Source: Pedobacter borealis DSM 19626 (GTDB lineage Bacteria; Bacteroidota; Bacteroidia; Sphingobacteriales; Sphingobacteriaceae). From it: a stretch of 64,000 nucleotides of DNA. The translations under genes and the position numbers were made by a program. The notes under the pieces are model-generated. The model had not been told where the DNA came from and made no database searches. It worked only from the letters and a program-made list of their open reading frames with translations. Each line of letters starts with the position of its first letter. The stretch's first letter is position 1. This document shows, piece after piece, positions 1-64,000 of this stretch. The DNA lies in the NCBI RefSeq assembly GCF_000708285.2, contig NZ_JAUG01000032.1, positions 1-64,000 of the forward strand, in the 5' to 3' direction.

Positions 1-944
1 AAAAAAGCGGCCTGCACGTATTGGCAGTCCATAAAATACAAAGCGACGGGGGTTGGGATTATATAAGTATCGATCAGCAGCACAACAATCTTTTTGTTTC
101 TCATGGTAATCAGGTAAATATATTAAATAAGAACAGTGGCGATTCGGTGGGCGTGATCCATAATACACTTGGTGTACATGGAATTGCAATTGCAGGTCCG
201 TTTGGGAAAGGGTACACCACCAATGGCAAAGCAGGTACTTGTACCGTTTTTGATTTGAACAACTTCACTGTGTCAGCGCAAATTAAAGTGGGACAGAACC
301 CTGATGCCACTTTCTTTGATGATTATAGCAAAAAAGTAATCGTATTCAATGGCAGAAGTAGTGATGCCAGTATTATCGATCCACAAACGGATCAGGTTAT
401 CGTAACGATTCCGTTAGGGGGTAAACCCGAAGCGGGCGTGTCAGACGGGAAAGGAAAAGTGTATGTAAATATCGAAGATACCGGAGAAATTGTTTGTTTT
501 GATATGGCCACTTATAAAGTTTTATCCAGGTATAAGCTAAAGGGTGGAGAAGAACCTTCTGGCTTGGCTATCGATCGTATAACATCAAGACTGTTTACGG
601 TTTGTGCCAACAAAGTGATGCTTATTCTGGATGCCAAAACAGGCAAACAGATTGCCTCGTTACCGATTGGCGATAATTGTGACGGTGTAGTTTTCGATCC
701 GGCTGCTAAATTAGCTTACAGCGCCAATGGAGAAGGCAATATAACAGTGGTAAAAGAGGTTTCAGCTAATAAGTTTATTGTACAGGAAACTGTAAAAACA
801 GAAGTAGGAGCAAGAACCATCGCCATTGATTTGACTAGTCATCACCTTTTTCTGCCAACGGCAGCCTTCGAAAAAAGTACAGATGCCAACCAACGTCCAC
901 ATCGTATTCCCGGAAGCTTTAAAATTATAGAAGTAGGTAAGTAG
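1..944 (+). CDS. YncE-like beta-propeller protein, 5' end outside the window
   Basis: The frame is open to the first base of the window, so the true start and probably a signal peptide lie upstream. About 313 residues are visible. They form repeated short beta-strand blades of the YncE/40-residue YVTN type, with phrases such as GWDYISID, KVYVNIEDTGEIVCFD and GLAIDRITSRLFTVCANK recurring at about 40-residue spacing. Family members are periplasmic or exported propellers whose ligand is mostly unknown. The C-terminal end (PGSFKIIEVGK) looks natural and a strong hairpin terminator follows 26 bases later. No motif reveals a ligand. Family assignment is fairly sure; function is not. Confidence 0.8.
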   Translation, partial: KSGLHVLAVHKIQSDGGWDYISIDQQHNNLFVSHGNQVNILNKNSGDSVGVIHNTLGVHGIAIAGPFGKGYTTNGKAGTCTVFDLNNFTVSAQIKVGQNPDATFFDDYSKKVIVFNGRSSDASIIDPQTDQVIVTIPLGGKPEAGVSDGKGKVYVNIEDTGEIVCFDMATYKVLSRYKLKGGEEPSGLAIDRITSRLFTVCANKVMLILDAKTGKQIASLPIGDNCDGVVFDPAAKLAYSANGEGNITVVKEVSANKFIVQETVKTEVGARTIAIDLTSHHLFLPTAAFEKSTDANQRPHRIPGSFKIIEVGK

Positions 945-969
945 AGGTATTTTAGCTTCTATTTTGGAT

Positions 970-1006
970 TGTCGAGATGCATATCGTGGCTTCTCGACAT
1001 TTTTTG
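970..1006 (+). terminator. Rho-independent terminator after the propeller gene
   Basis: Inverted repeat TGTCGAG (970-976) and CTCGACA (993-999) is followed at once by a run of T (1000-1005). It closes the transcript of the beta-propeller gene. Confidence 0.75.
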
Positions 1007-1430
1007 TTTAACCTTAATTAGAGGAATGTCTTAAGACGTTAAATCTTTATACTGAACAATCTAGCGTAAATGAAATCTTATTAATCTATAAATTTATTAT
1101 GAACTTTGCCTTATTTTACAGGACATCTCTTGTAATCATTCCTTTGTCTGGTTTTTTCAAGCCAGATCCGATATTATTTAACAGATACGCAGAACAAAAT
1201 TCATTTGGAAAGAAATGAGCAGGCATGGTATTGATAAAGGAAAAACAAACCATTAAACAGTAGGAGGATAGCATATTAGAATTTTACAAGCTAAACTATA
1301 TAAAAACGGGGAAACGCAAATGTATCTCCCCTGGATTAAATCATCGAAACAGGTCTTCAATTGGCGTTGGCACCTGAATCAATTTACCACTTAACAAAAA
1401 TGGCAGTCTGAGCCTGTCGAAGGCCTTATT

Positions 1431-1477
1431 TGTAGCCTCCAACTCCCCTCCTTATTTTGGAGGGGTTGGGGGCTACA
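1431..1477. repeat. Long imperfect palindrome (REP-like)
   Basis: TGTAGCCTCCAACTCCCCTCC-like left arm pairs with GGAGGGGTTGGGGGCTACA on the right across a 7-base loop, giving about 20 bp of stem. It is preceded at 1408-1423 by CTGAGCCTGTCGAAGG, the core shared with other extragenic repeats of this window (8.1, 17.6, 37.0 kb). Probably an extragenic repetitive element rather than a terminator, since no T run follows. Confidence 0.55.
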
Positions 1478-1845
1478 ATTAGTTTGTACATTTTTTATTT
1501 GAAAACGAACGTTCATACCGCTGTAGGTGCTGCAGCCCCGTTATTCACTCCAATCTTTTTATTGCAAATTTACCGCAACCAGCAGCAAGAATAGGGGGGA
1601 TTACGCTTCTGCAATAAAAAGGATTTCCGTTGCTACCGGGTTTATTGGTGAATGGGGCTGTGGTTCTTGCCCAATAACCCACCTTGTTGAATAAATTATA
1701 TGTAGCCAGAATATACTTATAATATACCATTTTGGCTGCGGATAAATAAATATCTACAGCCAAAATAATGCATTTAGTATGTGTTTTGGCTGTGGATAAA
1801 TATGGTTTTTGCTTCAATAAATTTTCTCGATCCACTGTACTATAT

Positions 1846-2030
1846 AATATAAATCGCGGGTGCGGTAATATAAATCGCGGGTGCAATAATATAAATCGCG
1901 GGCGCGGTAATATAAATCGCGGGTGCGGTAATATAAATCGCGGGTGCAATAATATAAATCGCGGGTGCGGTAATACAAATCGCGGGTGTAATAATATAAA
2001 TTGCGGGTAGGATAATATAATAGTTGGGTC
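1846..2030. repeat. 21-bp tandem repeat array, about 8.8 units
   Basis: Units start at 1846, 1867, 1888, 1909, 1930, 1951, 1972 and 1993, with a decayed ninth at 2014. Each has the core AATATAAATCGCGGGTGC followed by a variable triplet, in order GGT, AAT, GGT, GGT, AAT, GGT, AAT, GAT. The first six units therefore form two copies of a 63-bp higher-order period. Later units carry more substitutions. The 21-bp length keeps several frames open on both strands, which creates artefactual repeat peptides. Confidence 0.9.
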
Positions 2031-2423
2031 GATTTAATAAACTGGGGCATTTGTAGTGTGCAAAACGAATTGTGACAAATATCTAAAACAAAATGTGATA
2101 AATTAATAATTTCAAATGTTGATAAAACATGCGATGACAGGGTATTTAAGTTTCGAAGATCGACTCTAGTTGCAATTTGAAAAAAACAATCCTAATAAGT
2201 TTCCTGCTTTCTGTCATCTATATTTTATTACAGACTTTTTCACGATTTTAAAATTTAAAGGGAACTTGCTAGATTAGGCATAAATTAACGATCGATGAAT
2301 ACGCCCAAGCAAAGTCTTAAACAAAATCGGCCTGGTTATCTACCGAAACTATTTTAAAGGGATCAGCTGATGAGAAAATCAGTTTAGTTATTTCTTAACG
2401 AATAACAACCAGACTTATCATGG

Positions 2424-2468
2424 AAAACCACCAAAATTGGGGAAGAACCACTTTAGCCAAAATATGCA
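2424..2468 (+). repeat. 45-bp interspersed repeat, copy 1
   Basis: Shares AAAACCACCAAAA, TGGGGAAGAACCAC and AAATATGCA in the same order and overall length with 5112-5156. An inverted partial copy is at 4889-4917. It lies about 190 bases before the first JAB-lipoprotein gene. Confidence 0.6.
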
Positions 2469-2656
2469 CATGAACGCATCACTAATTGCAGCGGTATCTT
2501 TCGCCAGAAGGTAAAGCAGAAAGGCGGGCCCGTAGAGGATGCCAGAATTATATAAGAGACTTACAATTGGGATTGCAATACGTATACAAAAATTATATAT
2601 TTATCGAATGCTATTATTGTAATTAATCATTCATTAACCTCTAATCATTTGAAAAA

Positions 2657-4183
2657 GTGCAAAACAAAAAATCTAAAACGCTACGGCAGTTGGGCATTTC
2701 ATGCCTGATCCTGCTACTCTTTAATGGATCCTGTAAGAAAGATCAAAAAGCAGAACTCCAAAGCCTTAGTCTCAATGAGCTGAAAAGCTGGTATGCTAAA
2801 GAGATACAGGTCAATAAAGCCAGCATGTTTGCGGGCTATGCACCGAATTGGGAAAATAGCTTCACCAGTTCAGTAGATGGCTACACTGTTACCGAGGTGA
2901 GTTTCAGTAACCCGAACAAGGTTGCTATGATGACCCGAACAAATGCTGGTGGTGACGCTGAAAAAGACAGGGCTGCTGATGCAGCTCAAGTAAAACTCAT
3001 TTTTTTTAACCAACCGGGCTCCGCTACCGTATATGCTGCCTATATGATGCTGCGTGGTGAAGGAAATCAGGATATTGCCAATGTTCACTACAAAGACTTT
3101 GGGCAATACAGCGGTGTGCTGAACTACTTTAATATCGATGGCTCGTTCCAGAACGGTTATACAATCAGTTCAGGAAAAATTGCGCAAACCTTGACCAGGT
3201 CGGTCTTAACGGCCGACCAACTATTGAGCCTTAAAGAACGTAAACCTTTCGTAGGGAACGGCCCTGGGGATCGGGTGATGCTTTATGATTCCAACACAAA
3301 CTGCGATGTAACTGTTTACGATTACTACTACGAAACTTGTGTCTATATCGTGGGCTATCCAGAGCTGGGAACTGTTTGTTCCTACCAGTTTGCTTATTCC
3401 GTTCCGGTCATTACCTGTTATGGCAGTGGTGGTGGCGGTTCCGGCGGCGATGGTGGGTACAGCGGTGGAGGCAGCGGCGGCGGTTCAGGTGGCGGTAGCA
3501 CACCTACCACACCAACTCCTGATCCTTACAACCTATGCGACAGGCTATCAAAAGTGAACGAAGTTGCGAGTAATACCTCATTTGCAGCCAAAAATACGGA
3601 CGCGAGAATGGGTACATCTGCAACCGGATATGAATATGGATATGAGCAGAAACTTACATCAGTAGGAGGCAGTACGTATAAAGATATTTCAATACGGACT
3701 GATCAGAGTACTAACTCATTCAATTCCTATTTTAGCTGGAATTCAACAAGTGGATATACGATAGGCGATGTACATTCGCATCCACTGGGGTCTGCACCTT
3801 CACCAGCCGACGTTTTTGGAATGGTAAAAAACCTGAACAGTACCCAGCTTCAGAATGCAGGAACGAGTGATATCGATTTCTATAAAAGGAACGTTTCTAT
3901 TACCGTGCTCACTGCTGGAGGGAATTATGTCGTTACCGTAAAGGACTGGAGTTTGCTTACTGCAGCTTACAATACTTACTTAAATGATATAAATGCTTAC
4001 AATACGAACTACGCAACTTTAATGTCCCAACCAGGTGGAAGCGAAAAGGCTCTTCTGGGTTTATTAGGCAATGCAATAAACTTATATAAATCTAACAGTG
4101 ATGGCACCAATACAAAGCCGTTGGTGTTAGGGTCAAATGGAGAAGTTAGCAATTTTAATTGCAATCCGGGATCAATAGAATAA
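2657..4183 (+). CDS. Lipoprotein with C-terminal JAB/JAMM-like metalloprotease domain
   Basis: 508 residues from a GTG start; no earlier in-frame ATG exists. Residues 1-26 are a lipoprotein signal peptide with lipobox LFNGSC, so the product is expected at a membrane facing the periplasm or cell surface. Residues about 27-254 are an unrecognised beta-rich domain ending in a Cys/Tyr-rich part. A Gly/Ser linker with a Pro/Thr tail (about 255-290) joins it to the C-terminal domain. That domain contains Glu326/Glu330 in YEYGYEQKL and HSHPLGSAPSPAD (His373, His375, Ser382, Asp385), the JAMM pattern of a zinc metalloprotease, although the spacing from the second His to Ser is one residue shorter than in RadC. 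The partner gene starts 24 bases downstream. A paralogue lies inverted at 6630-7829. Substrate unknown; JAB assignment rests on the motif only. Confidence 0.75.
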   Translation: MQNKKSKTLRQLGISCLILLLFNGSCKKDQKAELQSLSLNELKSWYAKEIQVNKASMFAGYAPNWENSFTSSVDGYTVTEVSFSNPNKVAMMTRTNAGGDAEKDRAADAAQVKLIFFNQPGSATVYAAYMMLRGEGNQDIANVHYKDFGQYSGVLNYFNIDGSFQNGYTISSGKIAQTLTRSVLTADQLLSLKERKPFVGNGPGDRVMLYDSNTNCDVTVYDYYYETCVYIVGYPELGTVCSYQFAYSVPVITCYGSGGGGSGGDGGYSGGGSGGGSGGGSTPTTPTPDPYNLCDRLSKVNEVASNTSFAAKNTDARMGTSATGYEYGYEQKLTSVGGSTYKDISIRTDQSTNSFNSYFSWNSTSGYTIGDVHSHPLGSAPSPADVFGMVKNLNSTQLQNAGTSDIDFYKRNVSITVLTAGGNYVVTVKDWSLLTAAYNTYLNDINAYNTNYATLMSQPGGSEKALLGLLGNAINLYKSNSDGTNTKPLVLGSNGEVSNFNCNPGSIE

Positions 4184-4207
4184 TTTTTTACCTTAAAAAA
4201 GACAAAC

Positions 4208-4747
4208 ATGAAAATAATACTAGTTGCAGCACTGATAAACTGCTGTGTCCTGTTTCAGCAGGATGAGCCATTAAGCAAAGTAGCCAATGTTGAGCTCCCT
4301 CAGAAGTCCTTGCGCATGAACAAGGCTAGCCTACCTGCAAAGGCGAAAGGTAGGTTTAAATCAACCCTTGCCATATCGAAATATGAACACGTTTATGAGG
4401 TGGATAATGTATTGTTGGCTTTTGCTGATTATAATGAGGCCAAGGATGACTTTAAGGGACTTGAAGACAGAAAGACCGAATGGCTCGGGGGAATGAGCGA
4501 GTTGGGGTTAAAAGCGAATGTTGACAAAGCTGAAATTATCAAGGTCAACAATACAAGGTTCCTGATTATGGGATTAAAGAACGGTGATGAATATTACTGT
4601 TCATTTATCTCTGATAAAAAAGGTTCCAGGGGCATATCCGGTAGTATTCAATATAAGGCCGAGGATAAGGACAAGGCAGAAAAAATATTGAGTGACTTCC
4701 TCAAACGCATCAGTTTTAAAGCGCCTTCCTTATCAAGAGATAATTAA
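4208..4747 (+). CDS. Exported partner of the JAB lipoprotein, unknown function
   Basis: 179 residues. The N-terminus (MKIILVAALINCCVLFQQ) looks like a short signal peptide; Cys12 or Cys13 could also be a lipidation site. The rest is a soluble alpha/beta domain without recognised motifs. It is clearly homologous to the product at 6085-6606: shared elements include VLLAFADYN against VVLAYDDY, GMSELGLK against GMMGELNLK, and KAEKILSDFLKRISFK against TADRILSDFMQNIAFK. It follows the JAB-lipoprotein gene by 24 bases and is closed by a terminator, so the two form an operon. Conserved pairing suggests inhibitor, immunity, chaperone or substrate, which is inference. Confidence 0.75.
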   Translation: MKIILVAALINCCVLFQQDEPLSKVANVELPQKSLRMNKASLPAKAKGRFKSTLAISKYEHVYEVDNVLLAFADYNEAKDDFKGLEDRKTEWLGGMSELGLKANVDKAEIIKVNNTRFLIMGLKNGDEYYCSFISDKKGSRGISGSIQYKAEDKDKAEKILSDFLKRISFKAPSLSRDN

Positions 4748-4788
4748 GTTTCTAAAGAAACAAATCAGTTAAAATAGTAGCATAGATT

Positions 4789-4819
4789 GGCCCTGTAGAA
4801 AAATCTACCGGGCCTTTTC
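4789..4819 (+). terminator. Terminator of the first JAB module
   Basis: GGCCCTGTAGA pairs with TCTACCGGGCC across an A-rich loop and is followed by TTTTCT. It ends the two-gene transcript 2657-4747. Confidence 0.75.
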
Positions 4820-4888
4820 TGCTTGTAGGATTAACCCAGATTAGAAATCTTTAAATTAGGGATCTGGAGGAGAGTGGGTATTTCGGCG

Positions 4889-4917
4889 AAAATGGTTCTT
4901 CCTCACTTTTGGTGGTC
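4889..4917 (-). repeat. Interspersed repeat, inverted partial copy
   Basis: Read on the minus strand it gives GACCACCAAAAGTGAGGAAG followed by AACCATTTT, matching the first half of the 45-bp repeats at 2424-2468 and 5112-5156. Together with 5112-5156 it forms an inverted pair about 200 bases apart. Confidence 0.55.
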
Positions 4918-5111
4918 AGTATTTTGTTTAATTTCACAACAGACCTCTTCTAATAACGCCTGAATCCTCTAATTGACGTTCATGACTATTAGTAATATGT
5001 TCTTCTTGGGTTAAAAAGGAATTGTCATCTAATCATTGTATGACAAATAACTGTGTTGGGTGCATTACAGCCGATATTTTTTATTAGATTCATTCAAATA
5101 TTCAGCGACTA

Positions 5112-5156
5112 AAAACCACCAAAAGTGGGGAAGAACCACCATTAGTGAAATATGCA
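5112..5156 (+). repeat. 45-bp interspersed repeat, copy 2
   Basis: AAAACCACCAAAAGTGGGG, then AAGAACCACC and AAATATGCA, equal in length and order to 2424-2468. The surrounding 4820-5388 segment holds no credible gene. Confidence 0.6.
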
Positions 5157-5439
5157 ATCTAGGGTACCCTCAAATAAAAAGCGTGGCTTGTACATTTTGT
5201 TTCTATAAAGATAGTTGAATTAAGCTCTGTTTAAACTTAATTTGTCTGTCGAGATGTTTGCAATACTAAGACAGTCGATCTATAAATAAAAAATTGAAGC
5301 GAGGCAGGTATTTAATTATTTATTATAAGCCCAGGCATACTGGTGAAAGTCTAGCATCACTTCGGTTTTCCGACGTTGGTTGCAGTGACCTGGGCGCATA
5401 TTTAACTTTTTTTCAAAATGCAACCAACGAAAAATCAAA

Positions 5440-5856
5440 TTGCTTAAGCTTAGCTATCAAGCACTCCAACGGCCCTTAGATGTAAGTAAGGCTAAGTTTT
5501 CTTTTAAATTTTTAAAATGGATCGGCTGCGAACCATTGACAAAGCACGAAAACAAACATTACATCTTATTTGTGAACGAAAAACAGCATGTATTTTCCTG
5601 GTACAAAATCCAAGAGTTTGGAAAAGCTGGTAATTGTTTACAACAAATAACGGGTTTAGCACAGGCCTGTAATGCTTATGAAATAGTGCTTTTAAAGTAT
5701 TGCAACAAAAAAGAGATTACTATAGATGCTGCTGATGAACTCTTTATAAACATTTGTTTTAATGCCTGTGAAAAAGTGAAGATTGATATTATAGATTATA
5801 TAATCTGCAATCCAAAAACATATTTGAGTTATAGGAAAAAATGCCTTAATGATTAA
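5440..5856 (+). CDS. RadC-like JAB-domain relic lacking the metal site
   Basis: 138 residues if the TTG at 5440 is used. The frame is open only from 5389 and contains no ATG at all, so the 5' end may be lost. Residues about 40-70 (YILFVNEKQHVFSWYKIQEF, then GKAGN) resemble the RadC segment with LLN...V.GW.KIS.GG..GT. Residues 88-136 (YEIVLLKYCNKKEITI, FNACEKVKIDIIDYIICNP, YLSYRKK) resemble the RadC tail (IILVHNHPSG, LT..A....I.LLDHIII, YYSF). The HNHPSG...PS..D metal-binding loop is missing. It is followed by its own terminator (5863-5893). A degenerate or repurposed RadC-family protein is my best reading. It sits between two JAB-motif lipoprotein modules. Confidence 0.5.
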   Translation: MLKLSYQALQRPLDVSKAKFSFKFLKWIGCEPLTKHENKHYILFVNEKQHVFSWYKIQEFGKAGNCLQQITGLAQACNAYEIVLLKYCNKKEITIDAADELFINICFNACEKVKIDIIDYIICNPKTYLSYRKKCLND

Positions 5857-5862
5857 AAATAA

Positions 5863-5893
5863 AAAGGTTGCTTCAAAATGTGAGGCAACCTTT
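5863..5893 (+). terminator. Terminator after the RadC-like gene
   Basis: AAAGGTTGC (5863-5871) pairs with GCAACCTTT (5885-5893). It lies 7 bases after the stop codon, supporting that the 5440-5856 frame is, or was, a real gene. Confidence 0.7.
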
Positions 5894-6084
5894 ATTATGT
5901 TTGTAAATTAATTCTTGTTAAAATGATTAATAGGAAGATATGGAAACAGAACTCTATTTCAAATATTATCAATTAAATTAGTTCATTAAAGTTTAGTCTT
6001 TTGGGCGATTATTGTTTCATTATCTACATAAATTTAGGCTCTTGGCGATTTGATGTTTTTACTTAGGCAGTAAATTAATAAAGA

Positions 6085-6606
6085 TTATTTTTTAAAGGCT
6101 ATATTTTGCATGAAATCACTCAAAATTCTATCCGCAGTTTTTTTGTCGGATTTCTTGAAAAGAATTTTAGCAATTATAGCTTTTTTATACTTAGGATCAG
6201 AAATTACTGTATAAAGATATTCATCATTAGAAAGCGTTTGCCAAACAAAATATTGTCTATTATTTATTTGTGTAATTTCTGACTTTACAATATCGTTTTT
6301 AAGATTTAATTCCCCCATCATTCCTTCCATTTCACCTTTTATCTGGATTAGGGTTTTTGTCTCTCCTTTTGGAAGGATATAATCATCATAGGCTAACACT
6401 ACATTTTTTATTTTATAAATATTTTTTTTTGCATTAATATAGTTTTCACCTTTAAAATTCTTTTTAATGTAGGTTGATGCTTCTGATTTTACTAGTTTTT
6501 TTGCATTTTCTGGGATTTTAACTGTTATCGAATTATTTGGTAGATCTTGCGACTGTATCAGTGTTAGAAAATATACAACTGTGGATATTATAAGGCTTGT
6601 TTTCAT
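6085..6606 (-). CDS. Exported partner of the second JAB lipoprotein
   Basis: 173 residues from the ATG at 6606. The frame extends to 6645, but the internal start begins a proper signal peptide (MKTSLIISTVVYFLTLIQSQ) and leaves a 23-base gap to the preceding gene, almost the same spacing as in the paralogous module (24 bases). The mature domain matches the product of 4208-4747 through its C-terminal 110 residues (VVLAYDDY, GMMGELNLK, YTVISD, ADRILSDFMQNIAFK). The Asn/Lys-rich N-terminal part differs more. Function unknown; the conserved order lipoprotein then partner argues for joint action. Confidence 0.75.
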   Translation of the reverse strand: MKTSLIISTVVYFLTLIQSQDLPNNSITVKIPENAKKLVKSEASTYIKKNFKGENYINAKKNIYKIKNVVLAYDDYILPKGETKTLIQIKGEMEGMMGELNLKNDIVKSEITQINNRQYFVWQTLSNDEYLYTVISDPKYKKAIIAKILFKKSDKKTADRILSDFMQNIAFKK

Positions 6607-6629
6607 GTTATGAGGTTTTTGAATTGAGT

Positions 6630-7829
6630 TTAATATTCTGGACATATTTTAAAAGCTGGTAAATCATCAGCCCCTCTTTCCCGTGGTTCATATTTTCCGG
6701 CACTATTTTCTTTGTAAAGATTGATGGCATTACCTAATTTTTTTAATAAGGCATTTTCTGTGCCCCCGCCCTCCGCCGCAAGCTTCGCGTAATCTCTATT
6801 ATAAGCGTCCATGTTTGCAGTGTATTGTGCGTACGCTGTTTTTAATACTGTCCAGTCCTTTACAGTTGCAATATATTTTTCGGAACCGCTTACTACAGTA
6901 ATCGAGACATTATTCTTATAAAAGTCGATTCCAGTATCTGAGCTTTCAACGGTAGTCAGATTTTTAATCATACCAAATATATCAGCTGGAGATGGTGCAC
7001 TGCCGGTTGGATGCGAATGTGTATCACCGATTGTATATCCTGTGGTCGCATTCCATGTGAACTTCATAGTGAATTTATTTGTGCTGCCATCAGTTCTAAC
7101 AGGAATATTCATATAAGAATTTGTTGAACCGAATGACTGGACTTTCTGTTCGTAACCATATTCGTCACCAGTTGCAAGCGTACTGTAAATTACTTCTTTG
7201 TTTTTATTTATTAGAACTGTGTCTTTCATCATATCCCTAATTTTCAGCTTCTGAATACATGGATCAACAACCCGTTCAAAGCCAACATCGCCATCGCAAA
7301 GCTGTTCAGTCGGTTCATACTGCTGTCCTGGTGGTTGGTAATTTAGTCCTTTAGAAGTTGCCAGTTGAAAAGCATTATATTGTGCAGTCTGAAAAGCATT
7401 TAATGCATCTTGTTGACTCTCATACCGCGAACTCACAACTTCATTAAAACTTGCTACGATTATATCATTAACCTCATATAAAACTTCTATAGGTAATCCT
7501 GATAAATAACCTTCCATATGTGGCACAATATAATAGCAGTTTACTTTAGGCGGGGCAGCTAAGATTATTTTGTCAGTTTTATGTAAGCTATTGATAGTTG
7601 CAATTTTATCTGCTCCCTTTAGTTCTTTTTTTCTGTCTACAGAAATCTTTACCATTTTAGGCAAAAGTTCTGCCTCTCTTCTGCAAGAACTTATTACTAG
7701 CAAAGTAAAACAAAAAATAAAACTGAGCCTGTTTAAAAAATAATTTTGGGATGGTGGAGGTAAATTTAGTCGTTTTTTCAATACTAAGTAAGCCATGTCT
7801 CTGGCTTTGATAGGCGTTAATTTTTTCAT
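6630..7829 (-). CDS. Second JAB/JAMM-like lipoprotein, paralogue
   Basis: 399 residues. The signal peptide core FIFCFTLLVISSC ends in a lipobox Cys near residue 49, so either the N-terminus is unusually long or a later non-ATG start is used. The region to about residue 220 is unlike the N-terminal domain of the 2657-4183 paralogue and has no Gly/Ser linker. The C-terminal 180 residues are closely related: DEYGYEQKV, GYTIGDTHSHPTGSAPSPAD (metal ligands His271, His273 and the following Ser/Asp), KNNVSITVVSG, VKDWTVLKTAY and LGNAINLYKENS. The shared module is therefore the JAB domain, attached to different exported N-termini. Transcribed with its partner at 6085-6606, in opposite orientation to the first module. 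Confidence 0.75.
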   Translation of the reverse strand: MKKLTPIKARDMAYLVLKKRLNLPPPSQNYFLNRLSFIFCFTLLVISSCRREAELLPKMVKISVDRKKELKGADKIATINSLHKTDKIILAAPPKVNCYYIVPHMEGYLSGLPIEVLYEVNDIIVASFNEVVSSRYESQQDALNAFQTAQYNAFQLATSKGLNYQPPGQQYEPTEQLCDGDVGFERVVDPCIQKLKIRDMMKDTVLINKNKEVIYSTLATGDEYGYEQKVQSFGSTNSYMNIPVRTDGSTNKFTMKFTWNATTGYTIGDTHSHPTGSAPSPADIFGMIKNLTTVESSDTGIDFYKNNVSITVVSGSEKYIATVKDWTVLKTAYAQYTANMDAYNRDYAKLAAEGGGTENALLKKLGNAINLYKENSAGKYEPRERGADDLPAFKICPEY

Positions 7830-8053
7830 CGTTAATTTAAATTTTTAAAAGTGAGAGGAATGATGTGGCAAACATACAGCAATAGAACTGTTACTTAAAA
7901 TGAAATTATTGAATTTTACTCGAAGCTATGTAAATGACGTGTATATAACGCGAGAACCACCTATAGTTTTAGTTTTTTTTACATGTACTTTGTTTTAGCA
8001 CAAGATTTCAATTGACTTAATCTAAATGATGATTACGAATTTACTCAATAAAA

Positions 8054-8206
8054 AAGAGGTTGTATCATAAATATAGATTTGTCATCCTGAGCCTGTCGAA
8101 GGGCCTGTTAAATACGCTTTGAGGTGTTTCGACAGGCTCTCCGTAGGAGTCCTTTGGACAACATGACAGCATTTGAAGTGAAATCGTCTTTATGATACAA
8201 TCTCTT
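8054..8206. repeat. 153-bp element with terminal inverted repeats
   Basis: Left end AAGAGGTTGTATCATAAA (8054-8071) and right end TTTATGATACAATCTCTT (8189-8206) are inverted repeats with one mismatch. The interior contains GTCATCCTGAGCCTGTCGAA and GACAGGCTCTCCGTAGGAG. A second element with the same ends lies in the opposite sense at 36991-37124. No coding capacity; MITE-like or REP-like. Confidence 0.7.
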
Positions 8207-8241
8207 AATCAAACAGTTATAGGGAACTGTTAAAAATATAC

Positions 8242-9015
8242 TTACAATTTCATTCTTGTAAAAGTTAGGGCTAAAATATGTTTACGCTGAGGGTGGTCAA
8301 TATTTAAAGATGCTTTAATATAACTTTTAACACCTAATACAGTATCGACCAAGCCGATTTGTTCTGTATGAAAGATATTAAATCGGTTCCTACGCGCATC
8401 ATCAACAGGTGTCTTAGCAATAGCAACAGCTGTTATATTGCTCTCCATACTCGCTAGTAGGGTTTGGAAAGAGACTATACTGATATCCTCTTGAGTAGGT
8501 TCGTAAACTTTACTCGTGGCTAGCACATCAATGTATTGTTTAAGATTCTCCACTCTATTGTCGTACGATACCCGCGACTTAGACGGGCCAGCGGCACCAT
8601 CAGCGGATGTGCTATTTTTCCCAATTCCTCTTAAACGATCAGCAAGTGTTTTAGCCGTTTGTAACTCGGCAGGGTTATCAATAGCTGCCTTTAAATAATT
8701 ATAACTTCTGGTAATTAATGCATTTAAAGATTTGAAAATGAGTTCTTGTTCATCAACAGCTTTACTGTAAACGGGCAAAACCAAACTTAGGGCACGGGTA
8801 GCATCGTCTGCATTTTTCGATAAGATTTCTAAAGCCTCTACTGATAGTTTGGGCTTGGGTGGATTATAATCATCCCCAAGGGTTTTTAAACGGATAATTA
8901 AATCTTTTAAATTGGCTGCTTTTTTTGCATAGCCACTTTCTGAGTTCGCCATAAGCTTTTCTAATTTAGGTAGGTTTTTAGTTAATTGTAAGAGAATATT
9001 TAAACTTAAAATCAT
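8242..9015 (-). CDS. Hypothetical helical protein, 257 residues
   Basis: No recognised family. The sequence is mostly amphipathic helix without a convincing signal peptide or membrane segment, so a cytoplasmic protein is likely. The C-terminal part (VDDARRNRFNIFHTEQI, VLGVKSYIKASLNIDHPQRK, ILALTFTRMKL) looks like a compact domain. The start at 9015 is the first ATG and has no strong ribosome binding site. It is monocistronic, between a repeat element and a 536-base gap. No function is proposed. Confidence 0.6.
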   Translation of the reverse strand: MILSLNILLQLTKNLPKLEKLMANSESGYAKKAANLKDLIIRLKTLGDDYNPPKPKLSVEALEILSKNADDATRALSLVLPVYSKAVDEQELIFKSLNALITRSYNYLKAAIDNPAELQTAKTLADRLRGIGKNSTSADGAAGPSKSRVSYDNRVENLKQYIDVLATSKVYEPTQEDISIVSFQTLLASMESNITAVAIAKTPVDDARRNRFNIFHTEQIGLVDTVLGVKSYIKASLNIDHPQRKHILALTFTRMKL

Positions 9016-9551
9016 CCTCTACAAATGTAGTAGACAAAACTTTGCCTAAATTTCTCATTTGGGAATCTTAAAACAGAAAGCAAGAATGCCTACCATTAAA
9101 TTTTCGATGGAAACCTTTTCAAATGGTTCGAAAACCCTGATTTAATCTCTAATGCTTAGGTGAAAAAATTACTTCTTTGCCATTATATGCGTGCGAATAA
9201 AACTGTAGACGTTTTTGCCATATTTCCCCATTTCGCGCTACCTATGTGGAATTACTTCCTCATATTTTTTATTATTTCTACATTATGGCCTTTAAAATGT
9301 AAAGCCTTTAAAATAGCGGTAAACGAAAAGTTTTAATACCATTTTGCCAGGCAATGGGCAATTGTGGCAAAGGCATTGCAGCACAGCTTAAATAAGCACG
9401 GTAAATAGATCATTTGCTTTGGGCTTAAATAATTGGTAACGCAAAAATTAGTCAATCGTTTGCGCTGATATTTATGTTGTAATGCTCATTTGCTTGTTCT
9501 ACTTTTAAAGAAAAGAATACAAATCAACAAAACCGAAAAGAACCAGCACAA
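9016..9551. other. Intergenic gap upstream of GH35
   Basis: No gene, RNA or repeat recognised. It must contain the divergent promoters for the hypothetical gene (minus) and the GH35 gene (plus). TTTG at 9459-9462 followed by TAATGCTC at 9480 is only a poor match to the Bacteroidota promoter. Confidence 0.4.
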
Positions 9552-11879
9552 ATGCGTATCCATTTGCTTACAAAAACACTTGTTTTAGGGCTATTAATAA
9601 GCTTATCTGTTAATAGTTGGGCCCAAAAAGAAAACACCTTTGCAATAGGTGCCGAATCTTTTGAGCTTAATGGCAAGCCATATGTAATACGCTGTGGCGA
9701 AATGCATTTTGCCCGTATACCAAAAGCCGAGTGGAAACAACGTTTGCAAATGGCCAAAGCAATGGGCTTAAACACGGTTTGTGCTTACTTATTTTGGAAT
9801 ATACACGAAAAACAGCCCGATCAGTTTACCTGGACAGGGCAGAGTGATGCTGCCGAATTTTGTAAACTGGCAAAAGAGGTTGGCTTATATGTAATATTAA
9901 GGCCAGGGCCATATTCTTGTGCCGAATGGGAGTTTGGCGGTTTCCCCTGGTGGCTGCTTAAAGATAAAAGCATCCGCTTGCGTACGCAACATCCATATTT
10001 CTTAGAAAGAGCCAAAAAGTACCTTTTAGCTGTAGGCAAACAGCTTGCCCCATTGCAGTTTAGCCGCGGTGGCAACATTATTATGGTGCAGGTAGAAAAC
10101 GAGTACGGCAGTTATGGCAATGATAAAGATTATATGAACATCATTAAAGCCAATTTACAGGAAGCTGGCTTTACCGTTCCTTTATTTCATTGCGATGGGC
10201 CTTCGCAGTTAAAAAACGACCACCCTGAAGGTTTGTTCGCGGTGGTAAATTTTGGCAGCGGACCAGAAGCTAATTTTAAAGCCTTAAGGGCCATACAGCC
10301 TACAGGGCCGTTAATGTGCGGCGAATATTACCCGGGCTGGTTCGATAGCTGGGGCAGGCCGCACCACAAAGGTGATACCCAGCGCATTGTAGCCGAGTTA
10401 AAATACATGCTCGATCATAAAGCATCGTTTAGTATTTATATGGCACATGGCGGAACAAGTTTTGGTACTTACAGTGGCGCCAATGCACCGCCTTACCTGC
10501 CGCAAACCAGCAGTTACGATTACGATGCCCCGATTGATGAAGCCGGAAATACAACCGAAAAGTTTTATGCCATCCGTAAGTTATTTGCCAATTATCTGCA
10601 AGAAGGGGAGGTATTGCCAGATGTACCTGCAGCAAACAAGATCCAGCAATTACAAGCGGTTACGTTCTCCTCAATAGCTGTACTATCTAAAAACCTGCCT
10701 AAGCCTGTACTGGCCGATACCGCAATGCTGATGGAAGATTTAAACCAGGATTTTGGTTGTGTAGTATATGAAACCAATTTGGCAGCAGGCCAAAAATCGA
10801 ACCTGGTGTTTAAAGACATTCACGATTATGCTTTGCTATACATTGATGGTAAAAAGATTGGCGAGCTGGATAGGAGAAAAAATAAATTCAGCATCGAAAT
10901 TCCCGCCCGCCCGCGTAAAAGTGTATTAAGGGTTTTGGTAGAAGCCACAGGCAGGGTAAACTACGGCTACCAGATGCACGATCGGAAAGGAATCCATGGG
11001 GAAGTATACCTATCCGAAAATGGAAAACAAACTGTTTTAAAGGGCTGGAAAAATTACCCCATCAGGCTTGGTGAAGTAAATATTCCGCTTAGTTACGAAA
11101 AACTTGGCAATCAGCCTGCTGCAGCTACTTTTTACAAAGGAAGTTTTAATGCCGATAAATTAGAAGATACTTACCTCGATATGGGTAAATGGAATAAAGG
11201 CCTAGTCTGGTTAAATGGGATGTGCTTGGGTAGGTACTGGAATATCGGTCCGACGCAAACCATGCTTGTGCCGGGCAGCTGGTTAAAGAAAGGAAAAAAT
11301 GAAGTGGTGGTATTCGACCTCTTCGGAACCGAAAAACCTGCATTAAGCTTTTTAGATAAACCCATTTTGGATGTGGTGAACGAAAAACAGCCCGAGCTGC
11401 ACAAAAAAGATAACCAAAAATGGGTTTCGGATGCACAGCAAGCTTATGCCGAAGGCAGTTTTGCGAACGATAACAAATGGCAGCAGGTTAGTTTTAAACC
11501 TGTAACCGCGCGTTATTTTTGTTTAGAAGCACTATCCGAGCAAAAAGGACAGCCTTACACCACGGTTGCAGAAATTGTACTGCTTGATGATAAGGGGAAC
11601 GAAATTCCGCGCAGCGACTGGAAAATAGTATATGCCGATAGTGAAGAACTGGGTGGAGATGACGGAAATGCCGCTAATGTTTTTGATTTGCAGTTTACCA
11701 GCATCTGGCACACCCAGTGGGAATCTAAATCGCCGAAACCGCCACACCAGATCGTAATAGACCTGGGTAAAAACTACATTATAAAGGGATTAAAGCTATT
11801 ACCCAGACAAGATAATGCCAATGGAAGAATTAAAGATTACAGATTATATTTTAGCCAGACACTTTTTAAAAACCTTTAG
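9552..11879 (+). CDS. GH35 beta-galactosidase with C-terminal discoidin-like domain
   Basis: 775 residues. A signal peptide (to about residue 25, SVNSWAQ) sends it to the periplasm or beyond. The GH35 TIM barrel starts with GKPYVIRCGEMHFARIP and carries both catalytic glutamates: Glu184 in ENEYGSYG (acid/base) and Glu258 in CGEYYPGWFDSWG (nucleophile). Residues about 380-620 form the jelly-roll domains (YETNLAAG, DRKGIHGEVYL, GKWNKGLVWLNG, GRYWNIGP). Residues about 650-775 look like an F5/8 type C (discoidin) carbohydrate-binding domain (ARYFCLEALSEQKG, TVAEIVLLD, IWHTQWES, HQIVIDLG). The enzyme removes terminal beta-galactose. The next genes, GH109-type protein and NahK-like kinase, run the same way. 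Confidence 0.92.
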   Translation: MRIHLLTKTLVLGLLISLSVNSWAQKENTFAIGAESFELNGKPYVIRCGEMHFARIPKAEWKQRLQMAKAMGLNTVCAYLFWNIHEKQPDQFTWTGQSDAAEFCKLAKEVGLYVILRPGPYSCAEWEFGGFPWWLLKDKSIRLRTQHPYFLERAKKYLLAVGKQLAPLQFSRGGNIIMVQVENEYGSYGNDKDYMNIIKANLQEAGFTVPLFHCDGPSQLKNDHPEGLFAVVNFGSGPEANFKALRAIQPTGPLMCGEYYPGWFDSWGRPHHKGDTQRIVAELKYMLDHKASFSIYMAHGGTSFGTYSGANAPPYLPQTSSYDYDAPIDEAGNTTEKFYAIRKLFANYLQEGEVLPDVPAANKIQQLQAVTFSSIAVLSKNLPKPVLADTAMLMEDLNQDFGCVVYETNLAAGQKSNLVFKDIHDYALLYIDGKKIGELDRRKNKFSIEIPARPRKSVLRVLVEATGRVNYGYQMHDRKGIHGEVYLSENGKQTVLKGWKNYPIRLGEVNIPLSYEKLGNQPAAATFYKGSFNADKLEDTYLDMGKWNKGLVWLNGMCLGRYWNIGPTQTMLVPGSWLKKGKNEVVVFDLFGTEKPALSFLDKPILDVVNEKQPELHKKDNQKWVSDAQQAYAEGSFANDNKWQQVSFKPVTARYFCLEALSEQKGQPYTTVAEIVLLDDKGNEIPRSDWKIVYADSEELGGDDGNAANVFDLQFTSIWHTQWESKSPKPPHQIVIDLGKNYIIKGLKLLPRQDNANGRIKDYRLYFSQTLFKNL

Positions 11880-12006
11880 TCCTGTTAAGGAGCTGTAAGT
11901 GAGTGTGGTTTGGTGCGAAAAAGTGCGAAAGAATGGCAAGTAAAACGTTTGTTCAGTATTAACCGGATCAATTAAAAAACTAAACAATAAATATTAAATA
12001 ACACAA

Positions 12007-13359
12007 ATGGAACGTAGAGATTTTATCAAAAATGGTGCATTTACGGCTGCTGGTTTAACCATCCTGCCAACCGGAAGTTTATTTGCATCATCAGACAGTG
12101 GAAAAGTAAGATTAGGTTATATCGGTGTGGGTGCACGTGGTATGAGCCATATTTCTGAAGGTGCCTTAAGAGATGATGTAGAAATTGTTGCAATTTGCGA
12201 TACCCAGGAAAGTTCACTCAAAATCTGCCGTAATTATATTGCCAAAAAAGGTAGACCTGCAGCAACAGAGTACACTGGTGGCTTAGATGCTTATAAAAAA
12301 CTTTTAGACCGTAAAGATATTGATGCCGTAATTATTGCAACACCATGGCAGTTTCACCGCGACCAGGCAGTTGATGCCATGAAAGCTGGTAAATATGTAG
12401 GTTGCGAGGTAATTGCAGGTTTAAGTGTTCAAGATCACTGGGATATTGTAAACACTTCAGAAAAAACAGGCATGCCTTACATGACTTTAGAAAACGTTTG
12501 TTACCGTAGAGATGTAATGGCGGCTTTAAACATGGTTAGACAAGGTGTTTTTGGCGAATTGGTGCACCTTGAAGGTGGTTACCAACATAATTTAAGAAAC
12601 GTACTTTTTAACAACGGTAAAGATTATTATGGTGGTGGGGTAGAGTACGGGCCAAAAGCATTAAGCGAGGCACAATGGCGTACGCAGTTCAATATCGATC
12701 AGGATGGCGATTTATATCCAACCCATGGTGTTGGCCCTTTAATGCAATATGCTAACATTAACAGAGGAAACAGCTTTACCAGCCTGGTATCGTTCAGTTC
12801 TAAAGCAAGAGGTTTGGCCGCATACGTAGAAGAAGTTTCTCCTGGCCACCCTAACGCTAAAATTAACTATAAAAATGGTGATGTTACCACTACGATGATC
12901 AACTGTGCAAATGGCGAAACTGTATTGTTAAGTCACGATACCCACTTGCCTAGACCATATTCTATCGGTTTCAGGGTACAGGGAACAAAAGGCCTTTGGA
13001 TGGATGTAAACAAATCAGTATACATCGATCATAAATCGAAGAAAGATGATGTATGGGATCCGGCTCAGGAATGGTTTGATAAATACGATCACCCACTTTG
13101 GAAAAAATATGAAGCAGAAGCTGTAGGCGCTGGTCACGGTGGTATGGACTGGTTTGTATTTAATGGATTTATCCAGGCGGTAAAACAGAAAAAACAAACC
13201 CCTATTGACGTTTATGATTCAGTTACAATGAGTGTAATTATGCCACTTTCTACCAAATCGTTAAAAGAAGGAAATATGCCACAAAAATTCCCAGATTTTA
13301 CAAAAGGAAAATGGAAAGATCGAAAAAATACTTTCGCTTTAGACGATAGTGGTTTTTAG
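12007..13359 (+). CDS. Gfo/Idh/MocA-fold protein of GH109 type
   Basis: 450 residues with a twin-arginine-like leader (MERRDFIKNGAFTAAGLTIL), suggesting export in folded form. A Rossmann motif GYIGVGARG (about residue 37) starts the NAD-binding domain, followed by AICD, DAVIIATPWQFH and CEVIAGLSV. The C-terminal half has features of GH109 alpha-N-acetylgalactosaminidases: DLYPTHGVGPLMQYANINRG, SHDTHLPRPYS, VQGTKGLWMD and GHGGMDWFVFNGFI. GH109 enzymes use tightly bound NAD+ in a redox-assisted glycosidase mechanism. A plain exported oxidoreductase cannot be excluded. The kinase that follows could phosphorylate released amino sugar. Confidence 0.85.
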   Translation: MERRDFIKNGAFTAAGLTILPTGSLFASSDSGKVRLGYIGVGARGMSHISEGALRDDVEIVAICDTQESSLKICRNYIAKKGRPAATEYTGGLDAYKKLLDRKDIDAVIIATPWQFHRDQAVDAMKAGKYVGCEVIAGLSVQDHWDIVNTSEKTGMPYMTLENVCYRRDVMAALNMVRQGVFGELVHLEGGYQHNLRNVLFNNGKDYYGGGVEYGPKALSEAQWRTQFNIDQDGDLYPTHGVGPLMQYANINRGNSFTSLVSFSSKARGLAAYVEEVSPGHPNAKINYKNGDVTTTMINCANGETVLLSHDTHLPRPYSIGFRVQGTKGLWMDVNKSVYIDHKSKKDDVWDPAQEWFDKYDHPLWKKYEAEAVGAGHGGMDWFVFNGFIQAVKQKKQTPIDVYDSVTMSVIMPLSTKSLKEGNMPQKFPDFTKGKWKDRKNTFALDDSGF

Positions 13360-13475
13360 TCTCGTTTGCGGGTAATGCCATATGGCTTACCCGCATAATT
13401 TAATAAGCAACTTTATTCAGGTTGATCAAATGGTTTGCCTGGAACAATTTTTATTCAAATATATATTACCATCTT

Positions 13476-14567
13476 ATGTTTCAAGCAGTATTAGGTGCTT
13501 ATGGACTTAACGCAGAAAAATTTAAAATTGAAGCTTTCGGCTCGGGCTTAATTAACCATACCTGGAAAGTTTACGGTGAAAAATTAGCCTATATCTTGCA
13601 AGAGGTGAATACGGAAGTTTTTCGCCAACCTCAAAATATTGCTCAAAATATTGAGACAATAAAAAAATATCTTGATCAAACAGCCCCTAAATATTTATTT
13701 GTTGCCCCAATTACGGCCACAAATGGAGATGATTTCGTGGTTATTGACGATCATTTTTACAGGATTTTTCCATTTGTAGAAAATTCTTGCTCTATTGATT
13801 TTGTACATGATCCTGAGCAGGCTTATCACGCTGCTAAGCAGTTTGGTAAATTTACCAGGATGCTCTGTGCCTTCAACGTACAAAAATTAAAGCCCACTAT
13901 AGAAGATTTTCATAACCTGCCTTTACGTGTAGAGCAGTTTAAAAAAGCTTTAGAACAAGCTAGTGATGAAAGGATTAGTGAGGCAAAGTTTGCTATAGAA
14001 GAGATTATCAGACATTACGATATAGAAGAGCAGTATGTACACATGGTAGATAGCGGTGCGCTTAATTTACGTGTTGTACACCACGATACCAAAATTAGCA
14101 ATGTACTGTTACAGGCCGAAACTGGGGTAGGCTTATGTGTAATCGATTTAGATACCGTAATGCCGGGATACTTTATTAGCGATGTGGGCGATATGATGCG
14201 TACTTATCTCTCAGAAGCCAATGAAGAGGAAAAGGATTTTAGTAAAATAGGTATTAGAGAAGACGTTTTTGCCGCAATACATAAAGGTTATATGGAAGAA
14301 ATGGACCAGGTTTTGGCCTTTACCGAAAAACAGTTCTTTATTTATTCGGGTAAATTTATGATTTACATGCAAGCGGTAAGGTTTATAGCAGATTTCTTAA
14401 ACGGGGATATTTACTATAAAACAAGTTATGCTAAGCACAACTTGGTGAGGGGCTTAAATCAGATCGATTTATTGAATAAGTACATCGACAAAGAATCGAA
14501 ATTTGAAGAGATTATTAAGAAAATTAATCAAAATAGAATAAATGACTCTAAAATAATATTAAACTAA
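13476..14567 (+). CDS. APH-fold sugar kinase, N-acetylhexosamine 1-kinase-like
   Basis: 363 residues from the ATG at 13476; the frame is open back to a TTG at 13422, but the upstream residues look non-coding. Phosphotransferase (APH/ChoK) fold: N-lobe SGLINHTWKV and ILQEVN, catalytic loop VVHHDTKISN (Asp204), metal-binding VIDLDTVMPG, then DVGDMMR. The whole pattern matches NahK-like anomeric kinases that phosphorylate GlcNAc or GalNAc at C1. Cytoplasmic. Its place 116 bases after a GH109-type gene fits salvage of GalNAc. Exact substrate is inference. Confidence 0.82.
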   Translation: MFQAVLGAYGLNAEKFKIEAFGSGLINHTWKVYGEKLAYILQEVNTEVFRQPQNIAQNIETIKKYLDQTAPKYLFVAPITATNGDDFVVIDDHFYRIFPFVENSCSIDFVHDPEQAYHAAKQFGKFTRMLCAFNVQKLKPTIEDFHNLPLRVEQFKKALEQASDERISEAKFAIEEIIRHYDIEEQYVHMVDSGALNLRVVHHDTKISNVLLQAETGVGLCVIDLDTVMPGYFISDVGDMMRTYLSEANEEEKDFSKIGIREDVFAAIHKGYMEEMDQVLAFTEKQFFIYSGKFMIYMQAVRFIADFLNGDIYYKTSYAKHNLVRGLNQIDLLNKYIDKESKFEEIIKKINQNRINDSKIILN

Positions 14568-14572
14568 TAAGG

Positions 14573-14634
14573 TAAAGGCAAGGTGTTCAGTTTTTATGCT
14601 TCATCGTTAGGGCTGGACATCCTTTTTGCCTTTA
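14573..14634 (+). terminator. Possible terminator after the sugar kinase
   Basis: TAAAGGCAAGG (from 14573) can pair with CCTTTTTGCCTTTA (to 14634) across a large loop. The T tract is inside the right arm, so it may serve both strands between the kinase and the convergent GtrA gene. Confidence 0.4.
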
Positions 14635-14810
14635 ATAAGTAGATATCAAAAAATCGTCGTTTTCCTTCAGAATTCCATAATCTGGACACATCTTTTTAAG
14701 AACAGTTTAAGCATTTTGCTAGCTTCATAACAAATAAAGCGCAAACGTTTGTTAATGTATTTTGGTATAGAAAATTATACTGCACATACCGAGAGGGTAG
14801 AAGCATGCCA

Positions 14811-15278
14811 TTACGCTCTTTGTTCTTCTCCAAGTGTTTCAAAATAATTTTCTTCTTCTGCTTCAGAAATGCCTAATTTATTGATTTTAAATACCCAATA
14901 CTTCATCAGCGGATAGTTAAAGCCATAAGAAACAATGCCATCAATTAAAAGCCTGCCAAGTTTATAATCCAGATTTAAACTTCGGTGCAATAAGTAGGTA
15001 CCTGCTGATTTTAATGAAATACTCCCCAAAACCACAGTAAAAAACCGGATTAGCTGTCCGCTTGTAGAACTGCAATAACCATGGTTGTTTTTAAATGCCC
15101 AGAAACGGTTAATGCAAAAGTTAACAATCCCACCCATGGTGCCAGAAATCAAGATCGAAATGGTAAAATGAATATGCAACCATTCTGTTAGCAAAATCAT
15201 TAAACCATAATCAGTAACGCCTCCAGAAAAAGCAGATACCTGTGCTTTGAGAAAAAGTTTAACAGAGGCCCAGGTCAT
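14811..15278 (-). CDS. GtrA family membrane protein
   Basis: 155 residues with four predicted membrane helices. The first segment FSGGVTDYGLMILLTEWL and the following GGIVNFCINRFWAFKN are hallmarks of the GtrA fold, a family linked to translocation or handling of lipid-linked sugars. The start codon overlaps the stop codon of the preceding gene as TAATG, so the two are translationally coupled. The pairing with a CDP-alcohol phosphatidyltransferase suggests a role in a phospholipid-derived or polyprenol-linked product. A charged tail (SEAEEENYFETLGEEQRA) ends the protein. Confidence 0.85.
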   Translation of the reverse strand: MTWASVKLFLKAQVSAFSGGVTDYGLMILLTEWLHIHFTISILISGTMGGIVNFCINRFWAFKNNHGYCSSTSGQLIRFFTVVLGSISLKSAGTYLLHRSLNLDYKLGRLLIDGIVSYGFNYPLMKYWVFKINKLGISEAEEENYFETLGEEQRA

Positions 15279-15967
15279 TATAGCTTCTCCTCTTCATCTT
15301 TAACGTCGCCGGCTTTCAAAAGTTTAAACGTATCGATAATATTGATAACCAATAACAGCGATACCATAGCAATTGCGAAATAAGTAATGGCACCTGTAAA
15401 TAGGGTTTCGGCAATTAAGATAAGCGAAATAATTACGCGTAATTCCGTCGGGCCTAAATAGCCAGAATCAATTTGGTAAAAGCCTGTAATTTTATAACGC
15501 AGTTGAGAAATAATCATAGACCAACCGTACAATACCACAAAAAGAAATGCGAAAATCTGTGTGCCACCATCAGCGTAATAATAATAGCCCAAACCGATCA
15601 GAATAATGCTGAGCCAATCCATCACAATATCGAGTGCAAAGCCATACCACTTGCGCGGGATTTTGCGAAAGTACGCCAATCGGCCATCGAGCGAATCGCC
15701 GAGCCAGTTGATCATAAAACCTAAAATTCCGATCAACAAATAGCTTTTTGCATAAAAAACAGCCAAAATAAAGCTTAAAAACACGATCAGCGATCCAAAC
15801 ATGCCAATCCCTGTCATCATATTGGGCGTGATCCACTTAGGAACCCTTTGAAGCAAAAAAAGGATCAGCCATTGTTCGCCTTTTCGTAAAATATTTGTCC
15901 TTTCACGGTCTGCAAATACCCTTTTGCCATCTAAATGGTCTTCTTTTAGTTTAATAATAGCCTCCAA
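15278..15967 (-). CDS. CDP-alcohol phosphatidyltransferase family protein
   Basis: 229 residues, integral membrane protein with about five or six helices. The family motif reads DSLDGRLAY...G..LD..MD, matching D-x2-DG-x2-A(R)-x8-9-G-x3-D-x3-D with all acidic metal and catalytic residues present, but Tyr stands where the usual Arg follows Ala. Family members join CDP-activated lipid or alcohol to an alcohol acceptor; the product cannot be told. First gene of a two-gene operon with GtrA. Confidence 0.85.
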   Translation of the reverse strand: MEAIIKLKEDHLDGKRVFADRERTNILRKGEQWLILFLLQRVPKWITPNMMTGIGMFGSLIVFLSFILAVFYAKSYLLIGILGFMINWLGDSLDGRLAYFRKIPRKWYGFALDIVMDWLSIILIGLGYYYYADGGTQIFAFLFVVLYGWSMIISQLRYKITGFYQIDSGYLGPTELRVIISLILIAETLFTGAITYFAIAMVSLLLVINIIDTFKLLKAGDVKDEEEKL

Positions 15968-16126
15968 TTTAAGTGCCAGCCAAAATTACGCCAAAGAGAA
16001 TGGCTGTTTCTGGTCGGTAAAATTTTAAACTGATCTTCTTTGGAATACCTTTAGAATAATTAGTTATTCGCTTTAGCTTCCCCGATCTGACCAGGTAAGT
16101 AAACCAATAGGGCAAATAACATAAAT

Positions 16127-16933
16127 TTATTTTACAATTCCGGCGAAGCGCTGATAAAATACTGTTGGACTATTCTCATTTTTTGGCGCGTATTTACCTG
16201 CGATGATGGGTACGTAAATTACACTCCTCCTGCTTTCCTCGCCTTGAATGGCCGATTCTGCCACCCTGTGCCAGAGTCTTCCATCGTGGATGGTTAAATC
16301 TCCTGCTTCGGGTAATATCGATACTTCTTCAGCATCTGGTTTATTATCAAGGAAATATTTTTTGCGAAAAAGCATTTGGTAAATACTTTGTTTATGGGTG
16401 CCAGGGATAATTTTTAATCCGCCATTTTCAGGCTTTAAAGTACTCAGGTGAATGCCTACGTTCAGCATCGGGTTTAGTTTAGTGCCGTAGAAAATATCCC
16501 TTAAACCATCCGTATGCCAGCCCATTTTGCTGAATTTTCTTTCTGGTCCGTTAATGTAGTGGTTAAACACCATGCCGTCTTTCTCTTCAGTACCTAAACG
16601 TGCGCCATCGCCCGCCAATTGCAGTAAGGCATTAAAGCGTGGGTCTAATAACAGTCCGCTTAATGTTTGATGCTGTTGGTTAATAAAGGCAAACCGTTGC
16701 ACAATTGCTGAGCCATCAAGATCTTTCCCGTATTTAATCGGCACGCCGTTTATTTTTTTAATATCTTCCTGTATCCATTTTTGTTCTACTTGTTTAGAAG
16801 CGTCGATAATGGAAGAAACTGTTTCGGGTTTGATGAAATTCTTGAAATGGATAAACCCATGTGTGTTAAAAAAATCAAGCTGCTCTTGTGTTAATTGTTC
16901 AGATAAGGTAAAGGTTGGATACGATGTGGCCAT
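16127..16933 (-). CDS. Phytanoyl-CoA dioxygenase (PhyH) family oxygenase
   Basis: 268 residues, soluble. Opening LTQEQLDFFNTHGFIHFKNF is typical of PhyH proteins. The Fe(II) site is visible: HTD in MGWHTDGLRD and the distal His in IHDGRLWHRVAES, with Arg in SRRSVIYVP as probable 2-oxoglutarate anchor. The reaction is a 2-oxoglutarate-dependent hydroxylation; the substrate is not predictable. Monocistronic, starting 238 bases from a repeat-filled region. Confidence 0.85.
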   Translation of the reverse strand: MATSYPTFTLSEQLTQEQLDFFNTHGFIHFKNFIKPETVSSIIDASKQVEQKWIQEDIKKINGVPIKYGKDLDGSAIVQRFAFINQQHQTLSGLLLDPRFNALLQLAGDGARLGTEEKDGMVFNHYINGPERKFSKMGWHTDGLRDIFYGTKLNPMLNVGIHLSTLKPENGGLKIIPGTHKQSIYQMLFRKKYFLDNKPDAEEVSILPEAGDLTIHDGRLWHRVAESAIQGEESRRSVIYVPIIAGKYAPKNENSPTVFYQRFAGIVK

Positions 16934-17170
16934 GTGTAAAAAATTAAAAGATTTAGGAAAAAGGATAAATTGGAGATAGCGTTATGCGCAGCAACAGCAC
17001 ATTCGCATTGTCGAGTGGTTCGGTACTGGAGGAAAATAAAACAGGTTTGTTTTATTCTATATAGTCTATGGAATTAGTAGTATTTAATACAAACGTAACA
17101 TATTTTTAATATTCCAAAGAATTTTATTTGAAATATTTTAAAATATTTTTTCTGGAAAGAGCTGTTATTC

Positions 17171-18071
17171 GTGGTGTTAGATGTTACCATCTGACACTCA
17201 GCTTTATTTTTGGAAGTGCGGTAGGATAGAAATGTGCAAATAAAGACTACTGGAGGTGTTTTCGTGGTGTTGGATGTTACCATCCGACACTCATACATGT
17301 ACCAAGATAATTCATGAAAATGGCGTATACAATCAGTCAGATGGTAACATCTGACTGCACAACCTCGTGGTGTTAGATGTTTTCATCCGACACTCAGTTT
17401 TATTTTAAATGAAATATCCGTGGTGTTAGATATTACCATCTGACACTCAGATCTGTTATCAAATTGAAATAGATTTTTTATTATTGGAGCGCAATTCCAG
17501 TAATCATAGGTTACTTTGTTCCCGTGTTTCGCTTTACGCTTTCCCGAAAGTTCGGGATACCTCCTTGCTGCAGGGTAACGCTCAATGTCATTAAGTTAAG
17601 GAGAAAACAAAAAACATTGTCATCCTGTCCAAAGGACTCCTACGGAGAGCCTGTCGAAGGACAAATGTTTTTTCGTTTTCGACTATAGAAAAGGTCTTCG
17701 ACAAGCTCAGACTGACAACGGCATAGTACTTAACTTAATGACATTGGGGTAACGCTGTACCCGGGCTAGATGGCCGAAGTAGTGTTTAGTTTTAACGTTT
17801 GCATGGTGCACCAACGCTGTTCCTAAACCCGATTGGAACGGATGCTGGTTTCTTCAACCAGCAGGAGGGAAAGCGGGTCTGAGACTGCCATATACAGAGA
17901 ACCGCTCATTTCCAAATCAATTTGGTGTTATATTACAGGTGGTGTTGGATGTTCCCATCCGACACTCATACATATACCAAGATAATTCATGAAAATGGCG
18001 TATACAATCAGTCAGATGGTAATATCTAACTGCACAACTCCGTGGTGTTGGATGTTCCCATCCGACACTCA
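17171..18071. repeat. Cluster of 30-bp palindromic repeats
   Basis: Six direct copies of GTGGTGTTAGATGTTACCAT followed by CTGACACTCA, with small variation, are at 17171-17200, 17264-17293, 17367-17396, 17420-17449, 17939-17968 and 18042-18071. Two inverted, shorter copies centred on CAGATGGTAA are at 17334-17357 and 18009-18032. Within each, GTGT(T/C)(A/G)GATG and CATC(C/T)(A/G)ACAC are complementary, so each can form a hairpin. Variation is partly paired (A/T or G/C changes on both arms), as expected if structure is kept. Confidence 0.8.
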
Positions 18072-18380
18072 GTTTTATTTTAAATGAATGGACTTTTATT
18101 GGGAGTGCAATTGCAGTAATCATAGGTTACTTTGTTCCCGTGTTTCGCTTTACGCTTTCCCGAAAGTTCGGGATACCTCCTTGCTGCAGGGTAACGCTGC
18201 ACCCGGGGCTAGATGGCCTAAATAGTATTTCATTTTTAGGGTTGTATAGTGTACCCACCTTTGTTCCTAAACCCGAATGTAATGAAAAGCCCGTAAACGA
18301 AGAATGAGTGCGGACTTGGAATGGAAAGCGGGACTAAAAATGCCAAGCACGCAGAACTGCTCATTTTCAAATCAATTTTA
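17264..18380. repeat. Tandem duplication of a non-coding unit
   Basis: Unit A (17264-about 17933) and unit B (17939-about 18380) match in order. 17264-17413 equals 17939-18088 at a constant offset of 675. 17485-17582 equals 18101-18198 at offset 616. After an insertion in unit A, both continue through ACCCGGG(G)CTAGATGGCC, GTTCCTAAACCCGA and CAAATCAATTT. Differences are scattered substitutions, one extra palindromic repeat (17420-17449) and the 164-bp insertion at 17583-17746. No protein is encoded. Confidence 0.8.
17583..17746. mobile_element. 164-bp MITE with 18-bp terminal inverted repeats
   Basis: Ends CAATGTCATTAAGTTAAG (17583-17600) and CTTAACTTAATGACATTG (17729-17746) are perfect inverted repeats. 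GGGTAACGCT occurs directly before (17573-17582) and directly after (17747-17756), a 10-bp target duplication. The homologous unit B holds the uninterrupted site with a single GGGTAACGCT at 18189-18198. The interior carries TGTCATCCTGTCC and GAGCCTGTCGAAGG, the core shared with other extragenic elements here. No transposase; it would have been moved in trans. Confidence 0.85.
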
Positions 18381-18481
18381 CAAACTATGTCTATTATCAA
18401 TGGAGAGATCTGTTTACCAATTTAATCTCATTTGAGCTTCTATGTGGTTTCCAGACTTCGGATCTCTAACTTTCGGACTTA

Positions 18482-19270
18482 TCAAGTCTTATAAATCCCT
18501 GCGGCCATTTTTTCGATAAATCCCTTTGGCAGGATTCTATTGGCATATACACTGATGATATTGGTAAAACCTGGAATAATTTCAGATTTTTCGGCAAACA
18601 TTCCTTTTAATGCGATTTCAGCTACCTCATCAGGCTTCATATTAAACTTTTCGGCCATTTTATTAAAGGCATCCAGTCCGGCCCGGTGGGCAAAACCTGT
18701 ATCAACAGGGCCTGGACTCAAACAGCTTACAGAAACCGGACCATCTTTAAGCTCGAACCTTAAAGCCCTCGTAAAAGATAAAACAAAAGCTTTAGTTGCC
18801 GAATAGATGGCCAAGGTTGGTACCGCCTGGTAGGCAGCAGTACTGCAAACGTTGAGTATATAAGCCTTTTTTTCTGTAGAAAGGATTGGAAGCAATAAAT
18901 GGCACAGTGAAGTTACCGTAATCATGTTTAATTGACACATTTCTAACTGGGCACTTAAATCCAATTCTTCAAATTTCCCCCACAATCCATAACCTGCATT
19001 ATTAATCAGGATATTAATGGCATAATTCCTTTCTGTTATCCAGTTGTATACCAATTTTGGGGCTTGAGCCTGGTTAAGATCAATCGACAAGATATCTACT
19101 TCAACGTTATATTGGTTTTTGATCTCCGTTTGTAAAGAAATCAATTCATTAGCCGAACGGGCAATAAGCAACAAGTTGATTTTTCTCCTGGCCAGTGCAA
19201 TGGCCATAGATCTTCCTATACCTTTACTGGCTCCGGTTATCAGTGCGTACTTCATCTTTGTTTCCAACAT
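18482..19270 (-). CDS. Short-chain dehydrogenase/reductase (SDR)
   Basis: 262 residues, classical SDR. Visible are the cofactor motif TGASKGIG (near residue 13), NNAG (about 92), a Ser in NVCSTAAYQ and the catalytic YSATK pair about 14 residues later. An Arg-rich stretch after the first strand (IARSANEL) suggests NADP(H). PGPVDTGF closes the cofactor loop. The substrate is unknown; overall it resembles the DltE/YqjQ-type SDRs. The first ATG (19270) follows GGAG by 7 bases, so it is kept over the internal ATG at 19255. Transcribed away from the TonB receptor. Confidence 0.88.
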   Translation of the reverse strand: MLETKMKYALITGASKGIGRSMAIALARRKINLLLIARSANELISLQTEIKNQYNVEVDILSIDLNQAQAPKLVYNWITERNYAINILINNAGYGLWGKFEELDLSAQLEMCQLNMITVTSLCHLLLPILSTEKKAYILNVCSTAAYQAVPTLAIYSATKAFVLSFTRALRFELKDGPVSVSCLSPGPVDTGFAHRAGLDAFNKMAEKFNMKPDEVAEIALKGMFAEKSEIIPGFTNIISVYANRILPKGFIEKMAAGIYKT

Positions 19271-19406
19271 TTTTTTACTCCAAACGGTTTAACGCAAATA
19301 TCAAATAAATTAAATCTTATGCCTTATTTATTTTAAAATGATGAATGATTAAACACCATGTAGGTATCTTTTTTGAGTTATTATTTTTAACAAGTCTAAA
19401 TAATGT

Positions 19407-19414
19407 TAGATTTG
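19407..19414 (+). promoter_or_regulatory. Candidate -7 box of the TonB receptor gene
   Basis: TAGATTTG is an exact TAnnTTTG box, 18 bases before the chosen ATG at 19433. No clean TTTG -33 box is seen at the usual spacing. It supports the ATG at 19433 because the earlier ATG at 19403 would lie upstream of transcription. Confidence 0.35.
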
Positions 19415-19432
19415 CTGAAATTTAGATATTAC

Positions 19433-21784
19433 ATGAAACACCATTACATAAAATTTTTCGCCACTGCGCTTATAATATTATCTACAGTTACCCTCTTTGC
19501 ACAAATAGGGAAGGGAACAATTACCGGAAAAGTTGTCGACTCGTTAGGGAACAGCATACCCTTTGCCAACATACAGGTTAAAAAGCAAAATCTTAAAACT
19601 ACTTCAGGTAAAACCGGTGCATTTAAGTTAACGGATGTTCCTGCAGGAAACCAACAGATCAGGGTTTCCATTACAGGCTACGATCAATTTGAGCAGGTGG
19701 TATCGGTTATTGCAAACGATACAATTCAGGTAAATATTGTTTTAAAAGAGCAGCGTTCTGAACTTAATGATGTAATTGTTTCGGCAAGTAGACGACCTGA
19801 ATCTTTGTCGCAAACACCCTCATCGGTAACGGTGCTTACAGCAAAGGAATTGAATACACAATCTGCAATTAGCCCGAATTTAGCTAATATCCTTTCATAC
19901 AGCGTACCTGGATTGGGTTTTTCTACCAATCAAACGGGTAACTCTGGTCAGACTTTGCGTGGTAGAAATGTTTTGGTATTAATTGATGGTATTCCGCAAT
20001 CAACTCCATTAAGGGCAGGAGGAAGGGATATCCGCAGTATCGATCCTTCGGTTATAGAGCGTGTTGAAGTTATTAAAGGTGCCACCGCCATTTATGGTAA
20101 TGGTGCAGAAGGAGGTTTGATTAACTACATTACTAAAAAAGCCGATAAAGGAAAATCATTCGGAGGTTATTCTCAAGCCGGAATTACAGGAAACTTAAAA
20201 GGCGATAGCACCATAGGCTACCGTTTTTCACAACAGCTTTACGGCAAAACAGGTAAGTTCGATTATCTGGTAAGTGGTATGTTCGAAAAAACCGGCGTTT
20301 TCCGCGATGCTGAAGGCTTGGTAATTTCGCCTGAATATGGTTTAGGCGAGACTAAATCTTACAATGGCTTTGTAAAACTGGGATATAACTTTACTCCAAA
20401 ACAGCGTTTGCAGGTGATGTATAATTATTTCAGCTCCAGACAGCATTCTAAATACCTAACCAAAGATGGTGTTTACGGTCAATCGCCGGCTATTGGTATT
20501 TATGGGAAAAGACTGGGCGAAGATGAAGGAACAAGGTTTAACCATAATGCCAATTTACAATATACCAATCAGCAGATTTTTGGCAAAACAGATTTAACGG
20601 CCAATGTATATTATCAGGACTTTTATACCATTTATTCTAACTCAGTGTCATTTTTCGGTAGCGGCCAATCGGCCATTACTTCAACAAAAAAGGGTGCAAG
20701 GGTAAACCTGAATACACCTTTTAATATTGCAGATCAGGTACCAATGCAATTGAACTATGGTTTGGATTTAATGAACGATAAAACTGCTCAAAGCTTAACA
20801 GATGGCCGTTTATGGGTACCTAATATGAATATGGTGAACTTTGCACCTTACTTACAGGCTTCTGCAACTTTCATTAATGATTTAACCATAAAGGGAGGCT
20901 TAAGGGTAGAAAATATTAACATTGATGTAGACGATTTTAATACCTTGGCTACCGGTGCAAACGGTGCAGGAAGTATAGCGGTGCAAGGGGGTAAATTAGA
21001 TTATAATGCTTTAGTATTTAATGCTGGCGCTCGTTACTCGAAATTCAAGTTTTTTAATCCTTTTATCAGTTATGCACAATCTTTCTCGGTGTTCGAGCTG
21101 GGTAGGGTGTTAAGGGCAGCAAAAAGCAATACCTTATCGCAGTTAGAAACTAAACCAATTATTGTAAACAATTACGAAGCTGGTTTTAGCAGTACCGTAG
21201 GTAAACTGAATTTTAGTGCTGCTTATTATTACAGCACGTCTAAACTGGGCGCCAATCTTTTAGAAGTTAATGGAACTTACATCTCTCAACGTATTCCAGA
21301 GCGTGTATATGGATTTGAAATCCAGGCAGATTATCAGGTTCTACGCGATTTGAGCATTGGTGGTAATTATGCACAGGTAGAAGGAAAAGGCGATGTAGAT
21401 GATGATGATAATTTTAACGGAGAGAAAGATGTGTATTTAAACACAACCCGTATCCCGCCATCAAAAACCACTGTTTACCTTAAATATTCAGGTATTAAAA
21501 ACTTAAGTTTAGATGTAGACTGGATGCGTGTAGGAAATCGTGACCGCTTTAAAACCAATGCGGCAGGTAAATATTTAATTGGCGAAGGTCCGGTAAAAGC
21601 ATTCAATTTATTTAATGTTGCAGCCGTGTATCAGGTTACACAGCCTTTAAAACTATCGGTAGGTGTAGAGAATTTATTGAACAAAGTTTATTATCCTGCC
21701 ATTTCTCAGTTTTACGGCAGCAATGTAAATTATGTGAGAGGGAATGGACGCAGATTTAACCTATCACTAGGCTACGCTTTTTAG
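19433..21784 (+). CDS. TonB-dependent outer-membrane receptor, siderophore type
   Basis: 783 residues from ATG 19433. A signal peptide ends near TLFAQ. Then comes a carboxypeptidase-regulatory-like domain (ITGKVVDSLGNSIPFANIQV, TDVPAGNQQIRVSITGYDQF), the plug (VIVSASRRPESLSQTPSSVT, LRGRNVLVLIDGIP, IERVEVIKGATAIYGNGAEG, GLINYITKK) and a 22-strand barrel ending in NLSLGYAF. The plug and barrel resemble ferric-siderophore receptors, not SusC. A PepSY-domain membrane protein starts 4 bases after the stop, the usual partner in siderophore uptake. Iron control is likely but no Fur box was found. The ligand is inferred from context. Confidence 0.9.
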   Translation: MKHHYIKFFATALIILSTVTLFAQIGKGTITGKVVDSLGNSIPFANIQVKKQNLKTTSGKTGAFKLTDVPAGNQQIRVSITGYDQFEQVVSVIANDTIQVNIVLKEQRSELNDVIVSASRRPESLSQTPSSVTVLTAKELNTQSAISPNLANILSYSVPGLGFSTNQTGNSGQTLRGRNVLVLIDGIPQSTPLRAGGRDIRSIDPSVIERVEVIKGATAIYGNGAEGGLINYITKKADKGKSFGGYSQAGITGNLKGDSTIGYRFSQQLYGKTGKFDYLVSGMFEKTGVFRDAEGLVISPEYGLGETKSYNGFVKLGYNFTPKQRLQVMYNYFSSRQHSKYLTKDGVYGQSPAIGIYGKRLGEDEGTRFNHNANLQYTNQQIFGKTDLTANVYYQDFYTIYSNSVSFFGSGQSAITSTKKGARVNLNTPFNIADQVPMQLNYGLDLMNDKTAQSLTDGRLWVPNMNMVNFAPYLQASATFINDLTIKGGLRVENINIDVDDFNTLATGANGAGSIAVQGGKLDYNALVFNAGARYSKFKFFNPFISYAQSFSVFELGRVLRAAKSNTLSQLETKPIIVNNYEAGFSSTVGKLNFSAAYYYSTSKLGANLLEVNGTYISQRIPERVYGFEIQADYQVLRDLSIGGNYAQVEGKGDVDDDDNFNGEKDVYLNTTRIPPSKTTVYLKYSGIKNLSLDVDWMRVGNRDRFKTNAAGKYLIGEGPVKAFNLFNVAAVYQVTQPLKLSVGVENLLNKVYYPAISQFYGSNVNYVRGNGRRFNLSLGYAF

Positions 21785-21787
21785 ACA

Positions 21788-22897
21788 ATGAAGAACAGGA
21801 ATTTTAAAAATACCATCAGGAACATTCATCTCTGGCTCGGCCTGGCTACTGGCCTGGTGGTATTTATTATTAGTATAACTGGTGCGCTGTATATCTTTGA
21901 AGAAGAAATCAGAGATTTTACACAAAAAGATTTCCGCTACGTAGAACTTCAACAGAAGCCTTTTGTAGGTTTAGATCATATCATTTCAACTTTCGAAAAA
22001 TTATCACCCAAAGACCAGTTAAGGCTGATCAGAATTGAAGATGGGTTTTCAAATGCAACAGTAGAAATTACCACTAAAAAGGGGATTGTTTACTATTTTA
22101 ATCCTTACAATGCCGCCTTGGTAAAAAGAGGTGGCGAAGATTGGCTTCAGGTTGTAGAGCATATCCATACCTCCCTGTTGCTAGGAAAAACAGGAAAGTT
22201 TATCATGCAATGGTCGGTGGTTATTTTCGTACTAATGCTGATTACAGGACTTGTACTCTGGTTTCCTGGCCAGATGCGGTTATTAAAACAATCTTTAACG
22301 ATTAAAAGAAAAGCTTCATTTAAACGGTTAAATTACGATTTACACAACGTATTGGGCTTTTATGCATCTGTTGTGCTATTGGTTACTGCTTTGAGTGGTT
22401 TGTACTTTGCTTTTAAAGAGGTGAAAAATGCGGCTAGTTTTTTTACCGGGAGCAAATTAGGGCAGGGAAAAGCCATCGTTTTAGCCAAACCTACACACAT
22501 CGATTCGCTACCTGTACGTTACAATAAAATTTATACTGAAGCTAAAATTAAATACCCTGGTGCTATTTCCACTAGTTTTTCGCTGCGTGGTAAAGGCGAA
22601 CTGCGGTTAAGAATGATTTATCCCTACCACTGGGCACGCAACCAGAATACCTTTTTTTATGAGGAAGCTACAGGCACAATGATCAGGGCTAAACTGTATA
22701 AAGATTTTAACGGGGCCGATTTAATAGAAGCCACCAATTACGATCTGCATACGGGCAGACTTTTAGGCCTTCCGAATAAAATTCTTTCCTTTTTAGCGGC
22801 TTTGGTTGCAGCGAGTTTGCCGATTACAGGTTTTATCATCTGGTGGAAGAAAAGGAAAAAGCCCAGTAAAGCTAAACCTATCCTTACCTCAAAGTAA
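21788..22897 (+). CDS. PepSY-associated inner-membrane protein (PiuB-like)
   Basis: 369 residues. Starts with NIHLWLGLATGLVVFIISIT, the first helix of PepSY_TM proteins, with further helices at about 138-158 (VVIFVLMLITGLVLWFPG), 188-208 and 330-350 (AALVAASLPITGFIIWWKKR). Conserved His in HIHTSLLLG, HNVLGF and DLHTGRL fit a haem- or metal-linked redox role. Such proteins are thought to help reduce or release iron from siderophores. Only 3 bases separate it from the TonB receptor, so they form one operon. Confidence 0.88.
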   Translation: MKNRNFKNTIRNIHLWLGLATGLVVFIISITGALYIFEEEIRDFTQKDFRYVELQQKPFVGLDHIISTFEKLSPKDQLRLIRIEDGFSNATVEITTKKGIVYYFNPYNAALVKRGGEDWLQVVEHIHTSLLLGKTGKFIMQWSVVIFVLMLITGLVLWFPGQMRLLKQSLTIKRKASFKRLNYDLHNVLGFYASVVLLVTALSGLYFAFKEVKNAASFFTGSKLGQGKAIVLAKPTHIDSLPVRYNKIYTEAKIKYPGAISTSFSLRGKGELRLRMIYPYHWARNQNTFFYEEATGTMIRAKLYKDFNGADLIEATNYDLHTGRLLGLPNKILSFLAALVAASLPITGFIIWWKKRKKPSKAKPILTSK

Positions 22898-22950
22898 TTG
22901 GAGCATCTAAATTGCAGTAAAACCACTTCTGTATTAGAACCTGAAGTCAT

Positions 22951-23370
22951 TTAACTAAGCTGCTCAGCATATGCTTTAAGCTGGTTCAGTCCCGATTGAC
23001 AGAATTCCTGTTGCATGGTTAAATCAAGGCTTGCAACGGGCTCAAAGATTTCGGTAAGCGTAACGGGGTTATTTCCTGTAAAGGTGATCAGGCTTTTCCG
23101 CTCATCATCTAATGTATAAGCAATTCGCTCATGCGCTATAATTTCAGTGTAAGTTCCGCTAAAGTCAAAATTTTCGGTTCCGTCTTTTTTGGCCATAACG
23201 TATAAAAAACCACTTCCTACTACCAGGTTATTTTCAATTTTCTTATTGATCCATTCGTCTGATGGAGTATTCCACTTGGCAATATGTTCGGGCTCATTCC
23301 ATATTTTCCAAACCAGACTAATGGGTTTATATATCTGAATACTGGCAGTTAAAGTATTTTTAAAATCCAT
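22951..23370 (-). CDS. AHSA1/SRPBCC-domain protein
   Basis: 139 residues. The AHSA1-type START-like fold is recognised by the opening strand ASIQIYKPISLVWKIWNEPE followed by HIAKWN, the central DFSGTYTEI, RIAYTLDD and the C-terminal helix LTMQQEFCQSGLNQLKAYAE. Members bind hydrophobic ligands or co-operate with Hsp90 in eukaryotes; bacterial roles are mostly unknown. Monocistronic, convergent with the PepSY gene. Confidence 0.85.
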   Translation of the reverse strand: MDFKNTLTASIQIYKPISLVWKIWNEPEHIAKWNTPSDEWINKKIENNLVVGSGFLYVMAKKDGTENFDFSGTYTEIIAHERIAYTLDDERKSLITFTGNNPVTLTEIFEPVASLDLTMQQEFCQSGLNQLKAYAEQLS

Positions 23371-23532
23371 GGCGCTTTAATTTTTTATAAAAATAATTGC
23401 TCGTACCAACAATTTAAGTGGTCATTAAAGACAAATTTAGAGGTGATTTGAGCAGGGATTTAAAAGAAAACTAAAATAAAAAACAGTAATTTTTATATCT
23501 GTTTTTCAGACTTTAGGTGTATGATTATCTAG

Positions 23533-23630
23533 ATGAAGCAAACAAAAATTGCTTCATTGGTGTAGTTATAATTCCGCTAACACGGGAGTAATTTGAAAGG
23601 GGTAAACATGGATGTAGTTACCCTTTTCTC
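23533..23630 (+). ncRNA. Candidate small RNA with terminator
   Basis: A perfect 9-bp hairpin, ATGAAGCAA (23533-23541) with TTGCTTCAT (23549-23557), is followed by AAAGGGGTAA (23596-23605) pairing with TTACCCTTTT (to 23627). The second hairpin looks like a plus-strand terminator, yet no plus-strand gene lies within 600 bases upstream. No clear promoter box was found. The rest of the gap 23371-23833 shows nothing else. Confidence 0.25.
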
Positions 23631-23833
23631 TTTTAACAACATTTTAAGTAACGAACTTGTTTAGTTCATTTTGTTCAGTATTGTTTGGCTGAATCCGAAA
23701 TTAATAACGATTGTTTTACAACAAAGAACAAAAGAGGAGACACAGCTGCAGATGCTTAATTGGTTTCTACAGCCATTAACATCTCCATTTTCCATCCCTC
23801 CATATTTTTTGTACCCTTGTAAAAAAAATAAAA

Positions 23834-24115
23834 ATGGAGAAAGCACTTGTTAATATAACCTATTGCCCCAAATGTGGCTGGATGTTACGTTCGGCTTATA
23901 TGGCGCAAGAAATTTTAACCACTTTTGTTGATGAGCTAAAGGGGGTAACTTTAATTCCGAGTGAAACATCGGGCGTTTTTACTGTTCATGTTGGCGAGAA
24001 ACTAATTTTCGATAGAAAGCAGATGCAACGCTTTCCTGAAATTAAAGAATTAAAACAGCTTATTCGTGATGAAGTGAATCCAGACATGAACCTTGGCCAC
24101 TCTGATGTTAAATAG
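23834..24115 (+). CDS. SelT/SelW/SelH-like Rdx-family protein
   Basis: 93 residues with a thioredoxin-like Rdx fold. ITYCPKCGWMLRSAYMAQEI holds the CxxC redox motif in the position of CxxU in eukaryotic selenoproteins; the second residue is Cys here. Later elements VTLIPSETSGVFTVHVGEKL and FPEIKELKQLIRD agree with the family. Cytoplasmic, probably a thiol oxidoreductase; the physiological partner is unknown. Start is the first ATG after an A-rich stretch. Confidence 0.85.
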   Translation: MEKALVNITYCPKCGWMLRSAYMAQEILTTFVDELKGVTLIPSETSGVFTVHVGEKLIFDRKQMQRFPEIKELKQLIRDEVNPDMNLGHSDVK

Positions 24116-24136
24116 CGAACATTTAAATTTAGGAAT

Positions 24137-24563
24137 CTAAGAGCCTGTTTAAATTTGATACAATTATTTTACTTATCTAACATTTTTGTCACACTGAGGG
24201 GTAATTTATTTTGTAAAAATCAATATAAATGACATAAGGATTTTTAGCGGATTGTAAGCTGCGAGGAATCGTCATTGCGAGAAGGCTTTTTCAGCCGACG
24301 AAGCAATCTTACAACGATCGCTACTAGCGTGCGCATTAAGATTATTCATTTTTGCAGTTGTTTTTAAAGGCATTCATGAGCTCAATTATTCGGTTATCTT
24401 CTTGCCTTGCAATGACGACCTTTCTATGGAGGTCTGCTAATGGTAGCGGAGTCGATTGCTTTTAATATATCGAAAAACGGGTCTTCGACTAGGCTCTCCA
24501 CAGGAGTCCTTTGGACAGACTGACATACTAATCATTTATAATAAAATTTATACAGGCTCTAAG
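24137..24563. repeat. 427-bp composite element with inverted ends
   Basis: Ends TAAGAGCCTGTTTAAATTT (24138-24156) and AAATTTATACAGGCTCTAA (24544-24562) are inverted repeats with two mismatches. Inside is a large hairpin-forming block with CGTCATTGCGAGAAGG, GAAGCAATCTTACAA and CTTGCAATGACGACC, plus CTCCACAGGAGTCC TTTGGACAGACTGACA at the right. Blocks in the same order recur at 52079-52375. Non-coding, probably a non-autonomous mobile or REP-derived element. Confidence 0.65.
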
Positions 24564-24627
24564 TAATTGATCTATAGTTGGGAGACTACGTGATTATTTC
24601 AGTCGCGAACAGGATTTTAGTAAATTG

Positions 24628-24810
24628 TTATCTTAAAGCCAAGATCAGTTTGCCTGATTTGATTCTGAAATAGTAGGTTAAAGAAGTTCTTCCTTTTAAA
24701 ACTTCAATAGTTTTAATGGCGCCAGAACTGCCCCACGTGTCAGAAATAAGATCGCCAACTTTCAGTTGTTCTAGTTTATGGATGGGAGTCAATGCATCAA
24801 TATGTGTCAT
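24628..24810 (-). CDS. Small hypothetical protein, 60 residues
   Basis: The ATG at 24810 is preferred; the frame also runs to 24870, but the upstream residues (QKPYLKKIYWFIFVT) look non-coding. The product is beta-rich (LEQLKVGDLISDTWGSSG, YYFRIKSGKLILALR) and reminiscent of short SH3-like or KOW-like folds, without a firm match. Not recognised. It lies alone between a repeat element and the regulator gene on the other strand. Confidence 0.45.
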   Translation of the reverse strand: MTHIDALTPIHKLEQLKVGDLISDTWGSSGAIKTIEVLKGRTSLTYYFRIKSGKLILALR

Positions 24811-25059
24811 AGTAACAAAAATAAACCAATATATTTTTTTTAGATAGGGTTTTTGTCTCAAAATATACATTTCACGTTTATGTGTAATAATAAATACTAC
24901 GGTTTCGGTCTGTAAATAAGTAGGTGTTGTAGGTTGAATTATTAAAATGTAGGTGGAACAACATCAAGATAGAACAGAGCTGTCTTTAATATAGGAGAAA
25001 TCTTACGGTTTTTGCTATTTAATCCTAAACAATAGCCGATAGCTGAGTTTTAGGAAAAT

Positions 25060-28000
25060 ATGTATATTCGTTTCCTGCCATGCATACCACGGTACGGTTT
25101 CTCTATGTTCCTTATTCAGAAAAAAACTGCTTGCTCCATATTTTTTTTATGGATGGGTGCAGTTATTTGTTTTGCCCAGTCTACAACTATTCGCCTTAAA
25201 TATCTGGGGGTAGAAAGTGGCCTATCTAATAATGTGGTAAACTCTTTGTATCTGGATCATTTTGGGTTTATGTGGATGGGTACCTATGATGGATTAAACC
25301 GTTACGATGGCTATCATTTTAAGGTTTTTAGAAATGGCTGGGGAGATGAACATTCATTAGTAAATAACCACATTACGGTACTGAATGGAGATGCGAAAAA
25401 CAAGGTTTGGGTAGGTACGCAAAAGGGTGTTTCTTATTATGATTATGCCGATTCCAAGTTTCATCAATTGATTTATCTAGACAAGGGAAGAAAAAATGAG
25501 GTAAGTTATGCTATTAATTCCATTGCAATAAGTAAGGCTTTAGCTGTTTATGTAGCTACTGAAGAAAAAGGCCTGTTTATGCTCGAAAAGAATAGCAGCA
25601 TTGCAAAACGAATCCCATATGGCAAAAATTTGGATTTCACTGTAAAAGCTTTATATGTTGATGAACAACAAACCCTATGGCTTTTTATAAAAGATGTGGG
25701 GCTTTGCAGATACGATAATGATAAACATAGAATCCGTTTAGTAACTGCTGCCGTACGCTCAGTAACATGCATTACCAAAGGCACTAACCAAACACTCTGG
25801 GTTGGAACAGAGCACGGACTTTTTCAGTTTGATAAAGCCAATAGTAGCCTCACCAAGTTTAACCAGCATTTAAGCAATGAGAATATTATGAGTTTATTGT
25901 TTGATCGGCAACAAAAACTCTGGATTTCAACTGATGGGGGAGGAATTGCTGTTTACAATACAAAAAATCAAAAAACAAATTACCTATCTGCAGGAAAAGA
26001 AAAAGGCTTACTGAGCAGTAATTCTGTCGCCCAGGTTTACGAAGACAGCGAATCTAGAAAGTGGATCGCAACCTTACGTGGTGGGGTTAATATCATCGAT
26101 CCAGAAAATGAGCAGTTTACCACTATTAAACATAATCCATTAAAAAACAATTCCTTAATTAACAATTTTGTACTCTCCTTTAGCGAAGATGAAAACAAAA
26201 ACATTTGGATCGGGACTGATGGAGGTGGTTTAAGTGTTTGGAACAGAAAGCAAAATACTTTTGCTAATTATGCCAAAACCAGCGATCCAAACTCTTTAAC
26301 CAGTAATTTTGTTACCAGTATTTTAAACGATGCAGATCACAACGTTTGGGTGGCCAGTTTTAGCGGCGGGATAGATCGTTTTAATAAAACAACCGGGAAA
26401 TTTGTTCACTATAACTGTTACAATAACTATAAAGGCGTTGATGACATTAACATTTGGAAGCTTTATCAAGACAAACAAAAAAATATTTGGGTAGGCACTA
26501 CAAAAGGTGGTGCATTGTATCGTTACAATAAAATTGCCGATAAATTTGAACTTTTTGATCATAACCTAAAGGATATCCACAGCTTGTTCCAGGATTCGAA
26601 AGGAAGACTTTGGGCAGGGAACTATACCGAACTGATCGAAATCGATCCAATAAACAAAAAGCATAAATATACGAAGATCAATTTTGCCATCAGGGCCATT
26701 CAGGAAGATTTTAATCATCAAATATGGATCGGCACCGAAGGTGGAGGTTTATTGCTTTTTGATCCGGAAACCAAAAAAATAAAGCGGTATATCCAGAGCG
26801 ATGGCTTACCAAGTAATTCGGTGCTCAATATCCTTCAGGATGCTCAAGGTAATTTATGGTGTAGTACTTATAACGGTTTATCAAAATTTGATGTTGCACA
26901 CCAAAGCTTTAAAAACTATTATGCTACCGATGGCTTACAAAGCAATCAGTTTAATTATAATGCTGCATTAAAACTTGCAAACGGTAACTTTTTGTTTGGT
27001 GGAATTGATGGCTTCAATTTGTTTTCGCCCGATAGCATTAAGAAAAATAAAAGGATACCAAAAATGGTGCTGACTGATTTTAGGATCAATAATATTCCGC
27101 TCGATCAGGATTCAGGTTATAACGATATCTCTGTTGTTAATTTAGCATGCATAGAAATCCCATTTAGTGCTGCGGTGATTTCTATCGATTATGCAGCAAT
27201 AGAATTCTCTTTTCAGGATCAGATTTCTTACGCCTATTACCTCGAAGGTTGGGATAGAGACTGGAATTATGTGAACAAATTAAGCACAGCCTATTATTCC
27301 AGGTTAAATGAAGGTGAGTATAAACTGCACATTAAAAGTACCGATACCGAAGGCGCCTGGAGCAACAATGAAAAGATTGTAATAATTAAGATTTTACCCC
27401 CTTGGTACCGCACCTGGTGGGCCTATGCCATTTACCTTATTATAGGATCTTCCCTATTTTATCTTTTTCAAACCTATCGTAACCGCCAGAGAAGATTAAA
27501 ACACGAGGTAGAAATTACCAACCTTAAGATGGAGCGTGAAAAGGATCTGAATGAGAAAAAACTGAATTTCTTTACCAATATTTCGCACGAGCTGAGAACG
27601 CCGTTAACCCTAATTGTTAATCCGATTAAAGATATTATCCATAAGAAAGACCCAGGGCAAGAAAAGAACGATTTAAATATTGTTTACCGTAATTCGAGGC
27701 GTTTGTTAAGCCTGGTAGATCAGTTATTGCTGTTTAGAAAAACGGAAAGTGAGAACGACGCCTTGAAGATTGTAAGGATCAACCTCTACAAATTTACCAA
27801 CGAGATTTTCCTCTGCTTTAATTATTTGGCAAAGCAGAACCATATCGAATATACTTTTGAGTGCGAGGAAGAAGACCTGGATATTTATGCAGATAAAGAC
27901 AAACTCGAAATCGTTTTCTTTAACCTGCTCTCTAATGCACTTAAATTCACCCCGAAAGGCGGTTTTGTGAAATTTAGTGTTAAAACCCTTGGTATGCGGG

Positions 28001-29151
28001 TGCAGATTGAGGTGAGCGACAGTGGTCCGGGCATACCGGCGCATGTGGGTGAAAAGTTATTCGATAAATTTTATAAGGTAATGTCGAACGAATCGCTGAA
28101 GATGGGTTTCGGTATAGGTCTTTACCTGGCCAAAAACTTTGTTGAATTGCATAAAGGGAAAATTTCATTCCGCTCCAATCAGGAGATGGGTACCATATTT
28201 TTGATCGATATTCCAGTAGGAGAACCAAACTTGCAACAGCAAAGTGGTGTTTTCCAAAACGAATTAACCTATGTAAATGAGCTTATTGCGCAAGAGGAAG
28301 AAGCAGAAAATAACGATGCCGAGAATGTGGGCAACCTCGAATTGCTCATTTCTGATTTACACTCGATTTTGGTTATTGACGACAACGCCGAAATTATTGA
28401 TTACATCAAGCATATTTTTCAGGATAATTTCAAAATTTACAAGGCCGAAAATGGTACAGATGGGCTGAAACTCTGTAAAGAATATTTGCCTGATATCGTA
28501 ATATCTGATGTAAACATGGATGGCCTTAACGGTATCGAACTCTGTAAGGCGATTAAGGAGGATTCTGCCTTGAGTCATATTCCGGTAATTCTGTTAACCG
28601 GCGACCCTAGTCCGGAGGTAAAACTTAAGGGAATCGAAGTTGGTGCCTATGATTTTATCAGTAAACCCTTCGATAAAGAGCTTTTTACAGCCAAAATTAA
28701 TAGCATTATAAAAAACAGGACCAATCTTCAGTCTTATTTCTACAATGAAATAACCTTGAAGAGTGATGCCCATAAAGTATCTCATGAGGATAAGGGCTTT
28801 CTTCAAAAGTGCATTACCATTATAGAAGAAAACCTGATGGAAGACAGTTTTAACGTAAAAACACTGGCATCTGATCTTGGAATGAGCCATTCTAATCTCT
28901 ATAAAAAGATCAAGGCCACTTCAGGTCAGTCTATAAATGGTTTTATCCGTTTTATCAGACTCAGAAAGGCTGCCGAATTGTTAATCAATACCAATTTAAA
29001 TATTAACGAAGCTGCCTTTAGGGTAGGTATAAATGACAGTAAATACTTTAGAGAACAGTTTCAGAAGCTGTTTAAATTAACGCCGTCAGAATTTATAAAG
29101 AAACACCGGAAAAGTTTTCATAAATACTATAATATTAATGCCACAACATAA
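25060..29151 (+). CDS. Hybrid two-component system regulator of a polysaccharide locus
   Basis: 1363 residues. A signal peptide ends near VICFAQ (a start at 25105 is possible). Periplasmic sensor: about fourteen two-component propeller repeats (for example FGFMWMGTYDGLNRYDGYHF, NKVWVGTQKGVSYYD, HQIWIGTEGGG) followed by a Y_Y_Y domain (YYLEGWDRDWNY) and a membrane helix near residue 790. Cytoplasm: histidine kinase with His843 in ISHELRTP, N-box NLLSNALKFT, DSGPGIP and GFGIGLYL; receiver with ILVIDDN, phospho-acceptor Asp1150 in ISDVNMDG and the Lys in SKPF; AraC-type HTH (LASDLGMSHSNLYKKIK, FRVGINDSKYFREQFQ). Such HTCS proteins bind an oligosaccharide and activate the adjoining locus, here the genes from 29293. 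Confidence 0.95.
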   Translation: MYIRFLPCIPRYGFSMFLIQKKTACSIFFLWMGAVICFAQSTTIRLKYLGVESGLSNNVVNSLYLDHFGFMWMGTYDGLNRYDGYHFKVFRNGWGDEHSLVNNHITVLNGDAKNKVWVGTQKGVSYYDYADSKFHQLIYLDKGRKNEVSYAINSIAISKALAVYVATEEKGLFMLEKNSSIAKRIPYGKNLDFTVKALYVDEQQTLWLFIKDVGLCRYDNDKHRIRLVTAAVRSVTCITKGTNQTLWVGTEHGLFQFDKANSSLTKFNQHLSNENIMSLLFDRQQKLWISTDGGGIAVYNTKNQKTNYLSAGKEKGLLSSNSVAQVYEDSESRKWIATLRGGVNIIDPENEQFTTIKHNPLKNNSLINNFVLSFSEDENKNIWIGTDGGGLSVWNRKQNTFANYAKTSDPNSLTSNFVTSILNDADHNVWVASFSGGIDRFNKTTGKFVHYNCYNNYKGVDDINIWKLYQDKQKNIWVGTTKGGALYRYNKIADKFELFDHNLKDIHSLFQDSKGRLWAGNYTELIEIDPINKKHKYTKINFAIRAIQEDFNHQIWIGTEGGGLLLFDPETKKIKRYIQSDGLPSNSVLNILQDAQGNLWCSTYNGLSKFDVAHQSFKNYYATDGLQSNQFNYNAALKLANGNFLFGGIDGFNLFSPDSIKKNKRIPKMVLTDFRINNIPLDQDSGYNDISVVNLACIEIPFSAAVISIDYAAIEFSFQDQISYAYYLEGWDRDWNYVNKLSTAYYSRLNEGEYKLHIKSTDTEGAWSNNEKIVIIKILPPWYRTWWAYAIYLIIGSSLFYLFQTYRNRQRRLKHEVEITNLKMEREKDLNEKKLNFFTNISHELRTPLTLIVNPIKDIIHKKDPGQEKNDLNIVYRNSRRLLSLVDQLLLFRKTESENDALKIVRINLYKFTNEIFLCFNYLAKQNHIEYTFECEEEDLDIYADKDKLEIVFFNLLSNALKFTPKGGFVKFSVKTLGMRVQIEVSDSGPGIPAHVGEKLFDKFYKVMSNESLKMGFGIGLYLAKNFVELHKGKISFRSNQEMGTIFLIDIPVGEPNLQQQSGVFQNELTYVNELIAQEEEAENNDAENVGNLELLISDLHSILVIDDNAEIIDYIKHIFQDNFKIYKAENGTDGLKLCKEYLPDIVISDVNMDGLNGIELCKAIKEDSALSHIPVILLTGDPSPEVKLKGIEVGAYDFISKPFDKELFTAKINSIIKNRTNLQSYFYNEITLKSDAHKVSHEDKGFLQKCITIIEENLMEDSFNVKTLASDLGMSHSNLYKKIKATSGQSINGFIRFIRLRKAAELLINTNLNINEAAFRVGINDSKYFREQFQKLFKLTPSEFIKKHRKSFHKYYNINATT

Positions 29152-29176
29152 AAGTTACGTTATTTTGGCTTTTAAA

Positions 29177-29196
29177 GGCGTTTATCTTAAAACGCC
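29177..29196. promoter_or_regulatory. Inverted repeat between HTCS and its target operon
   Basis: GGCGTTT (29177-29183) pairs with AAACGCC (29190-29196) around ATCTTA. It lies 25 bases after the HTCS stop and about 97 before the BNR-4 gene. No T run follows, so it could be an operator for the HTCS or a weak terminator. Confidence 0.3.
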
Positions 29197-29292
29197 CCCT
29201 GCAAAGTATGATTTAACCCCCTGTGTAAAGCTTAAAAATTTCGGTACTTCGGCTTCACCAAATGTAAGAAACCGAGCAGCCTAAAACGTATA

Positions 29293-30618
29293 ATGTATCA
29301 ATCCCTAAATAAAAGTATATTTCTAATCTGCACATTCATCGGTATCAATCTGATGAGTGTTGCACAAGAAACACAACTGAGTACCATTGCCAGTAACGGC
29401 TGGGCAAACAACTCGGTAAATACTGTTATTTTCCGTAAAAATTCGTTAATCAGCTTTAAAGATAGCCAGTATGCTGCTTATTATGATCAAGAACAAAATG
29501 TGGTGTTGGCCAAACGCAAAATCGGCTCAACCCGTTGGATATTAGTTACCACGCCCTATAAAGGCGATGCCACCGACGCTCATAAATCAATTAGCATTAT
29601 GGTAGATGGTGATGGTTTCCTTCATATTGCCTGGGGCCAGCATAATAACAATCTAAACTATGCCAAATCAGTTTCAGCAGGTTCATTAACCTTAGGGAAT
29701 AAAAAAGTTATGCTTTCTGTAAAGGAAAATAAAGTCAGTTATCCTGAGTTTTATAAGCTGGCAAACGGCGATCTCTTGTTTTTTTACCGCGATGGTGGCT
29801 CTGGAAACGGAAACCTGATGATAAACCATTATAATCTGAAGACCAAAAAATGGACACGTGTACAGGATGGGATGATTGATGGCGAAGGACAGCGAAATGC
29901 ATATTGGCAGGTAGCTATAGATCAGGTTGGAACCATCCATTTATCGTGGGTGTGGCGCGAAAGCCCTGATGTAGCCAGTAACCATGATTTATGTTATGCC
30001 AAATCAACCGATGGAGGTTTAACCTGGTTAAAATCTACCAATGAAAAATACAGTCTTCCCATTACTGCCGCTAATGCAGAATATGCACTTAAAATTCCGC
30101 AAAAAAGCGAGCTGATTAACCAGATATCGATGTTTGCCGATGCCAAAGGCAAGGTATTTATTGCAGGTTATTGGCGTGATACGAACGAAACCATACCACA
30201 ATATCACCTGGTTTTTAAAACAGACGACCATTGGGAAGTAAGCAACCTTAACTTTAGAAAAACAGCTTTTAGTTTAAGTGGAGGAGGTACCAAACAGATT
30301 CCGATTTCGCGCCCGCAGATTATCGTTTGGCCAAATGGAAAATATTATGCTGCGGGATTGTTGTTTAGGGATGCTGAACGAGGTAATAAGGTTTCAATTG
30401 CTTTGAATGGTGAGCTCGGATCAGGAAATTGGAAGGTTGAAGATCTTACTCAAAAAAGCCTTGGCGATTGGGAACCCAGTTATGATACCGAACTTTGGAA
30501 AAGGAAAGGGATTTTGAGCCTGTTTCTGCAGCATGTTACCCAGGTAGATGGAGAAGGAAAGGCTAACCAGCCACCCACAATAGTGCAGACCCTGGATTGG
30601 AAACCAGAAAATAAATAA
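29293..30618 (+). CDS. BNR-4 repeat beta-propeller protein, possible lyase or glycosidase
   Basis: 441 residues, signal peptide ending near SVAQ. BNR-4 type propeller: YYDQEQNVVLAKRKIGSTRW, HKSISIMVDGDGFLHIAWGQ, LLFFYRDGGSGNGN, GTIHLSWVWRES, YAKSTDGGLTW and WEPSYDTE are typical blades. Families PL24, PL25 and PL27 (ulvan and rhamnose-glucuronate lyases) share this fold, and PL27 acts on arabinogalactan proteins, which suits the GH43, GH35 and GH127 genes nearby. Assignment to a lyase family needs a family search. First structural gene after the regulator, 15 bases before the GH43 gene. Confidence 0.8.
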   Translation: MYQSLNKSIFLICTFIGINLMSVAQETQLSTIASNGWANNSVNTVIFRKNSLISFKDSQYAAYYDQEQNVVLAKRKIGSTRWILVTTPYKGDATDAHKSISIMVDGDGFLHIAWGQHNNNLNYAKSVSAGSLTLGNKKVMLSVKENKVSYPEFYKLANGDLLFFYRDGGSGNGNLMINHYNLKTKKWTRVQDGMIDGEGQRNAYWQVAIDQVGTIHLSWVWRESPDVASNHDLCYAKSTDGGLTWLKSTNEKYSLPITAANAEYALKIPQKSELINQISMFADAKGKVFIAGYWRDTNETIPQYHLVFKTDDHWEVSNLNFRKTAFSLSGGGTKQIPISRPQIIVWPNGKYYAAGLLFRDAERGNKVSIALNGELGSGNWKVEDLTQKSLGDWEPSYDTELWKRKGILSLFLQHVTQVDGEGKANQPPTIVQTLDWKPENK

Positions 30619-30633
30619 TGAATTAACCTTAAA

Positions 30634-32804
30634 ATGAAACATTCCATTATAAAATATAACTTTTCTCTACTTGCTGTTTTGTTCTTGTTATCAATAAATC
30701 TGGTAGAGGCACAAAGCAAAAAAACAGCTAAGGTATCCAAAGAAAATACGGCGTATTTATTTGCCTATTTTACCGGAAACGCTAAAGCAGAAGAAGCGAT
30801 CCGTTTTGCGGTGAGCACCGATGCTTACCATTACAAGGCTTTAAACAATAATAATCCAATCATTTCTTCCGAAAAAATCAGCAGTACCGGAGGTATACGC
30901 GATCCACATATTTTGCGTGGCGAAGATGGCAAAACCTTTTACATGGTGGCTACCGATATGGTTTCGGCTAATGGCTGGAATTCGAACAGGGCAATGGTAT
31001 TGCTTAAATCAAATGATCTGATCCATTGGACATCGGCAGTTGTTAATATTCAAAAACGTTTCCCAAATAACGAAAATCTGCTACGTGTTTGGGCTCCACA
31101 GACCATTTACGATAAAACTGCCAAAAAATATATGGTTTATTGGTCGATGAAGCATGGCGAGGAGCCTGATAAAATTTATTATGCTTACGCCAATGCAGAT
31201 TTTACAGATTTGGAAACAGCCCCAAAACAGCTCTTTTTTAGCCCAACCAATGGTTCTTGTATTGATGGCGACATTATTTACGATAAAGGGAAATACAATT
31301 TATTCTTTAAAACAGAAGGAAATGGCAATGGCATAAAAAAGCAGTTTCCCATCAACTCACCACAGGTTATGTGCAGCAGGATAAATATTTACAACAAACA
31401 AAAGAGGCTGTAGAAGGAGCTGGTGTTTTTAAACGGAACCATAGCGACGAATATATCCTGATGTACGATGTATATATGAAAGGCCGCTATCAGTTTACCA
31501 AAAGTAAAGATCTGGCAAATTTTAGTGTAGTGGATCAAGGTATTGCCATGGATTTTCACCCAAGGCACGGAACTATTTTGCCTATTAATCAACAAGAGTT
31601 AAACCGGTTGCTCAATCACTGGTATACTGTCGAATCTGTTTTGCAAAGCGCACAGAATAAGGCAATCAACCAAAATAATATTGTTTTAGATAGCGTGAAC
31701 CAAAAACTTTATCTGCCTGTAAATTATGGGACAGATTTAAAAGCCTTTGATCCGCAGTTTAATACCTTTAATCAAATCGGTATCGCACCAAAAGGGAAAT
31801 TAGATTTTACTAAAGGCCCTGTAAAAATTAAGGTAAGTATTGCCAATCAACAACTTAAAACTTATTTGGTAAGTGTTGCTGTATCCAATAACCCAGTTTT
31901 AAAAGGTTATTACGCAGATCCGGAAATTTTATATTCCAATAAAACAGGCAAATATTACATCTATCCAACCAGCGATGGTTTTAACAACTGGAGTGGTACC
32001 TATTTTAAAAGTTTTTCATCAACTGATCTCGTTAACTGGAAAGATGAAGGTAAAATATTAGACCTTGAAAAAGATGTTTCATGGGCGAAAAAGAATGCCT
32101 GGGCACCTACCATTATCGAAAAGAAAGTAAACGGCGCTTATAAGTATTTCTATTATTTCACAGCAGCACAGAAAATTGGAGTTGCTGTTGCTGATCATCC
32201 GGTCGGTCCGTTTAAGGATAGTGGTAAGGCTTTGATTTCAAGCAAACCAAAAGGAATAAAAGGTGGTCAGGAGATCGATCCTGATGTATTTAATGATCCT
32301 AAAACCAACAAAAGTTATCTGTATTGGGGAAATGGGTATATGGCCGTTGCACCATTAAATGAAGATATGGTTTCGATTGATACCAATGAGATTAAAGTTA
32401 TTACACCAAACAACGGTTTTAGAGAAGGTACCGAAGTTTTTTATCGTAATGGAAAGTATTACTTTTTATGGTCTGAAGATGATACACGGAGCGAAAATTA
32501 TCGGGTACGTTATGGCTTTTCTGATTCGCCTATAGGAAAAATAACCATTCCGGAAAATAACCTGATTTTGGCAAAAGATGTAACACAAGGTATTTACGGA
32601 ACAGGGCATAATAGTGTAATCAAAGTTAAGGGAAAAGATGAATGGTATATGGTTTACCATCGTTTTACCCGACCAAAAGGAATCTCAATGGGGAGTGCTG
32701 CAGGCTACAACCGCGAGGTTTGTATCGATAAAATGGAATTTAATACTGATGGAACCATTAAACCTGTAATACCAACGGTAAACGGCATTAAACCAATACA
32801 CTAA
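30634..32804 (+). pseudogene. Double-domain GH43 protein, frameshifted
   Basis: Two frames together give about 723 residues once one base is restored. The break is in the run of six A at 31335-31340: with seven A the frame reads GIKKAVSHQLTTGYVQQDKY and runs on. As it stands, translation stops at 31413. Domain 1 (residues about 30-250) starts after a signal peptide ending VEAQ and has GIRDPHILRGEDGKTFYMV. Domain 2 has the full GH43 set: YYADPEI (general base Asp), EIDPDVF (modulator Asp) and GTEVFYRNGKYYFLW (acid Glu). Likely arabinofuranosidase, galactosidase or xylosidase activity. A real mutation, polymerase slippage or a base-calling error are all possible at the A run. The stop TAA overlaps the next ATG (TAATG). 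Confidence 0.8.
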
Positions 32805-33558
32805 TGAATTTAAAATTGTATCAAGTGCTTTTCTTATTGTTGTTTTTTAGCAGCACAGCTGTAAATGCGCAAACTTCAACTTCAAAAGAGGAAGTGCTCG
32901 AAATGATCAACCGCGCAAATACCTATTGGCAAGGCACCAATAAACCCGAAGTACGTGCTTTTTGGGATCATGCTGCTTACCATACCGGAAATATGGAGGT
33001 TTATGGAATTACCAAGAACGAAGCTTACCGTAAATATTCAGAAGATTGGGCCGTTTATAACAAATGGATGGGCGCAAAATCAACTGATAAATCCAACTGG
33101 AAATATAAATATGGCGAAACAGATGAGCATGTGCTGTTTGGCGATTGGCAGATCTGCTTTCAAACCTATACCACTTAAAACCCGAAGAATATAAAATTGC
33201 AAGGGCAAAAAAGGTAATGCAATATGAAATGAGCACACCCAATAACGACTATTGGTGGTGGGCCGATGGTTTGTACATGGTAATGCCTGTTATGACCAAA
33301 CTTTATAAAGTAAGTGGAGACCAAAAATACCTCGATAAGCTGTACGAATATTTTATGTATTCGAATAGCATTATGTACGATAAAAAGGAAAAACTTTATT
33401 ACCGGGATGCCAAATACGTTTATCCGAAGCATAAAAGTGTAAACGGCAAAAAAGATTTTTGGGCAAGAGGCGATGGTTGGGTGTTTGCAGGTTTAGCGAA
33501 AGTGTTAAAAGATCTGCCCCTTAACGATCTACATTGGAACGAATACCTAAGTAAGTAC
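32804..33558 (+). pseudogene. GH105 unsaturated glycuronyl hydrolase, frameshifted and truncated
   Basis: Signal peptide ending VNAQ, then YteR/RhiN-like sequence: NRANTYWQGTNKPEV, FWDHAAYHTGNMEVY, EDWAVYNKWMGAK and FGDWQICFQTY. The frame is lost near 33165-33178 (stop at 33178) and continues in another phase as YHLKPEEYKIARAKKVM, NNDYWWWADGLYMVMPVMTK, FWARGDGWVFAGLAKVL and LHWNEYLSKY. The family continues for roughly 150 more residues, but here the sequence passes directly into the signal peptide of a different lipoprotein at 33559. GH105 enzymes remove unsaturated uronic acid after lyase cleavage. This copy is almost certainly inactive. Confidence 0.8.
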
Positions 33559-34739
33559 ATGAATAGAAACCTGCTTGTGTTGCTGTTTGGTTTAGCAGTA
33601 GCCTTTTCGAGTTGCAAGGAAGAAGAAATTGTTCCATTGGAAAAAAATACCAATCCTCCCGGAAAAGTGTCCAATGTTTCCGTTACCAATGGTGCAGGCA
33701 ATGCAACCATTACCTTCAGCTTACCTAGCGATAAAGATTTATTGTATATAAAAGCTGTATACAATTTAGCCAACGGCCAACAAATGGAAGTGAAAACTTC
33801 TTATTATGGCAATAGTTTATTGGTAGAAGGATTTGGAGATACCAATGAGCATGAGGTGAAAGTATATAGTGTAAACAGAAGTGAAACCGCTTCAGAACCT
33901 GTTATTGTTAAGGTTAAACCACTGGAAAACCCAATTTGGGGTGTTTACAGAAGTTTAAAAGCTTTGGCGGGATTAAACTTTAAAGGCACTAACCCATCAA
34001 AAGCCGATCTGGCCATAGAGGTTTTGGTTTTATCGAAAGGTAAATATATATCAACATCAAAAAATATTTATACCGCCGCTATAGATATCGATCAATCCGT
34101 TAGGGGCTTAGACACTTTAAGCCAAAAATTTGCCATAACCATTAGAGATCGGTGGTTAAACTATAGCGATACGCTTTTTACTACATTAAAGCCACTTTAC
34201 GAAACGGTTTTATCTAAATCGACCTATAAAGAAGTAATTTTGCCAACAGATACTCCTCAAGAATATTCAAACACGGGTGTAGCTAAAATGTGGGACGGAA
34301 ACATTATCGATTGGCCTAGTGTATGCTTAACCAAAACCACAGTATTAACGCCGCAATGGGTAACTTTTGATCTGGGTAAAATTGCCACGCTTAGCCGTAT
34401 TGTGGTTTGGAATTATCCCGAATACCTTAATGCTGGCCGTACCTATTATTACGGTGGCAACTTAAAAGATTTTGAAATCTGGGGTACCGATAACCCACCT
34501 GCTGACGGAAGTTTTAATAACTGGGTAATGTTGGGTAAATACAGCTCTCAAAAACCTTCTAAAAGTGCTTATGGTGTGCAAACAAGTGAGATTATGCTTT
34601 TGCAAATGCCGGCATAAGCTACAATTTTGCTGTAGGCCTTAAAAAAGTAAGGTATATCCGCATAAAATCTATTAATAATTGGCAGGGTAACACATTTATG
34701 AGTGTATCAGAGGTTCAACTTTATGGAGACCCAAGATAG
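33559..34739 (+). pseudogene. SusE-like lipoprotein (DUF4959-DUF5126-DUF5000), frameshifted near its end
   Basis: From ATG 33559 a lipoprotein signal (LLVLLFGLAVAFSSC) leads into DUF4959 (PGKVSNVSVTNGAGNATITF), DUF5126 (WGVYRSLKALAGLNF, RDRWLNYSDTLFTT) and a discoidin-like DUF5000 domain (KMWDGNIIDWPSV, QWVTFDLGKIATLSRIVVWN). These proteins are surface glycan-binding partners of SusC/SusD. The frame stops at 34617, but a one-base loss near 34593 explains it: the next phase reads DAFANAGISYNFAVGLKKVR and runs to 34739, a normal DUF5000 end. No SusC or SusD gene precedes it; instead it is fused to a cut GH105 gene. Confidence 0.8.
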
Positions 34740-34766
34740 AGGCAATAACTTAACAGAATTTTAGAG

Positions 34767-35960
34767 ATGAATAATCAAAAAATAAATATAAGAACCATAA
34801 AACTAGCTTTTATGATCCTGTTGGCTGGCGCTTACCTCGCCTGTATAAAGGCCGACGACTATAAAAAAATTACCGAAACGGGAGAGATTTCTTACACTGG
34901 GAAATTGGATTCAGTAAAAGTAATGTCTGGAAATAATAGGGTGTACATCCGTGGGTTGTTTCTTGCAGATCCAAAAGTGACGCAGTGTAAAATCTTTTGG
35001 AATAATAAAGCCGATTCTGTCGTTATCCCCGTAAAGAAAAAATATCCCATCGATACGTTGAAATACTTTGTAGAAAATGTAAAAGAGGGTGTACAGAATT
35101 TCGAAATCTATACCTATGATGGTGTTGGGAATAAATCAATTCCGGTATACAAAACGGGGAGGTCTTATGGCCAGAGGTATCAATCATCCTTGTTTAACCG
35201 GCCAATAGAATCCGCTTTTACTGATGCAAGTGGGCTAACTAAAATTACCTGGCAGGGAATGGACCGTTTAACAGGTGTGTTTGCTACTGAAGTAGAATAC
35301 ACGAACCTGAGTAATGTAATTAAAAAGATCAGAGCTAAAATTGATGAGACAACAACTTCTATCTCAGGTATTAAGCCAGGTACCACACTTAGGTACCGTA
35401 CGTTGTTTTTACCTGATACCGTTTCAATCGATACATTTTCAACTGCTTTTCAAACACAACGGGTAGGAGCCGATATCACCTCAACCTATTTTAAAAATAA
35501 AGGTAATCCATTCTTAGCTGCTGCAAGTGGTGGCAGATGGCGTAATATTGCCGATTGGACCGTTACTGCAAATATTAAAAATCATGGTGGTTTAGGTGGC
35601 TGGTGCTCGGATCAAGGTGGCTGTTTGGCAATGGAAATGGGTTGGGATGGCACTGCACAAATTACAAATGGTAAAATATACCAAACTTTTACGCTTCCGG
35701 CGAGCAGCTATAGTTTCGAAATTACCATGGCTAAAAATGAAGCAAAGGATCCGGTTTACATCTTAGCAGCAGCTGGTAATACCCTGCCAGATGTGGCCGA
35801 TGTATCAACTTCATTGGGGTATACCAATTTTGTAAATAATAAATTCCAGTTTACATTAACACAATCAACTACAGTTTCAATAGGCTTTCTTGCCACGATG
35901 CTAACGGCATCAGGAAATCAATTCTGGATTGTAAAAGAAGTAATGCTTAAATCACTTTAA
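34767..35960 (+). CDS. DUF4998/DUF5013 surface lipoprotein
   Basis: 397 residues. Lipoprotein signal with lipobox AYLAC near residue 26. The N-terminal half (SGNNRVYIRGLFLADPKVTQ, IFWNNKADS, FEIYTYDGVGNKS) matches DUF4998, and the C-terminal part (GGWCSDQGGCLAMEMGWDG, IYQTFTLPASSYSFEITMA) matches DUF5013, a galactose-binding-like domain. Such proteins accompany Sus-type loci and probably bind glycan at the surface. This is one of the few intact genes of the locus, 27 bases after the preceding pseudogene and followed by a strong terminator. Confidence 0.8.
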   Translation: MNNQKINIRTIKLAFMILLAGAYLACIKADDYKKITETGEISYTGKLDSVKVMSGNNRVYIRGLFLADPKVTQCKIFWNNKADSVVIPVKKKYPIDTLKYFVENVKEGVQNFEIYTYDGVGNKSIPVYKTGRSYGQRYQSSLFNRPIESAFTDASGLTKITWQGMDRLTGVFATEVEYTNLSNVIKKIRAKIDETTTSISGIKPGTTLRYRTLFLPDTVSIDTFSTAFQTQRVGADITSTYFKNKGNPFLAAASGGRWRNIADWTVTANIKNHGGLGGWCSDQGGCLAMEMGWDGTAQITNGKIYQTFTLPASSYSFEITMAKNEAKDPVYILAAAGNTLPDVADVSTSLGYTNFVNNKFQFTLTQSTTVSIGFLATMLTASGNQFWIVKEVMLKSL

Positions 35961-35980
35961 CGTATTAAAGTTAATTGCTT

Positions 35981-36016
35981 ATTCTCTGGGTTTTATCAAA
36001 ACCCAGAGAATTTTTT
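35981..36016 (+). terminator. Strong terminator of the polysaccharide operon
   Basis: Perfect 14-bp stem: ATTCTCTGGGTTTT (35981-35994) and AAAACCCAGAGAAT (35998-36011) with a 3-base loop, then a T run to 36016. It separates the operon from the GH16 pseudogene. Confidence 0.9.
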
Positions 36017-36056
36017 ATTTAAGAATAATGTTAAATTAGTTGATCAAAAAAAACTT

Positions 36057-36913
36057 ATGCCAAATAGAATCCCATTCACCCTTATTGTATGGATAATTAT
36101 TTTAATCCAATCCTGCGCTATAAACAAGGATCACAATTTTTCAAATACTTATGTTAAGGAAAGTTATAAGCTAATTTGGAGTGATGAATTTAACAAAAAT
36201 GGCGCTCCAGATCCAGCCAATTGGGATTATGAGAAAGGTTTTGCCCGTAACGAAGAGCTACAATGGTATCAGCCCGAAAATGCTTTCTGCAAAGATGGCA
36301 AGTTGATTATCGAAGCGCGAAAAGAAGTAAAACCTAATCCGCTATATGTAGAAGGAAGCAACGAATGGCGTAAAAAACCAAAAAATATTGAATATACTTC
36401 AGCCTGTATCATTACTAACGTTTACAAAGCTGGCAGTATGGTCGATTCGAAATGAGAGGAAAGATCGACATTTCAGATGGGCTTTGGCCGGCATTTTGGA
36501 CACTGGGCGTAAAAGTCCGCTGGCCTGCAAACGGTGAAATCGATATTATGGAATACTACCGGGGAAAATTATTGGCCAATATTGCCAGTTTAGGACCCGA
36601 TAAAAAGGCGAAATGGTTTAGTAACACAAAAGCCGTGGCCGAATTGGGTGGAAAAAAATGAGCAGCTGAATTTCATATATGGCGCATGGACTGGGATAGC
36701 GAAGCCATCAGTTTATTTGTAGATGGAATGCTTTTGAACAAAACGCTATTAAGCGATCTTAAAAATGATAACGGCTCAGATTTCCATCCTTTTAAACAAC
36801 AACATTACATCTTGTTTGATCTGGCAATGGGCGGTATGAACGGCGGCTCGTTAAATGAGACTAAATTTCCCAATAGGATGGAAGTCGATTATGTTAGGGT
36901 ATATCAGAAATAG
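36057..36913 (+). pseudogene. GH16 beta-glucanase lipoprotein, frameshift plus nonsense codon
   Basis: About 285 codons. Lipobox IQSC near residue 21, then GH16 elements: LIWSDEFNKNGAPDPANWDY, GFARNEELQWYQ, DGKLIIEARKE, GLWPAFWTLG, the catalytic GEIDIMEYY (both Glu present), DWDSEAISLFVDG and EVDYVRVYQK. Two lesions: a lost base near 36420, where AAC G-TTTACAAAGC should read on as LQSWQYGRFEMRGKID, and an in-frame TGA at 36659-36661 where the family has Trp (KEWAAEFHIWRMD expected). GH16 members of this type cut beta-1,3-glucans or galactans. Independent lesions make a sequencing error unlikely as the sole cause. Confidence 0.85.
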
Positions 36914-36990
36914 ATGCCTTTGAAATTGTCGCCCTGAGCGTAGTCGAAGGGCTGAAACAAGTCCAGGAGGACGACCGCGTTGTAAATAAG

Positions 36991-37124
36991 AAGAGGGTGT
37001 ATCATAAAGGCGATTTCACCTCAGATGCTGTCATGTTGAGCCTGTCGAAACACCTTAGAGGGTATTTAAGCGGGTCCTTCGACAAGCTCAGGATGACAAA
37101 TCTATCTTTATGATACAAGCTCTT
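36991..37124. repeat. 134-bp element with terminal inverted repeats, second copy
   Basis: AAGAGGGTGTATCATAAAG (36991-37009) and CTTTATGATACAAGCTCTT (37106-37124) are inverted repeats with two mismatches. Read backwards, its right half (GATTTGTCATCCTGAGC) matches the left half of the element at 8054-8206, so the two lie in opposite orientation. A short related palindrome (CCCTGAGCGTAGTCGAAGGG) sits just before it, near 36931. Confidence 0.7.
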
Positions 37125-37142
37125 CTATTATATTTCTAAGAA

Positions 37143-37673
37143 TTAATGTTGAACTTTTATTTCAGTTCTTCTGTTCACCATTCTACCTTCTTCACTATCG
37201 TTCGAGCTGATCGGTTCTTTTTCGCCATGACCAACAACAGTAAAATTACTGCCGTTTAAACCTGCGTTTATAAAGTACGATTTTACGGCATTTGCACGGT
37301 CGATAGAGAGTTGCATATTGTGATCGGGTGTACCCTCAGCAGATGAATGTCCGTTAAGTACAAATTTGGTGCTAGGCGATTTTTTCATTTCCGCCACTGC
37401 TTTATCCAGGATAGCGAATGATGAAGTTTTAAGTACAAACGAGTTAAACTCAAACTGGATATTATCTAAGTTGAAGTTGGGTTTTTCAACTGGAGCCGGA
37501 GCTTCTTCTTTCTCTGGGGCAGGCGCTGTTTTTTTCTCTTCTACTGGTGGTGCTGGCTTTTCAATAGGTGCTGGAGCTGGTTTTGCTACCAGTTTTTTTG
37601 TTTTACAAGAATACATTGTAAGGGTAAACAAGGCGAGGAGCGCAGTAAATAAAAGGTTTTTGGTAATGTTCAT
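37143..37673 (-). CDS. OmpA-family lipoprotein with proline-rich spacer
   Basis: 176 residues. Lipobox TMYSC near residue 23, then a Pro/Ala/Glu/Lys-rich spacer (about 30-65) and an OmpA C-terminal domain (about 70-176) with FEFNSFVLKTSSFAILDKAV, FVLNGHSSAEGTPDHNMQLS, RANAVKSYFINAG and NRRTEIKV, the peptidoglycan-binding NxxLSxxRAxxV...NRR pattern. Pal-like link between outer membrane and peptidoglycan. Monocistronic. Confidence 0.88.
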   Translation of the reverse strand: MNITKNLLFTALLALFTLTMYSCKTKKLVAKPAPAPIEKPAPPVEEKKTAPAPEKEEAPAPVEKPNFNLDNIQFEFNSFVLKTSSFAILDKAVAEMKKSPSTKFVLNGHSSAEGTPDHNMQLSIDRANAVKSYFINAGLNGSNFTVVGHGEKEPISSNDSEEGRMVNRRTEIKVQH

Positions 37674-37925
37674 GTTTTAAGATTAATTTAAGTTTATTGG
37701 TGTGTTTGTTGCCCAAACATACCAATAAATGATTACAGCTATAACGATGTTTTTTTTAAGAACTTATGTTTAGTCTGTTAATCCTCGAAATTTAACAAAC
37801 ACTTTTAGAACCAATTTTGCCTTAAATAATTGCAATCAGTGCTCTTTTCTTTAAGCCCGGACATAGAAATTTGAACAGTTTATTGCTATAAAGCAATTAA
37901 GAGAAATTGATCTGGTAAAAAATAT

Positions 37926-38624
37926 TTAAACCTTTAAATTTGGCATTAAGTTTAAGAACGCCTGCGAATTAGCATGGTATTTCTTTTTATCTAATTTAAA
38001 ATAGAATGCTCCTTTTTTAGAACCTGTTCTATCTTTTTCAGCCAGCTTAATCAATAGTCCGGTTGAAGTAATTTTACGGCTGAAATTCCTGGTATCGATT
38101 TTAGTATCGTTTACTTCCTCAAAAAGTATATGCAATTGTGGGATGGTGAATTTTTTAGGTAGCATCTCGAACAAAATTGGATGAAGGGCAGCCTTATATC
38201 TCAGTTTTTTTCGGGCATCAGCAACCATTTGGTTGTGATCAAAAATAAGTTTTGGCCTATCGTTGATCAAAAACCATTCTGCCTCGTAATCGTCATTTAA
38301 CTGTGCCTCATATTTATGGATATCAATAAGGGAAAAATATCCAACAGAAAGTGTTCTTTCAATTGGGTCGCGGTCAGGTTCTCCATAAATCTGCATCTGC
38401 TCCAGGTAAACACCTTCCAAACCTGTCATTTTTTTGAGTACCCTGTTCGCTGCATCGTCTGGACTTTCATTTGCACCCACAAAACCACCCATTAAACTCC
38501 ATTTGTTTATTTCGGGTTCTAAACCCCGTTTAACCAACAGAATTTTAAGGTGTTCACCGTCAAACCCAAACACTATGCAATCAACAGCAACCAGGTAATG
38601 TGGCTGCCTAGAATATTCAATCAT
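37926..38624 (-). CDS. Nudix-type transcriptional regulator, divergent to galactose genes
   Basis: 232 residues: N-terminal Nudix domain (to about 145) and a C-terminal winged helix (FTIPQLHILFEEV, RNFSRKITSTGLL, YHANSQAFLN). The Nudix box reads GGFVGANESPDDAANRVLKK and so lacks the RExxEE acidic residues, as in NrtR/AraR-type regulators that bind a sugar or nucleotide ligand instead of hydrolysing it. It is transcribed away from galT-galK-symporter, with a perfect 19-bp-arm palindrome between them. I infer a galactose-responsive (or related) repressor; AraR of Bacteroides is the nearest described type. Confidence 0.85.
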   Translation of the reverse strand: MIEYSRQPHYLVAVDCIVFGFDGEHLKILLVKRGLEPEINKWSLMGGFVGANESPDDAANRVLKKMTGLEGVYLEQMQIYGEPDRDPIERTLSVGYFSLIDIHKYEAQLNDDYEAEWFLINDRPKLIFDHNQMVADARKKLRYKAALHPILFEMLPKKFTIPQLHILFEEVNDTKIDTRNFSRKITSTGLLIKLAEKDRTGSKKGAFYFKLDKKKYHANSQAFLNLMPNLKV

Positions 38625-38676
38625 TTTTTATCTGAGATTTTAAAGGGCTTAATATGTTCAAATTTTCACGAAAATA

Positions 38677-38719
38677 AAAATTATTATTAATTGTCGTTTT
38701 GACAATTAATAATAATTTT
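38677..38719. promoter_or_regulatory. Palindromic operator between Nudix regulator and galT
   Basis: Arms at 38677-38695 and 38701-38719 are perfect inverted repeats of 19 bases with spacer GTTTT; the core is AATTGTC-GTTTT-GACAATT. It covers the -33 element of the galT promoter, as expected for repression, and lies 53 bases before the regulator's own start, allowing autoregulation. Confidence 0.75.
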
Positions 38720-38727
38720 ATAATTTG
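38697..38727 (+). promoter_or_regulatory. Promoter of the galactose operon
   Basis: TTTTG (38697-38701), 19-base spacer, then TAATTTG (38721-38727), close to the Bacteroidota TTTG-N19-TAnnTTTG consensus. The -33 box lies inside the operator palindrome. galT starts 58 bases downstream. Confidence 0.6.
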
Positions 38728-38785
38728 CCGGCTTAGATGGGTTAAGCTAAATGCTTTCTTTTCTCTAACCAATTGAAAATATAAG

Positions 38786-39847
38786 ATGAACCAAACATTC
38801 GAACTCGATAGTAATCCGCACACCAGGTTAAATATATTAACTGGCGAATGGGTTTTAGTTTCTCCGCACCGTACTAAAAGGCCCTGGCAGGGCAAGGTTG
38901 AAGATGTAACACCTGATAACCGTCCGGAATATGACCCTAAATGTTACTTATGTCCTGGTAATGGCAGGGCAGATGGCGATAGCAATCCAGAATACACCGA
39001 AAGTTTTGTTTTTACCAATGATTTTGCTGCGTTGCTTGAAGATACGCCTGCAGGTAATATGAACGAAGATGATTTATTGGTAGCCAATAATCAGAAAGGG
39101 CTTTGCCGGGTGATCAGTTTTAGCCCGAAACACAACCTCACACTTCCCGAAATGAGTGTCGAAGCCATAACTGCTGTGGTAGATGTTTGGCAAAATGAAT
39201 TTAATAGCCTTGCCGAAAATGATTGGATCAAATACATCCAGATTTTCGAAAACAAAGGCGAAATAATGGGCTGTAGTAATCCACACCCACATGGTCAGAT
39301 CTGGTCGCAGAGCGATATTCCATTAGAAATTGCCAAAGAAACCGAACGTCAGAAAACGTTCTATGCTATTTACAGAAGAAGTTTGCTTGGCGATTACTTA
39401 AAACTGGAGCAAAAGAAAAAAGAGCGTATAGTATTCGAAAACGATCATTTTGTGGTACTTGTACCTTTTTGGGCAGTTTGGCCTTACGAAACCATGATTA
39501 TCAGTAAACGCCATGTAAATAGCATTAAATTATTTACAGAGGCTGAGAAAAAATCGCTAGCTGAAGCCATTAAGGTATTAACAACCAAATATGATAACCT
39601 GTTCGAAACCTCTTTCCCATACTCTGCAGGCATGCATCAGGCACCAGTAAACAATGGCTATTACCCTGAATGGCACTGGCACATGCATTTTTATCCACCA
39701 TTGTTGCGCTCGGCATCAGTTAAAAAGTTTATGGTCGGTTACGAAATGCTAGCTAACCCTCAACGTGATATTACCCCTGAGTTTGCGGCTAACCGTTTAA
39801 AAGAAATGTCTGCAACCCACTATAAAATCAACAAAACTGAAGACTAA
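38786..39847 (+). CDS. galT: Galactose-1-phosphate uridylyltransferase
   Basis: 353 residues, full length. Leloir-pathway enzyme that exchanges UDP between UDP-glucose and galactose 1-phosphate. Visible: CYLCPGNGRADGDSNPEY (zinc Cys pair and substrate loop), SNPHPHGQIW with nucleophile His169, and the C-terminal EWHWHMHFYPPLLRS. Upstream ATG preceded by an A-rich leader. First gene of the operon galT-galK-symporter; 11 bases separate it from galK. Controlled by the palindromic operator at 38677-38719 by inference. Confidence 0.97.
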   Translation: MNQTFELDSNPHTRLNILTGEWVLVSPHRTKRPWQGKVEDVTPDNRPEYDPKCYLCPGNGRADGDSNPEYTESFVFTNDFAALLEDTPAGNMNEDDLLVANNQKGLCRVISFSPKHNLTLPEMSVEAITAVVDVWQNEFNSLAENDWIKYIQIFENKGEIMGCSNPHPHGQIWSQSDIPLEIAKETERQKTFYAIYRRSLLGDYLKLEQKKKERIVFENDHFVVLVPFWAVWPYETMIISKRHVNSIKLFTEAEKKSLAEAIKVLTTKYDNLFETSFPYSAGMHQAPVNNGYYPEWHWHMHFYPPLLRSASVKKFMVGYEMLANPQRDITPEFAANRLKEMSATHYKINKTED

Positions 39848-39858
39848 AATATTAAATA

Positions 39859-41010
39859 ATGAACGCACAAGATCTAAAAAATACTTTCAAAAGACTTTTC
39901 AATGCTGAGCCGATTTTAGTGCGTTCGCCTGGAAGGATAAATATTATTGGCGAGCATACCGATTATAACGGTGGTTTTGTAATGCCTGCTGCTATAGATA
40001 AAGCCATTTATGTAGCCATATCAAAAAGAGAAGATGATGAAATACATTTATTTTCGGAGAGTTATCAGCAATTTGATATTTCATCGATCAAAAGCCTGAA
40101 AAAATCAGAGAACAGTTGGGCTAATTACATTTTGGGTGTTGCCGATCAGTTAAAAGAAAGAGGCCATCAGTTGGGTGGCTTTAATTTTTATATCGATGGT
40201 GACGTGCCTTTGGGTGCTGGTTTATCGTCGTCTGCTGCTGTAGAATGTGCTACCGGCTTTGCGCTCGATCAACTTTTTTCACTTTCCGTTCCGAAAATGG
40301 ATATTGCATTGATTGCACAAAAGGCAGAACAGACTTTTGCTGGTGTTAACTGTGGAATTATGGATCAGTTTGCCTCTGTATTTGGCAAGAAAGACCAAGC
40401 CATTATGCTCGATTGCAGATCGATGAAACACATTTATATCCCATTAAAATTAGATGGATATAAACTTTTGCTTTTAAATACGAATGTAAAACACGCACTT
40501 GCCGATTCTGCCTACAACAAAAGAAGATCACAGTGCGAACAAGGTGTTGCCTGGGTAAAGGAGCATTATCCAAATGTAAGTATGCTTCGTGATGTAGATT
40601 TAGCCATGTTAGAAACCCATGTTAAACCAAAAGATCTGGAAGTTTACACCAAATGTAGTTTTGTAGTGAAAGAAATCGGCCGTTTATTAACCGCTGCGGA
40701 GCAACTGGAAAATGGTAACCTGCAAGGTTTGGGTAAACTGATGTTCGAAACGCATGAAGGTTTAAGCAAAGATTACGAAGTGAGCTGTAAAGAATTAGAT
40801 TTCCTGGTTGATGCGGTTAAACCTCTTGATTATGTATTAGGTGCCAGAATGATGGGCGGTGGTTTTGGTGGTTGTACCATCAATATTGTTAAGGAAGAAA
40901 AAATTGCTGATTTAATTGAGGCGTTATCTTCAAAATACTTACTACAGTTCGGACTCAAGCTTGGTTCCTACACTGTTCAAACTGATAACGGAACCAGCTT
41001 ATACAGCTAA
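39859..41010 (+). CDS. galK: Galactokinase
   Basis: 383 residues, GHMP kinase. Galactokinase signature RSPGRINIIGEHTDYNGGFV (near residue 21), ATP-binding VPLGAGLSSSAAVE (about 117), catalytic Asp context GIMDQFASVFG and C-terminal MMGGGFGGCTINIV. Phosphorylates galactose at C1 in the cytoplasm, supplying GalT. Follows galT directly and precedes the transporter by 39 bases. Confidence 0.97.
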   Translation: MNAQDLKNTFKRLFNAEPILVRSPGRINIIGEHTDYNGGFVMPAAIDKAIYVAISKREDDEIHLFSESYQQFDISSIKSLKKSENSWANYILGVADQLKERGHQLGGFNFYIDGDVPLGAGLSSSAAVECATGFALDQLFSLSVPKMDIALIAQKAEQTFAGVNCGIMDQFASVFGKKDQAIMLDCRSMKHIYIPLKLDGYKLLLLNTNVKHALADSAYNKRRSQCEQGVAWVKEHYPNVSMLRDVDLAMLETHVKPKDLEVYTKCSFVVKEIGRLLTAAEQLENGNLQGLGKLMFETHEGLSKDYEVSCKELDFLVDAVKPLDYVLGARMMGGGFGGCTINIVKEEKIADLIEALSSKYLLQFGLKLGSYTVQTDNGTSLYS

Positions 41011-41049
41011 AATTTAAATAACCAAAGGTATACTAACCAAAATAAATCA

Positions 41050-42726
41050 ATGAAACATAATTTACTAGACACGAAGGATTACATTGTATTTGCAATTTAC
41101 TTCGTTATTGTGGCCGCTTATGGGCTCTACATTTATAACAAGAAAAAGTCAGAATCTACAGGTTCTAAAGATTATTTTCTTGCTGAAGGCTCTTTAACCT
41201 GGTGGGCAATCGGCGCATCGTTAATTGCATCTAATATTTCTGCAGAGCAGTTTATCGGTATGAGCGGATCAGGCTTTAAAATGGGATTGGCCATTGCAAC
41301 CTACGAATGGATGGGCGCATTAACCTTAGTGGTTGTTGCGGTATTCTTTATTCCGGTTTACCTGAAAAACAAAATTGCTACAATGCCGCAATTCCTACAT
41401 CAGCGTTATAACGGAACGGTAGCCATGATAATGGCTGTTTTCTGGTTATTACTTTATGTTGTAGTTAACTTAACCTCGATCCTTTACTTAGGTGCTTTAG
41501 CAGTAAGCAGTATTTCTGGTTTCGATTTAAGTTTCTGTATGTACGCCATTGCAGGTTTTGCTATTATTATTACGCTGGGTGGAATGAAAGTTATTGGATA
41601 TACCGACGTTATTCAGGTGTTTTTCTTAATTCTGGGTGGTTTGGCCACTACCTATTTGGCTTTAAACTTAGTTTCTACACACTATGGAACAACAGGTATT
41701 TTTGAAGGTTATAGCTTAATGACTTCAAAGGCTTCTGAACATTTTCACATGATTTTAAAGCCAGATAACGAAAATTATATCGATTTACCTGGCTTAAGCG
41801 TGCTTGTAGGCGGTATGTGGATTGTGAACTTAAATTATTGGGGCTGTAACCAATACATTACTCAACGTGCTTTGGGTGCTAACCTGGAGACTGCCCGCGG
41901 AGGCATTCTTTTTGCTGCATTCTTAAAATTATTAATGCCAATTATTGTCGTGTTACCAGGTATTGCAGCTTATGTTTTATATAAAGATGGTGCCTTTCAA
42001 GCGGAAATGCTACAAGATGGATCAGTAAACCCAGACCGTGCATATCCGGTATTACTGAATTTACTGCCCGCCGGATTAAAAGGACTTTCGTTCGCTGCAT
42101 TAACCGCTGCAGTGGTAGCCTCTTTAGCAGGTAAAGCAAACAGTATTGCAACTATTTTTACTTTAGATATTTACAAGAAAGTATTAAAGACCGATGCTAC
42201 CGAGAAAAATTTAGTAACAACAGGTAAGATTTCGATTATTGTAGCGATGATTCTTGGCGTATTAATTGCACCACATTTAGGAATCGATAAAAAAGGGGGA
42301 TTCCAATATATCCAGGAGTATACAGGTTTTGTTTCTCCAGGTATTTTTGCCATGTTTATTTTAGGTTTCTTTTGGAAAAGAACAACTTCAAGTGCGGCAC
42401 TATTCGCTACCATCGGTGGTTTCGGTTTGTCAATTTTACTTAAATTCTTACCTAAACTTACCGATCTTTCATGGTTATCAGGAATGGGTTTCTCTGTTAA
42501 AAATGCAACGGGTGTTTACGAAATTCCATTTTTAGATCGGATGGGCTTTGTATTTGTATTCTGTATCCTTGGTATGGTGATCATCAGTTTAGCGAGCAAC
42601 AAAGTTAAGGCAGAAGCTAAAGGACTGGCTATCGATGCTAAAATGTTCAAAACCTCTACCAGTTTTGCAGTAGGGGCTTTAATCATCATCGGATTATTGG
42701 TTGCACTTTATAGTGTATACTGGTAA
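41050..42726 (+). CDS. Sodium/galactose (SSS family) symporter, vSGLT-like
   Basis: 558 residues, about 14 membrane helices. The SSS core NISAEQFIGMSGSGFKMGLA, YEWMGALTLVVVAVFFIPVY, NLTSILYLGALAV and GYTDVIQVFFLILGG closely follows the vSGLT sodium/galactose transporter; AVVASLAGKANSIATIFTLD provides the sodium-site helix. Its place after galT-galK supports galactose as substrate, bringing sugar across the inner membrane. A terminator follows. Confidence 0.92.
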   Translation: MKHNLLDTKDYIVFAIYFVIVAAYGLYIYNKKKSESTGSKDYFLAEGSLTWWAIGASLIASNISAEQFIGMSGSGFKMGLAIATYEWMGALTLVVVAVFFIPVYLKNKIATMPQFLHQRYNGTVAMIMAVFWLLLYVVVNLTSILYLGALAVSSISGFDLSFCMYAIAGFAIIITLGGMKVIGYTDVIQVFFLILGGLATTYLALNLVSTHYGTTGIFEGYSLMTSKASEHFHMILKPDNENYIDLPGLSVLVGGMWIVNLNYWGCNQYITQRALGANLETARGGILFAAFLKLLMPIIVVLPGIAAYVLYKDGAFQAEMLQDGSVNPDRAYPVLLNLLPAGLKGLSFAALTAAVVASLAGKANSIATIFTLDIYKKVLKTDATEKNLVTTGKISIIVAMILGVLIAPHLGIDKKGGFQYIQEYTGFVSPGIFAMFILGFFWKRTTSSAALFATIGGFGLSILLKFLPKLTDLSWLSGMGFSVKNATGVYEIPFLDRMGFVFVFCILGMVIISLASNKVKAEAKGLAIDAKMFKTSTSFAVGALIIIGLLVALYSVYW

Positions 42727-42746
42727 ACGATAATGTATAAAATAGG

Positions 42747-42782
42747 AAAGGGATAAAGTCATTAGATTTTATCCCTTTTTTT
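42747..42782 (+). terminator. Terminator of the galactose operon
   Basis: AAAGGGATAAA (42748-42758) pairs with TTTTATCCCTTT (to 42778) and a T run follows to 42782. Confidence 0.85.
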
Positions 42783-43044
42783 GTATAACGCCGAAATTAA
42801 GTCGGAAAGAAACCTTTGAACCATGTTAAAAGATCTCTCCTCCAAAGGAGTTCCTTCGGAACACTACGGTCGAGATGACGATACTCCACGGAAGCTCATT
42901 GTCACTACAATACTTTTCTTAAGCTTATGACCATTGGTATTAGATTTAAGGTAGAAAAACTTAATGTCCTTAATTCCTTAATAACCTGAGTTCGATTATT
43001 AAATCTCATTTTGTGGCGTTTTAATCAAGTTTTCTGTTAAGACG

Positions 43045-43114
43045 GTCGTCACCCTGAATTTATTTCAGGGTCTTTCACGCTAAAAAGATGCTGAAATAAA
43101 TTCAGCAGGACGAT
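43045..43114. repeat. Twin-palindrome REP-like element
   Basis: Two neighbouring palindromes, CCCTGAATTTATTTCAGGG and GCTGAAATAAATTCAGC, flanked by GTCGTC and GACGAT. The same pair in opposite orientation is at 60387-60456. Non-coding extragenic repeat; the surrounding gap 42783-43180 also holds a fragment near 42850-42880 (TTCGGAACACTACGGTCGAG) and no gene. Confidence 0.7.
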
Positions 43115-43180
43115 AAAGCGGGATTAGGCGTAAATAAGATATAATTTTCAGCAAATAATTATCGAACTCAGGTTAATAAT

Positions 43181-43342
43181 AAAACTAACCATCGTGAAAG
43201 ATCCTGAAAGAAGTTCAGGAAGACGCTCGCATTTAAATTTAAACCTTAATGTTCTTAATTCCTTAATGATAAAACTAACCATCGTGAAAGATCCTGAAAG
43301 AAGTTCAGGAAGACGCTCGCATTTAAATTTAAAACCTTAATG
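43181..43342. repeat. Direct repeat with 90-bp period at an antiporter breakpoint
   Basis: 43181-43251 and 43271-43342 share AAAACTAACCATCGTGAAAG, ATCCTGAAAGAAGTTCAGGA and AGACGCTCGCATTTAAATTT almost without change. The second copy ends exactly where recognisable antiporter sequence begins (43342/43343). Confidence 0.85.
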
Positions 43343-43554
43343 GCCTTAAAAGCGGCATCGTAAAGCAATGGTGGGAGGAATATCAAAAATATAATTTCAG
43401 GATTAATGTCAATTGGTGGCAAAGATGGAACAAAACCCACCGCTATTCCAGCTATAATCAATAAAATAGGATAGGGGATTTTAATTCGATCGGCTACAGC
43501 AGAAAGGCCAATCATCACAGCTAAAATAAATATTACAATGGCATAATTTTCCAT
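43343..43554 (-). pseudogene. N-terminal fragment of a CPA1-type Na+/H+ antiporter
   Basis: The first about 71 residues are a clear NhaP/CPA1 antiporter N-terminus: ADRIKIPYPILLIIAGIAVG, FVPSLPPIDINPEIIFLIFL and PPLLYDAAFKAI. A full protein has 400 to 550 residues. The frame runs on to 43255 through repeat DNA as unrelated residues. The rest of the gene is absent from the window, so a deletion or rearrangement at the direct repeat removed it. Confidence 0.8.
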
Positions 43555-43844
43555 ATCGGCAAAACGCGTTTAATAGAAGTCGAAACACTTACTTGCAAAA
43601 TATATGTTTAGAACTGGATTAAAAAGTTTCTGGCCGAAATAAATTAATCGATGAAACGAGGGAATGTCTTGAATTCTACTGCGATAAATGCGGTTAAATT
43701 AGAAGGATAAAACTTTAATGTCCTTCAATTCTTAATGATACAATAAAAAAAGAAAGCATGGATGCATTGCTAAAACGAGATAATACCGTTTTATAATACG
43801 GAAAAATTACAGAGGAAGAATGAAAAATATAGATTAAGAGTGAA

Positions 43845-44159
43845 TTAGCGCTGTAACCTAGGCCTTTTACTCTTAAAAGGTTGGCTGGTTTTTGGCTTTG
43901 CCGCTTGAACACCACTTTCCTCTTCCGATATTTTAACTGTAATTACATTGCCTTTAAAAGTTTCTCCATTTAAGGTAGATACAATGTTTTTAGCATCCGG
44001 TAAACTGTATATTTCCAAAAAAGCATAGCCTTTACACTTGCCAGTAGCTCTATCACGAACAATTTTAATCGTTTCTACCCTACCATGAAGGCTAACCAAT
44101 ATCGCCAAATCCATCTCTTGGATATTGTCAGGAAGGCCACCTATAAAAATCTTAACCAT
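43845..44159 (-). CDS. RRM-domain RNA-binding protein
   Basis: 104 residues from the ATG at 44159 (frame open to 44183). Single RRM: RNP2 KIFIGGLP, RNP1 CKGYAFLEIY, with the intervening AILVSLHGRVETIKIVRDRA, and a basic tail rich in Lys, Pro and Arg. Such small RRM proteins occur widely in Bacteroidota and have been linked to post-transcriptional control. Monocistronic. Confidence 0.9.
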   Translation of the reverse strand: MVKIFIGGLPDNIQEMDLAILVSLHGRVETIKIVRDRATGKCKGYAFLEIYSLPDAKNIVSTLNGETFKGNVITVKISEEESGVQAAKPKTSQPFKSKRPRLQR

Positions 44160-44317
44160 TAATTCAGTAATTTGAGAGAACATCCGATTAAATCAAGCTT
44201 AAATCAAGAATTGTTCTTTTAGACTTGCAAAATAAGCAAAATGATATTCTTACCCAAACTAATTAAATGAATTTTGCCTCATTTTTATCATAAATTTGTG
44301 AAGAGCAGGCATATATA

Positions 44318-44348
44318 TTGATGTTGACAGACATAAAATGTACATTCG
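44318..44348 (+). promoter_or_regulatory. Candidate promoter of the SASA esterase gene
   Basis: TTG at 44318-44320, a 20-base spacer, then TACATTCG (44341-44348), one mismatch from TAnnTTTG. The start codon is 31 bases downstream. Confidence 0.4.
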
Positions 44349-44378
44349 CTTTCTAATCATCAAAAAATAGGTTAAAAT

Positions 44379-46364
44379 ATGAGCATCTCTAAGTTAAAAT
44401 CTATACTCATTATCGCATTATTCCTCTTCAGTTCGCTACTAGTACAGTCAAAAATTTTATTGCCGTCAGTATTTAGCGACAATATGGTTTTGCAGCAAAA
44501 AACAAATGCGGCCATTTGGGGTAAAGCCACAGCTGGTAAAGCCGTTAAGATAACGGTTTCGTGGAATAAAATTAATTATGGGGCTATTGCAGATGCCAGT
44601 GGCAATTGGAAAATTAAAGTGGCAACGCCAGGTTACGGCGGGCCATATTCGATCACCATTTCCGATGGAGAATTATTGGTGCTAAACAATGTATTAATAG
44701 GGGATGTTTGGATTTGCTCAGGCCAATCGAATATGGAAATGCCTTTAGCGGGGTGGGGAAAAATCCTTAACCACGAAAAAGAAATTGCTGATGCTAAATT
44801 TCCAAATATCCGTTTATTACAGGCAGAACATGTTACCAGTAGTTTTCCACTTAACGATGCCAAAGTGACTAATAGTGGTTGGCAGGAATGTAACCCAAAA
44901 TATATTGCTGAGTTTTCTTCTACAGCCTATTTCTTCGCCCGCGAAGTGTATGAAAAAACTAAAATCCCTATGGGCCTAATCCATACTTCATGGGGAGGAA
45001 CAATTGCTGAAGCCTGGACAAGTGCCGAATCGCTTAAAAAAATGACCGATTTTTCTGCCGCAGTTGATAAGATCCAAAAAACAGCTAAAAATCAATCAAC
45101 AGTTTCTTACGAAGAAAAACTGCAGAATTGGATTAAAATGACAACCGAGAAAGATTCCGGTTATCAGGCTGGAGAAACAAAATGGGCTTTGGCAGAAACT
45201 AAAAACTGGAAAAGCATGACTTTGCCGACTTTGTGGGAAGATGCAGCCCTTAAAAATTTTGATGGCATTGTATGGTTTTCAAAAAAGATTAACATCCCCG
45301 AAAACTGGGAAACAAACGGCGCTAAACTTAATTTAAGTACAATTGATGATAACGATATTACCTTCGTAAACGGAGTAAAAGTGGGTGAAACGGTAGGGTA
45401 TAATGTTGGTAGAACATATACGATACCTGCAAATCTGCTCAAAATAGGTGAAAATACGATTACTGTTAGGGTTTTTGACAGTGGTGGCGGCGGCGGTATA
45501 TATTGTGACGCCAAAGATTTGAGCTTAACAAACAACACGGCAGAGAAAATTTCTTTAGCTGGCGACTGGAAGTATAGAGTGGGGGTAGATTTTAAAAATA
45601 TTGAAGCTAAACCTTATGAAGAAAATGGTCCTAACAGACCAACCGTTTTGTACAATGCGATGATTCATCCTTACCTGCAATTTTCAATTAAAGGTGCCAT
45701 TTGGTATCAGGGAGAAAGTAATGCCGATAGAGCTTACCAATACCGCGAATTATTTCCAACGATGATTAAAGATTGGCGCCAGAAATGGGGGCAGGGAGAT
45801 TTTCCATTCTATTTCGTTCAACTGGCCAATTTTATGCAGATTGATCATTCTCCTGTAGAATCTGCCTGGGCGGAGCTTAGAGAGGCCCAACAAAAAACAC
45901 TTACACTACCGAATACAGGTATGGCTACCATTATTGATATCGGTGATGCAAAAGATATTCACCCTAAAAACAAACAAGAGGTGGGTAGAAGGTTAGCCTT
46001 AATCGCCCTGGCTAAAACATATGGTCAGAAAATAAACTATTCCGGTCCCATTTATCAATCAAATAAAGTAGAAGGAAAACAGATCCGTTTAACTTTTGGC
46101 AATACAGAAAATGGATTAAAAGCCGTAGATGGTGCAGCACTAACCGGTTTTGCCATCGCTGGAGCAGATAAGAAATTTTATTGGGCCAAAGCAAGCATCC
46201 AGGGGAATCAGATCATCGTAAGTAGCGATCAGGTGGCAAATCCTGTAGCAGTTCGTTATGCATGGGGAAATAATCCTGTGTGTAACCTGGTTAGTAATGA
46301 TGGCTTGCCGGCATCACCTTTCAGAACAGATACCTGGCAAGGCCTTACCTTTGCAAAGAAATAA
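44379..46364 (+). CDS. SASA-family carbohydrate esterase (sialate O-acetylesterase-like)
   Basis: 661 residues with a signal peptide (to about residue 25, LLVQSK). SGNH-type esterase: block I ICSGQSNMEMPLAGW (Ser nucleophile), GAIWYQGESNADRA and block V DAKDIHPKNKQEVGRRL (Asp and His). An insertion at about 285-385 (WFSKKINIPENWETNGAKLN, DDNDITFVNGVKVGE) resembles the jelly-roll domain of beta-galactosidases. The family removes O-acetyl groups from sialic acid, xylan or pectin; in this glycosidase-rich neighbourhood a plant glycan is more likely. Monocistronic. Confidence 0.88.
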   Translation: MSISKLKSILIIALFLFSSLLVQSKILLPSVFSDNMVLQQKTNAAIWGKATAGKAVKITVSWNKINYGAIADASGNWKIKVATPGYGGPYSITISDGELLVLNNVLIGDVWICSGQSNMEMPLAGWGKILNHEKEIADAKFPNIRLLQAEHVTSSFPLNDAKVTNSGWQECNPKYIAEFSSTAYFFAREVYEKTKIPMGLIHTSWGGTIAEAWTSAESLKKMTDFSAAVDKIQKTAKNQSTVSYEEKLQNWIKMTTEKDSGYQAGETKWALAETKNWKSMTLPTLWEDAALKNFDGIVWFSKKINIPENWETNGAKLNLSTIDDNDITFVNGVKVGETVGYNVGRTYTIPANLLKIGENTITVRVFDSGGGGGIYCDAKDLSLTNNTAEKISLAGDWKYRVGVDFKNIEAKPYEENGPNRPTVLYNAMIHPYLQFSIKGAIWYQGESNADRAYQYRELFPTMIKDWRQKWGQGDFPFYFVQLANFMQIDHSPVESAWAELREAQQKTLTLPNTGMATIIDIGDAKDIHPKNKQEVGRRLALIALAKTYGQKINYSGPIYQSNKVEGKQIRLTFGNTENGLKAVDGAALTGFAIAGADKKFYWAKASIQGNQIIVSSDQVANPVAVRYAWGNNPVCNLVSNDGLPASPFRTDTWQGLTFAKK

Positions 46365-46476
46365 TTGGTAAAAATTTGTGCAATGTGTGTGGTTAAATCC
46401 GTGTAATGCAGGCAATATTTAAAGTTACGCTATTCTTTGTGGCTTACTTTATATTTTTACTAGCTAACCGGAAATT

Positions 46477-46869
46477 ATGCCAAATATTTTATCAGACCAG
46501 GAAACCATTCTCCTGATTGCCGACCTAGAAGAAAAATTATTAGATGGATTTAAAAGAACAGACCTGAAGATACTCGATTTATTGTTTGCCGATGGAATGC
46601 TTTTTCATGATCAATATGGGAATGTGTTGGATAAAGAGATGGATCTGGATGTCTACCGGAGTGGCATGATCAAAATTACCAAAATCAATGTATCCAAACG
46701 GGAAATACGTGTTTTTGAATCTATTGTTATTGTTTCTGCAAGTCTTTTTATTAAGGGAAGTTATTCAAATATTTTACTTAACGGCAAATATCAATGGTTA
46801 AGGGTTTGGGGTAAAGTGAGAGAAGATTGGAAAGTAATTTCTGCCAGCTGTACAAGCATTTCAGTATAA
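46477..46869 (+). CDS. DUF4440/SnoaL-like protein
   Basis: 130 residues. NTF2-like fold typical of DUF4440: LEEKLLDGFKRTDLKILDLL, FADGMLFHDQYGNVLDKEM, IVIVSASLFIKGSY and WLRVWGKVREDWKVISASCT. Cytoplasmic, function unknown; could be a small ligand-binding or enzyme scaffold. Lies between the esterase and GH127 genes on the same strand. Confidence 0.8.
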   Translation: MPNILSDQETILLIADLEEKLLDGFKRTDLKILDLLFADGMLFHDQYGNVLDKEMDLDVYRSGMIKITKINVSKREIRVFESIVIVSASLFIKGSYSNILLNGKYQWLRVWGKVREDWKVISASCTSISV

Positions 46870-47199
46870 AATATTTGCTTAAAAATAAGAACGGGGAATA
46901 ACCAATGGCTATCCCCCGATTCTAAATTAACGCTCTCTAGATCTAATATAGAACTAATCTCAGTTTCAACCAAAAGCTTGATAAGCGAACGAGGTCAATG
47001 CTTACCCTGGCAAGTTAAAAATAGGTATATATCACAATCTGGTGTAAACCTCCAGGCTTGCAAACTGTATAATTTTTTACCTTTCAATTTATTATTTTCA
47101 GCGCTTAGGTTTGCTTTAACCAACTTAACATTGCTTTTTGAACTGTTTGAATATAAGATTACTAAATCGTTTTAATATTCGCTCATATTTATTAGTTTT
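46870..47199. other. Gap before GH127
   Basis: A hairpin with arms CGGGGAATA and TATCCCCCG (46891-46919) follows the DUF4440 gene but lacks a T run. The remaining 280 bases are AT-rich with no gene recognised; TTTG at 47110 with TTTTTG about 20 bases later is a weak promoter candidate. Confidence 0.35.
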
Positions 47200-47229
47200 A
47201 TGAAATATTACCTAACCAATAATCCTTTT

Positions 47230-49740
47230 ATGAAAAGAATATTTACCTCAATCTATTTTCTGGTTTCCTGTCTATCTATTCATACTTTAAATGCCCAGAA
47301 TTTAACTGAATTCAACAAAAAACCCTTAAAACAGCATGTTTATATGCAATTGCCCATAGGGAGTATTAAAGCCAAAGGATGGTTGTTAAAGCAACTAGAG
47401 CAGCAAAGAGATGGTGCAACGGGAATGGCAGAAGAGCTATACCCTGAAAAAGATAATCTGGGCAAAAACTCCGATTGGCTAGGAGGCGATGGAAATGGAT
47501 GGGAGCGGGTACCATATTATGTTAAAGGTTTGGTAGCATTGGCTTATACCTTAGATGATCCTACGCTAAAAGCAAAAGCACAAAAGTACATCGATTGGAC
47601 TTTGAACAATCAACAAGCCAACGGATTATTTGGCCCACCGAAAATGAAAGATTGGTGGCCACGCATGCCAATGATGTATGCTTTGCAAAGCTATTACGAG
47701 GCCACAAATGATAAAAGGGTAATTCCTTTTCTCTCAAAATATTTCAAATATGAACTGGCTAATCTTGATGGCGATCCATTAAAGGAATGGGGTAAATCAA
47801 GAGCAGGCGATAATATGGAAATAGCCATTTGGCTTTACAATAAAACCGGCGATCAGGATTTATTACGACTCGTAGAAAAGTTAAAACAACAGGCATACCC
47901 TTGGATCGATATTTATAGCAATAACGGGTTTTACTTTTTTGGTGATGATTTTCAGCCAAAACATATGGTTAATGTAGCTCAAGCCTTAAAGTTCCCAGTG
48001 CTTTATGCTCAACTTCAAGATCGTCCTTCTAATCTTGAAGCACTTTCCAAAGGTATAGCGAACATTATGCACGACCATGGTCAGCCAGAAGGTTTAGGTT
48101 CAGGGACTGAATTTCTGGCGGGTACAAGCAGCATAGAAGGAGTAGAAACCTGTACTGTGGTAGAATGGATGCAGAGTTTAGAAACTGCGGCAAAGGTTAT
48201 TCACGATGTCAGTATTGGCGATCAGTTGGAAAAAGTGGCCTTTAATGCTTTACCTGCTCAGTTTAGCAGGGATTTTAAAAACCATTCATATTATACATTA
48301 CCCAATCAGGTTCAAAGCATTCATGGGGAGCACGGCTTTAATCAAGATTATGGTTCAGGGATTGTTTCTAGTCCCTATTCAGGTTATGGGTGCTGCCGCT
48401 ATAACATGCATATGGGCTGGCCTTATTTTGTAAAAAGTAGTGTAGTGGCTACCCCTGAGAACGGCTTGGCAGTAATTACCTATGGCCCAATGGAAATAGA
48501 AACTGTGTTAGCCAACAATAAAAAAATAAAAATTACCGAAGAAACCAATTATCCCTTCGAAGAACAGATCAGGTTAAAAATGGGGCTTACCACTTCTATG
48601 TCCTTTCCATTGATTTTAAGAATCCCAGCTTGGAGTGTAAAACCTAGCATAAAATTAAATGGAACTATCTTAAAAGGAGTAAAAGCCGGTGAAATGTTTA
48701 CCATATCCCGCGAATGGAAAAATCAGGATCAATTAGAACTGAATTTCCCGATGCAAATTACTACTCAGGCTCAAGTAAACAATTCCGTTAGTGTAGAACG
48801 TGGGCCTATTGTGTATGCCTTAGAAATTAAGGCAGTAGATAAGGTAACTAAAACACATCCGGTTGCTGGCTTTACAGACTACGAAATCCGTCCGGAATCG
48901 GCATGGAACTATGGTTTAGTATTAGATAAAGGTAATTTAAGCGACGTTAATGTGGTGAGCGCTACAATGCCCGAAAATCCTTTTATTGCCGCGAATGCAC
49001 CGGTTAAATTAAAGGTTCAGGCAAAAAAGATTCCGTCCTGGACGCTAGGATACAACAAAGTAGCTGCTTTTGATGTGCCTTTTAGTCCAGTTTCCTCAGC
49101 CGAAAAGCAGGAAGAAGTTACCTTGGTACCTTATGGATCTGAAAATATACGCTTAAGCTGTTTTCCTGTAATCGGTCAGCCAAAAAAAATAAATAAGGCT
49201 TTGGTCGAAAATTTTGATCACGGAATGGCCAATAATTGGGTTTTTTATGGAGGTGGCTGGTTTTGGAAAGATGGACAGGTTAATTCGGCATCAAACGCAG
49301 GCTCTGGTGGTTATGGCATAAATGGATCTAAATATGTGGCTAATGGAACAGATTTTACAGATTTTACTTACCAGGTAAATGTTAAAATCAATACTGCCGG
49401 TGATGCTGGTTTAATGTTCAGGGTTTCTGATCCGGCAATTGGTGCCGATGCTTACCAAGGGTATTATGTGGGGTTGGATCAGTCTAATGGAATGGTACTG
49501 TTGGGAAAAGCTAACGGAAAAAAATGGACCGCTATAAGTTCAGGGAAATATCCTGTTGAAATGAACAAAATGTATACCTTAAAGATAGTGGCGAAAGGAG
49601 ATAAATTTGATGTTTTTATAAACGGGTCGGCAAACCCCATTCTTTCTGCAACAGATAGTCAATATCAATCTGGTAGTATAGGATTAAGAACGTATAAAGC
49701 TTTGGCTAGCTTCGATTCGGTAAAGATTAATGCTTTTTAA
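47230..49740 (+). CDS. GH127 beta-L-arabinofuranosidase with C-terminal LamG-like domain
   Basis: 836 residues from ATG 47230, chosen because a signal peptide (KRIFTSIYFLVSC...NAQ) starts there; 47200 is an alternative. GH127 core: GWERVPYYVKGLVALAYTLD, HGQPEGLGSGTEFLAGTS, then VETCTVVEWM and GCCRYNMHMGWPYF, which supply the Glu-Cys and Cys-Cys ligands of the catalytic zinc and nucleophile Cys. Residues about 660-836 form a beta-sandwich (FDHGMANNWVFYGGGWFWKD, AGLMFRVSDP, YYVGLDQSNGMVLLG) like LamG/DUF1080 domains. Removes beta-L-arabinofuranose from plant glycans. Monocistronic. Confidence 0.9.
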   Translation: MKRIFTSIYFLVSCLSIHTLNAQNLTEFNKKPLKQHVYMQLPIGSIKAKGWLLKQLEQQRDGATGMAEELYPEKDNLGKNSDWLGGDGNGWERVPYYVKGLVALAYTLDDPTLKAKAQKYIDWTLNNQQANGLFGPPKMKDWWPRMPMMYALQSYYEATNDKRVIPFLSKYFKYELANLDGDPLKEWGKSRAGDNMEIAIWLYNKTGDQDLLRLVEKLKQQAYPWIDIYSNNGFYFFGDDFQPKHMVNVAQALKFPVLYAQLQDRPSNLEALSKGIANIMHDHGQPEGLGSGTEFLAGTSSIEGVETCTVVEWMQSLETAAKVIHDVSIGDQLEKVAFNALPAQFSRDFKNHSYYTLPNQVQSIHGEHGFNQDYGSGIVSSPYSGYGCCRYNMHMGWPYFVKSSVVATPENGLAVITYGPMEIETVLANNKKIKITEETNYPFEEQIRLKMGLTTSMSFPLILRIPAWSVKPSIKLNGTILKGVKAGEMFTISREWKNQDQLELNFPMQITTQAQVNNSVSVERGPIVYALEIKAVDKVTKTHPVAGFTDYEIRPESAWNYGLVLDKGNLSDVNVVSATMPENPFIAANAPVKLKVQAKKIPSWTLGYNKVAAFDVPFSPVSSAEKQEEVTLVPYGSENIRLSCFPVIGQPKKINKALVENFDHGMANNWVFYGGGWFWKDGQVNSASNAGSGGYGINGSKYVANGTDFTDFTYQVNVKINTAGDAGLMFRVSDPAIGADAYQGYYVGLDQSNGMVLLGKANGKKWTAISSGKYPVEMNKMYTLKIVAKGDKFDVFINGSANPILSATDSQYQSGSIGLRTYKALASFDSVKINAF

Positions 49741-49814
49741 CATCGGTTCAGGCTGGTATTGAACTTTGCGGCAAGGAATTTGTTAACCTATCATCAATAA
49801 ATAAAAATAAGATT

Positions 49815-50678
49815 ATGAAATTATACAAATCAATTCCTATAATGCTCTTTGCCCTTGCGCTTGCAGCTGGTTGTGTAAGCAATAAGAAATATGCAGAACT
49901 TCAGGATACTTATGCTAAGCTGAGAGAAAGGAACCAGGAATTAAGTAATAAATACCAGGATAGTCAACGCGAGCTTAGTGGCAGCACCAGCAGGGTTAAA
50001 AGTTTGGAAGAGCAGATCGCATCAGAAAAAGCCAATGTAACTGCATTGCAGGATGCTTTGAACAAATGTTTAAATTCTAGTAGCCAGGGCAATGTTAACA
50101 TTTCGAAACTGGTTGATGAAATTAACAGTTCGAATAAATACATCAAACAACTGGTAAATGCCAAAAATAAAAGTGACTCACTTAATATGGTGTTGACTAA
50201 TAATTTGACGCGATCATTAAGTAAAGAAGAGTTGGGAGATGTTGATGTACAAGTGCTTAAAGGCGTAGTTTATATCTCTTTGGCTGATAACATGTTGTAT
50301 AAATCAGGCAGTTACGAAGTTTCTGATAAAGCAGGAGAAACTTTAAACAAAATTGCTAAAATCATTAAAGATTACGATACTTATGATGTGCTGATTGAAG
50401 GTAATACCGATAATGTGCCTATCGCTCAAACCAATATCCGAAACAACTGGGATTTAAGTGCCTTGCGTGCTTCATCAGTGGTTCAGGTATTGCAAACCAA
50501 ATATGCTGTCGATCCTAAGCGGTTAACCGCAGGCGGACGTGGTGAATTTAATCCAATTGCTGATAATACAACAGTAGGAGGGAAAGCGAAAAACAGGCGT
50601 ACACAAATCATTATTACACCTAAGTTAGATCAGTTTATGGATCTGATCGGAAAAGCGCCTGAGCAATCTCAAAAATAA
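49815..50678 (+). CDS. OmpA/MotB-type lipoprotein with coiled coil
   Basis: 287 residues. Lipobox LAAGC near residue 20, then a coiled coil from about 25 to 125 (ELQDTYAKLRERNQELSNKY, SLEEQIASEKANVTALQDAL) and an OmpA domain (about 145-275: VYISLADNMLYKSGSYEVSD, LIEGNTDNVPI, NNWDLSALRASSVVQVL, NRRTQIIITPK). Anchors the outer membrane to peptidoglycan. Monocistronic with a terminator 22 bases downstream. Confidence 0.9.
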   Translation: MKLYKSIPIMLFALALAAGCVSNKKYAELQDTYAKLRERNQELSNKYQDSQRELSGSTSRVKSLEEQIASEKANVTALQDALNKCLNSSSQGNVNISKLVDEINSSNKYIKQLVNAKNKSDSLNMVLTNNLTRSLSKEELGDVDVQVLKGVVYISLADNMLYKSGSYEVSDKAGETLNKIAKIIKDYDTYDVLIEGNTDNVPIAQTNIRNNWDLSALRASSVVQVLQTKYAVDPKRLTAGGRGEFNPIADNTTVGGKAKNRRTQIIITPKLDQFMDLIGKAPEQSQK

Positions 50679-50697
50679 AATCAGAAATAATAATCAT

Positions 50698-50733
50698 TTT
50701 AAAGGGTTGAAATTAATTTTTCGACCCTTTTTT
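50698..50733 (+). terminator. Terminator after the OmpA/MotB lipoprotein
   Basis: AAAGGGTTGAAA pairs with TTTCGACCCTTT (one G-T pair), followed by T residues to 50733. Confidence 0.85.
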
Positions 50734-50798
50734 ATTTGTAAAACTTTCTCTTTTCCCTTTTATATTTTGCTAATTTTGCACGCGCTTCAGTACAGGTT

Positions 50799-51380
50799 AT
50801 GAGAAAACGGATAAGAAAACACCTTCGCACAGCAAAATATATTGTTTACAAAGAAACTTTAGTCGATTTTAAAGAACACGTTTGGACATTTATTGGAGCG
50901 TTTTTAGGTATTGGCATTATTGGCTTACTCCATTCTAAATACTTTACCGCCAACGATAACCTGTTTCTCATCGGTTCATTTGGTGCCTCATCGGTACTTA
51001 TTTATGGAATTATAAACAGCCCACTGGCACAGCCGAGGAATTTAATCGGTGGGCATGTGGTTTGTGCATTGGTAGGCGTTACCATTCATAAACTTATTCC
51101 CGGCGAAGTGTGGTTATCTTCTGCCTTGTCGGTTTCTTTATCCATTGTATTGATGCAGATTACCAAAACATTGCATCCCCCAGGTGGGGCGACCGCACTT
51201 ATCGCCAATATCGGTTCGGCTAAAATACAATCGTTAGGTTATTTGTATGTACTGTGCCCGGTTTTGTCTGGCGCCAGTATTTTACTCTTAGTCGCTATAA
51301 TGATAAACAACAGAACATCGCATCGCAGTTACCCTAATAATAAAAAATGGTATAGGGTTTGGCATCGCTACCGCAGGTAA
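50799..51380 (+). CDS. HPP family membrane protein
   Basis: 193 residues, four membrane helices. Signature HPPGGATALIANIGS (about residue 126) and PLAQPRNLIGGHVVCALVG define the HPP family, plant and cyanobacterial members of which transport nitrite. A basic tail (NRTSHRSYPNNKKWYRVWHR) faces the cytoplasm. Monocistronic. Confidence 0.88.
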   Translation: MRKRIRKHLRTAKYIVYKETLVDFKEHVWTFIGAFLGIGIIGLLHSKYFTANDNLFLIGSFGASSVLIYGIINSPLAQPRNLIGGHVVCALVGVTIHKLIPGEVWLSSALSVSLSIVLMQITKTLHPPGGATALIANIGSAKIQSLGYLYVLCPVLSGASILLLVAIMINNRTSHRSYPNNKKWYRVWHRYRR

Positions 51381-51600
51381 AATATATCTCGATAACCATA
51401 TTGATATGACGATTTTAGCCTATTATAAATGTATATTTGATTATATCAGTAATTAATAATCTAATTACATTGCTTTTCTCTCGCTGATATACCATTGCGG
51501 TATTCTCTAATCTTAAATTTTAGATGAGTATTTTTTTATTCCAATCACCGAATTGTTTATGCAATGATGATTGGTCTTATCAAACTGTAATCATTTAAAG

Positions 51601-51732
51601 ATGAGTAGAGACAAAAAGAAAGAGGCTGGTGTTAATAAAAAAGCACCGTCTGATTATCAATCAGGAAAAGGTAAGTCGGCAAAGGTCGAGACAGATCTAT
51701 TTGCAAAAAAGCCAGGTAAAAATGGCAAGTAA
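51601..51732 (+). CDS. Small basic hypothetical protein, 43 residues
   Basis: ATG 51601 to TAA 51732. The product begins MSRDKKKEAGVNKK and ends LFAKKPGKNGK; very Lys-rich and likely disordered. The last 11 bases overlap the start of the next gene (ATGGCAAGTAA), a layout that favours translational coupling. Not recognised. Overlap and codon use make it plausible, not proven. Confidence 0.5.
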   Translation: MSRDKKKEAGVNKKAPSDYQSGKGKSAKVETDLFAKKPGKNGK

Positions 51733-52042
51733 CGATCCGAAAGTTCAGGCAAAAGTTTTTTTGTACGAACTTAATAATACAAGGCACGAATATGGTTTTT
51801 CTGCAACTGAAGAATGGACTTTAGATTTGGCGACAAATAATCAGAAAAAGGACCTGGAGAATAAATATTATCCCTTATTATCCTTAACCATAGTACCAGA
51901 AAATATAATTGGAATACTCGATCTGTTGCAAGAGAAGCTTGGAACCGCAGTTACCAACATCAAGGATAACCTTAATCCCAAGAAAATTTCAAAAGAATCT
52001 GTTAATCTATTGGCTTATTGTACGGGAAGATTAAAGTATTAA
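51722..52042 (+). CDS. Hypothetical protein, 106 residues
   Basis: Start ATG 51722 chosen over an upstream start at 51629 because the upstream part is the other frame of the small basic gene. The product (KVFLYELNNTRHEYGFSATE, EWTLDLATNNQKK, LEKYYPLLSLTI-like strand, LDLLQEKLGTAVTNIKDNL) is a soluble alpha/beta protein with no family I recognise. It probably forms a two-gene unit with 51601-51732. Confidence 0.6.
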   Translation: MASNDPKVQAKVFLYELNNTRHEYGFSATEEWTLDLATNNQKKDLENKYYPLLSLTIVPENIIGILDLLQEKLGTAVTNIKDNLNPKKISKESVNLLAYCTGRLKY

Positions 52043-52078
52043 TTTTAAAATAGAAGAAGCTGTGCCATTGGTATCGAT

Positions 52079-52375
52079 TTGTCATCCTGAGGGTTATTTA
52101 TTTTATAAAAATGAATATAAGTGACAGAGGATTTAAGAGATTAAATCTCCTCAGATTATCGTCATTGCGAGGCGGCCTTTTCAGCCGACAAAGCAATCTT
52201 ACAACTATCGCTAGTAGCGAGCGCTTTAAGATTGCTTCGTGCCTCGCAATGACGACCTTTCTATTGGGGTCTGTCGGTAACTGTCGGAAAAAGGTTTAGT
52301 GCATTTTTAAGCGTTTGGATAAGCTCTCCGTAGGAGTCCTTTGGACAACGCGACAAATTCGATTGAAATAAATTT
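52079..52375. repeat. Composite REP-like element, second copy
   Basis: Blocks TTATTTATTTTATAAAAATG, CGTCATTGCGAGGCGG, GACAAAGCAATCTTACAAC and AAGATTGCTTCGTGCCTCGC recur in the same order as in 24137-24563. CGTCATTGCGAGGC and GCCTCGCAATGACG form a long hairpin. The right edge carries CTCTCCGTAGGAGTCCTTTG. No clear terminal inverted repeat is left. Confidence 0.6.
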
Positions 52376-52376
52376 T

Positions 52377-52442
52377 ATGGCTACAGAGGATGTAGGCCTT
52401 TTAGCAGCGCTTGCTGTTTTTGTTGTGGTTGCCATTTTGTAA
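52377..52442 (+). CDS. Possible 21-residue membrane peptide
   Basis: ATG 52377 to TAA 52442 encodes MATEDVGLLAALAVFVVVAI plus Leu, a short acidic start and one hydrophobic segment. It starts just after a repeat element. Length and lack of other signals make chance likely; listed because one-helix micropeptides are easily missed. Confidence 0.2.
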   Translation: MATEDVGLLAALAVFVVVAIL

Positions 52443-52582
52443 TTCTTTATATTATATATAAAGAGCCATTGCATTGATGAAAAGGTTTAACCATCTCATT
52501 TAAGCGCAAAGAAGTACTCGCCGCCGTTAATACGCTAAATGAAATATAATTTTCTAATCAGATAATTATACCGATTTAACAA

Positions 52583-52783
52583 TCAGGAAATGCTGATTTT
52601 TTTCTTTTGCTGGTTTAAATAAGCTGTAATTTGATTTAACATAATGCTTCTTGTTGCCCTAACCGCAGATTTCAAAACTTCAGAACTTACGCCTAAACGC
52701 TTAGCCCAATAATTTCGATCCGTTTCTTCGGATAATAAGATGATTTCTTCTTTAATGCTCGGGGTTTGGATGAGATTTTTCAT
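52583..52783 (-). CDS. DUF3606-like small protein
   Basis: 66 residues from ATG 52783 (frame open to 52819). EEIILLSEETDRNYWAKRLG followed by VSSEVLKSAVRATRSIMLNQ and ITAYLNQ fits the DUF3606 pattern (helix, YW...GVS..EL..AV..V....V..YL). Such proteins are small, cytoplasmic and of unknown role. Monocistronic. Confidence 0.65.
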   Translation of the reverse strand: MKNLIQTPSIKEEIILLSEETDRNYWAKRLGVSSEVLKSAVRATRSIMLNQITAYLNQQKKKISIS

Positions 52784-53007
52784 GATTGGGATGATTAATT
52801 CAGTTAATAACACGCACAAGCTCGATTTGGTTCAATAAAAATAGTTTTTTTATTTGTAATAACAATTTGTAAACCAGCTGTTTGAAAAAAAAAATAACAT
52901 TTAAATCATAATTAAAATAAAGTCAAAATCGTTCATTCTCTTCTATTAATTCGTTTTAGTAATCATAAATGGTATATGAAATATTAATAACTATACAAAA
53001 AAAATAA

Positions 53008-53035
53008 TTTTATGTATCTTTAATTATACATAAAA
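53008..53035. promoter_or_regulatory. Inverted repeat upstream of the OB-fold-like gene
   Basis: TTTTATGTAT (53008-53017) and ATACATAAAA (53026-53035) are perfect 10-bp arms around CTTTAATT, 39 bases before the ATG. TATCTTTA inside it is one mismatch from TAnnTTTG, so this may be an operator over a promoter. Confidence 0.35.
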
Positions 53036-53074
53036 TGACTATAATTGTCTGTTATTTATAAAAAATATTCTGTA

Positions 53075-53290
53075 ATGGGCGATATGAGGAAGGGAGACGT
53101 TACTCAAATTGACTTTGAATATGGACACGGAATCATTATTGACGAAAATGGCCAGGATATTCACTTTCAATTAGATAATATATCTGATCAAATTAATATA
53201 AATTCGAAAATAATTTTTGAAATAGAATTACACAAACGTGGTTTGGTAGCGGTTAACGTTAAATTAGAAATGGAAGAAATAAGCGGTTAG
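53075..53290 (+). CDS. Small cold-shock/OB-fold-like protein
   Basis: 71 residues from ATG 53075; the frame opens at a TTG (53045). MRKGDVTQIDFEYGHGIIID, IHFQLDNIS and SKIIFEIELHKRGLVAVNVK follow the order of a cold-shock domain (KG.V..ID...G.G.I, IHF....I, V.F......G..A..V), although the aromatic RNP residues are not conserved. A nucleic-acid-binding role is possible. Monocistronic. Confidence 0.6.
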   Translation: MGDMRKGDVTQIDFEYGHGIIIDENGQDIHFQLDNISDQININSKIIFEIELHKRGLVAVNVKLEMEEISG

Positions 53291-53326
53291 TTTCACTTGC
53301 CCAAAGCAAATTAATGTTACAGATTA

Positions 53327-55180
53327 TTATGGGGTATTTGTAGTGGGTAAACTGAAATAAAATGTAGAACCTTTACCCAATTTGCTTTCTGCCCAAATTT
53401 TCCCCTGATGCCTTTCAATTACTTCGGCACAAATATACAGGCCAACTCCAAATCCTGCAATTGTTTTAGTGTCGGGGCTCTCTACGCGGTAAAAACGGTC
53501 AAAAAGTTTGGGTATATCATTTTCCCTAATGCCTATGCCTTCATCTTCCACACTAACAATTACATAATCCTTTTGTGTTTCGCACTTTATTGCAATTAAA
53601 GAGTTCTTTTTTGAGTATTTCGCTGCATTTCCAATCAGGTTAGTGATCACATTGCCGATTTTCTCCATATCGGCATTTACCATCATTTCTTCTGTACCAA
53701 CCACCTGGATGAAGTGGCTGGGTAAAACAATTCTATTTTCTTCAGCTATGGTTTTAATCAAAAGAACTAGGTTAAAATTTGTTTTGTTCAATAAAATTTT
53801 GCCAGCTTCTAGTAAGGATACATTTAAAAAGCCATCAATCATTAACGACATTCTTTTTAACTGAACATTTACCTTGTCAAGTATCTGAATGGTGAAGTCG
53901 TTATCCGTTTCTTTAAATTTATGCTGTAAAAGTTGTACATAAGCACTTAAAGATGTTAGTGGAGTTTTAAGCTCGTGACTTACCATACCGATAAAGTCGT
54001 TTTTTCTAATTTCGTCCTGTTTATGTTCTGTAATATCCAAAACAGCTCCGGCAATATAAACGGCTTTTCCTTGTTCGTTATAATAGGCTTTTCCTGCTGT
54101 TCTTAACCATTTGCTTTTAGCGCTTATGCCATTCAAATTAATCTGATATTCGATGTTAAAAGCATTTCTATGGTGTAATGCACGTCTGATGCCACTGGTA
54201 AGGTGCCCGATGTCTTCCATAGATATCAATGATTTGGCTTCTTCTATACCCAACCTGTTATTTTCCAGTTCGTAAATTTGTTGTGCCCTTTCCGATAAAA
54301 GTATCTGTTTGCTTTCCAGATCGATATTCCATGAACCCATTTCTGATGCATCCATGGCTATTTTTAAAATGTCTTTAGCTTTAAGTAGTTCTTTTTTAAA
54401 ATTTACCTGCTCCGTAATATCTTTAATAATCACTAAAATTCTGTTTACTTCATTTTTATCATTTTTTAATGGCTCATAAAAAGCTATAAAATAACCGTCT
54501 GAAATAGGTGTCGAAATTTTTAATTCATTGATTGTTAAGGGTTGGCCGTTTTTAAAAATATCTTTTACATGTGCTACAAGTGCTTGTTGTTTTTCGAGCT
54601 CTGGTCGTGCCTTTTCTTGTGGAATCCCGATTACTTCTTTTCTTGTTTTACCCCAAAGTTTTAATATATTATCGTTTGCATATTCTGTAATAAGCGCTGG
54701 ACCTTTTAATACACACATGCCCAGAGGAGCCTGGTCAAAAAATCCTCTAAAACGTGCTTCACTTTCTGAAAGTTCAAATAAAATATGCTCAAGGTCATTT
54801 TCATCTAACGGAATTTCCCTTAAGGAACAGATGATATATTCAACCGGGCGATCGTTTTGTAATACCGGCGAGAATTCCAATTCCCATTTTACATTTGGCG
54901 AGTTAGAATAGATGGGATGGATAACCAGCGTAGCTTTTGCTTTAAGCTCACTTACTTTCTGAACTGTTTTAATCAGAAGTACCTTTTCAGTAGCAGACAG
55001 GAGGTTTGGGATAATGTTAATATCATAGAATTTTAATTTTCCTCCAACCCGCCCTATTAAAGCTTGGTAAGCATCGTTATGTTCTACCACCACCAATATC
55101 GGTTTTACTTTAAAAATGATTATGGGGTTCGTAGAATGTTTTAACAGTGCTTTTAAGAAAGGAGAGGCTAAATCTATCAT
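53327..55180 (-). CDS. PAS-domain sensor histidine kinase
   Basis: 617 residues from ATG 55180 (frame open to 55204). No membrane helices. Three PAS-type regions (about 10-130; FRGFFDQAPLGMCVLKGPAL; MGSWNIDLESKQILLSERAQ with PAC motif WLRTAGKAYYNEQGKAVYIA) precede the kinase core: H-box FIGMVSHELKTPLTSL, N-box NLIGNAAKYS, G-boxes VEDEGIGI and GFGVGLYI. A cytoplasmic signal sensor; no response regulator gene adjoins, so the partner is elsewhere. Confidence 0.92.
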   Translation of the reverse strand: MIDLASPFLKALLKHSTNPIIIFKVKPILVVVEHNDAYQALIGRVGGKLKFYDINIIPNLLSATEKVLLIKTVQKVSELKAKATLVIHPIYSNSPNVKWELEFSPVLQNDRPVEYIICSLREIPLDENDLEHILFELSESEARFRGFFDQAPLGMCVLKGPALITEYANDNILKLWGKTRKEVIGIPQEKARPELEKQQALVAHVKDIFKNGQPLTINELKISTPISDGYFIAFYEPLKNDKNEVNRILVIIKDITEQVNFKKELLKAKDILKIAMDASEMGSWNIDLESKQILLSERAQQIYELENNRLGIEEAKSLISMEDIGHLTSGIRRALHHRNAFNIEYQINLNGISAKSKWLRTAGKAYYNEQGKAVYIAGAVLDITEHKQDEIRKNDFIGMVSHELKTPLTSLSAYVQLLQHKFKETDNDFTIQILDKVNVQLKRMSLMIDGFLNVSLLEAGKILLNKTNFNLVLLIKTIAEENRIVLPSHFIQVVGTEEMMVNADMEKIGNVITNLIGNAAKYSKKNSLIAIKCETQKDYVIVSVEDEGIGIRENDIPKLFDRFYRVESPDTKTIAGFGVGLYICAEVIERHQGKIWAESKLGKGSTFYFSLPTTNTP

Positions 55181-55204
55181 AAATTTAAGTTGACACTTTT
55201 TCAA

Positions 55205-55766
55205 ATATAATCGTTAAGTAGTTAATCACCAACCGATTTGTAAGGATGATATAATATTTATCATACAGAACGGTATAAATAATAAGTGTGATGTTTTTCT
55301 GTTTGATTGTAAGTAGTTGTGGCTCAGTATTTAGTCCCTGGTTTGTTATCGTTAAATATTCATATATACGAGGGACTATAAAAAATGGTATATAATATTT
55401 CGTTTGCTCTTCAGTTACGAAAGGGCATTCATTCGAGATTATATTTGTAAAATCGCCTTAATGTTTTTATGCAATCGAATTGATTTTATGTTATATCAAT
55501 ATGAAAAAATTGTAAAGTCAAAAGTGTAAAAATCAATAGCCTAATTATAAAGTAGGACCTTACTTGGTGATTATGACTGATTTGTAAGACAATATTAAGT
55601 GAGAATTTGTTGGAAATGATGTCTTTTTAAGTAGAAAAAAAGTTTTTATGTGTTTTTTCTTTAAAATTATTTATCTGTTAATCAGTTGTTTATGTTTTGT
55701 TTTTAAATTAAATGTTTGATTTAAGCGATTTAACATTTCTTGCTTAAATTTTTTTAAAAATTTATA
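55205..55766. other. AT-rich gap between histidine kinase and the small RNA
   Basis: About 560 bases, very AT-rich, holding the kinase promoter on the minus strand. No gene or repeat recognised. Confidence 0.4.
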
Positions 55767-55774
55767 TATATTTG
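55767..55774 (+). promoter_or_regulatory. -7 box of the candidate small RNA
   Basis: TATATTTG matches TAnnTTTG exactly and ends five bases before the first hairpin. TTG at 55740-55742 is a -33 candidate but the spacing (24) is longer than usual. Confidence 0.45.
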
Positions 55775-55778
55775 TTCT

Positions 55779-55846
55779 TACCCTTTCGAGGGTATGTTTT
55801 TCATAGGTAGATGTAGGGTCAGAACAATGTTCTGGCCCTTTTTTGT
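55779..55846 (+). ncRNA. Candidate structured small RNA upstream of ubiX
   Basis: Hairpin 1: TACCCT-TTCG-AGGGTA (55779-55794), a six-pair stem with UUCG tetraloop. Hairpin 2: AGGGTCAGAAC (55815-55825) with GTTCTGGCCCT (55829-55839), eleven pairs, followed by six T: a strong terminator. It comes after an exact -7 box and 33 bases before the ubiX start, with no open frame inside. Either a separate RNA of about 70 nt or a leader/attenuator for ubiX. Confidence 0.55.
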
Positions 55847-55878
55847 TTTAATGGATTTAGAAAAACTATTTTTGTGTT

Positions 55879-56448
55879 ATGATGAAAAAGAAAGTGATTG
55901 TTGCGGTTACAGGTGCCAGCGGATCTATTTATGCAAAGGTTTTATTTGACCGGTTATTAACATTAAAAGATCAGATTGAGGCAGTTGGTGTAGTGATGAG
56001 CGATAATGCAAAAGCGGTTTGGCAATTCGAACTGGGGAACCAGGATTATAACCATTTTAAAGACTTTACCTTTTATAACAAAAACGATTTTAATGCTCCT
56101 TTTGCCTCAGGGTCGGCAAAATACGATACCATGATTATTATTCCTTGTTCTATGGGAACTTTGGGTAGGATAGCACATGGAATATCGAACGATTTGATTT
56201 CAAGGGCAGCAGACGTTGTGTTAAAAGAACGCAGGAAATTAATAGCTGTAGTAAGAGATACCCCGTTCAGTTTAATCCATATCAACAATATGAAAACCGT
56301 AACTGAAGCGGGTGGAATCATCTGTCCGGCCAATCCGTCTTTTTACAGTTTGCCTCAAACAATAGAAGAAGTTGCTGGCACGGTAATTAGCCGGGTGTTA
56401 GACCTGGCAGGTTTCGAGCAGGAAAGTTATCGGTGGCAGGAAGGTTAG
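55879..56448 (+). CDS. ubiX: UbiX-type flavin prenyltransferase
   Basis: 189 residues. Makes prenylated FMN for UbiD-type decarboxylases. Family marks: VTGASGSIYAKVL (near residue 10), IIPCSMGTLGRIAHGISNDL, RAADVVLKERRKLIAVVRDT, INNMKTVTEAGGIICPANPS and FY. No ubiD gene lies in the window. Preceded by a candidate small RNA or attenuator. Confidence 0.92.
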   Translation: MMKKKVIVAVTGASGSIYAKVLFDRLLTLKDQIEAVGVVMSDNAKAVWQFELGNQDYNHFKDFTFYNKNDFNAPFASGSAKYDTMIIIPCSMGTLGRIAHGISNDLISRAADVVLKERRKLIAVVRDTPFSLIHINNMKTVTEAGGIICPANPSFYSLPQTIEEVAGTVISRVLDLAGFEQESYRWQEG

Positions 56449-56572
56449 TGTTTAGTTGATAGTCAGTTATTAACTGAAAACTGCCAATTGTTTTGTTAAT
56501 TCACTGTAATTTGTATGCTATCATGGCGTTAAATTACTAACTCCGAACAAATTTCCTATCTTTGCAGCCTCA

Positions 56573-57895
56573 ATGAAAAAGGTCGCATTTTATACATTAG
56601 GTTGTAAACTCAATTTCTCTGAAACATCAACTATTGGTCGGTTATTTACCGATGCGGGTTATGCTGTAGTAGAGTTTCAGGATCAGGCCGATGTTTATGT
56701 GATTAACACCTGCTCTGTTACGGAGCATGCCGATAAAAAATGCCGTAAAGTTGTTAAAGAAGCTTTAAAATATTCTCCTAATGCCTTTGTAACCATTGTA
56801 GGTTGCTATGCGCAGTTAAAACCACAGGAAATTGCCGAAATAGAAGGTGTTGATATGGTTTTGGGCGCAGCAGAAAAATTCAGGATAGTAGAATATATTA
56901 CCGATTTAACCAAGCAACCGAAAACCCTTATTCATCAGCAAAATATAGAGAAAGTAAACCATAATTTTATTGCCTCTTACTCGATTGGCGATAGGACACG
57001 TACTTTTTTGAAAGTACAGGATGGTTGCGATTATCCTTGTACATACTGTACCATTCCTTTAGCACGCGGTGCAAGTCGTAGCGATACCATTGAAAATGTG
57101 GTGAATCGCGCAAAAATGATTGCAGACAGCGGTGTTAAAGAAATTGTTTTAACTGGTGTAAATCTTGGCGATTTCGGAATTAGAAACGGTCAGCGTGAAG
57201 ATAAGTTTTTTGACCTTGTTAAAGCTTTAGATGAGGTAGAAGGAATTGAAAGAATTCGTATTTCATCTATTGAGCCAAATCTTTTGAGCAATGAGATCAT
57301 TCAGTTTGTATCCACTTCGAAAAGGTTTGTTCCGCATTTTCATATTCCCTTACAATCGGGTTCTGATAAAATTTTAGGTTTAATGCGCCGTCGTTACCGT
57401 AGCGATTTGTATGTAGAGCGTGTTGCCAAAATTAAGGAGGTAATGCCGCACTGTTGTATTGGTGTTGATGTGATTGTTGGTTTCCCAGGTGAAACAAAAG
57501 AAGATTTCTTAGATACCTATCAATTTTTAAATCAGCTCGATATTTCTTATCTACACGTATTTACTTACTCTGAGCGCGAATTAACAGCTGCAGCTGAAAT
57601 GAAAGGTGTTGTGGCGGGCAGCGAGCGGAATGAGCGCAGTAAGATGCTCCATATTTTATCTGATAAAAAACGTAGGGCTTTCTACGAATCTCAAATTGGT
57701 GCTGAAGCTGAAGTGCTTTTCGAGGCAGATCAAAAATCGGGTTACATGCACGGTTTTACCAAAAACTATGTAAAAGTACGTGCCAAATACGATCCGGTTA
57801 TGGTAAATGAATTGAAAGCGGTTAAGCTTTTAGAAATCACTGCCGATGGAGAAGTAGAAGTGGCCGAACTGGAAACTATTCACACGCATCATTAG
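56573..57895 (+). CDS. mtaB: tRNA t6A37 methylthiotransferase MtaB
   Basis: 440 residues. N-terminal UPF0004 domain with TLGCKLNFSET, NTCSVTEHADKKCRK and VGCYAQLKP (three Cys for one 4Fe-4S cluster); radical SAM domain with CDYPCTYCTIPLARG (three Cys for the second); and a short TRAM-like tail. The lead motif and HFHIPLQSGSDKILGLMRRR match MtaB rather than MiaB or RimO. Adds a methylthio group to t6A37 of tRNA. Confidence 0.93.
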   Translation: MKKVAFYTLGCKLNFSETSTIGRLFTDAGYAVVEFQDQADVYVINTCSVTEHADKKCRKVVKEALKYSPNAFVTIVGCYAQLKPQEIAEIEGVDMVLGAAEKFRIVEYITDLTKQPKTLIHQQNIEKVNHNFIASYSIGDRTRTFLKVQDGCDYPCTYCTIPLARGASRSDTIENVVNRAKMIADSGVKEIVLTGVNLGDFGIRNGQREDKFFDLVKALDEVEGIERIRISSIEPNLLSNEIIQFVSTSKRFVPHFHIPLQSGSDKILGLMRRRYRSDLYVERVAKIKEVMPHCCIGVDVIVGFPGETKEDFLDTYQFLNQLDISYLHVFTYSERELTAAAEMKGVVAGSERNERSKMLHILSDKKRRAFYESQIGAEAEVLFEADQKSGYMHGFTKNYVKVRAKYDPVMVNELKAVKLLEITADGEVEVAELETIHTHH

Positions 57896-57941
57896 TTAGT
57901 CCGAAGTCATTAGTCATAAGTCTTCAGTCAAATATCCTTTA

Positions 57942-58059
57942 CTGTCATTCTGAACGCAGTGAAGAATCCTTTGTCTATGAAAGGCTAAACCGCTGAAAGC
58001 GCTTAGATGATAACATTTTGCCGTTACAAGATAGATCCTTCACTGCGTTCAGGATGACA
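57942..58059. repeat. Extragenic palindromic repeat
   Basis: GTCATTCTGAACGCAGTGAA near the left end and TTCACTGCGTTCAGGATGAC at the right are inverted repeats around an 80-base centre. The rest of the 488-base gap holds imperfect direct repeats of CTTTCCGCTTTAGTCTTT type (58295-58355) and no gene. Confidence 0.6.
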
Positions 58060-58383
58060 AATGAACGGAGAAGGAAGACTTGTTTTTGGAATCAGTCTTT
58101 AGCACCTAATATCCCCCTAAGAATTACTGTAATCAGTTAATTAAACCTGATCGGAGCGAACACGAATCCCGATTTTTTTCTATCGGGTGAGTAAAGCGCA
58201 GAGCAGGACTGTACTAACCGATGAAATACAGGACCCTTCTTTTCCAAAATAAAAAAAAGATTTTTACCTGTTTTTCCCAGCTTTAGCCGCTGGTCTTTAG
58301 TCTTTCCGCTTTAGTCTTTTAGCTTTCCGCTTTAATCTTTCAGCTTTGGTCTTTCTTTCCTATCTTCGCAACAAATTATTTGT

Positions 58384-59535
58384 ATGTTTCCTACCGTTTC
58401 ACATTTTTTAGAATACTTATTCGGCATTAATTTACCGCTTCCATTTAATACTTTCGGTGTTTTTGTAGCGCTGGCGTTTGTTGCCGGTTACTGGGCTTTC
58501 ACCAAAGAGCTTAAGCGTAAGGAAGCATTAGGCATACTCTATCCAATTAAAAAGACAATTGTGGTTGGCAAACCTGCTACTACATCAGAGTTGATCATGA
58601 ATGGCCTTTTCGGCTTCGTTATTGGTTATAAACTGGTTTATGCGTTGTCAAACTACAAACTTTTTGTAAATGATGCACAGTCGATTTTAATGTCGACCAA
58701 AGGAAATATAATTGGTGGGTTGTTTTTTGCAGGGCTGTTTGCTTATTGGGATTATACCGAAAAGAATAAACACAAGCTGGATAAACCAAAAGAAACACAG
58801 GTAACCATCCACCCATACCAAACCATGAGTAACCTGATTGTTTGGGCGGCTATATGGGGTTTTTTAGGGGCAAAGTTTTTCGATAACCTAGAATATTGGG
58901 ATGATTTTGTTCAACATCCCATCGAACGGTTATTATCTTTTAGTGGTTTAACTTTTTATGGTGGTTTAATTTGCGGCGGTGCGGCTGTATTAATTATTGC
59001 TAAAAGAAATGGTATTAAACCGCTCCATATGCTCGATGTAGGTGGACCGGGGATGATGCTGGCTTATGCAGTTGGGCGCATTGGTTGCCACTTAGCTGGT
59101 GATGGCGACTGGGGGATTGTAAATTCAAATCCGAAACCATTTTCCTGGCTTCCAGATTGGTTGTGGTCTTACAAATATCCTAATAATGTGGTAGGCGAAG
59201 GTATTCCGATTCCAGGCTGTAGTGGTAAGTTCTGCAACGAACTGGCTCAAGGTGTATACCCAACACCAATTTACGAAGTAATTATATGTTTAATCCTTTT
59301 TGCCTTCTTATGGAAGATTAGGGATAAAATAAAAGCACCTGGTTTAATGTTTGGTATTTACATGATCTTAAACGGTATGGAGCGCTTCTGTATCGAATTA
59401 ATTCGTGTAAATTCAAAATATCATGTTTTTGGCTTGCCGCCTTTTACCCAGGCAGAAATGATTTCTACTTTCCTTGTGGTTGGCGGTATTGCACTAAGTG
59501 CTTATGCTTTAAGGAACAAGAATCAACTGGCTTAA
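58384..59535 (+). CDS. lgt: Prolipoprotein diacylglyceryl transferase
   Basis: 383 residues, about seven membrane helices, longer than the enterobacterial enzyme as usual in Bacteroidota because of an extended first loop. YGGLICGGAAVL, GRIGCHLAGDGDWGIV (the Lgt signature region), GVYPTPIYEVII and NGMERFCIELIRVN are characteristic. Transfers diacylglycerol to the lipobox Cys of lipoproteins, of which this window encodes at least ten. ATG lies 1-3 bases after a T-rich stretch. Confidence 0.92.
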   Translation: MFPTVSHFLEYLFGINLPLPFNTFGVFVALAFVAGYWAFTKELKRKEALGILYPIKKTIVVGKPATTSELIMNGLFGFVIGYKLVYALSNYKLFVNDAQSILMSTKGNIIGGLFFAGLFAYWDYTEKNKHKLDKPKETQVTIHPYQTMSNLIVWAAIWGFLGAKFFDNLEYWDDFVQHPIERLLSFSGLTFYGGLICGGAAVLIIAKRNGIKPLHMLDVGGPGMMLAYAVGRIGCHLAGDGDWGIVNSNPKPFSWLPDWLWSYKYPNNVVGEGIPIPGCSGKFCNELAQGVYPTPIYEVIICLILFAFLWKIRDKIKAPGLMFGIYMILNGMERFCIELIRVNSKYHVFGLPPFTQAEMISTFLVVGGIALSAYALRNKNQLA

Positions 59536-59590
59536 TGCGCTATAAGTTCATTTATAATCCAATAAACGCCTCGTTTTATTGTTAATAGCT

Positions 59591-60382
59591 ATGAATTACG
59601 AATTACTGTGTACAAAGGTAATATCGATTGTAAGGCTTACGGGAAATTTTATCCGTAAAGAAGCAATGCAGTTCGATGTTCAAAAAATAGAGTACAAAGG
59701 ATTAAATGACATGGTTTCTTATGTTGATAAAACAGCAGAGCAGAAACTGGTTCAAAATCTTGAAAAATTAATTCCCGATGCAGGTTTTATAACCGAAGAG
59801 AAAACCATCAACCGTACGGGTAAAACTTATACCTGGATAATTGATCCCTTGGATGGTACAACCAACTTTATCCATGGCATTCCCGCTTACGGCATCAGCG
59901 TAGCACTTTATGAAGATGGATTACCCATTATCGGCGTAGTTTACGAATTAAATAGGGGAGAAATGTTTTATTCATATAAAGGCGGACCTGCCCTTATGAA
60001 TAAGAAAGAAATTAAAGTTTCTACTAATCCTGATCTAAAATCGAGTTTGTTGGCTACAGGCTTTCCATATTATCAGTTTGATAAACAGCCTCAATATTTG
60101 AAATTATTGACGGAAATGATGCAGAAAAGCCACGGTGTACGTAGAATTGGTGCGGCAGCAATAGATCTGGTATATACAGCCTGTGGGCGTTTCGATGCTT
60201 TTTTTGAATACAATCTGCAGCAATGGGATTTTGCAGCCGGATGCTTTATCGTGCAGCAGGCAGGAGGAGAAGTGTACGATTTCTCAGGTGGAAATGATTA
60301 CTTTGAAAAAAGAGAGATATTGGCTACCAATGGTAAACTTACTACTGAAATGTTAACTGCGATTAAGCAGTATTTTAATTAG
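59591..60382 (+). CDS. Inositol monophosphatase family phosphatase
   Basis: 263 residues from ATG 59591 (an upstream TTG at 59579 is possible). FIG/IMPase fold: metal-binding Glu-Glu in GFITEEKT, IIDPLDGTTNFIHGIPAYGI, and the C-terminal WDFAAGCFIVQQAGGEVYDF. Hydrolyses a phosphate monoester such as inositol 1-phosphate, or acts in 3'-phosphoadenosine 5'-phosphate turnover (CysQ-like); the pattern favours SuhB-type IMPase. Monocistronic. Confidence 0.9.
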   Translation: MNYELLCTKVISIVRLTGNFIRKEAMQFDVQKIEYKGLNDMVSYVDKTAEQKLVQNLEKLIPDAGFITEEKTINRTGKTYTWIIDPLDGTTNFIHGIPAYGISVALYEDGLPIIGVVYELNRGEMFYSYKGGPALMNKKEIKVSTNPDLKSSLLATGFPYYQFDKQPQYLKLLTEMMQKSHGVRRIGAAAIDLVYTACGRFDAFFEYNLQQWDFAAGCFIVQQAGGEVYDFSGGNDYFEKREILATNGKLTTEMLTAIKQYFN

Positions 60383-60386
60383 AAGT

Positions 60387-60456
60387 ATCGTCATGCTGAA
60401 TTTATTTCAGCATCTTTTCTGCAATTAAGACCCTGAAATAAATTCAGGGTGACGAC
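60387..60456. repeat. Twin-palindrome REP-like element, inverted copy
   Basis: GCTGAATTTATTTCAGC and CCCTGAAATAAATTCAGGG, the reverse complement of the element at 43045-43114 including flanking CGTCAT and GACGAC. Confidence 0.7.
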
Positions 60457-60468
60457 TCGTTTGCAACA

Positions 60469-60500
60469 AAAAAGGTCCCGATTCTCATCAGGACCTTTTC
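60469..60500. terminator. Bidirectional terminator
   Basis: AAAAGGTCC and GGACCTTTT form a stem between two convergent genes, with A and T runs on both sides. Confidence 0.8.
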
Positions 60501-60529
60501 ACTATATGTACTATGAAAAATGCACAATT

Positions 60530-61081
60530 TTAAAGCGCCTCAGAAACTACTTCTGTAACTTCTGGTACCATTCTCTGCAATAAGTTTTGGATACCAGATT
60601 TAAGCGTAATGGTAGAAGATGGACAACCGCTGCAAGAACCGCGTAATTCTACCGTAACCACGCCTTCATCGAAAGATTTGTATGTAATTGCACCACCATC
60701 CTGTTCAACAGCCGGGCGTACATAATCGTGCAGAATCTGCTGAATTTTAATTTCAGTTTCTGTACCCTCAAAAGCTGGAGCCTCTTCAGCAGTTGCTTCT
60801 TTAATTTTTAATTCAGATTCTACTGCTCCTTTAACAAATTCTTTTAAAATGGCTTCAATATCAGCCCATTCTGCATCCTCTGTTTTGGTAATGGTAACAA
60901 AATTACTGGCGAAAAAAACGCCAGAAACAAAGTTGAACTTAAATAACTCTTTAGCAAAAGGCGAATGTTCTGCACTCTCTTTAGTCGCAAAATCCTCACT
61001 GCCATTTATTAACAGCTTGTTTACCATGAATTTCATGGTAGCTGGATTTGGAGTCTGTTCTGTATATACGTTAATCGTCAT
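60530..61081 (-). CDS. NifU-like Fe-S scaffold protein
   Basis: 183 residues. N-terminal Nfu_N domain (TEQTPNPATMKFMVNKLL) and C-terminal NifU domain with GSCSGCPSSTITLKSGIQNL, whose CxxC binds a bridging 4Fe-4S cluster. Architecture equals mitochondrial NFU1 and bacterial Nfu carriers that deliver clusters to targets such as lipoyl synthase or MtaB-type enzymes. Monocistronic. Confidence 0.92.
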   Translation of the reverse strand: MTINVYTEQTPNPATMKFMVNKLLINGSEDFATKESAEHSPFAKELFKFNFVSGVFFASNFVTITKTEDAEWADIEAILKEFVKGAVESELKIKEATAEEAPAFEGTETEIKIQQILHDYVRPAVEQDGGAITYKSFDEGVVTVELRGSCSGCPSSTITLKSGIQNLLQRMVPEVTEVVSEAL

Positions 61082-61168
61082 GTCTTAATCAATTTGAATA
61101 AACAAAATTAACAATTACTCACTAATAAAACCTTTGTAAGCTGTCTGCTTAACGTCAATTTAATTTGG

Positions 61169-62515
61169 CTAGAAAATGCCAGTATAATTAAAAGGTGTAA
61201 TCGTTCTCAATTGTACTTTAACAGCTTCAGAAACGGCTAAGCCTTCAATAAACTCGGCAATGCTTGCTGCATTGATTTTTGAATTTGTTCTGGTTAATTC
61301 TTTTAGGGCTTCGTAAGGGTTAGGGTAGTTCTCTCTTCTTAAAACCGTTTGAATAGCCTCGGCAACAACTGCCCAGTTTTCGTCCAAATCGGCATGTAAA
61401 GCAGCTTCATTTAATAAAATCTTGTTTAATCCGCGCAGCGTAGAATTAATAGCAATTAAGGTATGTCCAAAAGGAACGCCTACGTTTCTTAAAACAGTAG
61501 AGTCAGTTAAGTCTCTCTGTAAGCGTGAGATTGGCAATTTAGCAGCAAAAAATTCGAATAAAGCATTGGCAATTCCTGCATTTCCTTCAGCGTTTTCGAA
61601 ATCGATAGGGTTAACCTTATGTGGCATAGCCGACGAACCGATTTCTCCAGCCTTGATTTTCTGTTTAAAATAGTTTTTAGAAATATACGTCCAGATATCT
61701 CTGTCTAAATCTATAATAATGTTGTTTATGCGTTTTAAAGCATCACATTGAGCTGCAAATTGATCGTAATGTTCAATTTGTGTAGTATGTTGCGCACGTG
61801 TTAAGCCCAAAGTCTCGTTAACAAACTGGTTAGAGAAATTAACCCAGTTTACAGTAGGGTAAGCAATATGGTGTGCGTTGAAGTTTCCGGTAGCGCCACC
61901 AAATTTTGCACTATTAGGGATATTTTTTAAACTTTCTACCTGAATAGCCAAGCGTTCGGCGAAAACCAAAAATTCTTTGCCTAATTTGGTAGGAGAGGCC
62001 GGCTGGCCATGTGTATGTGCCAACATCGGAATATCTTTCCACTCAGTAGCCAGGGCATTTATCTTTTCAATCAGTGTATTAATTGCCGGATAATAACTTT
62101 CATTCAATGCTAATTTAATAGAATAAGGAATGGCAGTATTATTAATGTCCTGAGAGGTTAACCCGAAGTGGATAAACTCTTTATAGTGCTGAAGTGATAA
62201 CGTATCGAATTTACTTTTGATAAAATATTCAACAGCTTTAACATCATGGTTGGTTACTTTTTCAGTTTCCTTAATTTCTAAGGCATCAACTTCTGAGAAA
62301 TTTTCGTGGATTTCGCGTAGTTGGCCATAAAGATTTTTATCAAAATTTTCTAAGCCAGGCAAGTTGATTTCGCAAAGTGCGATAAAATATTCGATTTCTA
62401 CAAAAACACGGTATTTGATTAAGGCTTCTTCAGAAAAGTAAGCAGCTAAACTTTCGGTTGTTTTTCTGTAACGGCCATCAACTGGTGAAATAGCTTGTAG
62501 TGATGTTAAATTCAT
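61169..62515 (-). CDS. purB: Adenylosuccinate lyase
   Basis: 448 residues. Cleaves SAICAR and adenylosuccinate in purine synthesis. Opening SLQAISPVDGRYRKTT, HDVKAVEYFIK, AHTHGQPASPTKLGKE (catalytic His) and the superfamily signature GSSAMPHKVNPIDFENAEGN are all present. E. coli-type PurB length. A hairpin terminator lies upstream, belonging to the tiny lipoprotein gene. Confidence 0.96.
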   Translation of the reverse strand: MNLTSLQAISPVDGRYRKTTESLAAYFSEEALIKYRVFVEIEYFIALCEINLPGLENFDKNLYGQLREIHENFSEVDALEIKETEKVTNHDVKAVEYFIKSKFDTLSLQHYKEFIHFGLTSQDINNTAIPYSIKLALNESYYPAINTLIEKINALATEWKDIPMLAHTHGQPASPTKLGKEFLVFAERLAIQVESLKNIPNSAKFGGATGNFNAHHIAYPTVNWVNFSNQFVNETLGLTRAQHTTQIEHYDQFAAQCDALKRINNIIIDLDRDIWTYISKNYFKQKIKAGEIGSSAMPHKVNPIDFENAEGNAGIANALFEFFAAKLPISRLQRDLTDSTVLRNVGVPFGHTLIAINSTLRGLNKILLNEAALHADLDENWAVVAEAIQTVLRRENYPNPYEALKELTRTNSKINAASIAEFIEGLAVSEAVKVQLRTITPFNYTGIF

Positions 62516-62595
62516 TATGCGGATTATATTTTTGCCGCAAATTTACTACAATTGATGGATTTTAAGGTCTTGATTCCTAGAAATTAATATAAAAT

Positions 62596-62625
62596 AAAAA
62601 AGCCTAGAATTTCCAAGGCTTTTTT
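62596..62625 (-). terminator. Terminator of lipoprotein copy 1
   Basis: AAAAAAGCCT and AGGCTTTTT arms, stem of about ten pairs, 17 bases after the stop codon of the gene at 62642-62809. Confidence 0.75.
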
Positions 62626-62641
62626 GAAGTAATAGCTAAAA

Positions 62642-62809
62642 CTATTTTTTAGTTGTGTCTTTAACGGTTGTATCTTTCACTGTAGTATCTACTACTGTAG
62701 AATCAACTTTAGATGAATCAGTTGCGCCATCTTTTTTTTCTGATTTACAAGCAACAACGGATAGGGATAAAGCTAGAGCTAAAAAGCCCATTTTGAATGC
62801 ATTTTTCAT
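62642..62809 (-). CDS. Tiny Thr/Asp-rich lipoprotein, copy 1
   Basis: 55 residues. MKNAFKMGFLALALSLSVVA then Cys21 (lipobox VVAC), KSEKKDGATDSSKV and a tail of DTTVK repeats. It is the shortest of four tandem paralogues and carries Met for Leu at residue 7. Probably an abundant surface or periplasmic lipopeptide; function unknown. Confidence 0.75.
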   Translation of the reverse strand: MKNAFKMGFLALALSLSVVACKSEKKDGATDSSKVDSTVVDTTVKDTTVKDTTKK

Positions 62810-62894
62810 TTTTTTTTAATTTGTTTGGTTTTGAAAATTAATTAATTGCTAATTTATACAAAAAAAGACAAGAATTAACCCTGTTTTCTTGAAT

Positions 62895-62929
62895 AAAAAA
62901 GGTCACGATATAAAAACGCGACCTTTTTT
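62895..62929 (-). terminator. Terminator of lipoprotein copy 2
   Basis: AAAAAAGGTC and GACCTTTTTT arms with an inner CG pair, 21 bases after the stop at 62950. Confidence 0.75.
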
Positions 62930-62949
62930 AGGTTATTTAGTAAAAATAA

Positions 62950-63171
62950 CTAGTGTTTTACTTCTTCTTTTGTAGCAGTAGCTTTAATTGTAGTGTCTTT
63001 TACAGTAGAATCTTTAACTGTAGTATCAACAGCAGTTGTATCAGTAATAATAGTTGATGAATCTGTAACTGTTGTGTCAGCACCATCAGCTTTTTTACCT
63101 GATTCGCCGCAAGCAGCAACTGTTAAAGATAGAGCTAGGGCTAAAAAGCCTAATTTGAATGCATTTTTCAT
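62950..63171 (-). CDS. Tiny Thr/Asp-rich lipoprotein, copy 2
   Basis: 73 residues. Same signal peptide (MKNAFKLGFLALALSL) but lipobox TVAAC and GESGKKADGADTT after it. Tail alternates Thr, Asp, Val and Lys (DTTAVDTTVKDSTVKDTTIK) and ends EEVKH. Preceded by the shared GGGTTACC motif. Confidence 0.78.
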   Translation of the reverse strand: MKNAFKLGFLALALSLTVAACGESGKKADGADTTVTDSSTIITDTTAVDTTVKDSTVKDTTIKATATKEEVKH

Positions 63172-63247
63172 TTTGATATTTGTTTAGGGTTACTATCTAC
63201 CGTTAATGCCTAAAATGTTAAAAGGTAACCCGTTTTTTTGATAAAAT

Positions 63248-63284
63248 AAAAAAGCCTTTGAAAAATGAATTTCCAAAGGCTTTT
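63248..63284 (-). terminator. Terminator of lipoprotein copy 3
   Basis: AAAAGCCTTTGAAA and TTTCCAAAGGCTTTT arms, 18 bases after the stop at 63302. Confidence 0.75.
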
Positions 63285-63301
63285 CTTATAAGTAAGTTAA
63301 A

Positions 63302-63520
63302 TTAGTGTTTAACTTCAGTTTTTTCTGTAGTAGTTTTTACAGTAGTATCTTTTACTGTAGAATCTTTTACTGTAGTATCTTTTTTAGTAGTGTCAGTAAT
63401 TACAGTTGAAGAATCAGTAGCTGTAGTATCAGCACCTTCTGCTTTTTTTTCTGATTTACAAGCAACAACTGATAAAGATAAAGCTAAAGCTAAAAAGCCT
63501 AATTTGAATGCATTTTTCAT
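63302..63520 (-). CDS. Tiny Thr/Asp-rich lipoprotein, copy 3
   Basis: 72 residues. MKNAFKLGFLALALSLSVVA, Cys21, KSEKKAEGADTTATDSSTV, then TDTTKKDTTVKDSTVKDTTV and TEKTEVKH. Nearly identical to copy 4, so the latest duplication probably made these two. Confidence 0.8.
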   Translation of the reverse strand: MKNAFKLGFLALALSLSVVACKSEKKAEGADTTATDSSTVITDTTKKDTTVKDSTVKDTTVKTTTEKTEVKH

Positions 63521-63603
63521 TTTTGAGTATTTTTTAAGTAATTAATTAATTTATCCTTAATACCGGTAAATAGAAAAGGTAACCCAAATAAATTAAAAAA
63601 AAT

Positions 63604-63640
63604 AAAAAAGGCTCCTAATGCTAAATCAGGAGCCTTTTTT
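63604..63640 (-). terminator. Terminator of lipoprotein copy 4
   Basis: AAAAAAGGCTCCT and AGGAGCCTTTTTT arms, 17 bases after the stop at 63657. Confidence 0.8.
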
Positions 63641-63656
63641 TATGAGTAAAGTTAGA

Positions 63657-63875
63657 CTAGTGTTTAACTTCAGTTTTTTCTGTAGTAGTTTTTACAGTTG
63701 TATCTTTTACTGTAGAATCTTTCACTGTAGTATCTTTTGCAGTAGTATCAGTAACGATAGTAGAAGAATCAGTTAAAGTAGTATCAGCACCTTCAGCTTT
63801 TTTCTCTGAGTTACAAGCAACAACTGATAAAGATAAAGCTAAAGCTAAAAAGCCTAATTTGAATGCATTTTTCAT
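63657..63875 (-). CDS. Tiny Thr/Asp-rich lipoprotein, copy 4
   Basis: 72 residues. Same plan as copy 3: signal peptide and lipobox VVAC, NSEKKAEGADTTLTDSST, then DTTAKDTTVKDSTVKDTTVK and TEKTEVKH. It has the best promoter of the array (63916-63951). Low-complexity tail suggests an extended, disordered chain on the lipid anchor. Confidence 0.8.
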   Translation of the reverse strand: MKNAFKLGFLALALSLSVVACNSEKKAEGADTTLTDSSTIVTDTTAKDTTVKDSTVKDTTVKTTTEKTEVKH

Positions 63876-63915
63876 TTTTGAATTTTTTTAAGTAATTAAT
63901 TTCTTATTAATGCCA

Positions 63916-63951
63916 CAAAGGTAAAAAGGTAACCCGACAATTTACAAAAAA
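63916..63951 (-). promoter_or_regulatory. Promoter of lipoprotein copy 4
   Basis: On the minus strand TTTTTTG (63951-63945), 21-base spacer, then TACCTTTG (63923-63916), an exact TAnnTTTG box. GGGTTACC, which recurs before copies 2 and 3, lies in the spacer. Confidence 0.65.
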
Positions 63952-64000
63952 GTTAAAATATTTTTTTTCCGAGGTTTGGGTTACCGTTTGCTTTAAGTTT

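Follow-up and report, generated by a model that had tools for sequence, protein, structure and literature searches.

The window analysed here, a stretch of 64,000 nucleotides from Pedobacter borealis DSM 19626, contains two inverted two-gene units (Table 1). In each of them a lipoprotein gene is followed by the gene for an exported partner protein, with a gap of 24 nt in unit 1 and 23 nt in unit 2, and the open reading frames agree with the arrangement proposed in a first-pass annotation of the sequence. That annotation had also taken the C-terminal domains and the partners of the two units to be homologous and the N-terminal domains to be unrelated, and these claims held. Identity is 58% between the C-terminal domains, over 167 of the 192 residues compared, and 33% between the partners, over 169 aa (E 5e-30), while the N-terminal half of the unit 2 lipoprotein (L002) matched no other N-terminal region compared at E 1e-3. 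The true start of the unit 2 lipoprotein is probably an ATG downstream of 7829; with the start at 7829 the lipobox Cys would be residue 49. The lower G+C content of unit 2 was considered as a sign of recent acquisition and set aside as weak, other bins of the window being equally low.

Table 1. Positions of genes and domains in the two units (window coordinates)
Feature	Position	Strand	Remarks
Lipoprotein toxin candidate 1	2657..4183	+	ORF call; 508 aa, GTG start; signal peptide, putative lipid-bearing Cys (residue 26), escort N1, Gly/Ser-rich linker, C-terminal JAB domain
Escort domain N1	2732..3418	+	Match to profile A8, E 6e-67
JAB/JAMM domain 1	3518..4180	+	Glu 3632-3634, HxH 3773-3781, Ser 3800-3802, Asp 3809-3811; Cys at both flanks
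Exported partner 1, proposed periplasmic immunity protein	4208..4747	+	179 aa; predicted Mog1/PsbP fold
Lipoprotein toxin candidate 2	6630..7829	-	399 aa as called; lipobox Cys codon 7685-7683, escort N2, C-terminal JAB domain
Escort domain N2	7263..7685	-	Not related to N1; relatives in the same genome (G000:C45, an HExxH fusion) and in G203 and G150
JAB/JAMM domain 2	6633..7274	-	Glu codon ~7163-7161, HxH ~7019-7011; in alignment A6
Exported partner 2, proposed periplasmic immunity protein	6085..6606	-	173 aa from an inner ATG; in alignment A7

Unit 1 has an atypical lipobox (FNGSC), which the lipobox pattern used did not detect. The residues behind the lipidated Cys were compared with a view to a sorting signal of surface-exposed (LES-bearing) lipoproteins. 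A recognised lipobox was found in 65 of 84 toxin-like proteins, of which 63 carried K or R at position +3 and 53 carried D or E at +4. Among the SusD homologues of the same genome (30 loci of 49 matches) 27 had a lipobox; 27 carried K at +3, but only 11 carried D or E at +4. Neither count had a negative control.

Among 301 genomes of the bacterial family, this one included, 34 encode the JAB domain, at 39 places; in a sample of the phylum it occurred in 3 of 296 genomes. Residues and neighbours were counted at 31 of the 39 places, and the JAMM residue pattern recognised at first pass recurred throughout: Glu was present in 30/31 proteins, each His and the Asp in 31/31, and the Ser position was occupied by Ser in 28, Thr in two and Asn in one. 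The sole JAB protein without the Glu (L018) is a short ORF missing the usual upstream part. Cys residues bracket the domain in all 31. The pattern can be refined in one respect, as the HxH and the Ser are separated by x6 in both window copies; in the classical JAMM motif this spacing is x7, one residue more.

An AlphaFold model of JAB domain 1 alone (pLDDT 92.5) supports a JAMM-like fold for this domain, as the first-pass annotation had expected. The top match in VIA-align was 7lm3_A (Z 8.8, rmsd 3.2, 142 residues aligned), and the 50 matches listed were JAMM/MPN proteins, chains of Prp8 and EMC among them. Foldseek returned nothing for the model at E <= 0.001, its best match having an E value of 0.065. 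The residues and the modelled fold of the domain are those expected of a JAMM/MPN+ metalloprotease; zinc-dependent peptidase activity is inferred, without zinc or protease data. Profile searches against JAB/MPN families, also suggested at first pass, gave weak matches to two JAB families, all below the Pfam cut-offs. Toxin-JAB1 (PF15659) scored 16.3 bits with the full unit 1 protein and 18.2 bits with its domain against a gathering cut-off of 21, was not listed for unit 2, and matched three of 15 JAB family members at E <= 10. Prok-JAB (PF14464) scored 15.4 and 17.0 bits with the window lipoproteins, the gathering cut-off being 25. Membership in either Pfam family was thus rejected. No NCBIfam model scored near its cut-off for either unit, and the JAB profile matched no sequence of a solved structure up to E 1. 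With PADLOC, models for TIR/SAVED-JAB effectors and for JAB gave weak matches to the second lipoprotein in the region of its metal motif (best E 1e-4).

Beyond what had been noted at first pass, both N-terminal domains belong to families that are fused with other C-terminal domains. The N1 profile was found in 88/301 genomes of the family compared to 34/301 for the JAB domain, and a Pfam search with 12 N1 members gave a single weak match (DUF1942, E 0.068). N1 is joined to many C-terminal domains other than JAB, among them HExxH, M23 and C39. The 84 N1 proteins that had a C-terminal region fell into 21 sequence classes, the largest being HExxH with 31 members (all with the motif) and JAB with 20. 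Pfam identified M23 (E 1.7e-14) and C39_2 (E 7e-10) tips and placed a SprT-like tip (E 1.5e-5) slightly below the cut-off; the tips of several classes among the 21 are unidentified, and we infer that one two-member class (L164, L179) might consist of nucleases. Clustering was done with the linker trimmed, since the glycine-rich linker otherwise held 72 proteins together in one group; trimming also removed the metal motif from some JAB sequences and part of other tips. Exchange can be seen within this one genome, where N2 carries the JAB tip in the window and an HExxH tip at C45, and N1 carries the JAB tip in the window and a different tip at C5. As far as sequence can tell, a constant N-terminal part with exchangeable C-terminal tips, one criterion for a polymorphic toxin, is met. 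The architecture of a lipoprotein with N1 or N2 is not universal, because among the 31 JAB proteins 17 have N1, two have N2 and 12 match neither, some of these coming from short or cut ORFs, and because no convincing lipobox was found in L025 and L030 or, by eye, in L045.

The first-pass annotation had proposed the JAB domain plus partner as the conserved unit and had named, as a refuting outcome, homologues in other genomes never lying beside the partner gene. Neither that outcome nor the other one named, a predicted fold unlike JAB, was seen. In 29 of the 31 loci read, an ORF of at least 100 aa on the same strand starts between 60 bases before and 400 bases after the JAB stop codon. The two misses are L010, where the contig end cuts the locus, and L027, after which an ORF with a weak match to the partner profile (L115, E 5e-5) begins about 110 bases inside the JAB gene. 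A partner detected by profile followed 16 of 19 canonical JAB tips but only one of 77 other N1 or N2 proteins (Fisher p = 2.4e-14), and the gene in that lone case is itself a JAB gene, with a frame that stops prematurely. The three canonical JAB genes lacking a detected partner (L023, L028 and L031) each have an ORF of partner size downstream. Sequence identities between JAB domains correlated with those between partners with r = 0.83 (n = 28; none of 2000 permutations was as high), compared to r = 0.58 (n = 23) for JAB domains and N-terminal regions. Neither the Fisher p value nor the permutation result is a clean probability, because some of the loci had been collected by searching for JAB domains and partners and because related genomes are not independent. 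The conserved association is that of the partner with the JAB tip, not with the N-terminal domain. An adjacent, tip-specific immunity gene, a further criterion for a polymorphic toxin, is met in the sense of adjacency and tip association only, binding and protection being inferred.

Partner genes also occur in numbers, with 3, at least 6, 5, 3, 2 and 5 copies behind single JAB genes, and 25 of the 35 loci fetched for context had a partner without any JAB match. These orphan partners are unexplained single genes, and partners in general might have a separate function. Among the three roles suggested at first pass for the partner (inhibitor, immunity protein or substrate), immunity fits best, because the partners form tandem arrays, exist as orphan genes and follow the C-terminal domain; that they bind and protect is an inference.

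By prediction (pLDDT 90), the partner has a Mog1/PsbP (DUF1795-like) fold. Foldseek matched the model to CyanoP (E 5.4e-5), DcrB (E 1.2e-4) and SciW (E 1.5e-3), and VIA Z scores reached 11.4; among the structures matched were Tsi3 (Z 8.4) and TplEi/Tli4 (Z 10.0 and 9.4), which are immunity proteins of the T6SS. The partner profile gave a single chance-level match and no relevant one to sequences of solved structures, and hits to DUF4830, Dip and similar families were weak and scattered. The fold is shared with proteins of other roles (PsbP, DcrB, LpqN and EagR chaperones), and likeness of fold alone is no proof of function. Two EagR-type chaperones, EagT6 (Z 10.3) and SciW (Z 9.4), are among the structural matches, which raises the question of whether the partner acts in secretion or folding, as a chaperone that loads the effector, rather than in immunity. 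EagR proteins are cytoplasmic, however, whereas a signal-like N-terminus was recognised by our own rule in 28 of 29 partners (the lipobox pattern matched in one of the 29). The partner also tracks the C-terminal tip, while the titles of the structure entries pair SciW with a transmembrane domain and EagT6 with an N-terminal part, and arrays of five or more copies suit immunity better. We find the chaperone explanation hard to credit.

Shared escorts with varied tips, a partner that follows the JAB domain, tandem arrays and lone partners are features typical of polymorphic toxins and their immunity genes. Our reading, to which we assign a probability of about 0.7, is that the two units belong to a modular, polymorphic system of lipoprotein toxins in Sphingobacteriaceae, each pairing a toxin with its immunity protein; a JAMM peptidase tip would act in the envelope and the immunity protein would be periplasmic. 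Sequence or structure prediction backs the architecture, the catalytic residues, the folds, the shuffling of escorts and tips, the partner following the tip and the arrays and orphans; activity, toxicity, target and delivery are inferred. A lipoprotein-like anchor and an exported partner would fit equally well with a surface or periplasmic protease that matures the producer's own surface proteins and is accompanied by its own inhibitor or substrate, since the partner could inhibit the protease in the producer. We consider such a maturation protease unlikely, given the patchy occurrence of the JAB domain in the family and the phylum sample, escorts held in common with M23, C39 and HExxH tips, and the tandem and orphan partners.

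As a toxin-immunity pair, the unit might work as follows. The lipoprotein would be exported and anchored through its lipidated Cys. The membrane concerned is probably the outer one, and the protein may face outward, surface exposure being an inference. The N1 or N2 escort would serve in display and delivery, with the linker connecting it to the exchangeable tip, here a putative zinc-dependent JAMM-type peptidase closed by a disulfide (zinc binding, disulfide and activity are all presumed). By contact or in vesicles, the tip may reach the envelope of a related neighbour and cleave a protein or peptide there; both route and target are conjectural. In the producer's periplasm, the exported Mog1/PsbP-fold partner would bind the tip and so shield self and kin. 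The paper of Zhang et al. 2012 (PMC3482391) presents earlier prokaryotic JAB domains as intracellular and the toxin JAB domains as unexpected, with a nuclease role guessed for them, so that for the related Tox-JAB-1 and Tox-JAB-2 there is a published proposal under which the JAB tip would be a nuclease toxin of the cytoplasm. Here, three observations favour the periplasm as the site of the tip: the proposed immunity protein is exported, Cys brackets every JAB domain read, and other tips carried by this escort are peptidases of the M23 and C39 kinds. A cytoplasmic nuclease seems to us highly improbable.

A broader proposal, to which we give slightly less than even odds, is that these units represent an undescribed outer-membrane lipoprotein toxin system of Sphingobacteriaceae. 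At least two unrelated escorts would deliver interchangeable, largely peptidase-like tips into the envelopes of neighbours, and the JAMM tip would be an antibacterial peptidase outside the cytoplasm, blocked by a dedicated family of Mog1/PsbP-fold immunity proteins whose genes would spread both in arrays and as orphans. No extracytoplasmic JAMM peptidase with antibacterial action is known to have been characterised, and we found no published description of this mix-and-match lipoprotein toxin family. With its putative lipid anchor, its bracketing Cys and its proposed exported protector, the JAMM domain makes a testable case for a JAMM peptidase outside the cytoplasm and offers a direct way to its substrate. 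If the proposal is true, the wider N1 family would hold a large stock of antibacterial tips directed at the envelope, and of immunity proteins.

Contact-dependent inhibition of the CdiA/CdiB type, in which a very large CdiA is encoded beside a CdiB transporter, was rejected; the lipoproteins have 508 and 399 aa, and the longest ORF overlapping positions 1-12000 of the window has 775 aa. The predicted fold and metal-site residues of the tip are common to the JAMM peptidases AMSH/Sst2, Rpn11 and CSN5, from which it differs in being exported and Cys-bracketed and in having an HxH-Ser loop one residue shorter; by inference, a ubiquitin-like substrate is not expected. Toxin JAB domains as such are already known (Tox-JAB-1 and Tox-JAB-2), and what differs here is the clade, together with its immunity family and its escorts. 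As described in PMC3482391, Tox-JAB-1 (PF15659) with Imm65 resembles the window units in having, in Bacteroidetes, a JAB-type C-terminal tip with E, HxH, S and D and an adjoining exported immunity protein. It differs in that Tox-JAB-1 is tied to RHS repeats whereas the window domains are carried by lipoprotein escorts, and in that Imm65 has a lipobox, a pattern rare among the partners studied here. Using hhalign, the JAB alignment showed no significant similarity to four Toxin-JAB1 domains, and the partner gave a probability of 0.04% with three genes adjoining Toxin-JAB1 loci (unconfirmed as Imm65); the alignments were shallow and distant kinship is not excluded. With N1 and N2 in place of RHS and a partner without similarity to Toxin-JAB1 neighbours, assignment to the Tox-JAB-1/Imm65 system was rejected.

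The T6SS immunity proteins Tsi3 and Tli4/TplEi share the partner's predicted fold (Z 8.4 to 10.0) without a relevant sequence match, and Tsi3 acts in the periplasm according to PMC3792639. The cystatin-like lipobox polymorphic toxins of the 2025 Lipocone paper (PMC12419801) likewise combine a lipobox and an N-terminal escort with several tips and have immunity proteins outside the cytoplasm; identity of that escort with N1 or N2 is not established. Unlike those of the window units, the tips described there are Lipocone, ColM-like, START-like, papain-like acyltransferase and VanY-like, and the main immunity protein is BamE-like. The SitA toxins of myxobacteria (PMC8546572) are also modular lipoproteins with several unrelated N-terminal escorts and cognate immunity proteins, but they carry nuclease tips that act in the cytoplasm, and they depend on outer membrane exchange for their transfer. 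If our reading is true, the units described here would be a counterpart of the SitA toxins in another phylum.

All four open reading frames (ORFs) of the two inverted units that the first-pass annotation had described, each a lipoprotein gene followed by a gene for an exported partner, were recovered in the window (positions 1-64000 of contig C32 of the 5.5 Mb genome). The spacing of 23-24 bases within the units also held (24 nt in unit 1 and 23 nt in unit 2), and the homology of the pairs was upheld, with C-terminal domains (the tips) 58% identical and partners 33% identical. The N-terminal escort domains, N1 in unit 1 and N2 in unit 2, had been called unrelated, in agreement with the lack of any match to the N-terminal half of the unit 2 lipoprotein among the other N-terminal regions compared.

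Features of the two gene pairs and their surroundings (window positions)
Feature	Position	Strand	Basis
Unit 1 lipoprotein	2657-4183	+	ORF call
Unit 1 partner	4208-4747	+	ORF call
Unit 2 lipoprotein	7829-6630	-	ORF call
Unit 2 partner	6606-6085	-	ORF call
Tandem 21-bp unit, upstream of unit 1	1844-2020		
25-bp repeat	2427-2451	+	
25-bp repeat	4892-4916	-	
25-bp repeat	5115-5139	+	
RadC-like ORF	5440-5856	+	
257-aa ORF, adjoining unit 2	8242-9015	-	

Between the units lies a short RadC-like JAB-domain ORF (PF04002, 27.7 bits, cut-off 22.1) without the HxHP motif, possibly a relic. The 25-bp repeat flanking unit 1 has six genome copies at up to 3 mismatches (three in the window, two on contig C88 and, near ORFs resembling IstA/IstB transposase, one on C71), and the reversed control gave none; the terminus of a mobile element and a regulatory site are both possible readings of it. 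The 21-bp unit is present in 8.4 tandem copies. G+C is 33% over unit 2 (6001-8000) and 35-43% in the remaining 2-kb bins of 1-12000; since bins 52001-56000 and 62001-64000 are equally low, this hints at recent acquisition at most. The 257-aa ORF is of unknown family, with only weak, chance-level Pfam matches.

The expected JAB-like fold of the tip was borne out as JAMM-like by prediction. An AlphaFold model built from 15 sequences (pLDDT 92.5, pTM 0.90) aligned in VIA-align with Sst2 of S. pombe over its JAMM domain (Z 8.8, rmsd 3.2, 142 residues), and the best 50 rows were JAMM/MPN proteins, some of them presumptively assigned. Foldseek against the PDB gave no match at E <= 0.001 (best only 0.065); its top fifteen rows were AMSH, CSN5, proteasome-lid and spliceosome entries, the last two of which we take to be the MPN proteins Rpn11 and Prp8, and the rows below were mixed. 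Both His, the Asp and two bracketing Cys were invariant in an alignment of 31 JAB loci; Glu was present in 30, the exception (L018) being a short ORF without the usual upstream part, and the Ser position held S in 28, T in 2 and N in 1. In the model, Glu (39) immediately precedes the first strand (40-46), HxH (86, 88) closes the second (79-87), and Ser (95) lies ahead of the helix (96-106) that contains Asp (98), an arrangement expected for JAMM proteins. The loop from HxH to Ser is x6 in both window domains; that of classical JAMM proteins is x7. The Cys pair suggests, by inference, a disulfide and an oxidising compartment.

The N1 profile, built from 12 sequences, was found in 88 of 301 genomes of the family Sphingobacteriaceae (13/25 genera) and in 9 of 247 of the phylum sample, own genome included. 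Pfam gave only one weak match in one of 12 N1 members (DUF1942, E 0.068). Sixty stretches around some N1 places among the matches listed, plus other loci, yielded 91 unique complete N1 proteins, with a C-terminal part of >60 aa in 84. After linker trimming these tips fell into 21 classes, 11 of them singletons, the other ten comprising HExxH (31 members, motif in all), JAB (20) and classes of 4, 4, 3, 3, 2, 2, 2 and 2. Among ten representatives, Pfam identified Peptidase_M23 (E 1.7e-14) and Peptidase_C39_2 (E 7e-10); a SprT-like match (E 1.5e-5, 25.2 bits) fell just below its cut-off of 25.6, one representative had sub-cut-off matches to VWA7_N, DUF6765 and zinc phospholipase C, and the rest had no match above cut-off. 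Further tips are described by motif only (EExxHAxQ and, in our reading, NC-type papain-like), and one two-member class might be nucleases. A divergent JAB-like class comprised three family loci (L149, L150, L177) and L240 from outside the family; the proteins downstream in L149, L150 and L240 are different and lipocalin-like by eye. Within the genus, N2 occurred in 3 of 145 genomes, the own genome among them. A second N2 in the own genome (contig C45) is fused to a HExxH domain and has a separate exported neighbour; the combination of N2 and HExxH was also seen in genome G150, and an N1 on contig C5 carries an unidentified tip with a small ORF downstream. A single genome therefore holds the JAB tip on two escorts, and two tips on each escort.

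The partner goes with the tip. Among 96 unique complete N1/N2 proteins with >=400 bases downstream (2 others, without room, were left out), a profile-detected partner followed 16 of the 19 with a canonical JAB tip and 1 of the 77 others (Fisher p 2.4e-14), although the 77 include fragments and the loci are not a random sample. That single case, L046, is a JAB gene with an early frame end; the three JAB proteins without a detected partner (L023, L028, L031) each have a partner-size ORF downstream, beyond profile reach. Pairwise identities of JAB and partner correlated at r 0.83 (n=28; 0/2000 permutations as high, largest 0.28), and those of the N-terminal region at r 0.58 with JAB and 0.63 with partner (n=23); common ancestry of the genomes feeds into all three. 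Adjacency in other genomes, which the first-pass annotation had proposed to survey, was confirmed: an ORF of >=100 aa began within -60 to +400 bases of the stop codon in 29 of 31 JAB genes, drawn from 39 places in the family sample. Of the two misses, L010 is cut by a contig end, and a longer stretch of L027 has a weak partner match (E 5e-5) in an ORF starting inside the JAB gene.

The partner model (18 sequences, pLDDT 90) matched CyanoP (E 5.4e-5), DcrB (1.2e-4) and the EagR-type chaperone SciW (1.5e-3) in Foldseek, and BT_1490 (Z 11.4), EagT6 (10.3), TplEi/Tli4 (10.0 and 9.4) and Tsi3 (8.4) in VIA-align. Tsi3 is periplasmic, with MOG1P and PsbP as structural neighbours, according to the accessible part of PMC3792639. 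By our own rule, 28 of 29 partners have a signal-like N-terminus, the remaining one being L018, whose reading began at an internal start codon; one of 29 matched a lipobox pattern. Several partner copies follow a single JAB gene in six loci (3, at least 6, 5, 3, 2 and 5 in L105, L106, L107, L108, L044 and L045). At L045 (4204-7445) the JAB gene has a short N-terminus without a lipobox by eye, and the five tandem partners have signals ending in a lipobox-like Cys, also by eye. Of 35 context loci, 25 had a partner without a JAB match, 9 had a JAB match and L111 had neither; the 25 are not a frequency, as many were chosen for that very pattern, and the partner-only matches include weak ones (E up to about 1e-7). 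The orphan L084, from genome G179, which gave no JAB match in the family survey, shares 26 of its 30 first residues with window partner 1. L086 (genome G171, 560-6405) holds a series of N1 proteins bearing M23 or EExxHAxQ tips, interspersed with small genes, two of which are partner-like although no JAB gene is present; L165 extends this run upstream with a C39 tip.

A lipobox was recognised in 65 of 84 N1 proteins, the pattern missing that of unit 1 (FNGSC). Among these, K or R occupies +3 in 63/65 and an acidic residue (D or E) occupies +4 in 53/65; in the lipobox-bearing SusD homologues of the own genome (30 loci of 49 matches), K occupies +3 in 27/27 but an acidic residue occupies +4 in just 11/27. 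Export signals were earlier inferred likewise from SusD N-termini (PMC5080379, available text). Without periplasm-facing controls, these sequence-derived sorting residues are only consistent with surface exposure.

The JAB domain was found in 34 of 301 family genomes, own included (4/25 genera, single-protein query), the partner profile in 47 (5/25 genera), and the JAB profile in 3 of 296 genomes of the phylum sample, one the own genome and one weak. Fifteen loci came from named relatives, which were Pedobacter, Mucilaginibacter and MAGs of Bacteroidota, one of these a Chitinophagaceae bin. Escort N1 was matched by 17 of the 31 JAB proteins examined and N2 by 2, which leaves 12 that match neither profile; these 12 include short or truncated ORFs, several lipoproteins with other N-termini, and two proteins (L025, L030) without a convincing lipobox.

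Polymorphic toxin systems are defined by shared N-terminal parts, exchangeable tips and linked immunity genes in the available portions of PMC12419801 and PMC3482391, the latter using the term polyimmunity loci. Tip exchange on common escorts, linked partners, and tandem and orphan partners match such systems, and by this analogy the tandem and orphan genes would fit an immunity role. We therefore consider it probable, at roughly 70%, that both pairs encode a lipoprotein toxin whose tip is a JAMM peptidase, together with an immunity protein of the periplasm, activity and toxicity being inferred; the estimate was set slightly lower because neither escort profile matches 12 of the 31 JAB proteins. 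The tip would act in the envelope, since the putative immunity protein is exported, Cys residues bracket the domain and sister tips are M23 and C39, and delivery may be through contact or vesicles.

Scores of the window JAB domain against known Pfam JAB families were under the Pfam cut-offs. A literature search, with most subscription papers outside its scope, recognised no description of the present lipoprotein JAB toxin system. Toxin JAB domains are already known, namely Tox-JAB-1 with Imm65 and Tox-JAB-2, which PMC3482391, as far as its accessible text goes, guessed to be nucleases; the present evidence points instead to the envelope. Toxin-JAB1 loci from the same family (3/301 genomes) gave no significant profile comparison with the present domain or partner. 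In the toxins of the 2025 Lipocone paper (PMC12419801, in part), a lipobox and a cystatin-like escort are combined with several different tips, and the immunity proteins are extracytoplasmic; the SitA toxins of myxobacteria, from what is available of PMC8546572, offer the nearest working model for delivery.
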